Part shown: positions 1-38,604 of the stretch, piece by piece
Position numbering within the stretch: position 1 is the stretch's first letter
How the letters are laid out: every line of letters begins with the position of its first letter
IMG/VR virus record: IMGVR_UViG_3300050821_002205
Coordinates: 1 to 38,604 of that record
DNA from: a virus
Length of the DNA stretch: 38,604 nt
Reading direction: 5' to 3' (one strand)
The notes under the pieces: generated by a model
Database searches by the model: none
What the model was told of the DNA's origin: nothing
Seen by the model: the letters and a program-made list of their open reading frames with translations, nothing else
Made by a program: the position numbers and the translations under genes

Positions 1-150
1 TCGGCGGAGTCGGCGGAGTCGGCGGCGTGGTCGGCGGCGTCGGCGGCGTCGGCGGCGCGGTCGGCGTCGGCGTCGGCGGCGTCGGCGGCGTGGTCGGCGG
101 CGCGGTCGGCGGCGTCGGCGGCGTGGTCGGCGGCGCGGTCGGCGGCGTAT
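1..150. repeat. GTCGGCGGC-type GC-rich tandem repeat at window edge
   Basis: The first 150 bases are an almost uninterrupted degenerate 9-bp repeat (GTCGGCGGC with GTG/GCG variants). On the plus strand it reads Val-Gly-Gly. On the minus strand it reads Thr-Pro-Pro from a possible GTG at 154 and stays open to the window edge, so it could be the start of a Pro/Thr-rich protein encoded to the left. No good ribosome binding site precedes that GTG. Assembly error in such a repeat is also possible. Confidence 0.75.
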
Positions 151-194
151 TCACGTATGGCCGACAAATTGCTTGCACTACTGAGCGCTGCCGA

Positions 195-401
195 ATGAAA
201 ATCGACCACAACGTCGCGGCCGTGTTGCTCATGGGCCTCGCCCGAGGCGAGTTCACTTTCCCGCGGGGCATGGCCTCGGGCAACCGCCTGCACACCGACC
301 GGGCACGCGCCGGCAGCGTCGAGGAAACCGCACGCATTGCTGAGGGCGAGGCCAAACGCAACGCCAAACTCGCGCGCAGGGCAGCGAGGGCGCCCAAGTG
401 A
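195..401 (+). CDS. Small basic hypothetical protein (68 aa)
   Basis: This is a 68-residue protein of unknown function. The frame stays open upstream through the GC repeat, but that part reads as low-complexity Val-Gly. The ATG at 195 (MKIDHNVAAVL) is the first start after the repeat, although no strong Shine-Dalgarno precedes it. The C-terminal half is rich in Arg, Lys and Ala (EGEAKRNAKLARRAARAPK) and probably helical and basic, compatible with nucleic acid binding but not proof of it. Its TGA overlaps the GTG of the next gene (GTGA at 398-401), which suggests translational coupling. It begins a row of five tiny plus-strand genes. Nothing in it matches a family I recognise. Confidence 0.5.
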   Translation: MKIDHNVAAVLLMGLARGEFTFPRGMASGNRLHTDRARAGSVEETARIAEGEAKRNAKLARRAARAPK

Positions 402-724
402 CGCGCGTCGATTTGGTCGAGTCTCGGGCCGACGACGACAAGCTCACGCTCGAATGCGGCCATAAGATCATTACGACCGCGCCCAACGTCGTTGTTGGTC
501 AACCGTGGGATTGCCCCGAGTGTCGCAGCGAACGCCTTGCAGAGCGCCGCAAGGGCCTCGTGCTGCCCAAGCCCGAGGACGTGCTCGACGCGATTACCGA
601 GGAGTACGTCGCGACTATGCAGGCACAGGGCGTTGCGATCGGCGTGCCCGAGCGCGCTGCCATTCGGCGGGCCGCGAACATTCAATACGCTTGGTATTGT
701 GCGTTCCGCGCGGTGCTCGGTTGA
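398..724 (+). CDS. Small zinc-ribbon protein (108 aa)
   Basis: A 108-residue protein with a probable zinc-binding site: ECGHKI near residue 20 and WDCPEC near residue 38 supply three Cys and one His in a ribbon-like arrangement. The rest is mostly helical and ends at RAVLG. The GTG start at 398 is supported by AGGG at 387-390 with a 7-nt spacer and by the GTGA overlap with the preceding gene. Small zinc ribbons of this kind are common among phage early genes, where they may bind host transcription or DNA-processing proteins. No specific role can be assigned. It is followed by another zinc-ribbon gene through a TTGA overlap. Confidence 0.6.
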   Translation: MTRVDLVESRADDDKLTLECGHKIITTAPNVVVGQPWDCPECRSERLAERRKGLVLPKPEDVLDAITEEYVATMQAQGVAIGVPERAAIRRAANIQYAWYCAFRAVLG

Positions 725-951
725 GCCAAACGAACCGCACGCCGGCCATATGCAACAAGTGCAAGAACACGATTGCGGCCGGCGTGGGTACCATTCGGTG
801 TTGGAATGGCTCAGCGAGAAAGCATGCGCCCAAGTATGCCCGGCGGGACGCGTTCGGCGTAATATGGGCGACACTGTGCCCAACGTGCGAAAAAGAACGA
901 AACGACGCCGCAAAAATTCGCGAGTACAACAGGCGACACGGTTTTACTTGA
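721..951 (+). CDS. Small zinc-finger protein with two CxxC pairs (76 aa)
   Basis: A 76-residue protein with CNKCK near the N terminus and CPTCEKE near the C terminus. Two CxxC knuckles about 40 residues apart make a four-Cys zinc site likely. The start chosen is TTG at 721, which overlaps the stop of the previous gene (TTGA, 721-724). No Shine-Dalgarno is evident, so expression would rely on re-initiation. The frame is open further upstream, but that part lies inside the previous gene and has the composition of a shadow frame. The tail is basic (REYNRRHGFT). Function unknown. The stop is again overlapped by a TTG start at 948. Confidence 0.5.
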   Translation: MSQTNRTPAICNKCKNTIAAGVGTIRCWNGSARKHAPKYARRDAFGVIWATLCPTCEKERNDAAKIREYNRRHGFT

Positions 952-976
952 CACGCTTGTCAGATAGCCCCAAAAT
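948..976 (+). promoter_or_regulatory. Candidate promoter with TTGACACG-N3-GTCAG element
   Basis: A perfect -35 (TTGACA, 948-953), a 17-nt spacer and a weak -10 (CAAAAT, 971-976, 4 of 6). The -35 is embedded in the 16-bp element TTGACACG-CTT-GTCAG (948-963), also found at 7025 and 9606. In this copy TGACA and TGTCA form a perfect inverted repeat around CGCT (949-962). It would drive the end of the small-gene block. Confidence 0.4.
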
Positions 977-1154
977 CGAGACGTGCATCACAATAGGGGT
1001 ATACGTCTTGCTAACTATAATCGTTCTTTCGGTGCTCGCCTACGTTTGCTTAATTGCTGCCGTCTGTGTCACTCTCAAGCGAGGCACGCAAGCAATTGAA
1101 CAGGACTACCCGCTAACCGACCCGCCCAATGGAAACGACCGGCCGCATAGTTAA
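948..1154 (+). CDS. Small single-pass membrane protein (68 aa)
   Basis: The product has one long hydrophobic segment, roughly residues 16-42 (ITIGVYVLLTIIV...), followed by a charged tail (KRGTQAIEQDY), so it is probably a single-pass inner-membrane protein. Two starts are possible. TTG at 948 overlaps the preceding stop (TTGA) but has no Shine-Dalgarno. TTG at 1008 has AGGGG at 995-999 with an 8-nt spacer and would give 48 residues. If the promoter proposed at 948-976 is active, its transcript could only use the 1008 start. Function unknown; small early membrane proteins of phages sometimes act in superinfection exclusion, but nothing here proves that. Confidence 0.5.
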   Translation: MTRLSDSPKIETCITIGVYVLLTIIVLSVLAYVCLIAAVCVTLKRGTQAIEQDYPLTDPPNGNDRPHS

Positions 1155-1338
1155 CGACAAGGTCCGCGCGTGCGGGGTCGTCGCCCTCGTGGATTTGGCC
1201 GGCGACCGTATTTGGTTCTACCCACGCGGCCGGCTGCCGCCTTACCTGTGCGCTTACCTCGACATTGACCACGGGCGCCCGGCGCGCTTGCTGCGCGATT
1301 TCTGCGTGAGCCTCGGCCGCGGTGTCGTCAACGACTAA
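1129..1338 (+). CDS. Hypothetical protein (69 aa)
   Basis: A 69-residue protein starting at ATG 1129 (METTGRIVNDKVRA) that overlaps the preceding gene by 26 nt. It has a compact alternating hydrophobic pattern (CGVVALVDLAGDRIWFYP) suggesting a small beta-rich fold, and no recognisable family motif. It is the last gene of the plus-strand block. Its TAA at 1336-1338 interlocks with the TAG of the convergent helicase gene (shared CTAA, 1335-1338), so the two genes run into each other with no intergenic space. A shadow frame cannot be fully excluded, but the position and the sharp convergent boundary favour a real gene. Confidence 0.5.
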   Translation: METTGRIVNDKVRACGVVALVDLAGDRIWFYPRGRLPPYLCAYLDIDHGRPARLLRDFCVSLGRGVVND

Positions 1339-3191
1339 GGCAGGAATTTCGGGGCCGGCGGCGCGGGCGGGGCCTCGATAACCCAACGCTTGACGGTTTT
1401 CTCGACGCCGGGTAGGCGTACCGTCTTGGATTCGTACCCGAGCGCCTTTAGAACCCGCTGCGCCCTTTTCTCGGCTCGGGTGTCCATGTGGGCCGGTTGC
1501 ATCTTGAGCGCCCCCTCAAGCACTTCGCCGACGGTCAGGGGCCTATTGCATGGCGGGGGCCCGGTCGGGCTCGGCGTGGTCAGCCATTCGCCTATGCGCT
1601 GTTCCCACACGTCGGTCATTTCGTAATGCTTGTGCAGGCCCGCGGCGAGGCGTTCGGCCTCAGCGTAGGCAATGCCCGTCGCTTTCCAAATCGCCGCGCC
1701 CTCGGCCCATAGCTGCGCGCGATCGGCAACGATTAGGTCGCGGTTGATTTCGGCAATTTCGACCGGCAACCAACGGCGTTGGCCCGTCTCGTCTTGCGGC
1801 AGAAATTCCTTTTTGTTGGTCGATGCGAACAGCACGCAACGGCGATTGAATACCGTCTCGGATATCTGGTATTTCTCAACCCATTTTTCGGTTTTGCGGG
1901 TAATGACGCGCTTCACAACGTCGATATCGCCCTTGCTCAAGCCGGCCATTTCGGCAATCTCGACAACGACCTTGCCGCGCAGCATGCGCTTAAAGTTATC
2001 GTCGTCCTTGTGCAAGTCGAGCCCGTCGGTAAACCAATCGGGGTCGGGCACGAGTGCCGCGAGGCCCGTTGATTTCTTGGTGCCCTGCCGTGACTGCAAC
2101 GCAATGACCATGTCGAGTTGGCACCCGGGCTCGAACATACGGCCGGCGAACCCTGACCACATATAGCGTCCGACGGCCCGGGTATACTCGTTGTCCTCGG
2201 CGCCGAAATGCGTGTGTATGAATCGCTCGACGCGCGGCACGCCGTCCCAAACCTGATTGTTGAGCCATTCGACGCCGCTGTCGTATCGGCGCCGGGCCGC
2301 GACCAACAAGCACGCGTCGCGCATGAGTTCCTTGCCGATCGGCGCGAAGTTCTTTTCACGCTCGAACGCGAGGCGCATTGCGATATAGTCCTCGTCTTTC
2401 ATCACGTCGCGGTTGATTCCTTTTTGAACCATCACGGCGTTGCGGAACTCGTCGAACGACAGCAAGCCCTCGTATTCAAGGGTGCGCTCGACGTAATCTA
2501 GGTTCGCCTCGAACTTGTCCTTAGAGTTGACAAGCATGGCGGGCAGCGCCGGCACGGGCACGTCGGGCGGCGCGGGAATGTTCGCCGGCAGTTGTGGGGC
2601 TACGTGTTCGCCGACCGCCGTTGCGATTTGTTGTGGTGCTTGGAACGTCGGGGGCCGAGGAGCGACCGGGGCCAACGGCGGGACGGGGGCGCGCTCGGCA
2701 ACCGCTGAGCCTCGGCGTTTCCATTGTTTCGGGATGGCAACTGCCTTAATAATGGTTGAGCGGATGTAGTCGGGCCGCTCGTCCCATTTTGCGCGGTGTA
2801 GCGGACACTCTGCGCTGAGGGCGTATTGCTCGATTGCAGCGCAGTTATCGCCAAAGCCAAAAGCAAGGTGATTGATATAAGCTTGGTCAACGCTCGAACC
2901 ATCATAGGGTAGCCCTGATTTTGCGTCGGGATTCGGGGGCCACGTCGCCGCTAACTTATCTACATTGACGTTGTGTAGATCGGCGAACGTTACCTTTTTC
3001 GGATTGATCTTTGCGGCAAATGATTTCGTCTTGAGCAACGCCGCGATGCGCTCCTCGGGCGGACCCGTGAACGTGCAACGCGGGTCGTAATCGGTTGTCC
3101 AACCTTGCTCACCGTCCGCGCCCTCGATTTTCGTGGGCTTGAAATGCGACCACGCAAGGGCCCAAAGCCAATCGGTTAAATCTGCGGACAT
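1335..3191 (-). CDS. VirE/VapE-type P-loop helicase subunit of split primase-polymerase
   Basis: A 618-residue protein. Residues about 96-155 resemble the helical domain that follows the catalytic domain in NrS-1-like phage polymerases (SSVDQAYINHLAFGFG, AKWDERPDY). A Pro-rich linker follows (about 165-215), then a VirE/VapE-family ATPase: Walker A QGTKKST (369-375), Walker B-like VVVEIAEM (408-415), sensor FASTNK (455-460) and GQRRWLPVE (470-478), typical of this family's arginine-finger region. It should unwind DNA at the replication fork and work with the AEP subunit encoded just upstream. The ATG at 3191 lies inside the 3' end of that gene (16-nt overlap, -1 frame) with no strong Shine-Dalgarno. 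The C terminus is Pro/Ala-rich. Confidence 0.85.
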   Translation of the reverse strand: MSADLTDWLWALAWSHFKPTKIEGADGEQGWTTDYDPRCTFTGPPEERIAALLKTKSFAAKINPKKVTFADLHNVNVDKLAATWPPNPDAKSGLPYDGSSVDQAYINHLAFGFGDNCAAIEQYALSAECPLHRAKWDERPDYIRSTIIKAVAIPKQWKRRGSAVAERAPVPPLAPVAPRPPTFQAPQQIATAVGEHVAPQLPANIPAPPDVPVPALPAMLVNSKDKFEANLDYVERTLEYEGLLSFDEFRNAVMVQKGINRDVMKDEDYIAMRLAFEREKNFAPIGKELMRDACLLVAARRRYDSGVEWLNNQVWDGVPRVERFIHTHFGAEDNEYTRAVGRYMWSGFAGRMFEPGCQLDMVIALQSRQGTKKSTGLAALVPDPDWFTDGLDLHKDDDNFKRMLRGKVVVEIAEMAGLSKGDIDVVKRVITRKTEKWVEKYQISETVFNRRCVLFASTNKKEFLPQDETGQRRWLPVEIAEINRDLIVADRAQLWAEGAAIWKATGIAYAEAERLAAGLHKHYEMTDVWEQRIGEWLTTPSPTGPPPCNRPLTVGEVLEGALKMQPAHMDTRAEKRAQRVLKALGYESKTVRLPGVEKTVKRWVIEAPPAPPAPKFLP

Positions 3192-3658
3192 GGCCGACCC
3201 GTCAATGCGATATAGCGGGCAGACGTGTACAACTCTACGTGCAATTCCTTGTTCTTGGTTGAGTGTGGCGGCGGCTCACCACGATACGGGCCTATGATAT
3301 GAATGCCCTTGCCGCTCATGCTCGTTTCGACATACACGTCAGGACACGCCGCGCGAGCCTCGCGCACGAGCCGGGCGCCGAGTTCCGACACAACGCCGTC
3401 GGTAATGCACCCGTCGATATCGACGCACAGTAGCCCCGAGCCTGCGTGTATCACAATGCCCACACCGTAGCCGGCGCCGAGCGACTGCGCGTAGGCCGTG
3501 GCAATGTCCCATGACAGCCACGTCGCCGGGTTCTGTGCATCTGACCGCGCGAAGTCTGAGGCGGGCTCAGAGTGTAGCGGGTCAATGGGCGACTTATCCG
3601 AGCCGCGCCAGATAATGAAAACGGGCTTGGCGGATATCCAAGCGGCAAAAGGGTTCAA
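3176..3658 (-). CDS. Archaeo-eukaryotic primase (AEP) subunit of primase-polymerase
   Basis: A 160-residue protein carrying the AEP catalytic core seen at the N terminus of NrS-1-like phage polymerases. Motif I is VDIDG (D80, D82, metal ligands), motif II is SGKGIH (115-120, with the nucleotide-binding His) and motif III lies around VELYTSARYIALTG (E142 onward). It should make primers and/or extend DNA. In the family as I know it, this domain is usually fused to the helicase; here the protein stops right after the core (GRPCPQI) and the helicase is a separate overlapping gene. The start is TTG at 3658, overlapping the TGA of the HTH gene (TTGA, 3655-3658). It begins MNPFAAWISAKPVF, matching the usual start of the fold. 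Confidence 0.75.
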   Translation of the reverse strand: MNPFAAWISAKPVFIIWRGSDKSPIDPLHSEPASDFARSDAQNPATWLSWDIATAYAQSLGAGYGVGIVIHAGSGLLCVDIDGCITDGVVSELGARLVREARAACPDVYVETSMSGKGIHIIGPYRGEPPPHSTKNKELHVELYTSARYIALTGRPCPQI

Positions 3659-3942
3659 GCTATGCTCAGCGCGTCCAATTTCTCGCGTTGGCCCCTCGAC
3701 AGATTTTCACGCTTGACGATCGGGTCACGCAGCGCCACGGCCTGCGCGACAATTTGCCGGCAACCTGTGTTGAGTGCTTCAATGACAATCGCCTTGCGTA
3801 GCGCGTCCATTGTCTGCCAATGGTAATTGACAGTGCCCATGCCGCAGCCGAGCACGGTTGCAATGTTGCGCTTGAACACGTCGCGGTACCCGCGGGTTTT
3901 CGCAAGCTCAACGCCTGCGTTCAAAATCGTTTGCTTATCCAA
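3655..3942 (-). CDS. Small TetR-type helix-turn-helix DNA-binding protein
   Basis: A 95-residue protein whose first 55 residues read like the N-terminal TetR-family DNA-binding domain: ILNAGVELAKTRGYRDV, IATVLGCGMGTVNYHW, then MDALRKAIV. The large ligand-binding domain of TetR proteins is missing (usual length about 190-220), leaving a short helical tail, so it may be a stand-alone DNA-binding or dimeric regulator. The TTG start at 3942 has an excellent AGGAG (3952-3956) 9 nt upstream. A promoter with a perfect -35 lies at 3971-3999. As the only obvious transcription factor in the window it is a candidate binder of the TGAC-N6-GTCA elements at 949, 7026 and 9607. That link is inference. Confidence 0.7.
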   Translation of the reverse strand: MDKQTILNAGVELAKTRGYRDVFKRNIATVLGCGMGTVNYHWQTMDALRKAIVIEALNTGCRQIVAQAVALRDPIVKRENLSRGQREKLDALSIA

Positions 3943-3954
3943 GGTGAAATACTC

Positions 3955-4299
3955 CTAAGTGTGGCGAGGCAGTATGTTAATTTTCGCCACGCGTGTCAAA
4001 TAGCTTACGAGGTTTTGAGCGTCAGCAAGCGTATCGCCTAACATGCCTAGCGCCGTGTTGCACTTGCTGCACAGCCAACCGCGGAATTCGCCGGTTACGT
4101 GGTCATGGTCGAGGCAAAGCCTTTTGATGCCGCCCGGCACTTTACGGCAGCATTCGCAAACCTTGGGCTCGGGCCGTGTCGGCGGCTGTATTCCGCGCTC
4201 GCGCCATTTTGCCTCGCGGTACAATTGGCGTATCATATCAGGGCCGATTTTAGCTAACCATTTTCTTTGGTTTGCGGCTTGTTTTGCTGTTCGTTTCAT
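3955..4299 (-). CDS. Recombination endonuclease VII (copy 1)
   Basis: A 114-residue protein of the phage T4 endonuclease VII family (HNH/beta-beta-alpha-metal), which resolves branched DNA such as Holliday junctions before packaging. Visible motifs: CECC zinc pair, LDHDHVTGEFRGWLC with the catalytic DHDH, the second zinc pair C-SKC, and LGMLGDTLADAQNLVSYL. The ATG at 4299 (MKRTAKQAANQRKW) is chosen because it overlaps the VRR-NUC stop (ATGA, 4296-4299); the open frame further upstream lies in that gene. It is one of three members of the family in this window. Its 3' end carries a promoter for the next gene, as does copy 2. Confidence 0.88.
   Translation of the reverse strand: MKRTAKQAANQRKWLAKIGPDMIRQLYREAKWRERGIQPPTRPEPKVCECCRKVPGGIKRLCLDHDHVTGEFRGWLCSKCNTALGMLGDTLADAQNLVSYLTRVAKINILPRHT
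3971..3999 (-). promoter_or_regulatory. Candidate promoter for HTH / primase / helicase genes
   Basis: On the minus strand: TTGACA (3999-3994), a 17-nt spacer, CATACT (3976-3971). The predicted start near 3964 leaves a short leader containing the AGGAG of the HTH gene. The promoter lies inside the 3' end of the endonuclease VII gene. The -35 region shares the first 8 bases (TTGACACG) of the recurrent 16-bp element but not the GTCAG half. Confidence 0.5.
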
Positions 4300-4688
4300 A
4301 GCTTTGCCGGGTCGTTGATAAATACAGCGTAACCGCCCTCTTTGTTGACGAGATTGGCCCAACGGTACTGAGCCGCAGCGGCCTCGTCTTTCGTGTCAAC
4401 GGGCGGCGGCGTCCAATCCTCGGCCTTGCATTCGACGCTGACGAACTGCGCGATTACCTTGCCGACCATGTCCGGGGTTATAATCACGGGACGCCAGCCG
4501 ATCAAATCGCCCGACTTGAGCTTATCGCCGAGTTGCTTTGAATCGTTGGCGAGGCCGTACCGTATGAAATTGCCGGATTCCATTTTGCCGGCGCCGCGCT
4601 GATTGCGCCACAACCGCCAATGTTTCGCAACCCCCGCGAGGCGGGTGCGGGCCTGTACGTTGCTTTCGCTGTGCCCGTCGTCGCTCAT
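4296..4688 (-). CDS. VRR-NUC domain nuclease
   Basis: A 130-residue protein made almost entirely of a VRR-NUC fold, a PD-(D/E)XK-type nuclease found stand-alone in many phages next to SNF2/DEAD helicases and thought to act in DNA repair or recombination. Visible motifs: an N-terminal Arg-rich helix (HWRLWRNQRGAGKM), a substrate loop IGWRPVIITPDMVGK, the catalytic FVSVECKA (E and K of the E-x-K pair) and a later Gln helix AAQYRWANLVNKEGGYAVF. The ATG at 4688 overlaps the stop of the membrane protein gene (ATGA). The frame reads further upstream but only as shadow of that gene. It lies between the branched-DNA nuclease and the HNH/SF2 helicase genes, consistent with a DNA metabolism operon. Confidence 0.85.
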   Translation of the reverse strand: MSDDGHSESNVQARTRLAGVAKHWRLWRNQRGAGKMESGNFIRYGLANDSKQLGDKLKSGDLIGWRPVIITPDMVGKVIAQFVSVECKAEDWTPPPVDTKDEAAAAQYRWANLVNKEGGYAVFINDPAKL

Positions 4689-4957
4689 GCGCCGTACGCC
4701 CATTTCGTGAACGCAATCGCCGCGAGCGAGCCCGAGCCGCCGCCGAGCACCACGCCGAGGAGGGCCCAACGTGTGCGGTTGTCCTTGCCCTCGATAAACT
4801 TCACAGCGAACCAAAAATTAAACGCCGCAATAAGCATGTCGGTTGCGAATGTCGCGGGGTAATTCGCTTGCACGTAGGCGCGGCCATTGGCGACCACAAG
4901 GGCGTACAGTACGAACTGCGCGGCGAACCAAAACAGAAACGTCTTAAGCTTGAGCAC
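4685..4957 (-). CDS. Small polytopic membrane protein (90 aa)
   Basis: A 90-residue protein with three hydrophobic segments: FLFWFAAQFVLYALVV (about 6-21), a second around TDMLIAAFNFWFAVKFI (about 38-54) and a third around WALLGVVLGGGSGSLAAIAF (about 64-83). A charged loop (EGKDNRTR) separates the last two. The GTG at 4957 is preferred because it sits just inside the end of the HNH gene (14-nt overlap) and begins MLKLKTFLFWF; upstream sequence in frame is shadow. It could be a holin-like or exclusion protein, but it lies in the replication operon, far from the lysis genes at 14-15 kb. Function not assigned. Confidence 0.6.
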   Translation of the reverse strand: MLKLKTFLFWFAAQFVLYALVVANGRAYVQANYPATFATDMLIAAFNFWFAVKFIEGKDNRTRWALLGVVLGGGSGSLAAIAFTKWAYGA

Positions 4958-5303
4958 GGGTACCCTTGTATGTTGTCGTCTTGGCTGTGTGTTTGAAAAT
5001 GCGCCGCTCTTTATTCGTGGCCGGAGGGACGGCCTCAAGGTGCCCGGGGTTGATGCAAAACCCGTTGCGGCATGTGTGGTCGATTTCATAGCCCTCGGGA
5101 ATCGGGCCAATGAACGTTTCGTACGCGACTATATGCGCTTGCCGGCGCAGCGCGCGGCCTACCTTTTTGCACCATACGTTGATTTTGCCGTACGGCGTCG
5201 AGGCGCGCTTGTCGCGTGCGCCGATCCAATCCCAACAACCCGTGACTACGTCGAGCACAGAATTAGCAATTAAACGGGCTTCCATGTCGCGGTATTTTTT
5301 CAC
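4944..5303 (-). CDS. HNH endonuclease (HNH_3-like)
   Basis: A 119-residue HNH nuclease. The core reads YGKINVW...AHIVAYETFIGPIPEG, then YEIDHTCRNGFCINPGHLEAV, the signature of the HNH_3 group (EIDH with catalytic His, zinc-binding C-R-N-x-x-C, NPxHL), followed by TNKERR. The N terminus includes CWDWIGARDKR, frequent in phage HNH proteins. The GTG start at 5303 overlaps the SF2 helicase stop (GTGA, 5300-5303). Such genes are often free-standing homing endonucleases, but this one is embedded in an operon with tight overlaps, so it may be a resident DNA-processing enzyme. It is one of two non-endoVII HNH genes in the window. Confidence 0.85.
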   Translation of the reverse strand: MKKYRDMEARLIANSVLDVVTGCWDWIGARDKRASTPYGKINVWCKKVGRALRRQAHIVAYETFIGPIPEGYEIDHTCRNGFCINPGHLEAVPPATNKERRIFKHTAKTTTYKGTRAQA

Positions 5304-7012
5304 GGCGCCTCGACTATGTTGTTGGCTTTCAAATCGTCCCACACGAGCCCGCGTAGTGTATCAGCGTCGTCGGCGCCGAGTACCTGCGCGCTCAGCACGT
5401 CGCGCCCGAATTTGAAAAAGAATCGGCGTTGCACTTCCGCGGGGTCGCGCCCGAGCGCGTTGTGCTGCCAACCGCCCCATACGCTCATGGCTTTACGCAG
5501 TTCGTGCTGCGCCTCGCGGCGGGCGTTGTGGTTCTTGTGAATCGAGCGCATGACCACGTCGGCCGCACCGACCGGCACGCGCGCGGGCCCGTCAACCTTG
5601 GCTTGCTCGACACGCATGGCGTGCAATACTTCCGGGTCAAGCTCAAAGCAATTGCCGTCAACCTCCTCGGGCGTGCCGCGACGCTGCGGGGGCGGCTTGG
5701 GCGTTCCGCAGTTCGGGCACTTGGACAGCGTCGCCTCGTACGGTTCGAGGCAATCCTCGTTGATGCAATAGCGTAGCGGTATCTCGTCCGACTTGGCCTT
5801 GCGCGATTTGCGGGGCGCGCGGTCGAGCGTGTATTTGCGCTCAACGTCGGGCAGCCCGTGCCGCACGTAGTTTTGCACGTGGTCGATTATGATGGCCTTG
5901 GGCTTGACGCTCGCGGCAATCTCGGCGAGGCGCTGTGCGTCGGTGCGGTCGTTCCATGTGGCGTTTTGTACGTCGGTCAGCATGAGCCGCAGCGCGCGGC
6001 CGAATTGCTGCGAGTAGAGTTGAAACGATGCCGTCGGGCGCGCCATGCTCACAACCTCGACCGCGGGCACGTCCACGCCCTCGCCGAGCACGTCAACCGA
6101 AACGAGTTGCAGGATTTGCCGCGCGCGGAATTGCCGCATGAGTTGGCCGCGGACAAATAGCGGCGTCTTGGCCGTGATGATTTCGGCCGGTATACCTTCG
6201 CTGCGGTACTTGGCCGCGAGTTCGGTCGCCGCCTCGATATCGACCGCGAACGTAATGCCGAGCTTGCCGGCGGCAAATTTCATGTAGTGGTGAACCACGT
6301 CGCCAACAATCGTTTTCGAGCTATGCACGGCGGCGCGCACTTTCTTTTGGTTGTAATCGCCCGACTCGCCTATTTCGATATCCTCGACATGAATGTCAGA
6401 CGGCGGCGCAATGAGGCGGTAATCGCACAGAAACCCGCGGTTGATGATTTCGCGAGCGCAGGGCCCGACAATGAGTTCGTCAACTATGCCGTCGGAATTG
6501 CGCCCGAGGCCGCGGCCGTCGGCTCGTATCGCGTGGGCAGTGACGAGGAGGCCCCGCGCTGACGTGAGCGGCGCGACGGCCTTGACCCATTTGTTATCGT
6601 TCGCGAAATGGTGCCCCTCGTCGCCGACGAACAATTCGACTTGCTTTAGCCACGGGTCGGCGGGGTCGTGGTTGATGAACGTATCGACGCCGGCCACGCG
6701 GACGGGCGCGCGCGGCGACCAAAACGAGCGGCCGTGTATTTCTTGCTCAAGCGTGATTATCTGCCGTTGGATTGCGTCGGGGGCGATAATGGCGTGCGGC
6801 ACTTGCTCGCGGTTGAGCGCGAGGGCGGCTTGTCCGACGAGTTCTTGCCTATGGCTGATTAGAACGGTTGCCCGGTTTAGCTCGGCGACGATATCGCAGA
6901 ATAGAACGGTTTTACCGCCGCCGGTTGGCGCGACTAGCATCACATTTCGAGCCCCGCGGCCCCATGCGGCATATGTGCGGCTCTTTAGCTCTTGCTGAAA
7001 GTCTCTAAGCAT
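5300..7012 (-). CDS. Superfamily 2 DEAD/DEAH-type helicase with C-terminal zinc ribbon
   Basis: A 570-residue SF2 helicase related to the UvsW/RecG/type III restriction group. Motifs: Q-region FQQEL near residue 6, Walker A APTGGGKT (28-35), Ia LISHRQE, motif II VGDEGHH (DExH, about 131), III-like LVTAHAIR (T-A-H in place of T-A-T), V near VLGEGVDVP and VI QQFGRALR. A four-Cys ribbon follows (C-x4-C, then CPNC) and then a helical tail. It probably remodels or unwinds branched replication and recombination intermediates. The ATG at 7012 is preceded by GAGG. It is the first gene of the leftward block and is read from the divergent promoter at 7025-7067. Confidence 0.9.
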   Translation of the reverse strand: MLRDFQQELKSRTYAAWGRGARNVMLVAPTGGGKTVLFCDIVAELNRATVLISHRQELVGQAALALNREQVPHAIIAPDAIQRQIITLEQEIHGRSFWSPRAPVRVAGVDTFINHDPADPWLKQVELFVGDEGHHFANDNKWVKAVAPLTSARGLLVTAHAIRADGRGLGRNSDGIVDELIVGPCAREIINRGFLCDYRLIAPPSDIHVEDIEIGESGDYNQKKVRAAVHSSKTIVGDVVHHYMKFAAGKLGITFAVDIEAATELAAKYRSEGIPAEIITAKTPLFVRGQLMRQFRARQILQLVSVDVLGEGVDVPAVEVVSMARPTASFQLYSQQFGRALRLMLTDVQNATWNDRTDAQRLAEIAASVKPKAIIIDHVQNYVRHGLPDVERKYTLDRAPRKSRKAKSDEIPLRYCINEDCLEPYEATLSKCPNCGTPKPPPQRRGTPEEVDGNCFELDPEVLHAMRVEQAKVDGPARVPVGAADVVMRSIHKNHNARREAQHELRKAMSVWGGWQHNALGRDPAEVQRRFFFKFGRDVLSAQVLGADDADTLRGLVWDDLKANNIVEAP

Positions 7013-7024
7013 TTCGCCTCACAG

Positions 7025-7067
7025 TTGACACGGGCGTCAGTATCGGTAGAATGCCGCCCACTGTCAA
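7025..7067. promoter_or_regulatory. Overlapping divergent promoters with palindromic -35 boxes
   Basis: Rightward: TTGACA (7025-7030), 16-nt spacer, TAGAAT (7047-7052, 5 of 6). Leftward: TTGACA (7067-7062), 17-nt spacer, GATACT (7044-7039, 4 of 6). The two perfect -35 boxes form an inverted repeat (GTTGACA 7024-7030, TGTCAAC 7062-7068), and each -10 lies inside the other's spacer, so polymerases should exclude each other. The rightward half also contains the recurrent TTGACACG-N3-GTCAG element (7025-7040). Predicted starts are near 7059 (right) and 7032 (left), leaving leaders of about 30 and 20 nt. Confidence 0.7.
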
Positions 7068-7088
7068 CACCAACCCGGAGTGAACCAC

Positions 7089-8030
7089 GTGCAATTCCTA
7101 ATAGATACGACCAACGACGCGCCGGCCGAACTATACCGAATAGGTAAGTTTCTCGTCGAACAGTTCGCGGCCGTTGCGATGCCCCCCGACGAGGCTGCCG
7201 AAGTAACGGCCGCCGCCCTCGCTCCAACAAAAGTGACTGACGGGCTCATAGGCAAATCTGCCGCCGAAGTTCGCGCCGAGATAATGGCCGCCCCGCCGCC
7301 CCCGCCCGCCACGATTCCCGCGCCGCCGTCCACGATTACCGACGTTGTCGGCGACGACGACCCCGAGGTTGAGATTGACGACGAGGGTACGGTAACGGCG
7401 TTAACAACGTCGGTGCAACTTCCCGCCGCGCCGCCCCCGCCCGCTGCCCCGCCTGCACCCTTGGCAGCCGCCCCTAGTGCCGGGATTCCCGCGGCTACAC
7501 CATTGCCGCCCGGCCCTGCCGTTGCTGCGGAATTGGATAGCCGCGGTTATCCGTGGGACGGCCGCATACATGCGTCGAATCGCGCCAAGAAAATCGACGG
7601 CAGTTGGAAAAACAAACGAGGCGTTGACGCCAACCTCGTCGTTGCCTGCGAGGCGCAAAACAAACCGGGAAACGCACTAACCCCGGTTGCCTCAACGACG
7701 GCCGCCCCTGCGCCCCTGACGGTGCCGGCGGCTGCGTCGCCTGCGATTTCCGCGCCCGCCGCTGCCCCGCCTGCGCCGACCGCCCCGCCCCCGCCGCCCC
7801 CTACGGCTGGAAATGCTGCGCCGGCTGCGGTCGCGCCTGCGGCGATTGATTTCCGCGGCCTCATGCAGAAAATTCAACAAGCACAGGCGTCGAAAAAATT
7901 GACCGACGCGCAAGTCAACGCGGCGTTGCTGACGGTCGGATTGCAGCCGCAAGACATGGCGCAGTTGATCGGCAACGCGCTGTACATTGCGAGCGTCAAC
8001 GCGGCAATCGACGCGTGCTTGTCCTCGTGA
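7089..8030 (+). CDS. Pro/Ala-rich phage early protein with conserved 'GYPWDGRIHASNRAKK' segment
   Basis: A 313-residue protein, first gene of the rightward block. Segments: a helical N-terminal part (residues 1-60), a Pro/Ala linker, an acidic stretch (VGDDDPEVEIDDEG), a second linker, then a conserved-looking piece SRGYPWDGRIHASNRAKK followed by DGSWKNKRGVD. A long Pro/Ala linker leads to a helical C-terminal domain (FRGLMQKIQQAQASKK to IDACLSS). The PWDxRIH...KKxDGxWK pattern recurs, as I remember it, in hypothetical proteins of other phages, without known function. The GTG at 7089 is preferred to GTG 7080 because GGAG (7077-7080) sits 8 nt before it. Its place ahead of nuclease, SSB and polymerase genes suggests a replication accessory role (inference). 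Confidence 0.75.
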   Translation: MQFLIDTTNDAPAELYRIGKFLVEQFAAVAMPPDEAAEVTAAALAPTKVTDGLIGKSAAEVRAEIMAAPPPPPATIPAPPSTITDVVGDDDPEVEIDDEGTVTALTTSVQLPAAPPPPAAPPAPLAAAPSAGIPAATPLPPGPAVAAELDSRGYPWDGRIHASNRAKKIDGSWKNKRGVDANLVVACEAQNKPGNALTPVASTTAAPAPLTVPAAASPAISAPAAAPPAPTAPPPPPPTAGNAAPAAVAPAAIDFRGLMQKIQQAQASKKLTDAQVNAALLTVGLQPQDMAQLIGNALYIASVNAAIDACLSS

Positions 8031-8209
8031 CCAATACGCCGCCCCCTCGCCTGCACTTTAGGCGAGGGGTAGCGGCCGAGCACGTGCAAGGCAACACGTA
8101 CCGTTGGGTTGACCCGATTGACGGGACGCACAAAGGGTACGTCGTTTCGCTGCCGGTTGAGTACGAGCCCACTATCGAGGCACAGATTGCGAGGAGTAAG
8201 AAACAGTGA
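8027..8209 (+). CDS. Small hypothetical protein (60 aa)
   Basis: A 60-residue protein starting at GTG 8027, which overlaps the previous stop (GTGA, 8027-8030), and ending at 8209, where the next gene begins with another GTGA overlap. An earlier in-frame GTG at 8015 is less likely. The sequence includes GNTYRWVDPIDGTHKGYVVSL, a probable small beta-hairpin unit, and an amphipathic basic C-terminal helix (TIEAQIARSKKQ). No family recognised. The overlap on both sides supports it as a real, coupled gene between the Pro/Ala-rich protein and the DUF2800 nuclease. Confidence 0.6.
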   Translation: MTNTPPPRLHFRRGVAAEHVQGNTYRWVDPIDGTHKGYVVSLPVEYEPTIEAQIARSKKQ

Positions 8210-9324
8210 GCGAACCCGAATTGCATGCGGACTATGCGCCGTCGTCGATGTACCTGACGGTTGCGTGCCCGGGCTGGAAAAAGCAAAGCGCGGGCGTTCC
8301 GCCGCAAGCCCCGACCGAGGCGATTATCGAGGGCGAGGCCGGCCATTGGGTCGCCGCGATGCGCGCTCAACTCGGCGACAAGTTCAACCGGCAGGTTGGG
8401 CAACCGTGCCCCGACGGCGTCGAGACAACCGAGGAAATGCTCGACGGTGCGGCCACATGGGTCGAGGCGCTTGAGGGCTACCCGGCGCACATTGAGAAAC
8501 GCGTCGAGATTACCTCGATACACCCTACAAAATGTTGGGGCACGCCCGACGCGCGGCAATGGAATCTCGACACGAAAACGCATCGCGCAGCCGACTACAA
8601 GTTCGGGCACGAGTACGTTGACGAGTTCGAGTGCTGGCAATTACTTTCCTACACTGTCGGCTCGCTCGACGAGGTTTACCCCGATTGGCGCAACGACTCA
8701 GACGTGCGGGCCGAAATGACGATTGTACAACCGCGGTTCTACAATGCGCCGCCCATTCGCACGTGGACAATTCAGACGGCGGGCCTACTGCATTACGAGG
8801 CCCGCATGCGCAATGCGGTCGCCGAGGCCGAGGGCCCGAACCCGCGCGTTATCTCGGGCACACACTGCACGCATTGCCCGGCCCGCGTTACGTGCTCGAC
8901 GTTCGCCAAAACCGTCATGCACGCAATCGACTTTGCCGGCCGGCCCGACCCGATGGTTGCGAACGCTGACCAAGTCGGCAAGGAACTCGTGCTTGTGCAA
9001 GAGTTCATAAAGCGACTTGAGGCGCGCGAAACCGGATTGTCGGCAATGGCCGAGGGCATGATTAAGGCGGGGCAGCGTGTCCCGTTCTACAGCCTCAAGC
9101 AATCCGAGGGGCGCCTCGCGTGGACTATGCCAATTGAGGTTGTCGAAATGTCGGCGCAGATGGTCGGCAAGTCGGCGCTCAAGCCGCCCGCGCTCGTCAC
9201 GCCCACGCAGGCCAAGGACAGACGGCTACTCGACACGCGCGTCATTGCGGCCTATTCTGACCGCCCTAAAGGCGCGTTCAAACTCACGCGGGACAGCACC
9301 ACGGCGAGGAAATTTACGGCATGA
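8206..9324 (+). CDS. DUF2800-family Cas4/RecB-like nuclease
   Basis: A 372-residue protein matching the phage DUF2800 family, PD-(D/E)XK exonucleases related to Cas4 and RecB. Evidence: an N-terminal Cys (VACPGW, C21) and EGEAGHWVAAM (EGxxxH helix, 42-50), CWGTPDA with the catalytic Asp near 115, RAADYKFG (D130, K132) and ECWQLLSYT (Gln helix). A C-terminal Cys cluster THCTHCPARVTC (221, 224, 230) could, with C21, bind an iron-sulfur cluster as in Cas4/AddB. It probably resects or processes DNA during recombination-dependent replication. The GTG at 8206 has GAGGAG at 8191-8196 (9-nt spacer) and overlaps the previous stop. The downstream endonuclease VII overlaps by ATGA. Confidence 0.85.
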   Translation: MSEPELHADYAPSSMYLTVACPGWKKQSAGVPPQAPTEAIIEGEAGHWVAAMRAQLGDKFNRQVGQPCPDGVETTEEMLDGAATWVEALEGYPAHIEKRVEITSIHPTKCWGTPDARQWNLDTKTHRAADYKFGHEYVDEFECWQLLSYTVGSLDEVYPDWRNDSDVRAEMTIVQPRFYNAPPIRTWTIQTAGLLHYEARMRNAVAEAEGPNPRVISGTHCTHCPARVTCSTFAKTVMHAIDFAGRPDPMVANADQVGKELVLVQEFIKRLEARETGLSAMAEGMIKAGQRVPFYSLKQSEGRLAWTMPIEVVEMSAQMVGKSALKPPALVTPTQAKDRRLLDTRVIAAYSDRPKGAFKLTRDSTTARKFTA

Positions 9325-9677
9325 GCCGCGAATCTCAAAAACGTTGGGCGGCCAAGGTCGGCCCCGAGCATGTGCGCAAAATGAACACCGACGCGCAACG
9401 CAAGAAACGCGGTTGTCAGTTACCAACGCGGCCCGAGCCGAAAGTGTGCGAATGTTGCAAGGGCCTGCCGACTCGCAACGGCCGATTGCACGCTGACCAT
9501 GAGCACCCGACAGGCAAGTTTCGCGGTTGGCTCTGCAATGGTTGCAACACGGGTATCGGATTGCTCGGCGACAATCTAACAGGCGCCCAAAACGCCGAAC
9601 GATACTTGACACGCGCGTCAGCCGTGACATACTTACCGCCGAATATTTCACCAAACCCGGAGAATGTAGGAACATGA
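9321..9677 (+). CDS. Recombination endonuclease VII (copy 2)
   Basis: A 118-residue endonuclease VII family protein, colinear with copy 1: QKRWAAKVGPEHV at the N terminus, RPEPKVCECC zinc pair, ADHEHPTGKFRGWLC (catalytic D-H-E-H; the other copies have D-H-D-H), NGCNTG and IGLLGDNLTGAQNAERYL. It should cleave branched DNA. The ATG at 9321 overlaps the DUF2800 stop (ATGA), with GAGG about 10 nt upstream. Two stretches are identical at DNA level to copy 3 (24 nt and 18 nt), indicating recent duplication or gene conversion. Its 3' end contains a promoter for the next gene. The Asp-to-Glu difference near the active site may alter metal use. Confidence 0.88.
   Translation: MSRESQKRWAAKVGPEHVRKMNTDAQRKKRGCQLPTRPEPKVCECCKGLPTRNGRLHADHEHPTGKFRGWLCNGCNTGIGLLGDNLTGAQNAERYLTRASAVTYLPPNISPNPENVGT
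9513..9536 (+). repeat. 24-nt exact repeat shared by endoVII copies 2 and 3
   Basis: The 24 bases here, encoding GKFRGWLC, are identical to 11583-11606 in copy 3. A further 18-nt identity (9558-9575 with 11628-11645) encodes part of GLLGDN. Identity over synonymous positions indicates a recent common origin. Confidence 0.9.
9606..9633 (+). promoter_or_regulatory. Candidate promoter inside endoVII copy 2, with recurrent operator-like element
   Basis: TTGACA (9606-9611), a 16-nt spacer and CATACT (9628-9633) preceded by TGA, which makes an extended -10 (TG at 9625-9626). The -35 is part of TTGACACG-CGC-GTCAG (9606-9621), the element also seen at 948 and 7025. The predicted start near 9640 is about 34 nt before the Acb2-like gene's ATG. 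Confidence 0.5.
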
Positions 9678-10093
9678 GCGAAACACAAACAACGGTTGTT
9701 ACCCCCGAGCGGCAGATTGCCGCAAGCCAAGTCGGCGCGGTATTCAACTCGCTACACGAGTACCTGCGGACACTCGAACCGAAAGACCCCGAGAACCGCT
9801 CGACCATGACACACCAATTGCAATGCGCGCACGAGCGCGTTGACGAGGCGGCCATGTGGGCAATCAAGTCGGTGTTGACGTACGGGTTGCCGCCCAAGCC
9901 GACGCCGCCCGCTGCGAACGACGCGCCGGCCGCACCCGCTGCCGAGACGCCCGCGCCGATCGGCGTGGTTGACGCGGCTGCCCCCGTGGACGAAGTACCG
10001 GCGCCCGCGGCCGATCAGCAACCGACGGCCGACGCCAACGCACCGACCGGCGCCGACGCTCTGCCGCCCACCACGCCAACGGAAAGCGTGTAA
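9674..10093 (+). CDS. Probable Acb2/Tad1-hairpin-like protein with Pro/Ala-rich tail
   Basis: A 139-residue protein. The first 70 residues read as two helices with a pattern I recognise from small phage proteins of the Acb2/Tad1 hairpin family (anti-CBASS cyclic nucleotide sponges): an N-terminal helix (RQIAASQVGAVFNSLHEYL), a turn (EPKDPENRS), then a helix ending HERVDEAAMWAIKSVL, like the family's 'K-EEA-MWA-K' ending. The remaining 70 residues are a Pro/Ala linker (about 75-139), absent from the family's compact 70-90-residue members. The ATG at 9674 overlaps the endoVII stop (ATGA), and a dedicated promoter lies upstream. If correct, it would bind CBASS second messengers and block that defence. 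It could instead be a plain replication accessory protein. Confidence 0.5.
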   Translation: MSETQTTVVTPERQIAASQVGAVFNSLHEYLRTLEPKDPENRSTMTHQLQCAHERVDEAAMWAIKSVLTYGLPPKPTPPAANDAPAAPAAETPAPIGVVDAAAPVDEVPAPAADQQPTADANAPTGADALPPTTPTESV

Positions 10094-10107
10094 AATAGCG
10101 TACCGAT

Positions 10108-10171
10108 TCCCGCGCGCCCCGGTTTGAAATATCCGGTTTGACAACGTTACCAGACGGCCGAGCGCGCGGGA
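10108..10171 (+). promoter_or_regulatory. Structured leader upstream of the ssDNA-binding protein gene
   Basis: The 112-nt gap before the SSB gene contains a perfect 10-bp inverted repeat, TCCCGCGCGC (10108-10117) and GCGCGCGGGA (10162-10171). It encloses a CCGG/CCGG hairpin (10119-10136) and a direct repeat CCGGTTTGA (10119-10127, 10133-10141). The SSB Shine-Dalgarno AGGAG (10193-10197) lies 21 nt downstream. No U tract follows, so a translation-control leader is more likely than a terminator. TTGACA at 10138 has no matching -10. Confidence 0.5.
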
Positions 10172-10205
10172 TAGGGCCAACCACACCAATCGAGGAGTTC
10201 GACAC

Positions 10206-11186
10206 TTGAGTAAAACCGCAGTTGAGTTAACCACGCCGCCGGGCCGCTTTGTGTTCGGCGACTTGTACGACCCGGAAACCGAAGATTTCGACGGCAACCC
10301 GCTCGTGATTAAGAACGGCGCAGACAAGGGCAAATCGACGCAGCTATTTGTCATTGGCCTCGCTATCGCCAAGACTCAGGGCCATTGGGGCAACGAGCCG
10401 GGTTGGGGTCAAGCCATTTGGGCCGCCGGGCATGCAGCGTTCCCGGGCGGCGAGGCACAACGCCCCGATTTCTCTTGGAAAATTTACGACGGCGACAGCA
10501 CCGTCATTCCGCCCAAGAGCAAAAGCAAGGTGCGCCCGTGCGACCGCGAGGGCTGGAAAGGTTGTTGGGTTCTGCGCCTGCAATCGGCATTCGCCCCGGC
10601 AATCTGGAACGCGCTCACGAATCCCGAGAACCCGACCCCGTTGAACGACAAGGACGCCGTGCGCCCCGGGTACGTCATTCAAGTCGTCGGCACGGTCAAG
10701 GGCAACACGGGCTCGTCGCCCGGCGTGTACCTGAATCACAATGCCGTCGGCCTGCGCGCCTACCTGCCGGAAATCATTACCCGAGGGGTTGACGTAAAGG
10801 GCAAATTCGGCGGCGCTGTGCCTGCCGGCGCCTCGACCATGCCCGCGGCCGCCGCTATCCCTGCGGGTACCCCGCCGGCCGCCCCTGGCGCCCCTGCGGC
10901 GGTTCCAGCCGCCCCCGCCGTGCCAGCCGCCGCACCCGCTGCGCCGGCCCCGGCTGCCGCTCCTACGGCCGTCGTACCGGCCCCGGCGGTTATGGGTATC
11001 CCGACGGCCCCGGCCGCCCCGAGCGCCCCGCCTGCGCCGGCTGCGGCCCCCGCCGCGCCGGCTGCGGCCCCCGCCGCGCCGCCCCCGCCGGTCACTCGAC
11101 CGCCGCACAAGGGCATACCAATCGAGGGGTATTTCGCCCAAGGTTGGACCGAGGCACAGTTGCGAGCCGACGGGTATACCGGCTGA
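10206..11186 (+). CDS. DUF2815-type single-stranded DNA-binding protein
   Basis: A 326-residue protein. Residues 1-205 match the phage DUF2815 ssDNA-binding family: GRFVFGDLYDPETEDFDGNP, GKSTQLFVIGLAI, FSWKIYDGDS, the core GCWVLRLQSAF and the strand set PGYVIQVVGTVKGN with SPGVYLNHNAVGLRAY. About 95 residues of Pro/Ala-rich linker follow, then a conserved-looking tip (GYFAQGWTEAQLRADGYTG) that may recruit partners, as acidic tips of other SSBs do; this tip is not strongly acidic. It coats ssDNA during replication. The start is TTG 10206 with AGGAG 8 nt upstream. The leader is highly structured, raising the possibility of autogenous control as in T4 gp32. It is followed by a strong hairpin at 11227. 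Confidence 0.8.
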   Translation: MSKTAVELTTPPGRFVFGDLYDPETEDFDGNPLVIKNGADKGKSTQLFVIGLAIAKTQGHWGNEPGWGQAIWAAGHAAFPGGEAQRPDFSWKIYDGDSTVIPPKSKSKVRPCDREGWKGCWVLRLQSAFAPAIWNALTNPENPTPLNDKDAVRPGYVIQVVGTVKGNTGSSPGVYLNHNAVGLRAYLPEIITRGVDVKGKFGGAVPAGASTMPAAAAIPAGTPPAAPGAPAAVPAAPAVPAAAPAAPAPAAAPTAVVPAPAVMGIPTAPAAPSAPPAPAAAPAAPAAAPAAPPPPVTRPPHKGIPIEGYFAQGWTEAQLRADGYTG

Positions 11187-11226
11187 CTGGAACGCGAGCG
11201 CATGTGTTGCTCGGGTCATTTATCAC

Positions 11227-11264
11227 GGGGGCCGGCTACGGGAAACTACCGAGCCGGCGGCCCC
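11227..11264 (+). terminator. Strong GC-rich stem-loop after the SSB gene
   Basis: Arms GGGGGCCGGCT (11227-11237) and AGCCGGCGGCCCC (11252-11264) pair as 4 bp, a 2-nt bulge and 7 bp. The stem is topped by a CGG/CCG stem and a 7-nt loop (GAAACTA). It lies 40 nt after the SSB stop. No U run follows, so it may be a factor-assisted or partial terminator, or an mRNA-stabilising hairpin, rather than a classic intrinsic terminator. Confidence 0.5.
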
Positions 11265-11303
11265 GAGTGGCCCGACTGTGATGAAAACTGTATCCCCTTC
11301 TAA

Positions 11304-11693
11304 ATGCCCAAACTTTGCAAAAATCCTGAGCACAAGGAACGGCGCGGCGATGATCGCTGCGTCGGTTGCCTGAAAGCTTCACAACGACGCTATTACAGCG
11401 CCAACGGGCCCGCGACTAAGCGACGCGCGAAAGCATGGGCGGAACGAAGCCCGAGGCGCCGACAAGCGATTTTGCGAAAATATAATTACGGCAATCAGGT
11501 TGACAGCATCCGACCATGCCCGGAACTGTGCGAGCTATGCGGTAGAAAACCGGCCATGTGTTTCGACCATGACCACGATACCGGCAAGTTTCGCGGTTGG
11601 CTCTGCTATGCCTGCAACAACGGGCTAGGATTGCTCGGCGACAATTTGGTGGCACTCTTAAAGGCCGTCGGCTACATATTGTCGTCGGCATGA
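11304..11693 (+). CDS. Recombination endonuclease VII (copy 3)
   Basis: A 129-residue endonuclease VII family protein. It has an extra N-terminal knuckle (LCKNPEH...DDRCVGC), a basic helix (RRYYSANGPATKRRAKAW), a zinc pair CELC, catalytic CFDHDHDTGKFRGWLC, YACN and LGLLGDNL. The N-terminal module with KNPEH and RCVGCLK is shared by some other phage endoVII relatives and is absent from copies 1 and 2. The ATG at 11304 has no clear Shine-Dalgarno; the gene lies 117 nt after the SSB gene, beyond a strong hairpin. It overlaps the DNA polymerase ATG (ATGA, 11690-11693). The core is nearly identical at DNA level to copy 2. Confidence 0.88.
   Translation: MPKLCKNPEHKERRGDDRCVGCLKASQRRYYSANGPATKRRAKAWAERSPRRRQAILRKYNYGNQVDSIRPCPELCELCGRKPAMCFDHDHDTGKFRGWLCYACNNGLGLLGDNLVALLKAVGYILSSA
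11583..11606 (+). repeat. 24-nt exact repeat, second copy (endoVII copy 3)
   Basis: Identical to 9513-9536. With the 18-nt identity at 11628-11645 (same as 9558-9575) it marks the catalytic core shared between copies 2 and 3. Confidence 0.9.
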
Positions 11694-13954
11694 GTCTCGC
11701 AACTTTTGACTTCGAAACCAAGGGTACCGCCGGGTTCGTGTGGGTACCGCCCTACGTTGACGGCAAGCTCGGGCATTGGGAATCGTTGCCCGGGTTCGAT
11801 TCGCAAAAGCGCGGCCTCAAGGCTGTAACGACGCGCGTCTATATCGAGCATGAATCGTTTATGCCGTTGATGCTCGCGTACGATTTGACCCCCGAGTACG
11901 GCGGCTCGACCGAGGTACAATGGGAACTCGGTACGTCGTTCGCGCCGCTGTTCCCGCTGTTCGACCATATCCGCGCCGGCAAATTGCTTGAGGGCCATGG
12001 CGTCAGTTTCGAGTATCAGGTTTGGAAATACTTTTGTGTGCCGCGTTGGGGTTGGCCCGAGATTTCGATAAGGCAACTGCGGTGCTCGTCCGTGAAGTGC
12101 CGCGCCGCCGGCTACCCGGGCGCGTTGGGCAACGTCACTGAGGTATTGCCCGTCCGAACTAAAAAGGACAAGGACGGCAAGCACCTCATGGATTTGTTTT
12201 CTATCCCACGTAACCCGACCAAGAAAGACCCGCGGGTGTTCACGCTGCCGAGCGACGCGCCTGACGAATGGGCCCGATACAAAAATTACAACCGTGTGGA
12301 CATTCGCAGCGAACACGAGGTTTCGACACTCGTGCCAGATTTGCCGCCCGACGAGCAACGGCGTTGGTTCCTCGACCAAGAAATCAATGACAGGGGCATG
12401 GCGGTCGATTCCAAGCATATCGAGGATTGCATCGCAATCGTTGAGCAAACGTACAACAAATTCGGTACAGAATTTCGCGAGCTAACCGGCGGTATCGAGC
12501 CGACCGAATTGGCGCAACTACAAGGTTGGCTCACTGCCGGCGGCGTGCCCATGTACAACATGCAGGCAAAGACGGTTGACGCTACTGTCGATCGACTCAC
12601 GATCGAGACGGCCAACAATGGCGGCCTCGTGAGCCCGCAGCTACGCGCATTGCAGATTCGGCAAATGCTCGCCTCGGCAAGCGTCAAGAAACTCTACGCC
12701 CTGCGCGCGAGCACGAGCCGCGACGGCCGGGTGCATGACATGTATCAGATGCACGCCACACACCACGGGCGCACGGGCGGCTATGGCCCTCAGCCGGCGA
12801 ACTTATACAAGGGCGATTGGCACGAGCCGCCCGACGTGGACAAGGCCCTAACCGTCATCGCCTCGCGCTCACTACCCGCGATCGAGGCGGCGTACCCCAA
12901 GCTCGGCCCGCTCGACGTGGTCAACAACTGCCTGCGCTCGCTGTTCATCGCCGGCCCCGGCATGCAACTTATATCGTCGGACTATTCCGCGATTGAGGAC
13001 GTTGTGCTTGCTGCGCTCGCGGGCGAACAATGGGTGCTCGACGTTCACCACACGCACGGCATGATTTACGAGGCGCAGATATCGCGCATGACCGGCGTGC
13101 CGTTTCAAGAGTTCATTGACCATCGAATAAAAACCGGCGGCGTGTTCGTCAACGGCCGCGACCACGTAGGCGGGATTTTCGGCGGTAAGCATCACCCGTT
13201 GCGACAGCAAGGCAAGCTCGCGAAATTGTCCGGGGGTTACGCCTCATGGATCAACGGTTGGAAGAAATTTGGCGCCGACAAGTATTACAGCGACGATCGG
13301 GAAATCAAACGCGCCATTCTCGACTATCGCGACACTGTGCCCAACACGGTCGAGCTATGGGGCGGACAGACGCGTAACAAATTTAACCGCGCACCCGACG
13401 GCAGCTACGCGCCCGAGCGCGAGGAGTTGTACGGCCTTGAGGGTGCGGCAATTCAGGCCGTCAAGGAACCGGGCAAAGCTTTCTACGGCAACCGCGCGCG
13501 AACTATCGTGTTTCAAATGGGCGCCGACGATTGCCTGTATATGGTATTGCCGAGCGGCCGATTTATTCAGTACCACACGCCGCGCCTCGCGCCGGCCACG
13601 CGGCAATGGGCGAGCCCGTGGGAACTTGCGCTTACCTATTGGGGTTGGAACACGAACCCCGAAAAGGGCCCGCCCGCGTGGATACAAATGGATTTGTACG
13701 GCGGCGTGCTCACGCAGAACGCGACCGGCGGGACGGCTCGCGACATTCAAATGCACGGCATGGAAAACGTCACGGCGCTCGGTTATCCGATTGTCATGCA
13801 CGCGTATGACGAGACGGTGAGCGAGGTACCTATCGGGTTTGGCCGTATCGAGGAGTTCGAGGAGGGCCTTAACTCGCTGCCGGCGTATGCAAAGGGTTGG
13901 CCGATCAAAGCCAAAGGCGGTTGGATCGGCCCCCGTTACGGCAAATGGGATTAA
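11690..13954 (+). CDS. Family A DNA polymerase with 3'-5' exonuclease domain
   Basis: A 754-residue replicative DNA polymerase of phage PolA type. Exonuclease motifs: TFDFET (D7, E9), GHGVSFEYQVW (Exo II, Glu where Asp is usual) and YNRVDIRSE (Exo III). Polymerase motifs: A at SDYSAIEDVVLAALAGE (D431), B at R505-x3-K509-x7-Y517 (ending YA instead of the usual YG) and C at VMHAYDETVSEVP (D707-E708, Tyr replacing the common His of HDE). The ATG at 11690 overlaps the endoVII stop; upstream frame sequence is shadow. The TAA shares TTAA (13951-13954) with the stop of the convergent spanin gene. It coexists with an AEP primase-polymerase, which may do priming only. Confidence 0.95.
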   Translation: MSLATFDFETKGTAGFVWVPPYVDGKLGHWESLPGFDSQKRGLKAVTTRVYIEHESFMPLMLAYDLTPEYGGSTEVQWELGTSFAPLFPLFDHIRAGKLLEGHGVSFEYQVWKYFCVPRWGWPEISIRQLRCSSVKCRAAGYPGALGNVTEVLPVRTKKDKDGKHLMDLFSIPRNPTKKDPRVFTLPSDAPDEWARYKNYNRVDIRSEHEVSTLVPDLPPDEQRRWFLDQEINDRGMAVDSKHIEDCIAIVEQTYNKFGTEFRELTGGIEPTELAQLQGWLTAGGVPMYNMQAKTVDATVDRLTIETANNGGLVSPQLRALQIRQMLASASVKKLYALRASTSRDGRVHDMYQMHATHHGRTGGYGPQPANLYKGDWHEPPDVDKALTVIASRSLPAIEAAYPKLGPLDVVNNCLRSLFIAGPGMQLISSDYSAIEDVVLAALAGEQWVLDVHHTHGMIYEAQISRMTGVPFQEFIDHRIKTGGVFVNGRDHVGGIFGGKHHPLRQQGKLAKLSGGYASWINGWKKFGADKYYSDDREIKRAILDYRDTVPNTVELWGGQTRNKFNRAPDGSYAPEREELYGLEGAAIQAVKEPGKAFYGNRARTIVFQMGADDCLYMVLPSGRFIQYHTPRLAPATRQWASPWELALTYWGWNTNPEKGPPAWIQMDLYGGVLTQNATGGTARDIQMHGMENVTALGYPIVMHAYDETVSEVPIGFGRIEEFEEGLNSLPAYAKGWPIKAKGGWIGPRYGKWD

Positions 13955-14445
13955 TGAGGCGGCGCGGGTTTCGGCGCTGCGGCTTGAATTACCGTTACTT
14001 CGCGGGCGTCGTGGAGACAGGCTGTTGACGCTCGGCTAATGCTTGCGCCAACGTCTGCAAACGCTTGTTCAAGTCGGCTATTGCTTCCGGGGCCTGCGCC
14101 GGTTCCGCCGCTTCCGCCGGGATTTGCCATTGCGGCAAACAAGCCGCCGGCACGTAATGCGGCTTGAACGCTGCGCACGCTGTCAGTAACAGAACTGACA
14201 AGAGCGTCAGACTTCGCTTTAAGGTCGTCATTTTGCTTTGCTACCTGTTGTTGCAGTTGAGTACGATCAACGAGCGCCGCGTTTAGGTCGGCCTGTGCTT
14301 TTGCGAGCACCGACGCCTGCGCGAGCTTGTCGATATTCCATTGAGCTTGAACGTGAAACATGCCGACTTTGACGCCGCAGCCAAATAGAATGGCCGCGAC
14401 GATCACGTAAGCAATCGCTCGAATTTCGAGTTGGGTTGGTGTCAT
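13951..14445 (-). CDS. Rz: Inner-membrane spanin (i-spanin, Rz-like)
   Basis: A 164-residue protein with the Rz layout: a short N terminus, one signal-anchor (AIAYVIVAAILFGCGVKVG, about residues 10-28), then a long periplasmic helical/coiled-coil region rich in Ala, Gln and Lys (QADLNAALVDRTQLQQQVAKQ, DLKAKSDALVSSV) and a Gly/Pro-rich tail. It bridges the periplasm with Rz1 to fuse inner and outer membranes at the last step of lysis of Gram-negative hosts. The ATG at 14445 overlaps the upstream membrane protein stop (ATGA). Rz1 is entirely nested in it in another frame. The gene ends inside the last codon of the convergent DNA polymerase. Confidence 0.85.
   Translation of the reverse strand: MTPTQLEIRAIAYVIVAAILFGCGVKVGMFHVQAQWNIDKLAQASVLAKAQADLNAALVDRTQLQQQVAKQNDDLKAKSDALVSSVTDSVRSVQAALRAGGLFAAMANPGGSGGTGAGPGSNSRLEQAFADVGASISRASTACLHDAREVTVIQAAAPKPAPPH
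13995..14231 (-). CDS. Rz1: Outer-membrane spanin lipoprotein (o-spanin, Rz1-like), nested in Rz
   Basis: A 78-residue lipoprotein in a different frame wholly inside Rz. A basic start (MTTLKR) is followed by a hydrophobic core and a lipobox LLTAC with Cys19 as lipidation site. The mature part of about 60 residues is Pro- and Gln-containing (LPQWQIPAEAAEPAQAPEA) and ends in an Ala/Gln-rich helix. This is the typical form of an o-spanin, anchored in the outer membrane and binding the Rz periplasmic domain. The fully embedded Rz1 arrangement is known in lambda-like and Bcep781-like phages. The lipobox makes a chance frame very unlikely. Confidence 0.88.
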   Translation of the reverse strand: MTTLKRSLTLLSVLLLTACAAFKPHYVPAACLPQWQIPAEAAEPAQAPEAIADLNKRLQTLAQALAERQQPVSTTPAK

Positions 14446-14627
14446 GGTGTGCTGTCCGGGGTTTTGGAATCGCGTAGAACGAACCAATGGTACAACCCGA
14501 GTATCGTGGGAACTGCGCCGCAGACGGCCCCAACAATGACCGGGTCAGGATGCAAAAACGCCAACGTCAGCAAGGCGAACTCAGCGGCGCCGACGTGAAT
14601 GGCAATGTACCAGTCGCGAAAATCCAC
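14442..14627 (-). CDS. Small two-TM protein of the lysis cassette, possible holin or antiholin
   Basis: A 61-residue protein with two hydrophobic segments, about residues 8-26 (IAIHVGAAEFALLTLAFL) and 31-50 (VIVGAVCGAVPTILGLYHWF), separated by a short HPDP turn. The charged tail ends RDSKTPDSTP. Size and topology fit a class II holin, and it lies directly before the spanins. The start is uncertain: GTG 14627 (MDFRDWYIAIHVG) just after the previous gene begins most sensibly, but no good Shine-Dalgarno is visible and the frame is open farther upstream (with an Arg-rich shadow). The neighbouring gene also encodes a small membrane protein, so assigning holin versus antiholin is not possible from sequence alone. 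Confidence 0.55.
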   Translation of the reverse strand: MDFRDWYIAIHVGAAEFALLTLAFLHPDPVIVGAVCGAVPTILGLYHWFVLRDSKTPDSTP

Positions 14628-14634
14628 GGGGGTT

Positions 14635-14820
14635 TTAGATTTTCTTGGCTTCCGCCTCGACCTTGGCGACGACTGCCGGCGCGGCTGTCTCGACCCGGGC
14701 AATGTCGGCCTTGGCGGTAGCTACGGCCGCGGCGCCCTCGCCCTTTTTGCTGCGATTGCCCACGATGAACCCGAACGCGAACGCCGCAACGAGGGCGACG
14801 CCTGCAATGATGATAGTCAT
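14635..14820 (-). CDS. Small single-TM protein of the lysis cassette
   Basis: A 61-residue protein with a hydrophobic N terminus (MTIIIAGVALVAAFAFGFIVG, residues 1-21) followed by NRSKKGE and an Ala/Val/Lys-rich helix (ADIARVETAAPAVVAKVEAE). Topology suggests N-out with a cytoplasmic helical tail, or a signal anchor. The ATG at 14820 has AGGAG 9 nt upstream, one of the better ribosome sites in the late region. It lies between the endolysin and the two-TM protein, so it is a candidate holin/antiholin partner or lysis regulator. I do not recognise a specific family. Confidence 0.65.
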   Translation of the reverse strand: MTIIIAGVALVAAFAFGFIVGNRSKKGEGAAAVATAKADIARVETAAPAVVAKVEAEAKKI

Positions 14821-14851
14821 GTCAGATAACTCCTATGTTGAAACCGGCCCA

Positions 14852-15313
14852 TTATACCGCGGACGGGTCGCCGATCATAGCCGCCTCGCCCTCGCGGCGC
14901 GTCACGAGCCCGCCGAGGCGCTTGCCGCCGGCAAACTCCCAATCGAGTAGGTGTGTGCGTACCCCCGCCCAATCGCCCGCGAGAACGCATTTGCGGACGG
15001 TTGAGCCCTGATAGTTGCCCGAGCCCTCGTTGTACACAAAGTCGGTGAGGGCGTCTTGGGCGCCGTCGGGCCAATTGACGCCCGGCGACAGTGCGAGGAG
15101 TTGCGCCCGGGCGCGGTCGAGCTTGGCCGCAAGGGCGACGTCGCACTGTGCGTATGTCCACACGAGGCCGAGCACAACCTCGGGGCCGGTCGTCCCGTAG
15201 CCGATTGTCGGTACCGGCGGCTTGGCGTTGGTGTCCAAGTACGCCGTAACCGTGCCGTCGTGGTTGTCGGTTGCGCGGCCCTCGCGGGCTTTGACGAAAT
15301 CGAGGAGCAACAT
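14852..15313 (-). CDS. Endolysin, GH24 lysozyme (muramidase)
   Basis: A 153-residue muramidase without a signal peptide. The GH24 catalytic set is visible: KAREG (E11), YLDT (D27) and PTIGYGTT (T36), although the loop between E11 and D27 is longer than in T4 lysozyme (RATDNHDGTVT inserted). Further family motifs are ALTDFVYNEGSG and GLVTRREGEAAMI near the C terminus. It cleaves peptidoglycan glycan strands and needs a holin for export, matching the small membrane proteins just downstream. The ATG at 15313 overlaps the TAA of the preceding gene by one base (TAATG) and has GAGG 9 nt upstream. Confidence 0.93.
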   Translation of the reverse strand: MLLLDFVKAREGRATDNHDGTVTAYLDTNAKPPVPTIGYGTTGPEVVLGLVWTYAQCDVALAAKLDRARAQLLALSPGVNWPDGAQDALTDFVYNEGSGNYQGSTVRKCVLAGDWAGVRTHLLDWEFAGGKRLGGLVTRREGEAAMIGDPSAV

Positions 15314-15612
15314 TAGTGATTGCCTCGGGCGAAGTAATCGACGGCGGCCCCGAGCGCGGTGCCGATGATTCCGCCGACGGTCGCGATTGCTGTGACGAAT
15401 CCACGTTGCCGGGCACTCGATATGTTGATTTTCTGAATACCGCTTGCGAGCGTGGCGACGCTTGCAGCGTGCGCGGCGGCTGTGTCCTTGTCGTCCTGCA
15501 CGTGTTGCTTGAACGCCGCGGCCTGCCCGTCAACCTTGCCCTCAAGGCGGCCCAAATCGCCGCGCATGTTGATAAGCACGTTGTATATGTCAGCGTTCGA
15601 GACTTCACTCAT
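15313..15612 (-). CDS. Small coiled-coil protein with C-terminal membrane anchor
   Basis: A 99-residue protein: residues 1-70 form a heptad-rich helix (DIYNVLINMRGDLGRLEGKVDG, then HVQDDKDTAAAHAASVATLASGIQKI), followed by one hydrophobic segment near the C terminus (FVTAIATVGGIIGTALGAAV, about 74-93) and a short tail. This resembles the coiled-coil plus TM layout of XhlA-like phage hemolysin/holin-associated proteins that precede endolysin genes, though I cannot confirm homology. The ATG at 15612 (MSEVSNADIYNVL) is chosen because sequence upstream in frame is shadow of the tail fibre gene. It couples to the endolysin by TAATG. Confidence 0.7.
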   Translation of the reverse strand: MSEVSNADIYNVLINMRGDLGRLEGKVDGQAAAFKQHVQDDKDTAAAHAASVATLASGIQKINISSARQRGFVTAIATVGGIIGTALGAAVDYFARGNH

Positions 15613-15617
15613 GGCGG

Positions 15618-16850
15618 TTAGTGTCCAATGGCAATGTAGTTGATAAGCGTGGTGTTGTTGCTGTACTGCGTCCAACCCGTGTTGGTTGACGACAGGTAGG
15701 TAAAGAACTCGACGCCCGTGGACGAGGCAACGACCGGAATGACGACAAAGCACTCGGTCGTGAACGGCGTCGAGAACGCGTGCGTTTGGTTGCCGCCGAC
15801 CGAATGGTTGACGATGCCCCAACGTACCTGTATGCCGTTTGCGAAGTTCAAGCCGCCATTGACCGAGACGACGGCCGAGTTGCCGGCGAGCCCCTGCACA
15901 AATGCGGTTGTCGCGAGCTTGAGCGTGTTGTCGGTAAGCGGCGGCGTGGGCGCGGTCGGCGTGCCCGAGAAAATCGGCGAGGCGAGTTTCGCGTACAGCG
16001 CAAGCGCGGCCGTGATTGCCGCTTGAGTAAATGCCGTCGTCGCAATCTGCGTGTTGTTGGTCGTCGCGGGCGAGGCCGTCGGCGCCGTCGGCGTTCCTGT
16101 CAGCGCGGGCGAATTGATCGGCGCGAGGCCGGCCGTGCTAACGCCTGTGGTTTGAATGTTCACGCCGTCGCCGTAAATCGTCGTGGGCGCAGCGGTACCC
16201 GTGGCCGGAATGATGACGCCTGTACCGCTCGCGGTTTTGAGCGTAACGGTAAATGCGCCCGAGCATCCATTCGAGGTAATCCACGATTGACCCGCGTTGG
16301 CCGGGAATATCACGTTGACGTTGGCAGAAAGGGTGCCGACAAATTCAAGAAACGGCAATGCAGATTGCAGTGCCGTCAGAGTCACGTTGGTCGAGGACAG
16401 CGCAACCTGTATGCCGCCGACGCCGCCGAGTGGGGCCCAACCTGCGCCGCCCGTGTCCGGGTTCGTGGTGTTGCCGTCAACGAGATTTACCCATTGGCTA
16501 TTGGTGCCGGCGGCCGGGCCCGTTGCGTTCAACACTGCGCCGAGCGGATAGCCGGTAATCGTGCTTGACATTGTCGCGTTGTATTTCGGCAGAGCGCCGG
16601 CCGCGAAGTTCGCGCAATACGCCGAAACCATCCACAAAATACCGTTCATGTCCTGCCCAAAGAATGGCAGGCCGCCCGACGCCTCGGGGGTCATGGTGTT
16701 CGGCGGGAACCCGTCTGTAAACGACGCCGCGTTAACCGTGGTCGAAATCTGCGACGGCACGGGAATCGGCAAATTGATGAACGTAGGGTTGGCAGCGCCA
16801 AAACCGAACGGTTGCGCGATCAATAGCGGTGTTACGAGTGTGCTTGACAT
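15618..16850 (-). CDS. Tail fibre protein
   Basis: A 410-residue fibre. The N-terminal 80 residues (MSSTLVTPLLIAQPFGFGAANP to GGLPFFGQDMNGILWMVSAY) match the baseplate-attachment end of many phage fibres. The middle is Thr/Gly/Ala-rich beta structure with two SPALTGTPTAPT-like repeats (SPALTGTPTAPTASPATTNN, SPIFSGTPTAPTPPLTDN), each followed by IATTAF or LATTAF, a pattern typical of trimeric fibres. The C terminus (GIQVRWGIVNHSVGGNQTHAF to INYIAIGH) resembles the gp53-like fibre tip that binds host receptors. ATG 16850. It lies between the lysis genes and the baseplate genes, as usual for the last virion gene of the late operon. Confidence 0.85.
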   Translation of the reverse strand: MSSTLVTPLLIAQPFGFGAANPTFINLPIPVPSQISTTVNAASFTDGFPPNTMTPEASGGLPFFGQDMNGILWMVSAYCANFAAGALPKYNATMSSTITGYPLGAVLNATGPAAGTNSQWVNLVDGNTTNPDTGGAGWAPLGGVGGIQVALSSTNVTLTALQSALPFLEFVGTLSANVNVIFPANAGQSWITSNGCSGAFTVTLKTASGTGVIIPATGTAAPTTIYGDGVNIQTTGVSTAGLAPINSPALTGTPTAPTASPATTNNTQIATTAFTQAAITAALALYAKLASPIFSGTPTAPTPPLTDNTLKLATTAFVQGLAGNSAVVSVNGGLNFANGIQVRWGIVNHSVGGNQTHAFSTPFTTECFVVIPVVASSTGVEFFTYLSSTNTGWTQYSNNTTLINYIAIGH

Positions 16851-16862
16851 GGTCAGCTAGCC

Positions 16863-18716
16863 CTAGACGTTGGTATTTATGGTAACAGAAACGCCCGGCG
16901 GCGTGGGAATGACCCCGGATTGTTCCAGAATCGCGAGTTGAATTGCGGTCGGCGTAAACGTCAGGTTGTACGAAATCGCCATTGGGCCCGTGTTGAGCAC
17001 GAATGCCGTGCCCTGCCCGTAGAGATTCTGCAAAATCTGATTGATTGCCGGCGCGGTCGTCGTGGCGATATTCGCGAACGCCTTTGCGAGAATCAATTGC
17101 CGGTAAGAATCGTCAGGCAGCAAATACGCCGTCGTGGCATTGTGCCCCGTGTAGAACGCGCCGCCGACGGGCGGGTTGTTGTACGGCGGCTGATCGGAAC
17201 CGGCCGGCGTCCAATCCTGAGCGGGCTGCGATTCGCTCGACTGATAGAACCCAACGTAATCGGTCGTATTCGGAATTTGCAACAGCCGCGACACGCCAAC
17301 AATTTTGCCCCATATGTCGAGGCCGAAACCGACAGCCGTGTCAACATTCCAAACGAAATTGAAAAAGTTAGCGAAGTTCGCCGATTGGTCAATGTACTGA
17401 TTGAGGTTGTTGACTAGCTGCAAAATCGTCGGCGAGTTCGCATACTGCGAAATAACCGTTGCCTCGAAATCGAACAGAGTGCCGACCGCGGGTATACCCT
17501 GCGACAACACGAACGAGACGATGGTACCGACAGCAACCGCCGCGCCTGCGTTCGGGTTCTGCGCTTGCACTTCGCCCGGCGGCACAAATTTCGACGGCGC
17601 CGAACCGATCGCACCCGGCACGAGGCCGAGCGACAACAACAGGTTGATTGCGTCCGTCTGCGTGAGCCCGAACAAATCGGGAACCGTGAGCGCCGGCAAT
17701 CCCGAGGACACGACCACGTTGACGGGAGTATCGACAATCACAACGTCGCCGGCCAGCGGCGATTGGCTTATGACATTGCCGGCAATAATTACGCCGCTAG
17801 CCTGATACGTGATTGTACCTATGACCAAATCCGCGGCAGACAAAAGCGCGGGTACAACTACAGAAATTGAGGCGTTGGTAAGATCGGGTACCGTCGTATC
17901 GCTTGAGCCTGCCGACACAACAATATCGACGGGCGTAGCGTGATTAACAAGCGTGCCCGGGGCCGGCGATTGACTTATGACTTGTCCCGCGGGCGCGGGA
18001 TTGAACGCACCTATAATCGTGCCGACAGTTAGATTGGCCGCGACGATATCCGCCTCGGCCGCCGCCTGCATTTCGCCGACGACGTTGGGCACGGTGACAG
18101 GCAACAAATCTGAGTTCGGGCCCCATACCCAATTTTTGATTGTCGTGGTCGTGACGCCGTTGCCCACAAAGTAACCGCCGGCCGACCATGTTTGTAACGT
18201 GGCCGCACTGACGATTGCTGATACGTCTTGCGAGGCGCAAAAAGTAAGCAATCCCGTGTTTAGGTCGATCGCGTAAACCGAGGCGACAGTGCCCGAGATA
18301 GACAGGTATTGCGTCAGAAATGCCGAACTTGTGTTATACGGAATCGGCGGCGAAATTGGCAACGTGTACCGTGTCTCGCCCGCGCCATTGTTGACAGCGA
18401 ATACAACCTCGTTCAAAAACCCGGGGTCGCTTATGCTGCCCGGCGACGCGGTCAAGTAATGCGTCGCGTCGAGGGCAAAGCCAACAAAAATCGCCGTTAC
18501 ATTACCCGAGACAAGCCCCACGTCGAAACCGACATACACGTTGTCAGTTTCAGGCCCCGAGGCATTGACCGAGAATATTGATAGATACGAACCCGACGAA
18601 TTGGTGTTCGTGAAATTGCCCGACCCAACGGTATACGCAAACCCCGTGTTTGCTGCGCCGGCAAAATATGCCAGTTCGCTCGGGCTGAGTAGTGGCGCGC
18701 GGCCCCGAAAGCTCAT
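16863..18716 (-). CDS. DUF2612-type baseplate protein fused to three PASTA repeats and N-terminal beta domain
   Basis: A 617-residue protein. Residues 1-205: beta-rich, possibly lectin-like (DNVYVGFDVGL, FALDATHYLTA). Residues 208-268, 275-338 and 344-406: three PASTA repeats (VPNVVGEMQ, VPDLTNASIS, VPDLFGLTQ; each with SQSP or AQNP and ending VDIVVS-like). Residues about 415-600: a DUF2612-type baseplate domain (SQYANSPTILQLVNNLNQYID, VDTAVGFGLDIWGKIVGVSR), occupying the place of P2 gpI / T4 gp6-type wedge partners. PASTA domains bind muropeptides in bacterial kinases and are not a normal part of this baseplate protein. They may contact peptidoglycan or act as a spacer. The ATG at 18716 overlaps the gpJ stop (ATGA). 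Confidence 0.8.
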   Translation of the reverse strand: MSFRGRAPLLSPSELAYFAGAANTGFAYTVGSGNFTNTNSSGSYLSIFSVNASGPETDNVYVGFDVGLVSGNVTAIFVGFALDATHYLTASPGSISDPGFLNEVVFAVNNGAGETRYTLPISPPIPYNTSSAFLTQYLSISGTVASVYAIDLNTGLLTFCASQDVSAIVSAATLQTWSAGGYFVGNGVTTTTIKNWVWGPNSDLLPVTVPNVVGEMQAAAEADIVAANLTVGTIIGAFNPAPAGQVISQSPAPGTLVNHATPVDIVVSAGSSDTTVPDLTNASISVVVPALLSAADLVIGTITYQASGVIIAGNVISQSPLAGDVVIVDTPVNVVVSSGLPALTVPDLFGLTQTDAINLLLSLGLVPGAIGSAPSKFVPPGEVQAQNPNAGAAVAVGTIVSFVLSQGIPAVGTLFDFEATVISQYANSPTILQLVNNLNQYIDQSANFANFFNFVWNVDTAVGFGLDIWGKIVGVSRLLQIPNTTDYVGFYQSSESQPAQDWTPAGSDQPPYNNPPVGGAFYTGHNATTAYLLPDDSYRQLILAKAFANIATTTAPAINQILQNLYGQGTAFVLNTGPMAISYNLTFTPTAIQLAILEQSGVIPTPPGVSVTINTNV

Positions 18717-20188
18717 GGTATTACCGTGATGTTAACCGCTGAAATTGTCGGCTCTTGGTCAACGCCCATTTGCAACGACGCGTTGCCGACGGACGAGTTG
18801 AACCCAATCGTAATTGTCAAAATCGAAACCTCGGGGCCGATCGCTTGGACCGGGCCGAAGTATCGAGACGCGAGAATTTGCGCACCGATACGCTCACGCA
18901 GCGAGCCCTGCGCCTGCCCCGTGAATTGCGCAATAACGGCTTGCTGCACGAGCGAGTGAATGTTCGCCGGCAACAACGCCGAGGCCGCGAGCGTGACCGC
19001 AAAAAATATCGGCGTGCTCGCGGGGTTGATGTAGTTGACCGTATATTGCGGGATTGGCACGCTGTACCCGCTCGTGTCCTGCACGACTTCCGACACGAGT
19101 GTCGCGCCTGCGCTGCCGATTTGCTGCCCCGTCACAGCCGCCGTACCGTGGCTGCCCGACGTGCTGACGTTCACGGTACCCGTGCCCAACGCCTGCGTGT
19201 ACGTTCCGAATGAAGTAACGACGCTATTGGCTGAGACGCCGGCCCCGTTGAGGGTCATGCCAACCTCGATATACCCCGACGTGGTCGAGGCGATTGTCAC
19301 GACGGTCGCCGCCTGCGAACCCGTGCCGGCGAATATCGGCGGGTACGCCGCGCCGACGTTGGTGTTTTGCCAAATGGCCGTAGCGACCGCGAGGGCCGCG
19401 CCGCCGGTCACTGCGACGTAAATTGAATGCGGGGCTACCGGGTAGCTCGTCGAATTGGGGTTGCCGTTGAGTGGGCCCGAAATCGTGGCGCTCGTGTTGT
19501 TCTGAGTCACGAACACGTCGATAACGTTGGGCACTGCGAACACGGCCGCGTACACGGCGGGAATGGAACCCTGCGCGTTGATACCGACCGATTGCTTGCG
19601 GCGATACTCGAACGCTGCCGGCGATTCGACGTTACTGCCGACGGTGCCGGGCGAGACGTTGTTGACCGATTCCCAACCGTTGATAGATTGGTAAATCTTG
19701 GTTACGGTGTTCGCCGGGCACGCGGTCGGCCCTGCAACGACGTTGGCGAACGGCAGCGTAATCGAGCCGCCAATCGGAATTTCGCCCGCCTGCGTGCATG
19801 AGTAAATGTTGCCGCTCGTATCCTGCACGAGCGACCCAACGAGAATTTCGGTACCGAGAACGCCAGTACACAACACGTTGACCGTCGTGGGCACAGCCGG
19901 GTTGCGATTCATGAAATAGATACGGCCTATCGCGTCTTGCATGAACCCCGTCGCCGTGTCCGGGTCAATCTGATTGACAAAAGTGGCGAATACCGTGTTG
20001 CCGTTCGCAATCATTGCCGTCGTCGAGGAGCACAGTTGACCCTGCGGGCTCGTCAACTGCGGGTTGAGATTGCCGCCGAACGCTGCGTTGTAATCTTGCT
20101 GCACGCCGGCCAAAATCGCCGCCTCTTGCGGCAGCACGAGCCCCGTTGGTGTAAATACCGGCGTCGGTACGTTGGTTGTGTTTGCCAT
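18713..20188 (-). CDS. Baseplate J-like wedge protein with inserted beta module
   Basis: A 491-residue baseplate wedge protein of the P2 gpJ/Mu gp47 family. N terminus: a helical start ending TGFMQDAIGRIYFMNRNPA, typical of the family. Middle: GWESVNNVSPGTVGSNVESPAAFEYRRKQS, which matches the conserved 'E-..-R-R' region. C terminus: VQQAVIAQFTGQAQGSLRERIGAQILASRYFGPV. Residues about 287-356 (TVVTIASTTSGYIEVGMTL, GTGTVNVSTSG) are an insertion of the module also found in the sheath gene; 22 nt of DNA are identical between the two. The ATG at 20188 follows the previous stop by one base. It assembles the wedge around the hub. Confidence 0.88.
   Translation of the reverse strand: MANTTNVPTPVFTPTGLVLPQEAAILAGVQQDYNAAFGGNLNPQLTSPQGQLCSSTTAMIANGNTVFATFVNQIDPDTATGFMQDAIGRIYFMNRNPAVPTTVNVLCTGVLGTEILVGSLVQDTSGNIYSCTQAGEIPIGGSITLPFANVVAGPTACPANTVTKIYQSINGWESVNNVSPGTVGSNVESPAAFEYRRKQSVGINAQGSIPAVYAAVFAVPNVIDVFVTQNNTSATISGPLNGNPNSTSYPVAPHSIYVAVTGGAALAVATAIWQNTNVGAAYPPIFAGTGSQAATVVTIASTTSGYIEVGMTLNGAGVSANSVVTSFGTYTQALGTGTVNVSTSGSHGTAAVTGQQIGSAGATLVSEVVQDTSGYSVPIPQYTVNYINPASTPIFFAVTLAASALLPANIHSLVQQAVIAQFTGQAQGSLRERIGAQILASRYFGPVQAIGPEVSILTITIGFNSSVGNASLQMGVDQEPTISAVNITVIP
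19121..19330 (-). repeat. Beta module copy 1 (in baseplate J gene)
   Basis: Encodes residues 287-356 of the J protein: VTIASTTSGYIEVGMTLNG, then VTSFGTYTQ and GTGTVNVSTSG. It shares the pattern of copies in the sheath, adaptor and cement genes. The bases at 19283-19304 are identical to 28192-28213 in the sheath gene. Confidence 0.8.
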
Positions 20189-20189
20189 G

Positions 20190-20558
20190 TTACAAGCTCA
20201 CTGTCTGCGTCTGATTGTTCACGTCGGTAAAAATAACTTGCCCGTCTGTCTCGCGCGTCGTCGCCGAGTACGACTCAATAATGCACGTCGCTGTGACGAC
20301 CCCCGACACGGTCAACGTTTGGGTAACAAACTGTTCTTGGAACACCGACGCGGGCGGCGTCTTTCCGAACAATTGGCCGAAGTAATCGACGCCTAGCGTA
20401 TCGTCATAATATACCTCGGCAAGCACAGTGCGGCACGCGCTCGCTACGTCCTGCGCAATGGCGTACGGCGGCGCGGCAACCGCGATGTTGCCAAACGCGT
20501 CAAGTGTCAAGTCCCACAAGCCAACGTCGAGCAAGAGTGTTGAGAACGGTGCGGCCAT
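20190..20558 (-). CDS. Baseplate wedge protein, T4 gp25 / GpW-like
   Basis: A 122-residue protein. Its place immediately before baseplate J and after the spike matches the gp25-like wedge component of contractile injection systems. Visible features: LDVGLWDLTLDAFGNIAVAA at the N terminus, a helix AIAQDVASACRTVLAEVYYD, then the family-typical DTLGVDYFGQLFGK, then beta strands (TATCIIESYSATTRETDGQVIF). It would nucleate sheath polymerisation by offering a sheath-like handshake. ATG 20558; the spike gene stops 1 nt before. No inserted module is present here. Confidence 0.75.
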   Translation of the reverse strand: MAAPFSTLLLDVGLWDLTLDAFGNIAVAAPPYAIAQDVASACRTVLAEVYYDDTLGVDYFGQLFGKTPPASVFQEQFVTQTLTVSGVVTATCIIESYSATTRETDGQVIFTDVNNQTQTVSL

Positions 20559-20559
20559 G

Positions 20560-22230
20560 TCATACGCCCCATTTCGTGTGTAAATATGCCTCGACGTTAG
20601 TAACTTCGGTCGGAGTTAACACGCGATTATAAACAATCAATTCTGCTAATGACCCATTCAAATAAAATGCGAAACCGGGCACGTAACCTATATGCAAATT
20701 GGCTGCCGTAATACCTTGAACATTCGTACCGCTGCCCGCGGCTGTCTGAGCAACCCGAAAAGCGTACGCGCCTGTCGTATCATTGTACGTCACATTGCCT
20801 TGGAACCATACCCCCGTCGCTAATGTGACGGTACTAGAACCGATGATGGCAATTAAACTTTTGACGATTTGAAGCTGTCCCGAGGCATCAATATCAACCT
20901 CTAATGAGCCGCTTCCGCCCGTATGAAAATTTTGCCCAACGCCTGACACGATTGTCGGTTTAAACACCATAAATGTGGTGCTGTTATGTAGCAAAAAACC
21001 ATTGGGGCCTGTTGAGGGAAAATCATAATCACCTGTCGAACCGCCGGGAAAGCTAACAACATTTTTGCTATTGAGAGTTGATGCAAGTCCCGTCGCCCCC
21101 GAACCGGCCGCCGTGGGAACGTATTGCGGAATACTGCTAGAATTGGGCAATACCGGGAGAAAATCCACTGTAATTAGATCGGCCTGAAACCAATATAAAA
21201 GGTTGGGAATAGTTCCCGGCACGGGTGTTGATCCGCCGCTACCATTTGACGCCGCTGTCAGACGCCCCTGCGCGTCAACAGTTATGTTGGCGCTTGTGTA
21301 GCTACCGGCCGTTACCGCAGTATTCGCTAGCGCAACCGTGCTGCCGCTGGCGTGTAGAGGGCCGCCGGTCAATCCCGTACCGGTTGCTATCGAGATTGAT
21401 TGCAGGGCCGTGACCGCGAGCGCGAGTGCGGCATACGCTGTCGAGGACAAATCGACGGTCAAAGTACCGGCGGTTGTGATGGGGCCGCCGCCCACGACCA
21501 CGCCAACGCCCGGCGTCGAAATGCCGACGCTCGTAACGCTGCCCCCGCCGCCCCCGCCGATGAACGAGGAGGCCGTGACACTGCCCGAGAACACAGCCGA
21601 GGCGCCGGCAATGGTTGTCGTGGTAATGCCGCCCGGCGCCGTTACCGCGCCTGTAAGCGTGCTTGTTCCGGTCACTGCGAGGGTTGCTTGTAGCGTCGTG
21701 TTGCCGACGACGTTTAGAGTTCCGCTGTTCGTCGTGGCCGGCGCTTGAATCGCCACGGTGCCCGGCGAAACGATGTTGACGCCCCCGCCGGCCGCCAAGA
21801 ACTGCAAGTATTGCGTCGGCGCGCCGTTGAGAATGCCCCCGAGGTAAATGCCGTCTGACCACGAGAACCGGCGATTGCTCGACGGGTTGGCCGCGCCCTT
21901 GGCCGCGACGACGCCCGTGATATCGCGCGAGGCAAACACAACGACGCCAATGTCGCCGACGACCGGGTCGCATATGATCGCGTTGCCGCCGCCCTGCAAT
22001 CGGAAGTACGGCCGGCCGGCAATAACCTCGTGCTCGACTGGCGTGTTAGCGCCCGTCACGAGGTTGACCAAAATTTGAACATCGACAGTTTGCGCGCCCG
22101 TGTTGACCGCGCTGACTTGGCCTATAGAAACCGTCTGCATTTCATCGGTTGCGCGCGCGATGATAAAGTCGAGCATGTTGAACTCGCTCGCATCGCTAAA
22201 CGGGTTCGCTTGGCCTACTGCGGTACTCAT
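20560..22230 (-). CDS. Gp138-type baseplate spike fused to a C-terminal LamG-like lectin domain
   Basis: A 556-residue spike. Residues about 20-105: a Gp138-like OB domain (TVDVQILVNLVTG, GRPYFRLQGGGNAIICDPVVGD, VVVFASRDI). Residues 110-335: Gly/Thr-rich beta-helical or fibre-like stalk (NTTLQATLAVTGTSTLTG, ITVDAQGRLTAASNG). Residues 340-556: a concanavalin/LamG-like domain (LLYWFQADLIT, VVSFPGGSTGDYDF, then FYLNGSLAELIVYNRVLTPTE, VEAYLHTKWG), suggesting glycan binding at the tip. The DNA for this last domain is much lower in G+C than its surroundings (about 38% over 20581-20700), so it was probably acquired recently. The ATG at 22230 overlaps the hub stop (ATGA). It should pierce the outer membrane. 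Confidence 0.82.
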   Translation of the reverse strand: MSTAVGQANPFSDASEFNMLDFIIARATDEMQTVSIGQVSAVNTGAQTVDVQILVNLVTGANTPVEHEVIAGRPYFRLQGGGNAIICDPVVGDIGVVVFASRDITGVVAAKGAANPSSNRRFSWSDGIYLGGILNGAPTQYLQFLAAGGGVNIVSPGTVAIQAPATTNSGTLNVVGNTTLQATLAVTGTSTLTGAVTAPGGITTTTIAGASAVFSGSVTASSFIGGGGGGSVTSVGISTPGVGVVVGGGPITTAGTLTVDLSSTAYAALALAVTALQSISIATGTGLTGGPLHASGSTVALANTAVTAGSYTSANITVDAQGRLTAASNGSGGSTPVPGTIPNLLYWFQADLITVDFLPVLPNSSSIPQYVPTAAGSGATGLASTLNSKNVVSFPGGSTGDYDFPSTGPNGFLLHNSTTFMVFKPTIVSGVGQNFHTGGSGSLEVDIDASGQLQIVKSLIAIIGSSTVTLATGVWFQGNVTYNDTTGAYAFRVAQTAAGSGTNVQGITAANLHIGYVPGFAFYLNGSLAELIVYNRVLTPTEVTNVEAYLHTKWGV

Positions 22231-23153
22231 GCTGCGGGCACTGCGTTCGGCGGGTACAATTTCATATCGGTAAACCAAAGCCCTTGCGGCTTGTTCGATT
22301 CCAACAAATGCGTCAGCGGGCCAATAATCCAATTGCCGTCGGCGAGCGTGTTGAGCGTCTTGGGCAATTGCGGGTCAATCACAACGTCGCTACCCTGAAT
22401 CGCAATCGGCCCGTTCTGCCGAAACGCCGGGTTAAAAATCGACCGCACGTTGAGGTACCCGTTGCCGAGCACTTCCGGGTATCCCACGAGGCCCGACGTT
22501 GGCGACAGAACCCACGAGGGCACATTCGTACGCGCGAGGCCGGCCGGCGATATGACGAGCAAATTTTGATTTTCGATTGAGGCGTATATGCCGGCGTCCT
22601 TGCACACTTTGCGCAATTGGTTCGTGAGCGTGCCCGAGTAATACGCGTTCGTGAGCGTACCGGTAACGCCGTCGTTCTCGAATGCCATCGACATTTTCGA
22701 CGCGATGTTGTTCACGATATCCGCGACGTTTGCGGTACCCGGGTAGCTCGTCGGGTTGGCCGGCGTGAGTTGGTCGAACCCCGCCGACTGCGCGTGAACG
22801 AACAAGCACACGTCGGGCGCGCCGCTGTAGTCGGGGCCGGCCTGATAGATTTGGCCCGAGAAAATAAACGAGAAACCGTTGCCGCTGTCGGCCTCAATCT
22901 GTACGGTGTTGAACGTGTACTCGGGCTTGCCGCCCTGCACGGACACGATTGCAAGCGCGTTCATGTCTTGTTGGGCCATGCCGTAAATTCTAATTGACGC
23001 CTCGGGAAACGCCGGCAGCCCCGCGCCCTTGACGGTCACGGACATACGCAGCCCTGTAACCTGCAATTGGTTTGCCTTGGTTCCCGGGAACACTGCGTTG
23101 CTGTTCGTCAATGTAAATGTGACGCGCAGATTTTTGACCGTGTAACTACTCAC
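22227..23153 (-). CDS. Baseplate hub protein (gp27/gpD-like)
   Basis: A 308-residue hub protein carrying the spike. The N-terminal strands (NLRVTFTLTNSNAVFPGTKANQL, MSVTVKGAGLPAFPEASIRIYGM) and FVHAQSAGFDQLTPANPTSYPG with ADIVNNIASKMSMAFEND, then LRKVCKDAGIYASIENQNLLVISP, match the hub folds of phage baseplate proteins of this group. The fold pattern (two tube-like barrels plus linker) is inferred, not seen. The GTG at 23153 overlaps the previous gene by 8 nt; GGTAGG lies upstream. Its order, plug-hub-spike-gp25-J, is that of compact contractile baseplates. Confidence 0.75.
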   Translation of the reverse strand: MSSYTVKNLRVTFTLTNSNAVFPGTKANQLQVTGLRMSVTVKGAGLPAFPEASIRIYGMAQQDMNALAIVSVQGGKPEYTFNTVQIEADSGNGFSFIFSGQIYQAGPDYSGAPDVCLFVHAQSAGFDQLTPANPTSYPGTANVADIVNNIASKMSMAFENDGVTGTLTNAYYSGTLTNQLRKVCKDAGIYASIENQNLLVISPAGLARTNVPSWVLSPTSGLVGYPEVLGNGYLNVRSIFNPAFRQNGPIAIQGSDVVIDPQLPKTLNTLADGNWIIGPLTHLLESNKPQGLWFTDMKLYPPNAVPAA

Positions 23154-23532
23154 TCGCGCCTACCGAGGCCAAATCGGCCGCCGTGAGATATAGCAATACG
23201 AATTGCGTGCCGAGCCCCGTGTAATACGGGGGCGCGCCGTTGAACGTGGGCGGGCCGCCCTGCGTCGCGAGCGTGTCGAGGAACATGAATTCGCCCAAGC
23301 CGAGCGGGTCAACGAGGTATCGCTTGTCCTGCAAAATCGGTGTGCGATCGAGACAGCGCGCCGTGTTGATGACTGGCACGCCGCCCACGATCAAGTCAAA
23401 GAAAAGCCCCGCGGCAACCCCGTACTCGTCGGTAATCGGTTGCTTTTGATATACGGCAATCTGACAACTCTGCCCGTCGAGGACGATTGTTAGAGTCTGC
23501 GAAGGTACTGCGCTCAAGGGTATTTGCAACAT
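23146..23532 (-). CDS. Baseplate plug protein (cyanophage Pam3 gp18-like)
   Basis: A 128-residue protein matching the small phage 'baseplate plug' family typified by Pam3 gp18: it begins MLQIPLSAVPSQTLTIVLDGQSCQIAVYQK, then FFDLIVGGVPVINTARCLDRTPIL, then DPLGLGEFMFLDT, then a flexible end. The plug closes the central channel between tube and hub in simple baseplates. ATG 23532; it lies 4 nt after the preceding gene. Family assignment is from memory of the IPL-start and FDL-VGG-PV pattern. Confidence 0.7.
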   Translation of the reverse strand: MLQIPLSAVPSQTLTIVLDGQSCQIAVYQKQPITDEYGVAAGLFFDLIVGGVPVINTARCLDRTPILQDKRYLVDPLGLGEFMFLDTLATQGGPPTFNGAPPYYTGLGTQFVLLYLTAADLASVGASE

Positions 23533-23536
23533 GGGG

Positions 23537-24274
23537 CTAACCTGTAGGCACGGGCGGCGTTATGGCCGTCAATGCTGATTGCTGTACGGCCGTGCTCGGT
23601 TCTTGCGGGTTGTTCAAACCCTGATTGATAACCGGCGCCGCGCTCGGCGGCTGCGCGTTCGCGGTCGGCGTCGCAACGGTGCTGTACTGTGCGGCGACTT
23701 GATTGATTTCGATGAAATACAATTCAACGTCGAAATAAAACGCGTTGTCTTTGCCGCGGCGGGAAAGCTCGGCGCGTGTGACACTCACGTCAACATACGA
23801 TTTTTCGGGCGTGCGAATCGTGTACAAATTGATATTCGACTGAGCAATGAGCACGTCAATTTGTTGCAGGAATATCGACCGGCTTGCAAGGTCGCCGCCT
23901 TTGGTCAGCGTAATCGACGACTCGAACGGCAGCCCGACGCGGTTGTACGTGCCGAATTGCCCTTGTTGAATCGGGAAATTTCCTATGCGATTTTCCTTGC
24001 GCCAACCGAAATCCATGACCGAGTCAGGTTGCACGACGAGGTTGTTGTTGTCGTCGAACACGCCCCACACGGGCGCCGATTGCGTGGCGTGCCAAAGTAC
24101 GTCGGGGTTCGCGGCAAAGCCGAGCGCGGGCGGCGTAAGGGCCTCGACGAGCAACGAGCGCGCCAATTGCGGGACGCCCGGCAGCAACGCCACGTTCGGG
24201 AATTCCGGCAACACCACGGTTATCGGAATGCCGAGCCCCGCGCCCCAACCCTGCGTGATAATTGAAACACTCAT
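23537..24274 (-). CDS. Baseplate/tail-hub structural protein
   Basis: A 245-residue structural protein. A central stretch is strongly patterned: SVMDFGWRKENRIGNFPIQQ, FGTYNRVGLPFESSITLTKG, SRSIFLQQIDVL, NLYTIRTPEKSYVDVSVTRAELSRR, then VELYFIEINQV. This 'pattern of FPxQxGxFxxYNxVxxP' is shared by baseplate proteins downstream of tape measures in many myo- and siphoviruses (distal-tube/hub-connecting roles). The C-terminal 45 residues are Pro/Ala/Gln-rich and disordered. ATG 24274 overlaps the tape measure stop (ATGA). The exact structural role (tube-hub adaptor versus LysM-lacking hub part) is not decided by sequence. Confidence 0.65.
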   Translation of the reverse strand: MSVSIITQGWGAGLGIPITVVLPEFPNVALLPGVPQLARSLLVEALTPPALGFAANPDVLWHATQSAPVWGVFDDNNNLVVQPDSVMDFGWRKENRIGNFPIQQGQFGTYNRVGLPFESSITLTKGGDLASRSIFLQQIDVLIAQSNINLYTIRTPEKSYVDVSVTRAELSRRGKDNAFYFDVELYFIEINQVAAQYSTVATPTANAQPPSAAPVINQGLNNPQEPSTAVQQSALTAITPPVPTG

Positions 24275-25806
24275 GACTGCCCCGTATCGGCTTGCGTAAC
24301 CGAGAACTTACGTTGAATCGCTGCCGGCACTTGGTCGGCTACGGCCTTGGGGTCAGCGTTCGGCGCGTTAACCTGAATCGTGCCGACTGACACGGTTGTC
24401 TGATTGCCGGCGCTCTGAGCGTTGCCGCCCGCGGCGCGACTCGCGAGGCCGGGCGTTGGGCCGGCTTGCAGCCCCGGGCCCGACTCGTGCCGCCCTATCG
24501 CGTACGACAGCGCCTTAATGTCGCTTTCGTCCAAATTGTTTTTACCGAGTTGCTTGCGCACGTCCGCGATGTACGCCGGCACGTCGTTTTTGAATTTGCC
24601 GTTGCCCTCGTATGCGGTAATGAGCGCGTCCACGGTGCGCAGCCCGCGGCGCATCTTGATTGCAAGGTCGCGCTCGAGCGCGGCTTGCCCCTCCTCGGGC
24701 GTCGCGTACTGGCGCTCGTTGCCGGCGGCGTCGAGTATGTTGCCCGGGTTGTTGAACCGTGCGGCCTTGCTGCCGGCGGGCGGCGCGTAGAAATCTGTTA
24801 CATCATTGTTCTTTCCGGTAGCCGGAATCTCTCCGCCGAATCGAGTTTTGTCCGCCGCCTCTTGTACGACTTGATCTGTTGTTTTCTGATTTTTGATAAC
24901 GTCAGGGTGCGCCTTTATATAATCCGCGTACTTTATTTTGGCCGCGCGTTTTCGGTCCTCGACTTCCTCGGGGCTATTACGATCAGGGCCAACAAGTGAG
25001 TCATGTACGAATTTAAGCGACTCGACAATCGTGGAAACGGTGTGCAGAACACCAAGCACTGCGGGCGCCAAATCTTTAACAACCGCTTGACCAGCCTTGG
25101 TAATTTCCTGCGTTACATTGCGCCATTCTTGCTCAAGTCGTTGAGCTTCAGCCACGCTTTGGGCGGAAACTCCGTTGTTCTTTTCGGCCTGTGCTAGTTG
25201 CTGTTCTCGCAGAGCTTTAGACTGAATTAGGTATTGTATTTCTCCCTCATTAAGCCCCGCCTGCCGAAACATCGTAGCTTGATAGACTGCGCCGTAACGC
25301 GCTGTCTTGTCCGCCAATTCCTCGAATATCTCACCCTGATTTCGTAAGTCGCCGTTCTCATTGCGAATGTTAACGCCACGATTACGGATGAACTGCAACA
25401 ACGGCGATTGCTCGCCGGTCGTGTTCATTTTCTGGAAATCTTCGGTTATTTGGCGAAAAGCTGCTTGCGCGTCAGTAGCGTTGCCGCCCGCAAGATCAAC
25501 TGCGCTACCCCATTTATTTAGTTCATGGGCCGACATACCAATCGACTTGGCGGTACGTCCTAGCTGAGCCTCGCCGACTGCTAAACCGGCAAGCCATTTA
25601 CCGAACCCGGTAGCTGATTCAAAGCCGAGAAATAGGCTAGCGATGGTACGGCCAACGTCAACCAACGATTTAGTAATATCGTCCGCCGCGCTTTTTGCTT
25701 TGCGTGCGGTTTCGCCGGTTTCTTTCTCGGCCGTCTCGCGGCCCTTTTTGTAGTTGGAACCGTCGAGGCCGAGGAGGACGACTAGACTGTCGATTACCGT
25801 TGCCAT
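24271..25806 (-). CDS. Tail tape measure protein with C-terminal P5-like domain
   Basis: A 511-residue tape measure. N-terminal signature: SLVVLLGLDGSNYKKGRETAEK followed by a long helix and a Gly/Phe hydrophobic segment (IASLFLGFESATGFGKWLAGLAV). The middle is helical with LNKWGSAVDLAGGNATDAQAAF. Residues about 349-442 (RFNNPGNI, then YATPEEGQAALERDL, then YEGNGKFKNDVPAYIADV) form a domain commonly annotated 'structural protein P5', probably peptidoglycan-related. Tape length sets tail length; this one is short, so the tail is probably below 80 nm. ATG 25806 is 6 nt after the chaperone stop. G+C falls in the middle of the gene (25140-25300). Confidence 0.82.
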   Translation of the reverse strand: MATVIDSLVVLLGLDGSNYKKGRETAEKETGETARKAKSAADDITKSLVDVGRTIASLFLGFESATGFGKWLAGLAVGEAQLGRTAKSIGMSAHELNKWGSAVDLAGGNATDAQAAFRQITEDFQKMNTTGEQSPLLQFIRNRGVNIRNENGDLRNQGEIFEELADKTARYGAVYQATMFRQAGLNEGEIQYLIQSKALREQQLAQAEKNNGVSAQSVAEAQRLEQEWRNVTQEITKAGQAVVKDLAPAVLGVLHTVSTIVESLKFVHDSLVGPDRNSPEEVEDRKRAAKIKYADYIKAHPDVIKNQKTTDQVVQEAADKTRFGGEIPATGKNNDVTDFYAPPAGSKAARFNNPGNILDAAGNERQYATPEEGQAALERDLAIKMRRGLRTVDALITAYEGNGKFKNDVPAYIADVRKQLGKNNLDESDIKALSYAIGRHESGPGLQAGPTPGLASRAAGGNAQSAGNQTTVSVGTIQVNAPNADPKAVADQVPAAIQRKFSVTQADTGQS

Positions 25807-25812
25807 GCTCTG

Positions 25813-26456
25813 CTAGCCCTGTTTATCAATCTCGCGTCGGTTGTGTGCATCGACGCTGATAACCTCAGCTAGATTGTAAGCATCGCGAACGCCGTAGACC
25901 GACTGCAATTCATGCAGCGTCGCCTTACCATCCGACACGATCATACCAATAAGCGGCGGCAAGTTCACGTAATCAATCAGACGGCCGTTGCGGGCTGCGA
26001 ACAGAGCCGCCCCTAAGTCGGGGTTGCGACGGCCGGCGAAAAACCCGTGTGCAGGAACAACAGCGCCTTGTGCAGCGTCAGGAACGTCTTGATTTCCTCG
26101 ACGCAGCAATTGGGGCCCGGCAGGATAGCCTGCGGCGCGCCCGAGGCTTTGCCCTTGGTGTCGTGGTGCTGATACCGGGCCTGCGCAAGCATCTCGTCGA
26201 GGAGCGGCTTTAGAGCGCCGTACGGGGCTTGTAGCAGGGCCATTACCCCAAAGCCTGCAAGACCCGCCATACCGCTCACGAGGGCACCCTCGGGCAACTG
26301 CACGCCCGAGGCGGCCAACGCGAGGAGGGCGCGCAACGCCCAATCCTGCCCGCTGTACGCGTCCATTTCGGTCAGTACGAAAACCTTGCCGTTGTCGCGC
26401 TCGCCCGGGGCCTCGGAACGAGTGCCCGGTATGGTCAACGTCTCTGTGCGTCGCAT
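25813..26456 (-). CDS. Tail assembly chaperone GT fusion, made by -1 ribosomal frameshift
   Basis: A 214-residue fusion: the first 138 residues of the G-type chaperone, then a switch at the slippery site 26040-26046 into the -1 frame. The T part reads NGRLIDYVNLPPLIGMIVSDGK, TLHELQSVYGVRDAYNLAEV and ISVDAHNRREIDKQG. A T domain with 'T-Y-x(2)-Y-L-E-...-N' composition is normal for this protein. Adding the one re-read base makes 645 nt, an exact number of codons. The T frame has no plausible start of its own; it is the shadow frame upstream of the slip. As in lambda G/GT and Mu gp41/gp42, low-level fusion product recruits the tube subunit to the tape measure. Confidence 0.85.
26013..26456 (-). 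CDS. Tail assembly chaperone (G-type, unshifted product)
   Basis: A 147-residue chaperone (MRRTETLTIPGTRSEAPGERD, then KVFVLTEMDAYSGQDWALRALLALAASG), matching the family typified by phages with 'DxGKxFxLTEMxAxxAExWAxR'. Residues continue with GMAGLAGFGVMALLQAPYG and LLDEMLAQARYQ, then CVEEIKTFLTLHKALLFLH. The ATG at 26456 has an excellent GAGGAG 8 nt upstream. The gene sits between tube and tape measure genes, as normal. It ends shortly after the slippery site in a TAG; the extended form is listed separately. Confidence 0.88.
   Translation of the reverse strand: MRRTETLTIPGTRSEAPGERDNGKVFVLTEMDAYSGQDWALRALLALAASGVQLPEGALVSGMAGLAGFGVMALLQAPYGALKPLLDEMLAQARYQHHDTKGKASGAPQAILPGPNCCVEEIKTFLTLHKALLFLHTGFSPAVATPT
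26040..26046 (-). other. -1 programmed frameshift slippery site G GGT TTT
   Basis: The minus-strand heptamer GGGTTTT is phased as G-GGT-TTT in the G frame (preceded by CAC-AC). Slippage by -1 re-pairs as GGG-TTT and continues TTC-GCC-GGC in the T frame. The G frame ends 31 nt downstream at 26013. A CCCC/GGGG hairpin (loop GACTTA) lies about 20 nt after the site and could pause ribosomes. Confidence 0.8.
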
Positions 26457-26497
26457 GGTTCAAACTCCTCGGCGTGGTGGCGCCGCCGGTTGCCCGG

Positions 26498-26929
26498 TTA
26501 AACGTTGGTGACGGGGGTCGATTCCCAAGTAATCTCGAACGTCCGAGACTCGAAAATCTTTTTGGCGTCCGGTATCGGTTTGAAGCGCGTCAACGACCCG
26601 TTGTTGAGTGTCCACGCCTTGCCGAGCGACGGCGACCAAATCGAGCCCGAGGCCGTCAAGTCGTCGCGGGCCGCAATCAGAGCGCCGTTCCATTGGTCGA
26701 AAATGTCGCACGCCGGGCTGTCGCTCTGAATGTGAATCAGCATCTTGACGAGGTAGGGCGTGAACCCGCTCGACTTTTTGCCGTCAACGCCGATTTTGGC
26801 CTCGACGGGGTTCACGTCCTCGGAACCGAACGCGTCGTCGGTCGCGTAGCCTTGCATAATCACGGGCGCCGCGAAAACGTCCGGTATGTTGAGGACGAAT
26901 TCGCTGTTGGCTGAGGTAAGGGTTGCCAT
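26498..26929 (-). CDS. Tail tube protein (DUF3277-like)
   Basis: A 143-residue tail tube subunit: it begins MATLTSANSEFVLNIPDV, then IMQGYATDDAFGSEDVNPVEAKIGVDGKKSSGFTPYLVKMLIHI, then SDSPACDIFDQWNGALIAA, with FESRTFEITWES near the C terminus. The pattern (gly-tyr-ala-thr-asp-asp-ala-phe, then a V-K-x-G-A-D-G-K-like middle) is the DUF3277-type phage tube fold. ATG 26929. It directly follows the sheath gene (17-nt gap with GGAG), the usual order. It forms the rigid inner channel. No inserted module. Confidence 0.82.
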   Translation of the reverse strand: MATLTSANSEFVLNIPDVFAAPVIMQGYATDDAFGSEDVNPVEAKIGVDGKKSSGFTPYLVKMLIHIQSDSPACDIFDQWNGALIAARDDLTASGSIWSPSLGKAWTLNNGSLTRFKPIPDAKKIFESRTFEITWESTPVTNV

Positions 26930-26946
26930 GTGCTACAAGCTCCGCG

Positions 26947-28710
26947 TTAGAGAACGTCAACCGACGACATGCTGATTTTCTGAATGCTGCCGCCGTCCGT
27001 GTACCAAAAATTGATGGTCGGCGAACCGCGGCCCCCGCGCACGATCGCGCCCGGGTCGAGAATTTGCAGATACCATCCCGTGTTCTGAATCGTGGCCGTC
27101 GCGCCGCTGTCGCCGGTCGCGCTGTTGAGCGCCGCCGACTGAGTGCCGCTCAACGACACGCCCTTAACGATCGAACCGAAATAGAGCCCTTGCTCAATCG
27201 GGCCGGTCGGCGGGCTGTTCTGCGTCGCGGCGTTGCCGACGAGCGCGTTGCGAATCAGGTTGAACCCGCGGGTAACGTACGGCACTGCCGGCACGGTCGC
27301 CATAAGATTCATGATTGCCAATTGGAATTGGCTGTTGAGGTAAACCTGATTGATGAAAGTGTCGAACCAACGGAACAAGCCCGAGATTTGGCCGGGCTGA
27401 TTCTGCGTAAATTTCTGGTTCGCAGTCGCGAACGAGGCATAGCAGTTGTACCCGTTGGCGACGAGGTTGTTGTACACCGTCTGATCGGTGACTTGCGCCA
27501 CGAGGCCGGCCTGACCGCGGAATGCCGCGACGGTGCGGCCGTTCTGTTGATTGAAATTGATCGACGCCGCAATCGCGGTTTGGAACGCCGCAATGACGCC
27601 CGACCCGCTGATATCGTACACGGGCATTACGCCCGTATCGTTGGCCGCGTTGACGATGTTGCCGAACGAACCGGTTGCATTCGGGTTCGTGGTCGGCGAG
27701 TTGTCCGAATCCTGCGCGACGTACAAATACCGATTGAGCGCGCCCGGGGTTTGGCACCACGCGGCGAACGCCTCTTTGTTGGCAAGCGTCTGTTCGCTGA
27801 CGGTCAAGAACGTACACCAATTTTGCGTTTGGCTCACGACGATTGCCATGAGCGCGGCCGGCGTCACGGCTGCCGCACCCTGCGACGTGACTGCGCCGGC
27901 AACGGCGGTCAGGTTGAGGCCCGTGGCGAGGGCGCCCACGGTCGCAAACCCAATAGTCGAATTGACGCCGGTCACGGGGCTCGTAATCACGAACGCATCG
28001 CGCAGCGTGTCGTAAGTGACGGTCGGCAAAATGGTCACGTCAGCGGCGCCGGTCGTAACGGTCGCGCTCGTGCTCACGTTGACGGTGCCGGTACCCGCGA
28101 GAACGGTGTACGTGCCGAATGACAGAATGGTTGCGGGGCCATCGACGCCCGCGCCGGTCAGCACGTCGCCGATATGCAGTTCGCCCGAGACGGTCGAGGC
28201 GATTGTCACGACGCCGGCCAACTGCGAGGCGGTACCGACGAACACGTTGCCGACCGTCTGCAATCCGGCCTGTATCAGTGTCGCGGCATTCGTGAAGCTC
28301 GTCGCGCCCGACAGGTTGATTGCCGCCGACACGGCTTGCGTGCCGTCAATGGTCACGGTGAGAGTGCCCGACAGCGCGTTCAACTGCGCGAGCGTCAACG
28401 ATGCGACACTGCCGCCGCGCAAGTACGCCGGCACATTGGCCGTGTTGTACTGCGCGAAATAGAGCGTACCGGGTAGCACGGTGCAATTGATGAATCCGGC
28501 GAAATAGACGTTGGCAAGCACCGTCTCGGCCGCGTTGGGCCCGAACCAATCCGAAACGTCGGTTGCGCTCGCGAAAGGCTGTACGGTGCCAATCGGTATC
28601 GAGGGGTCGTTCGTCAAATAAACCGAGTTGAGGCTTAGCGGGTTGCCGCCTGCGCCCAACACGCCCGGGATAACGTCTGCAAGGGCCGAGGCCGGTATTG
28701 ATGCTGTCAT
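26947..28710 (-). CDS. Contractile tail sheath protein (DUF3383-like) with inserted beta module
   Basis: A 587-residue sheath subunit of the DUF3383 family: VYLTNDPSIPIGTVQPFASATDVSDWFG at the N terminus, FINCTVLPGTLYFAQYNTANVPAYLRGG, then QTQNWCTFLTVSEQTLANKEAFAAWCQ, RYLYVAQDSD, FQLAIMNLMATVPAVPYVTRG and WYLQILDPGAIVRGGRGSP. This gene alone shows the tail is contractile. Residues about 159-226 are an inserted module (VVTIASTVSGELHIGDVLTG...GTGTVNVSTSA) with 22 nt identical to gpJ DNA; the module probably projects from the sheath surface. The ATG at 28710 has AGGA about 10 nt upstream; a promoter lies at 28770-28798. Confidence 0.9.
   Translation of the reverse strand: MTASIPASALADVIPGVLGAGGNPLSLNSVYLTNDPSIPIGTVQPFASATDVSDWFGPNAAETVLANVYFAGFINCTVLPGTLYFAQYNTANVPAYLRGGSVASLTLAQLNALSGTLTVTIDGTQAVSAAINLSGATSFTNAATLIQAGLQTVGNVFVGTASQLAGVVTIASTVSGELHIGDVLTGAGVDGPATILSFGTYTVLAGTGTVNVSTSATVTTGAADVTILPTVTYDTLRDAFVITSPVTGVNSTIGFATVGALATGLNLTAVAGAVTSQGAAAVTPAALMAIVVSQTQNWCTFLTVSEQTLANKEAFAAWCQTPGALNRYLYVAQDSDNSPTTNPNATGSFGNIVNAANDTGVMPVYDISGSGVIAAFQTAIAASINFNQQNGRTVAAFRGQAGLVAQVTDQTVYNNLVANGYNCYASFATANQKFTQNQPGQISGLFRWFDTFINQVYLNSQFQLAIMNLMATVPAVPYVTRGFNLIRNALVGNAATQNSPPTGPIEQGLYFGSIVKGVSLSGTQSAALNSATGDSGATATIQNTGWYLQILDPGAIVRGGRGSPTINFWYTDGGSIQKISMSSVDVL
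28033..28236 (-). repeat. Beta module copy 2 (in tail sheath gene)
   Basis: Encodes sheath residues 159-226 (VVTIASTVSGELHIGDVL, ILSFGTYTVL, GTGTVNVSTSA). Bases 28192-28213 equal 19283-19304 in the J gene, and the flanking DNA is also similar, indicating transfer of the module between genes within this lineage. Confidence 0.8.
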
Positions 28711-28769
28711 GTCGTTTTGTCCTAGACGTGCGTCACGGGGCTACCCCGAGAATAAGTGATTCAAGTCGC

Positions 28770-28798
28770 ATAATACGATTTTGGGTAGGTTATGGCAA
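28770..28798 (-). promoter_or_regulatory. Candidate strong promoter for tail genes
   Basis: On the minus strand TTGCCA (28798-28793, 5 of 6), a 17-nt spacer, TATTAT (28775-28770, 5 of 6). The predicted start near 28763 gives a leader of about 52 nt before the sheath ATG. A CGGGG-CTA-CCCCG hairpin (28736-28748) lies in that leader. The 79-nt gap is the longest within the head-tail operon apart from the HNH insertion. Confidence 0.55.
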
Positions 28799-29386
28799 TG
28801 GCGGCGCAAACCCGCCGTCGTCCTTAACGTCGATAGTGTTGACCGGCCCGACGACCGTGGCGTAAGTCTGCGCCGTCGTGGTCACGGGGTTGTATTGCAA
28901 CCGGGCCGTGACAATCCAACGGTCCTCGTACTGTTGCTCGGCGTTGTCCAAGGGCGCTCGCATGGGGTCGTCGGCGTAAAGCGGCTGACACACGGGCGCG
29001 AGCGCGACGCACCCGATATTGTCGCGCAAAAGCGTCGTGAGGATATCCGACCATTCGGACGCGCTCGGCCCGTACACGTCAATCTGCACGTCGAGTTGTT
29101 GACCTTGCTCGCTCGTCACGGGGCCGGGTGCCGGCGCCGGGCTACTCGTGCCGGCGAAATTGTCGATGTTGGTTCGCAATCGCTTTTTGGTAATTTCGGT
29201 CATGACCACGAAACCGACGGGGTACCCGGTTGGCGGGATAGTCGGCGGCATGGGCGTTCGGTTCGGGTAGCCGCGAATTACCTGCACGGCCGCGAGCCCG
29301 AGCATTGCGACGATGAAATTGCCGAGGGCCGTGATTACCTGCGACACGGTCGGCGTGACGGTCGCTTGAGGCGTGGGCGCGCTCAT
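28790..29386 (-). CDS. Phage neck terminator protein (gp12-like)
   Basis: A 198-residue tail/neck terminator: QVITALGNFIVAMLGLAAVQVIRGYPNRTPMP at the N terminus, then PPTGYPVGFVVMTEITKKRLRTNI, QLDVQIDVYGPSASEWSDILTTLLRDN, then the characteristic CQPLYADDPMRAPLDNAEQQYEDRW and NPVTTTAQ. The 'C-x-P-L-Y-A-D-D-P' segment is the family signature as I remember it. It caps the tail tube/sheath and docks it to the head connector. ATG 29386 overlaps the previous stop (ATGA). The 3' end contains the -35 of the sheath promoter. Confidence 0.78.
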   Translation of the reverse strand: MSAPTPQATVTPTVSQVITALGNFIVAMLGLAAVQVIRGYPNRTPMPPTIPPTGYPVGFVVMTEITKKRLRTNIDNFAGTSSPAPAPGPVTSEQGQQLDVQIDVYGPSASEWSDILTTLLRDNIGCVALAPVCQPLYADDPMRAPLDNAEQQYEDRWIVTARLQYNPVTTTAQTYATVVGPVNTIDVKDDGGFAPPLP

Positions 29387-29811
29387 GGCGGGCCGCCGGG
29401 TACAACGGTCGGCGTGTCAGTCTGCAAGCAAACGTAGACTTTTGTCCAACCGCCGTTTTCGACGTTCCAAGGGCCGTCGGGTTCAATGACTTTCCAATTT
29501 TGCACGGGCTCGCCTTGAAAGGTTCGGAACTGCAAAAGGTCGCCGCCCTTGGCCTGCACGCGCACAATGCCCTGCGTGTTGCCGTACATATAGACGGTGC
29601 GAAACACGCCCGTCAAATTCAATTTCTCGACGTGGCGCAGGCCCTCGCGGTCGAGCGGCTGTATCTGAATTCGCACGGCGACGCCCGCCGCGTAGCCCGG
29701 CGTCTGTGAGAAATCCGCGTTGCTCGTCGGCCCTGTGCTCTTGAGGTACAACGCCGTGCGATCGGGGTTTACCGAGTTGATTGCGGGCCGCACTATGCCG
29801 TGTAAGTTCAC
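29383..29811 (-). CDS. Head-tail joining (neck) protein, family unrecognised
   Basis: A 142-residue protein starting at GTG 29811, which overlaps the upstream stop (GTGA, 29808-29811). Sequence: MNLHGIVRPAINSVNPDRTALYL at the N terminus, a central VAVRIQIQPLDREGLRHVEKL, then GVFRTVYMYGNTQGIVRVQAKGG and VIEPDGPWNVENGGWTKVYVC, giving mainly beta structure. It lies between the HK97 gp10-like protein and the neck terminator, the normal slot for a head-closure or neck protein. Similar sequences occur in related myoviruses without assigned function, as far as I recall. Confidence is good for the gene, low for its function. Confidence 0.7.
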   Translation of the reverse strand: MNLHGIVRPAINSVNPDRTALYLKSTGPTSNADFSQTPGYAAGVAVRIQIQPLDREGLRHVEKLNLTGVFRTVYMYGNTQGIVRVQAKGGDLLQFRTFQGEPVQNWKVIEPDGPWNVENGGWTKVYVCLQTDTPTVVPGGPP

Positions 29812-30320
29812 TTGTCCACAACCTCGTAATCGGGGGCTCGCTGCATGTCGCCCGAGTCAACGAGCGGCTTGTCAAAGCCCTTAATTTTCACCGTCAACGG
29901 CGCGTTCGCCGGGCTCGTCCATTGCGCAATAGCGTTCTCTAAGTCGTCGCGCATGTCCTGCCCGAGCAACGCGAGCGCCTTGCGGCCATCATAGTCGGTT
30001 GCAATGACGGCCTTGCCAAGTTTCGCGCCCCAATCTTTCGACTTGCGGGCAATTGTCGTGCGGAACGCCGGGCGCGCGGGGGCGCGAGACGTGCCGTACT
30101 CAGCCCAAAATGCGGCTTGGGCAATCGGTATCGAGGGCACAACTGTCGGCGTCGCCTTGCTGCCGACGGCCTTTAGAAACCGCGCGTTGGTGCGCTCGGG
30201 GTATCGAGCACCCGCAAGGAACCCCATACGCAGAACGCCGCCGCTCGTGATTTTCCGCTCGATAGATCGCAACGCCAAATCGAGTTTCTTGCCGCCGACG
30301 ACTTTATTGACCGAGGCCAT
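29808..30320 (-). CDS. HK97 gp10-like neck/tail-completion protein
   Basis: A 170-residue protein with the gp10-like pattern: KKLDLALRSIERKITSGGVLRMG, then AEYGTSRAPARPAFRTTIARK, then LLGQDMRDDLENAIAQWTSPANAPLTVKIKG, then KPLVDSGDM. The 'A-F-x-E-Y-G-T...P-A-R-P-F' and 'T-V-x-x-K-G-x-x-x-P-L-v-D-S-G' segments are typical of virion-morphogenesis (neck/tail completion) proteins. It connects head and tail. ATG 30320; overlaps the DUF4054 gene by 17 nt. No inserted module. Confidence 0.82.
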   Translation of the reverse strand: MASVNKVVGGKKLDLALRSIERKITSGGVLRMGFLAGARYPERTNARFLKAVGSKATPTVVPSIPIAQAAFWAEYGTSRAPARPAFRTTIARKSKDWGAKLGKAVIATDYDGRKALALLGQDMRDDLENAIAQWTSPANAPLTVKIKGFDKPLVDSGDMQRAPDYEVVDK

Positions 30321-31083
30321 TGCCGCCGCCTCGACGACCGAACCCGAAACCGCCTAAACCGAACAGCGGGTCGTATGCGCCCGGCGGCGCGGCCACGAAC
30401 AAACCGGTTCGATACTTGGCCGTCATTGTCCAATAGTCCGCGCCGTATTTCGTCTGCACAAAATAGGCTTGGTTCGCGTTGGCCGGCGCTTCCCATTGCG
30501 CGGACACGGACACGTCGCCCTCGCTCGCGTCGCTGATCCGACCGACCACGCCGAGGGGCTGTATGATGTTCGGCACGCCGGCAACAATCATCGACTCGGC
30601 CGTAACCGCCTGCGTCGGGCCGTTGACCGTATAAGTACCGAGGCCGCCCGTACCTGTGCCGAGTCCCGTGATTGCGGTACCCGGGACAATCAACGAGCCG
30701 CCGACGCTCGGGCCGTCGTACAGCACAGAGCCGACCGTGAGCGCGCCGCCGGTCACTGCCGACACTGTCGCCGTGTTGCCGGCAATCGCTACGGTACCGG
30801 AGAAAAACGGGTTGCCGATTCCGCCGTCGTTCACGCCTTGGTGAATCGCCGCAATATGCGCGGTCAGCAAATACAAAAGGAACATGCGTTGATTGGCGTC
30901 CTTGACGCGCGAGCAACACGTGTTGTTGAGCAAGAACGTTGCGCCAACGAAATCGTTTGCGAGCGCCTGCGGCGTCGCGTTGTTGATGCCCGTAAATTCC
31001 GGGTACGACGCCAAGAACTCGGCCGCCGCATACGCGACGATACCGAACACAGGTTGAACAGTCGTACACGGATTTACGGGCAT
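30304..31083 (-). CDS. DUF4054-type head-tail adaptor with inserted beta module
   Basis: A 259-residue adaptor. Residues 1-90 hold the DUF4054-like helical part (FLASYPEFTGI, FLLNNTCCSRVKDANQRMFLLYLLTAHIAAI) and residues about 180-235 the rest (GRISDASEGDVSVSAQWEAP, then ANQAYFVQTKYGADYWTMT, and RTGLFVA). Between them (93-169) a beta module has been inserted in the loop: VAIAGNTATVSAVTGGALTVG, then TAITGLGTGTGGLGTYTV. The usual family member is about 120-170 residues, so the insertion explains the length. The C-terminal 25 residues are Gly/Arg-rich. ATG 31083; 3 nt after the previous stop. Confidence 0.8.
   Translation of the reverse strand: MPVNPCTTVQPVFGIVAYAAAEFLASYPEFTGINNATPQALANDFVGATFLLNNTCCSRVKDANQRMFLLYLLTAHIAAIHQGVNDGGIGNPFFSGTVAIAGNTATVSAVTGGALTVGSVLYDGPSVGGSLIVPGTAITGLGTGTGGLGTYTVNGPTQAVTAESMIVAGVPNIIQPLGVVGRISDASEGDVSVSAQWEAPANANQAYFVQTKYGADYWTMTAKYRTGLFVAAPPGAYDPLFGLGGFGFGRRGGGNGLGQ
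30577..30807 (-). repeat. Beta module copy 3 (in DUF4054 adaptor gene)
   Basis: Encodes residues 93-169 (GTVAIAGNTATVSAVTGG, LTVGSVLYDG, ITGLGTGTGGLGTYTV). The pattern 'v-s-a-v-G-L-vG-x-v-x-G-...-T-x-I-x-LGTGTGG-GTYTV' is the clearest form of the module. Confidence 0.75.
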
Positions 31084-31086
31084 GGC

Positions 31087-31566
31087 TTACATTTCCTCGC
31101 GTTCGAGCGGCTTGACGCCGGGTACAATCGTCTTGGTCGAGTCAATCGGCTCGAACACGGTTGGCGTCTTGGTGCTCTCAGCGATGCGCAACGCTGCGCT
31201 CGCCTCGTCGCCCGAGGCAACCTCGAACAACAATTGATTCTTGAGCAACCACGAGTTCTTGTGCTCGGCTTTCCAACGTTCCCACAACGCCTTGGGCACG
31301 CCGCGGTTGAGGTACGGCTGAGTGTTCATACCGTGGGGCACGCCGCTCGAACTCTTGGACGCGATCAATTGCTTGCGCATCTCGAACGAGTAATGGTTCC
31401 AACCCCGGATGAAATGGAACGCGTAGTCGTCGCCGCGCTCGTTGATTGGTACCATTTTGCCGTCTTTGCCCTCAGGCACAAGTTTCTGATAGCCAACCTC
31501 AATTTTGAGGCCGGCCGGCAGTTTGCACCCTATGGTCACTGTCGCCTTATTCCTATCTTCGCTCAT
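31087..31566 (-). CDS. Hypothetical head-tail region protein (159 aa)
   Basis: A 159-residue acidic-basic protein. The start chosen is ATG 31566 (MSEDRNKATVTIGCKLPAGL), with AGGAG in the preceding 15 nt; 35 residues further upstream in frame are shadow. Features: KIEVGYQKLVPEGKDGKM, DDYAFHFIRGWNHYSFEMRKQLI, YLNRGVPKALWERWKAEHK and LRIAESTKTPTVFEPID. It lies between a cement protein and the DUF4054 adaptor. Proteins of this look occur at the same place in other phages as unknowns; a small virion or capsid-stabilising component is possible. Confidence 0.75.
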   Translation of the reverse strand: MSEDRNKATVTIGCKLPAGLKIEVGYQKLVPEGKDGKMVPINERGDDYAFHFIRGWNHYSFEMRKQLIASKSSSGVPHGMNTQPYLNRGVPKALWERWKAEHKNSWLLKNQLLFEVASGDEASAALRIAESTKTPTVFEPIDSTKTIVPGVKPLEREEM

Positions 31567-31583
31567 GTTCCTAACTCCTATCG

Positions 31584-32177
31584 CTATGGTGTAAATTTCG
31601 CATTCGACGAGACAATCGCCAGTTCGCCCGGGCCATTCTGAGAACACACGAGCCACGGTGTAAGCTCGCAATCCGCAGACGGCCCCGATACGGCCGAACC
31701 ATCAACAAGACTAGCATATACCGGATTGCCATAGAGCGCGCCGCCGGCAAAGCGTAGCCAAAAATTACCGCTCGCGTGCAGCGTGACCACGAGGCCCGGC
31801 CGAATACGCAGCCCGCCACACGGCGCAATCGTTGGGTCGAAAAACTCCCACGTCCAAGCCGCTTGAGGCCCTGCAAGCCCACGAGGGCCGCCCACGACGC
31901 CGCCGTTGACGGGGTTCAACGAGCGCAGCGGAATCACAATGCCGATTTTGTCCGTGGCGTCGAGGCGGGTGTTGTTCACGAGGCCGGTTGCGGAACTGAG
32001 CCAACCGAATCGGCCTTGAATGGTGCCGGGCGAGTTCGAGCGCGGCGCGCCCGGGCCGGCCGTGACCGACGCGAACGGCGCGCGCGGTTCGAGGTTCTGC
32101 GCTATGGGCGCAGATGCGAAAGCGCCCTCGTACATTGCTGTAGCGAGGGCGCCGGTTTGCGAGTTACAGCAACCCAT
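31584..32177 (-). CDS. Structural cement (capsid decoration) protein, Gp24-like
   Basis: A 197-residue protein with the cement-protein pattern: MYEGAFASAPIAQ, SVTAGPGAPRSNSPGTIQGRFGWLSSATGLVNNTR, IGIVIPLRSLNP, then GLRIRPGLVVTLHASGNFWLRFAGGALYGNPVYASLVDGSAVSG, and TPWLVCSQNGPGELAIVSSNAKF at the end. The family stabilises capsids by clamping major capsid subunits. ATG 32177. It lies immediately downstream of the major capsid gene; a second, related cement gene lies immediately upstream (33264-34172). Confidence 0.8.
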   Translation of the reverse strand: MGCCNSQTGALATAMYEGAFASAPIAQNLEPRAPFASVTAGPGAPRSNSPGTIQGRFGWLSSATGLVNNTRLDATDKIGIVIPLRSLNPVNGGVVGGPRGLAGPQAAWTWEFFDPTIAPCGGLRIRPGLVVTLHASGNFWLRFAGGALYGNPVYASLVDGSAVSGPSADCELTPWLVCSQNGPGELAIVSSNAKFTP

Positions 32178-32192
32178 GTCGGGCGGGGCGGC

Positions 32193-33227
32193 TTATGCCC
32201 CCAAGTACGAGACGACGAACGCCGGGCGGTAGAAAATCGCGCCCCATGCGCCCTGAGACTTTTTCTGTTCCCAAGACGAGGTTTTCGTCACGATCGCGTG
32301 CGCGCGCATTTTCTCGGTGAACGCACACTCGACGGTGCGCTGACCCTCGACGCTGTCCGCGATCAACTGCACGAACTCGGTGCCGCCGCCGTTCCCGCCG
32401 CCGCTGATTGCGAACTCGGGAATGGTGACAATTTTCAGGTTCGGGAAGTTCGTTTTGATCTGCGTGTACACGTTCACGTTGTACGTGTTCGTGTTGTTCA
32501 GATTCATCGCGTTGCCGGGGCTGATACCCATTGTGAAAGCCGACTCAGCATCAATCAAGCCTTGGCCCTGAATGACGAGTTGCTGCACGAGGCGCAGAAT
32601 GTCGGCGTAGATGAAATCGCCCGACGCACCGAACCACGTGCCCGTGGGCGCCAGCGAGGCCGGCAAGCTCGGGTCGTTCGTTCCGCCGTACAACTGCAAG
32701 CCCTGCACGCCGTACAGGTACACGAAATTCTGATACTTTTTCAGCGCCAGAATTGAGCCCTCATTCACCTTTGAGGCCCAATCGACTTTGGCCTCGGACA
32801 TGCGCGCAAGCTCGCGCTCGCCCCAACGCGTGTTGGTCTGGTAGTGGTAGCTCTGACGCTGCGGGAAATTGACGTTCGCGTTGCTCATTCCGTCTTGCGA
32901 GAAATCGCCGTACGAGGAAACCTCGCCCGTGCGCTCGACGGTGATGAACATGGCCGTATCGCTGACCCACGTACCCTTTTTCGTTTCGCCGTACAGTTCG
33001 ACGGCCTTGACCGGGGCAACAACGATTTCGATGTTGTTGGGGTCAACGTAGGTCGTGAACAAGGACGGAATGCCCGCATTGGCCGCGGTCACGAGCGCCA
33101 GCTGTGCGTCGAGGGCAACCGACCGGTCAATCAACTGCATGCCGCGCGCTTCCTGCGCCAATCCGGCCATGTAGTGAATTCCGTACCGGCGGCCCAAGTC
33201 TGCGTGGTCGAGTGCAATGCGATTCAT
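32193..33227 (-). CDS. Major capsid protein (DUF2184-like)
   Basis: A 344-residue HK97-fold major capsid protein of the DUF2184 group: ALVTAANAGIPSLFTTYVDPN near the N terminus, KKGTWVSDTAMFITVERTGEVSSYGDFSQDG, then NFPQRQSYHYQTNTRWGERELARM, GILALKKYQNFVYLYGVQGLQLYG (family-typical), TMGISPGNAMNLNN and RMRAHAIVTKTSSWEQKKSQGAWGAIFYRP near the C terminus. It forms the icosahedral shell. ATG 33227 follows an AGGA (about 9 nt upstream) in a leader (AGGACACACGAAC) nearly identical to that of the next cement gene. Confidence 0.92.
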   Translation of the reverse strand: MNRIALDHADLGRRYGIHYMAGLAQEARGMQLIDRSVALDAQLALVTAANAGIPSLFTTYVDPNNIEIVVAPVKAVELYGETKKGTWVSDTAMFITVERTGEVSSYGDFSQDGMSNANVNFPQRQSYHYQTNTRWGERELARMSEAKVDWASKVNEGSILALKKYQNFVYLYGVQGLQLYGGTNDPSLPASLAPTGTWFGASGDFIYADILRLVQQLVIQGQGLIDAESAFTMGISPGNAMNLNNTNTYNVNVYTQIKTNFPNLKIVTIPEFAISGGGNGGGTEFVQLIADSVEGQRTVECAFTEKMRAHAIVTKTSSWEQKKSQGAWGAIFYRPAFVVSYLGA

Positions 33228-33263
33228 GTTCGTGTGTCCTATGTTCTCAGTTCAAATCAGAAA

Positions 33264-34172
33264 TTAGACGGCCGCCGCGGAAATCTTCGCGATGCCGGCG
33301 CCGGTCAAAGTGATCGGGCCGACGGTCCAACCCGTTGCAATCGTGTTCGCCGGGCCCGTGATGATTTCCGAGGCGGTATGGAACGGTACGCCGCCCGGGA
33401 TATCGAGCAAGTACGTTCCGACGCCGCCGGCCGGGCCGCTCAACTGTTGGGCAATCGTGGTGCCCGCAGTTACGCCGGTTCCGGTAATCGTGTCGCCGGC
33501 TGACAGACTGCCGGTTACAAGCGCGGTCACGTTCAACACGTCGCTCGCGGTCGTCGCGGCCTGCGTGGCGATTGTGCCCGGGGCAGTGCTGAGGCTGTAC
33601 GTGCTGCCGACAGCGCCGGGCAACCCGGTCAACTGCGCCAGAATAGTCGTGCCGCCCGTGACGGTCGCAGACGTGACCACGTCGCCCGGCAGGATGATTC
33701 CCGACGTGTTCGTGACAACCGTCATGACGTTCGTCGCGAACGACGCGGTACCCGTGAAACCGACTTCGCCGGTTACGGTGTTGGTCGTCTGCATCTGCGG
33801 TTCGCCGGTAACTTCGTCGGCGTAAACCTGCGCGAGCGCCGTTGCGCCCTCGGCGAAGTACGCCCAAAAGTCGCCGCCGTTGAAACCCGTGACCATGAAC
33901 CCTTCCGGTACGACGAGCGTTGCCTCGCCGAGAAATTGGGTAATGAGGGCTTGCTCATTGCGGCCGAGGAAAGCGATTTGCCAACCGCTGACGAACGACT
34001 GCGAGGTTTGACCCGCGGGGCCGACCCAAAAGAAATTGCCAACCGTGAGGCCGCCGACCGGGGCGACGAGCGCGCCTTGCGCGGCCGTGACCGAGGAAAA
34101 CGGGTTGGTGCTTGCGAAATCGCCGAGCACGCCCGGGGCCTGATTCAGATTGACGACTTTTTGAAAACTCAT
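33264..34172 (-). CDS. Cement/decoration protein paralogue with two tandem beta modules
   Basis: A 302-residue protein. Residues 1-125 parallel the neighbouring cement protein: PGVLGDFASTNPFSSVTAAQGALVAPVGGLTVGNFFWVGP, then WQIAFLGRNEQALITQFLGEATL and VPEGFMVTGFNGGDFWAYFAEGATALAQVYADEVTG. Residues 138-206 and 207-271 are two beta modules in tandem (FATNVMTVVTNTSGIILPG; LNVTALVTGSLSAGDTITG). A short C-terminal strand set follows. It probably decorates capsid capsomers, the modules pointing outward. ATG 34172 with AGGA upstream (AGGACATACGAAC). It lies between scaffold and capsid genes. Confidence 0.75.
   Translation of the reverse strand: MSFQKVVNLNQAPGVLGDFASTNPFSSVTAAQGALVAPVGGLTVGNFFWVGPAGQTSQSFVSGWQIAFLGRNEQALITQFLGEATLVVPEGFMVTGFNGGDFWAYFAEGATALAQVYADEVTGEPQMQTTNTVTGEVGFTGTASFATNVMTVVTNTSGIILPGDVVTSATVTGGTTILAQLTGLPGAVGSTYSLSTAPGTIATQAATTASDVLNVTALVTGSLSAGDTITGTGVTAGTTIAQQLSGPAGGVGTYLLDIPGGVPFHTASEIITGPANTIATGWTVGPITLTGAGIAKISAAAV
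33360..33554 (-). repeat. Beta module copy 5 (cement protein, C-terminal)
   Basis: Encodes residues 207-271: LNVTALVTGSLSAGDTITG, VTAGTTIAQQL and GGVGTYLLD. It is tandem to copy 4. Confidence 0.72.
33555..33761 (-). repeat. Beta module copy 4 (cement protein, N-terminal)
   Basis: Encodes residues 138-206: FATNVMTVVTNTSGIILPG, VTGGTTILAQL and GSTYSLSTAPG. Less tightly conserved than copies 1-3. Confidence 0.7.
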
Positions 34173-34202
34173 GTTCGTATGTCCTGTGCTTGAAATCGAA
34201 AA

Positions 34203-34916
34203 TTACGGGAGGCGCGTGTAACCCTTGATCTTTCCGGCCATCGTGCTCACGGTCGCCGCGTCGCTGCCGAGCGTGGGCGCGGTTGCCGTCACGGCCTCGC
34301 GCTTCATGCGGAACAGTGTGGCGAACGCTGACGGGTGTACGCCGTCGGTCGCGACGCCGAGCTTGTCGAGCGCCGCCTTGTAAACTTCCGCGGCGCTGTC
34401 GTACGCGACCACGCCGAGCACCGTTTCAACATCGCGGCGCGCTGCATGCAGAGCGTCACGAGCGTCGAGGGCAACCTTGATTTTGGCGTCGTGCGCCTTG
34501 TCCTTGGCGGGTTCCTTGCCCTTGTTGCCGGCCGGCGAACCGCCGCCCGTCACTGATTCCTTGGGCTGCACGTCGTCATTGGCGTCAACGTCCGGGTCGC
34601 CGTCGTTGGTGTGCTCGGGGTCGTCGTTCTCGGCGGCGTCACGGGCTGCGGCGCGATCCTTGGCCGGCATTTTTTCCCATTCGTCCTTGGTCTTACCGAA
34701 GTATTCCGCGGCGGCGTCAGACGCGCCGAACTTTTCGGCGTCCTCGGCCTTTTCCTTTTCGTCCTTGGCTTTCTGAATCTCGACAGGACCGAGCCCGCCC
34801 TCGTCCTTACCCTTTTTGTCGGCGGCGAGAATCGCGGCCAAAATTGACGCCTCGGTCGGCTTTTGATCCGTGGCGAGTAGGGCGGAAACTACCGCGGCGA
34901 CTTTTGATGCTTTCAT
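34203..34916 (-). CDS. Probable capsid scaffold protein
   Basis: A 237-residue, strongly charged, helix-rich protein: MKASKVAAVVSALLATDQKPTEASILAAILAADKKGKDEG, a long Lys/Glu/Asp helix (KAKDEKEKAEDAEKFGASDAAAEYFG), an acidic disordered stretch (ENDDPEHTNDGDPDVDANDD) and a C-terminal helical part (IKVALDARDALHAARRDVETVLG ... MKREAVTATAPTLGSDA). Composition and place between the prohead protease and the capsid genes match a scaffold, which is removed or degraded on maturation. ATG 34916. No strong Shine-Dalgarno. Confidence 0.65.
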   Translation of the reverse strand: MKASKVAAVVSALLATDQKPTEASILAAILAADKKGKDEGGLGPVEIQKAKDEKEKAEDAEKFGASDAAAEYFGKTKDEWEKMPAKDRAAARDAAENDDPEHTNDGDPDVDANDDVQPKESVTGGGSPAGNKGKEPAKDKAHDAKIKVALDARDALHAARRDVETVLGVVAYDSAAEVYKAALDKLGVATDGVHPSAFATLFRMKREAVTATAPTLGSDAATVSTMAGKIKGYTRLP

Positions 34917-34965
34917 GTTTCGGGCTCGTGTTGGAAATGAGAACTAAATCACAAGTGCGGCTAGG

Positions 34966-35841
34966 TTATATCAAACGCCGGGCGATATGCAACATGCCGT
35001 CGGCAACCATCACGTCGGGGCCGGCGCGCCCCGCCTCGACCAACGCAATATGGTTCGCAATAATCTGTGTCATGCGGCCGTCGTACTTTTCGCCCTCGGG
35101 GCTTGTGCCGGGCGTCATGTCGGGCTTGTAGTGATACCCGCACGACAACTCGCGTTGCTTGCCGGGATTCTCGGGCGTGCCGATTGCGTCGATACCTTCG
35201 CGCGTCCACACGGCTAGATCGGCCTTGACGTACGGGTGCGCGAATCGCGCGTTACTCGCGGTGCCTACCGTGATGAACTGTTGAGGCGCGTCCGGGTTGA
35301 CGGCCACGTGCATCAACAGCAATTGAATTCGGTCGTACGATTTTACCGCGGCCTGCAACTCGGACGCGTCACGGTAAAGCATGTAAATTTTCGTCGGGTC
35401 GAGGCCGAGGGCTTCACTACCGGGAATCTCGGCGCCGAGGTACGGGCATACATTCGCTTTGGTGATGTTGCACTCGTACACGTGCAAAATGCCGTCGATA
35501 GTTTCCATGCGCCGGTCAGTCGCGAGTTGCGGACGGACGAGCGAGAACGGCATGCGATCGAACCCGAGGCGCGCGTCGCTAGCCTTGCCGCGCAACGATT
35601 GCAACGCGGCCTTTTGGTTCTTGAGTTCTTTCTCGCCGGCAGCGATTGCGGCCTCGACAAGCTCCGCGGCGTTGGTGTCCATTTCGATAGAACAGTCGTC
35701 GCTGTCCGTGTCGATATCGCAGTCGCCGCGCTGTTTAGAATAGGCGATAGCGACGGCTTGCTTGGTCGGCTTGCCAGCGTTCTTTTCAGCCGCGACGTTA
35801 TGAGAAAACGCGGCCTTTGATTTACCAGATTCTAGGGGCAT
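34966..35841 (-). CDS. DUF2213-type prohead protease
   Basis: A 291-residue protein. Residues about 1-45 contain AFSHNVAAEKNAGKPTKQAVAIAYSKQR, a motif shared with small phage proteins (often 'AGKPxKQAxAIAxS'). The rest is a DUF2213 domain: HVYECNITKANVCPYLGAEIPGS, GLDPTKIYMLYRDASELQAAVKS, LLMHVAVNPDAPQQFITVGTAS, KADLAVWTREGIDAI, RELSCGYHYKPDMTPGTSPEGEKYDG and IIANHIALVEAGRAGPDVMVADG (His near 265). DUF2213 is a serine/His-type prohead maturation protease fold. It probably cleaves scaffold and capsid. ATG 35841 has no clear Shine-Dalgarno. The upstream gap holds the HNH insertion. Confidence 0.85.
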   Translation of the reverse strand: MPLESGKSKAAFSHNVAAEKNAGKPTKQAVAIAYSKQRGDCDIDTDSDDCSIEMDTNAAELVEAAIAAGEKELKNQKAALQSLRGKASDARLGFDRMPFSLVRPQLATDRRMETIDGILHVYECNITKANVCPYLGAEIPGSEALGLDPTKIYMLYRDASELQAAVKSYDRIQLLLMHVAVNPDAPQQFITVGTASNARFAHPYVKADLAVWTREGIDAIGTPENPGKQRELSCGYHYKPDMTPGTSPEGEKYDGRMTQIIANHIALVEAGRAGPDVMVADGMLHIARRLI

Positions 35842-35904
35842 GTCGCTAGGATACTGTGACGTGCATCACTTTCGCAAACCGTTCAACCTTGTTATTCTCA
35901 CGGA

Positions 35905-36405
35905 ATGGCGTGGAGCAAAGAACGACAGGCAGAGTATTACGCGGTATGGCGTCTAAGAAATCGTGAGCGGCTGCGCGCGCATCAAGCCAAATGGCGAGCG
36001 GCAAATCGTGCAACGGCTCGTGCTCGTGTCGCAAAATTCAATCGAAAAAAGGGCGCCGAGTACACGGCCCGCTATCGAGACAAACATCGCGCGCGACTCG
36101 CCGAACGACACTCAAAGCGTCGGGCAGTTGAGGTACGCGCTACGCCGCGTTGGGCCGATCCCGTTGCAATCGCCGAAATCTACGCCGAGGCGCAACGGCG
36201 CAAACGCGAGGTTGACCACGTGGTACCGCTGCAATCGAAATGGGTTTGCGGGCTGCATTGCGAGGCCAACATGCGATTACTGACGCGGCGGCAGAATTCC
36301 AAAAAGAGTAACCGACATTGGCCGGGTATGTGGCCTATCGTGCGCGTGCGCGCGCGGCCCGCAAGTAAGCCGTCTCGCGCGAACGTTGTTGCGCCGACTC
36401 GATAG
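35905..36405 (+). CDS. Free-standing HNH endonuclease inserted on the opposite strand
   Basis: A 166-residue HNH nuclease, the only plus-strand gene in the head region. Residues 1-85 are strongly basic and helical (KERQAEYYAVWRLRNRERLR; RYRDKHRARLAERHSKRR), like the DNA-binding arms of phage HNH homing enzymes. Then the HNH core: REVDHVVPLQSKWVCGLHCEANMRLLTRRQNSKKSN (catalytic DH). ATG 35905, with GGA just upstream and only a weak promoter (TTCGCA-16-TATTCT at 35871-35898). The 3' end overlaps the head-morphogenesis gene by 71 bp antisense. It looks like a mobile element inserted between the F-like and protease genes. Confidence 0.8.
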   Translation: MAWSKERQAEYYAVWRLRNRERLRAHQAKWRAANRATARARVAKFNRKKGAEYTARYRDKHRARLAERHSKRRAVEVRATPRWADPVAIAEIYAEAQRRKREVDHVVPLQSKWVCGLHCEANMRLLTRRQNSKKSNRHWPGMWPIVRVRARPASKPSRANVVAPTR

Positions 36406-37270
36406 TATCAAACGCAGGAATCACAGCCTTACTTGTGCATCTACAGTTCACGAGTTCGCCGGGCAACACGTAAGCACCTTCGTTTGAATCCCACATGCCT
36501 TGAGCCAACGGATACGCTTTACCTGACATAGCGACGTGCGTTGCGCGCGGAACTCGGCCGCCCGCTGAGTGCTGCCAGATTGCATGTGTGATTCCTAATT
36601 CTTGACGCCGTGCCCGTTCGATAGTGGCCTTTGCTTTTGAATTTTGGTCCCTAGCTATCAACGCCGCCCGGTCACGAGTAACGCCGTACGTCTTGCGTAA
36701 ATCCACGCTGAGCGCATGCATGTCCGCGCCTTTCATGACCGAGGCCCATACCTTAGTTTCAACGTCCTTTAGGTATTGCTGCGGGATTGATTTTATGAGG
36801 TTGACTTGCTCGGCGGCGACCGCGTGATACGCCGCGGCGGCGCCCGGCGAGGGCTTGAACTTGATCGTAAACCCGGCGTCTTTAAGCGCAGCGCGCATCT
36901 GCGTTTGCGTGATACCAAACGACTTGCTCGTAAATTTCTTGCCGAGTTCGAGCGAAAGCGTGTCGAACCGACTGACCCAAAGGCCGCCCCATTTACGCAG
37001 CGCGGCGCGTAGCAACAACGACGGGTTGCGCGGCGCGTCGGTCGCTAGGTCGTCGAAAAACTCCTCGGGCTTGGCGTCCTTGGCAAGCTCGGGCGGCGTG
37101 AACCGGCCGTACGTGATTAGGATTGCCTGCGAAACCTCGGCCGCCATTTGCCCGACAAGCTTGTCGAGTTCGGCGAAATACCACGCTTGCACGGCTGCGC
37201 TCGCGTGAATGGCGCGAACCGTGACGGGCTTACGTTGGTTTGGCGGCGGGTCGGCTCTGAGTAGCGGCAT
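36335..37270 (-). CDS. Minor head / head morphogenesis protein (Mu F / SPP1 gp7-like)
   Basis: A 311-residue protein. The start chosen is ATG 37270 (MPLLRADPPPNQRKPVTVRAIHAS), overlapping the kinase gene by 41 nt. Residues 100-240 are helical, RKTYGVTRDRAALIARDQNSKAKATIERARRQELGITHAIW, ending in HSAGGRVPRATHVAMSGKAYP and VLPGELVNCRCTSKAVIPAF, the conserved 'HxxxxG...PGxxNCRC' C-terminal region of the Mu F family. It assembles at the portal vertex and helps DNA injection or head maturation. A portal gene would be expected upstream (to the right), interrupted here by kinase and phosphoesterase genes. Confidence 0.85.
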   Translation of the reverse strand: MPLLRADPPPNQRKPVTVRAIHASAAVQAWYFAELDKLVGQMAAEVSQAILITYGRFTPPELAKDAKPEEFFDDLATDAPRNPSLLLRAALRKWGGLWVSRFDTLSLELGKKFTSKSFGITQTQMRAALKDAGFTIKFKPSPGAAAAYHAVAAEQVNLIKSIPQQYLKDVETKVWASVMKGADMHALSVDLRKTYGVTRDRAALIARDQNSKAKATIERARRQELGITHAIWQHSAGGRVPRATHVAMSGKAYPLAQGMWDSNEGAYVLPGELVNCRCTSKAVIPAFDTIESAQQRSRETAYLRAARARAR

Positions 37271-37808
37271 GATATGCGAGCATGAACTTGCCGATTTTCT
37301 CGGCGAACTGCGGCATTGTACCATCGTTGTCGAGCACAACGTCAGGCTCGACGCCCTTGTCGCTCACGTGGGCTGAGGGCACGAGCCCGGGCCGGCGAAT
37401 CTCGACCACGACCCCGCCAAGCTCGCGCACGAGGGCCGCCTCGTTGTCGAATCGGCAATCGGTAATGACTGCGGCGCGGTGCGTGGTGTTGAGCGCCGGC
37501 AGCGACTCAAGCCGGCGGCGCATGTGCTTTAGCCAAAAGTCTTGGCCGAAATTGTTGCGCATAGCCTCGGTTCCGAACCGCTGCAAAAAGTCGCGCATGC
37601 TGAAACCCCATTCGGGCATGACGGCCTCGCGATCAAAGCCGCCGTCGCCGTTGCACTCCGCGAGGGTGCGCCCGAGGAGGATTGCCGCCGCCTCTTTCAG
37701 CGGGTCAGCGAACCGCAACCGCACGTAGCCGTGCAGGCAGAGCCAATCCGCGGCCGAGTCTTTACCCGACCGCGGTAGCCCCGTGAATGCGATTAGCTTG
37801 ACGCTCAC
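37230..37808 (-). CDS. Deoxynucleoside monophosphate kinase (dNMP kinase)
   Basis: A 192-residue P-loop kinase matching T4 gene 1-type dNMP kinases: VKLIAFTGLPRSGKDSAADWL (Walker A GLPRSGKD), LHGYVRLRFADPLKEAAAILLG, GFSMRDFLQRFGTEAMRNNFGQDFWLKHMRRRL (family signature), then AVITDCRFDNEAALVRELGGVVVEIRRPG and KGVEPDVVLDNDGTM. It phosphorylates dNMPs for phage DNA synthesis. The GTG at 37808 overlaps the phosphoesterase stop (GTGA). It lies unexpectedly in the late/head block rather than with replication genes. Confidence 0.9.
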   Translation of the reverse strand: MSVKLIAFTGLPRSGKDSAADWLCLHGYVRLRFADPLKEAAAILLGRTLAECNGDGGFDREAVMPEWGFSMRDFLQRFGTEAMRNNFGQDFWLKHMRRRLESLPALNTTHRAAVITDCRFDNEAALVRELGGVVVEIRRPGLVPSAHVSDKGVEPDVVLDNDGTMPQFAEKIGKFMLAYHAATQSRPAAKPT

Positions 37809-38604
37809 AGTTTCGGCACCGATACCCACGGCGTCGCGTCACGCTTGGCCGGCGGGTCGCAGAACACGGGCATTGCCCAATTGACGCCGATATCCGGGTG
37901 CGTCGTGCAAAGGTTCTGCGAGGGCGGCTCGAACCGGTAGTTGTTGTCGGCCGCGTATTCGTCGTAACCCTTGAGGCACGAGTTGACCATCAAGTGCGAC
38001 AACACAATGCGTTGGTGCCAATGGCCGCATTCCATAATGTCGTATGACTGATCGACCGCGGCGTTGCGCTGTTGTTTCTTTTGGTTGCCGCGCATCAACG
38101 GGCCGATTGGGCCGATGATTGAATCGCCCGAGCGGAATTGGTCGCCGTGTGTGAGCAAGTACCGCGTCGAGTAAATGCGGTAAAGGGCGTCGGCGCTGTC
38201 GGGAATGTAGAAACTGACGCGCTTGTCATTCGAGAATCGCTCGGCCAAGAACTGATACAACAGCCAACCGAACGACGTGTCGTTGCGGTCCTTGTGCCAA
38301 GTCTTGTATGTGCTGCGGTCGTGGTTGCCGCTCACGCAGGGCAGGAACACGTTACCGAACACGTCGGCGAACATCGAGATTGCCGGCACGAGGTTACGGT
38401 ATAGGTCGAGCACAACGGGCATGATGTTCGCCTCGTTGGTCGCTGTGAGTTCGTCGTGAATATTGCCGCCGACCATGTCGCCGCCGAGCTTGACCACGAT
38501 ACCCGGGTACCGCATGCCCGGGTCGAGAATCTTGCATAGCTTGACGGTTTTCTCGACGACGTTGCGCAGCCGGCGCCGCGCGATGTTCAAGTCGAACTCG
38601 TTGA
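37805..38604 (-). CDS. Metallophosphoesterase (calcineurin-like), 5'-truncated by window edge
   Basis: A metallophosphoesterase whose start lies beyond the right edge; the frame is open through position 38602 (NEFDLN before the first possible start, TTG 38590). Motifs: GIVVKLGGDMVGG (GD motif), FLPCVSGNHDRSTY (GNHD), RYLLTHGDQ (HGD) and IMECGHWHQRI (GHxH), the dinuclear metal site of calcineurin-like phosphoesterases. Phage examples act as nucleases or phosphatases in DNA metabolism. It is coupled to the dNMP kinase by GTGA. Length seen: about 266 residues. Confidence 0.88.
   Translation of the reverse strand, partial: NEFDLNIARRRLRNVVEKTVKLCKILDPGMRYPGIVVKLGGDMVGGNIHDELTATNEANIMPVVLDLYRNLVPAISMFADVFGNVFLPCVSGNHDRSTYKTWHKDRNDTSFGWLLYQFLAERFSNDKRVSFYIPDSADALYRIYSTRYLLTHGDQFRSGDSIIGPIGPLMRGNQKKQQRNAAVDQSYDIMECGHWHQRIVLSHLMVNSCLKGYDEYAADNNYRFEPPSQNLCTTHPDIGVNWAMPVFCDPPAKRDATPWVSVPKL

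Follow-up and report, generated by a model that had tools for sequence, protein, structure and literature searches.

A palindromic element at early promoters as the probable operator of a small TetR-type protein in a widespread phage group

Introduction

In a 38,604-nucleotide stretch of phage DNA (the whole of which is called the window here), one 16-bp element is repeated three times, each time across a -35 box. This raises the question of which protein, if any, the element serves. From the comparison of related genomes, we propose that it probably serves as operator for a 95-aa TetR-type protein encoded by the phage, which would act as a Cro-like, autoregulated repressor of early promoters.

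Results

The window, 38.6 kb long, is a virus record from IMG/VR; as related records measure 44-53 kb, it is probably incomplete. Its genes are those of a tailed phage and include a helicase, a VapE-type primase/helicase, an exonuclease, an endonuclease VII, a Gp2.5-like SSB and a family A DNA polymerase. The replication genes lie in two early blocks that diverge from each other; a further, long block on the minus strand matches the structural genes of relatives. No close DNA relatives of the window were found among GenBank phages. A prophage and host search of GTDB genomes returned only three weak helicase relatives, and no host was assigned. In IMG/VR, a helicase-based search gave 59 related loci, and protein searches tied the group to cultured phages of Klebsiella (Jedunavirus), Pectobacterium (PEAT2), Acinetobacter (Scuro), Shewanella, Stenotrophomonas and other hosts, the cultured members being myoviruses. 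The group is probably virulent (lytic). A search of 10 fragmentary records, confined to integrases of the tyrosine type, found none, and no integrase was seen among the 65 accessory proteins taken from four relatives.

The element, TTGACACG-N3-GTCAG, is present without mismatch at positions 948-963, 7025-7040 and 9606-9621, always on the plus strand, and no further copy occurs in the record. A sequence-only reading of the window had reported these three copies as far beyond chance, and this was confirmed: not one of 100 dinucleotide-preserving shuffles of the window contained any match. When up to two mismatches were allowed, 11 matches were counted in the window against 0.87 expected. The inverted repeat TGAC-N6-GTCA was found at the core, as that reading had claimed, and its form in the window is YTGACANNNNTGTCAR. 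What had been overlooked is that the three exact copies belong to a larger set, with copies inside genes and a spread throughout the phage family.

The natural unit is a longer palindrome, YTGACA-N4-TGTCAR, of which the 13 defined letters of the element are a slice. The window holds 12 copies of this palindrome with at most one mismatch, against 0.55 in shuffles; its halves placed at other spacers gave 0-3 copies, so that spacing 4 alone was enriched. A motif-blind scan was also carried out on five genomes, in which every 5-mer half-site was combined with every spacer from 0 to 12. Among gapped palindromes of the window, TGACA-4-TGTCA showed the strongest enrichment (12 copies with at most one mismatch, 0.7 expected), and it ranked first as well in the relatives G009 (27 against 1.4 expected), G003, G002 and G006. 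Over the 59 IMG/VR loci, 220 exact copies of TGAC-N6-GTCA were counted, where other spacings gave 12.5 on average, and the cultured phages KpV52, PEAT2, Scuro and SppYZU01 contain 14, 17, 5 and 2 copies, respectively. Operator subtypes could be distinguished, with an inner A in the clade of the window and in Scuro, and an inner G or C together with an outer C or T in the others.

Operator 1 (TTGACACGCTTGTCAG, 948-963, plus strand) overlaps the stop of ORF 721-951 and precedes a short early gene (1008-1154, plus strand, TTG start), read from its sequence as encoding a small membrane-type protein of 48 aa, for which a Pfam search gave no match. The TTGACA of this operator would be the -35, followed after 17 nt by a putative -10, CAAAAT, at 971-976. 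In G003, G009, G010 and G011, the homologous small gene has a counterpart of this site in the same upstream position.

Operator 2 (TTGACACGGGCGTCAG, 7025-7040, plus strand) lies in the divergent promoter region between the early helicase gene (5300-7012, minus strand; ResIII/Helicase_C by Pfam) and the gene of a conserved early protein, PHROG 11133 (7089-8030, plus strand), for which a putative -10, TAGAAT, is present at 7047-7052. On the minus strand, a putative helicase promoter was recognised at 7039-7067 (TTGACA at 7067-7062, a 17-nt spacer and GATACT at 7044-7039); as it abuts operator 2, one operator could serve both directions. Operator 3 (TTGACACGCGCGTCAG, 9606-9621, plus strand) lies within the final codons of the endonuclease VII ORF 9321-9677, with a putative -10, CATACT, at 9628-9633. 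The short early gene behind this putative promoter (9674-10093, plus strand) encodes an early protein of 139 aa. The earlier statement that a -35 is contained in each site was thus borne out, the TTGACA arm being followed in all three by a plausible -10 at 16-17 nt. The three sites had also been described as lying on the plus strand at gene junctions; the strand is correct, but 'junction' is a loose description, only operator 2 being cleanly intergenic.

To define the regulon, exact sites located at most 130 nt upstream of a gene were counted in 39 genomes with the system. An exact operator was present upstream of 31 of 33 orthologues of gene 7089-8030, 22 of 37 helicase genes, 21 of 35 tetR genes, 20 of 33 SSB genes, 11 of 11 copies of an early gene encoding 225-246 aa and 5 of 5 orthologues of gene 9674-10093. 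No primase (0/36), exonuclease (0/35) or DNA polymerase gene (0/27) was preceded by one, and most other families had none or few. Since the gene calls came from a simple purpose-written caller, individual starts may be wrong, while the contrast between families is robust regardless. The sequence-only reading had held that absence of the motif before homologous genes in relatives would refute it; this refutation failed, the motif being kept before the genes behind operators 2 and 3 at the frequencies just given. Furthermore, the -10 score of 173 oriented intergenic sites peaked at spacer 17 alone, where 30% were strong against 1-10% at neighbouring offsets, which indicates that the left arm of the operator is the -35. 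In relatives, some of the operators come after another conserved element, AAAGTGTGACG.

The putative cognate repressor is a TetR_N helix-turn-helix (HTH) protein of 95 aa encoded at 3655-3942 on the minus strand, an assignment based on Pfam, AlphaFold and the covariation described below. The Pfam domain PF00440 (TetR_N) scored above cut-off in 8 phages, and the protein stands between helicase and primase in all 8 first-round genomes that cover the region. A homologue was recognisable in 50 of the 59 loci. Site and protein occur together in a large group of phages, probably lytic and including cultured ones. The AlphaFold model (pLDDT 91.6) consists of six helices, and the best matches in fold and sequence are structures of the TetR family. 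The large C-terminal ligand-binding and dimerisation domain is missing, as about 45 residues follow the HTH in a protein of 95 aa, compared with about 200 aa in the TetR family. No other HTH protein or transcription regulator was recognised in the window or among the 65 accessory proteins of the four relatives, so that the protein is indeed, as had been noticed, the sole obvious regulator in the window, and the same holds for the accessory genes of relatives. Because the window is an incomplete record, the regulator may instead be encoded in the missing part of the genome, though the equivalent parts in relatives showed none.

A half-match had been noted in the promoter of the HTH gene itself. 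It was found as the degenerate operator TTGACACGCGTGGCGA (3999-3984, minus strand), with a -10, CATACT, at 3976-3971 after a 17-nt spacer. Its right arm is degenerate in the window, whereas relatives have a full or one-mismatch site at this position. In most relatives, the promoter of the regulator has a site. The operator overlaps early promoters and the promoter of the regulator, the window's tetR copy being the degenerate one. In KpV52 and G012, the tetR site also departs from the consensus of the genome; these deviations count against the explanation.

In order to relate operator to protein, the protein distances of eight widely shared families were compared, by Mantel tests, with the distances of the genome-specific operator letters outside TGAC. 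The correlation with operator divergence was highest for TetR (r 0.375), followed by 0.206 for the next family; helicase gave 0.07. Within TetR, residues 20-48, which comprise the HTH, gave r 0.417 and the C-terminus 0.241. Given helicase distance and GC, the partial r of TetR was 0.36 (P 0.0005) and helicase dropped to -0.01; such permutation tests remove shared ancestry incompletely, and the other gene families act as controls.

The presence of the protein was also compared with the number of sites. Four relatives whose loci cover the region and have no TetR contain 0, 0, 0 and 1 sites. Among the loci with TetR, at least 3 sites were found in 29 of 50; the 21 with fewer than 3, which speak against the explanation, have mostly diverged HTHs. 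In L078-L083/L109, whose TetR proteins form a diverged group, each genome has a single conserved ACTAAC-N6-GTTACT, located in the promoter of tetR, and no genome-wide enrichment of it was seen; a switch of specificity is suggestive only, since this sequence is single and not enriched. Separately, frequent palindromes in relatives that lack TGAC sites (L082, L094, L099) were considered as operators and rejected as tandem coding repeats.

Operator-like copies were also found inside genes of the window. With one mismatch, they occur on the plus strand at 6384-6399 (in the helicase gene), 14195-14210, 20943-20958 and 21246-21261, and at 14810-14825, where the copy overlaps the start of gene 14635-14820. 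Others are located at 17329-17344 (minus strand) and, on the plus strand, at 23778-23793, 24387-24402 and 38214-38229. The place homologous to 17329-17344 is also occupied in G002 and G003, and those homologous to 23778-23793 and 24387-24402 are occupied in G002; for 38214-38229, related sites lie near mid-gene in the G009 homologue. The copy at 17329-17344 had been described, correctly, as a near match on the minus strand in coding sequence, and put down to probable chance. The latter judgement is weakened, as recurrence in two relatives means that chance is not the sole reading, although conservation of the protein could equally preserve the site.

Well inside genes, 48 exact sites were counted in the eleven genomes of the inner-A clade; codon-shuffled sequences had 5.2 and other spacers 3.3, so that the excess over shuffling was about ninefold. 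With at most one mismatch, intragenic copies compared with codon-shuffled sequences were 18 against 1.65 in G009, 18 against 2.4 in G003 and 9 against 1.25 in the window. In genomes outside the inner-A group, the excess was about threefold; the inner-base rule counted the window among them (5 against 1.25). A -10 at 17 nt is absent from most copies inside genes, and 10% have one at spacer 17; some may be internal promoters.

Such copies might act as stoperator-like roadblocks or as decoys titrated during replication. We consider this quite possible though short of probable; it would extend the operator explanation and leave its promoter part untouched. The intragenic excess over codon shuffling in the inner-A clade argues for it, but the excess is merely about threefold in other clades, the sites are palindromic where L5 stoperators are asymmetric and oriented, and the possible internal promoters would account for some copies. 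A wider proposal is that phages without detectable lysogeny genes have a palindromic stoperator-like system throughout the genome, in which a minimal TetR protein without a ligand domain occupies early promoters and, in one clade, many intragenic sites under selection; there it would halt elongation, or be drawn off by the replicating DNA, and so time the early-to-late switch. This we regard as rather doubtful. The intragenic excess nevertheless makes an independent origin of stoperator-like control outside mycobacteriophages testable.

Discussion

The layout that had been taken for a dedicated phage operator, with the TetR-type HTH protein as its regulator, is supported by the placement of the sites, by the site in the protein's own promoter and by covariation. 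According to the mechanism that we propose, the 95-aa protein would sit as a dimer on TGAC-N6-GTCA, contacting both TGAC half-sites. As the left half-site, in promoters, doubles as the -35 of a host-sigma70-type promoter, the bound protein would exclude RNA polymerase. The protein would build up early from the helicase-tetR-primase region and then shut down the early and replication promoters, while autorepression through the usually weaker site at its own promoter would provide negative feedback. The outcome would be an early-gene shut-off in the manner of lambda Cro, without lysogeny. In the clade of the window, intragenic copies may offer extra binding places, as roadblocks or titration sites.

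Since the operator overlaps a consensus -35, repression is more likely than activation. It is unlikely that the TetR-type protein binds but activates promoters, or switches their strand or timing: with a -10 at 17 nt from the covered -35, the bound protein blocks polymerase, promoters of this geometry need no activator, and the protein's own promoter carries a site too. The conserved AAAGTGTGACG before some relatives' operators does suggest that control is more complex than a single repressor. We give very little credence to the view that the repeat is just a conserved sigma70-type early promoter motif, with an incidental palindrome and no dedicated binding protein. It is true that TTGACA and a -10 occur and that early transcription units are marked by the copies, but a right arm GTCA at a fixed N6 is foreign to sigma70 promoters, spacing 6 is uniquely enriched, the intragenic copies mostly have no -10, and the letters of the operator other than TGAC vary together with the TetR HTH. 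Phages that borrow host regulators such as LexA are known in general and the search did not identify the host of this phage, but adoption of a host operator is the least credible reading, as the same core is shared by Klebsiella, Pectobacterium and Acinetobacter phages and by unplaced soil phages, and its variation follows the phage TetR protein, not GC.

Lambda Cro is a small phage repressor with palindromic operators over early promoters, which regulates its own synthesis and shuts off early genes. The repressor proposed here would resemble it in all these respects. It differs in having a TetR-type HTH where Cro has its own fold, and in that single operators are spread over many promoters; no CI or lysogeny module was found here. 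Phage repressors with dispersed operators are also known. The stoperators of L5 are asymmetric 13-mers, oriented with transcription and bound by a two-domain monomeric repressor (PMC9283540), which in L5/Bxb1 has 183 aa (PMC9283540, PMC6550527). Common to both systems are many dispersed sites, at promoters and in intragenic or intergenic positions, a consensus that drifts with the repressor and an autoregulatory site at the repressor gene (PMC9283540, PMC6550527). In contrast, the 16-mers described here are palindromes with no orientation of their own, the putative repressor is a single HTH of 95 aa, and no integrase was found. The features by which membership can be judged are split, since numerous dispersed sites are present (12 in the window to 27 in G009 with at most one mismatch) but neither an asymmetric 13-mer nor a two-domain monomer was found; the system is therefore not filed as a stoperator system.

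The bacterial proteins TetR, EbrR and EilR share with the phage protein the TetR_N HTH and a palindromic operator, and TetR-family structures give its best matches in sequence and fold, but it lacks their large C-terminal ligand-binding domain. The TetR fold thus seems reduced to its DNA-binding part in a putative phage early repressor. In the literature, covered in part, we found no description of the operator, nor of a TetR repressor free of a ligand domain with such a regulon in probably virulent myoviruses, and gene control in this group appears undescribed in the literature searched. The present analysis provides a predicted operator, regulon and regulator for widespread, probably virulent myoviruses, including Klebsiella Jedunavirus, PEAT2 and Scuro. 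Operators paired with their HTHs in dozens of genomes form a natural series on the evolution of repressor/operator specificity.

Several cultured relatives carry the annotation 'putative TetR transcriptional regulator', with no operator assigned to it. In Jedunavirus (KpV52, MEW1), the protein so named has the same position between helicase and primase and about 35% identity. The operator consensus there differs from YTGACAnnnnTGTCAR, being TTGACGnnnnCGTCAA, and intragenic copies are few.

The HTH of the TetR-type protein, the putative cognate repressor, is altered to SNALVVSHY in five related loci (L078, L079, L080, L083 and L109), and in the tetR promoters of the same loci the operator TGAC-N6-GTCA was replaced by ACTAAC-N6-GTTACT. 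The association of this sequence with the SNALVVSHY HTH possibly reflects a specificity switch. Beyond the tetR promoter, no further copies of ACTAAC-N6-GTTACT were present in these five loci. The tetR start codon (window 3940-3942) is apparently TTG throughout the window clade, and AGGAG stands ahead of this apparent start.

Two HNH/endonuclease VII-type ORFs of the window (9321-9677, plus strand; 3955-4362, minus strand) encode the residues YLTR close to the C-terminus. In both, the codons TTG ACA CGC form the -35 box and left operator arm of the promoter of the following gene, so that coding overlaps regulatory sequence. Promoters could travel along with genes of this kind.

An operator was also observed 5' of an early gene encoding a 225-246-aa protein in 11/11 orthologues from relatives (G009 10157-10834, minus strand); the family gave no Pfam match, and no orthologue is present in the window.

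Immediately 5' of some operators, a second conserved element, AAAGTGTGACG, was detected in four related genomes: on the minus strand in G009 (19580 and 9872), G006 (38498) and G012 (38376, 4459 and 3378), and on the plus strand in G010 (4843). No copies were found away from operators in these genomes, and none in the window. This element may be an additional promoter box or an activator box.

At the extreme end of the record, window 1-150 carries GTCGGC simple repeats, which code for a Gly/Val-rich stretch.
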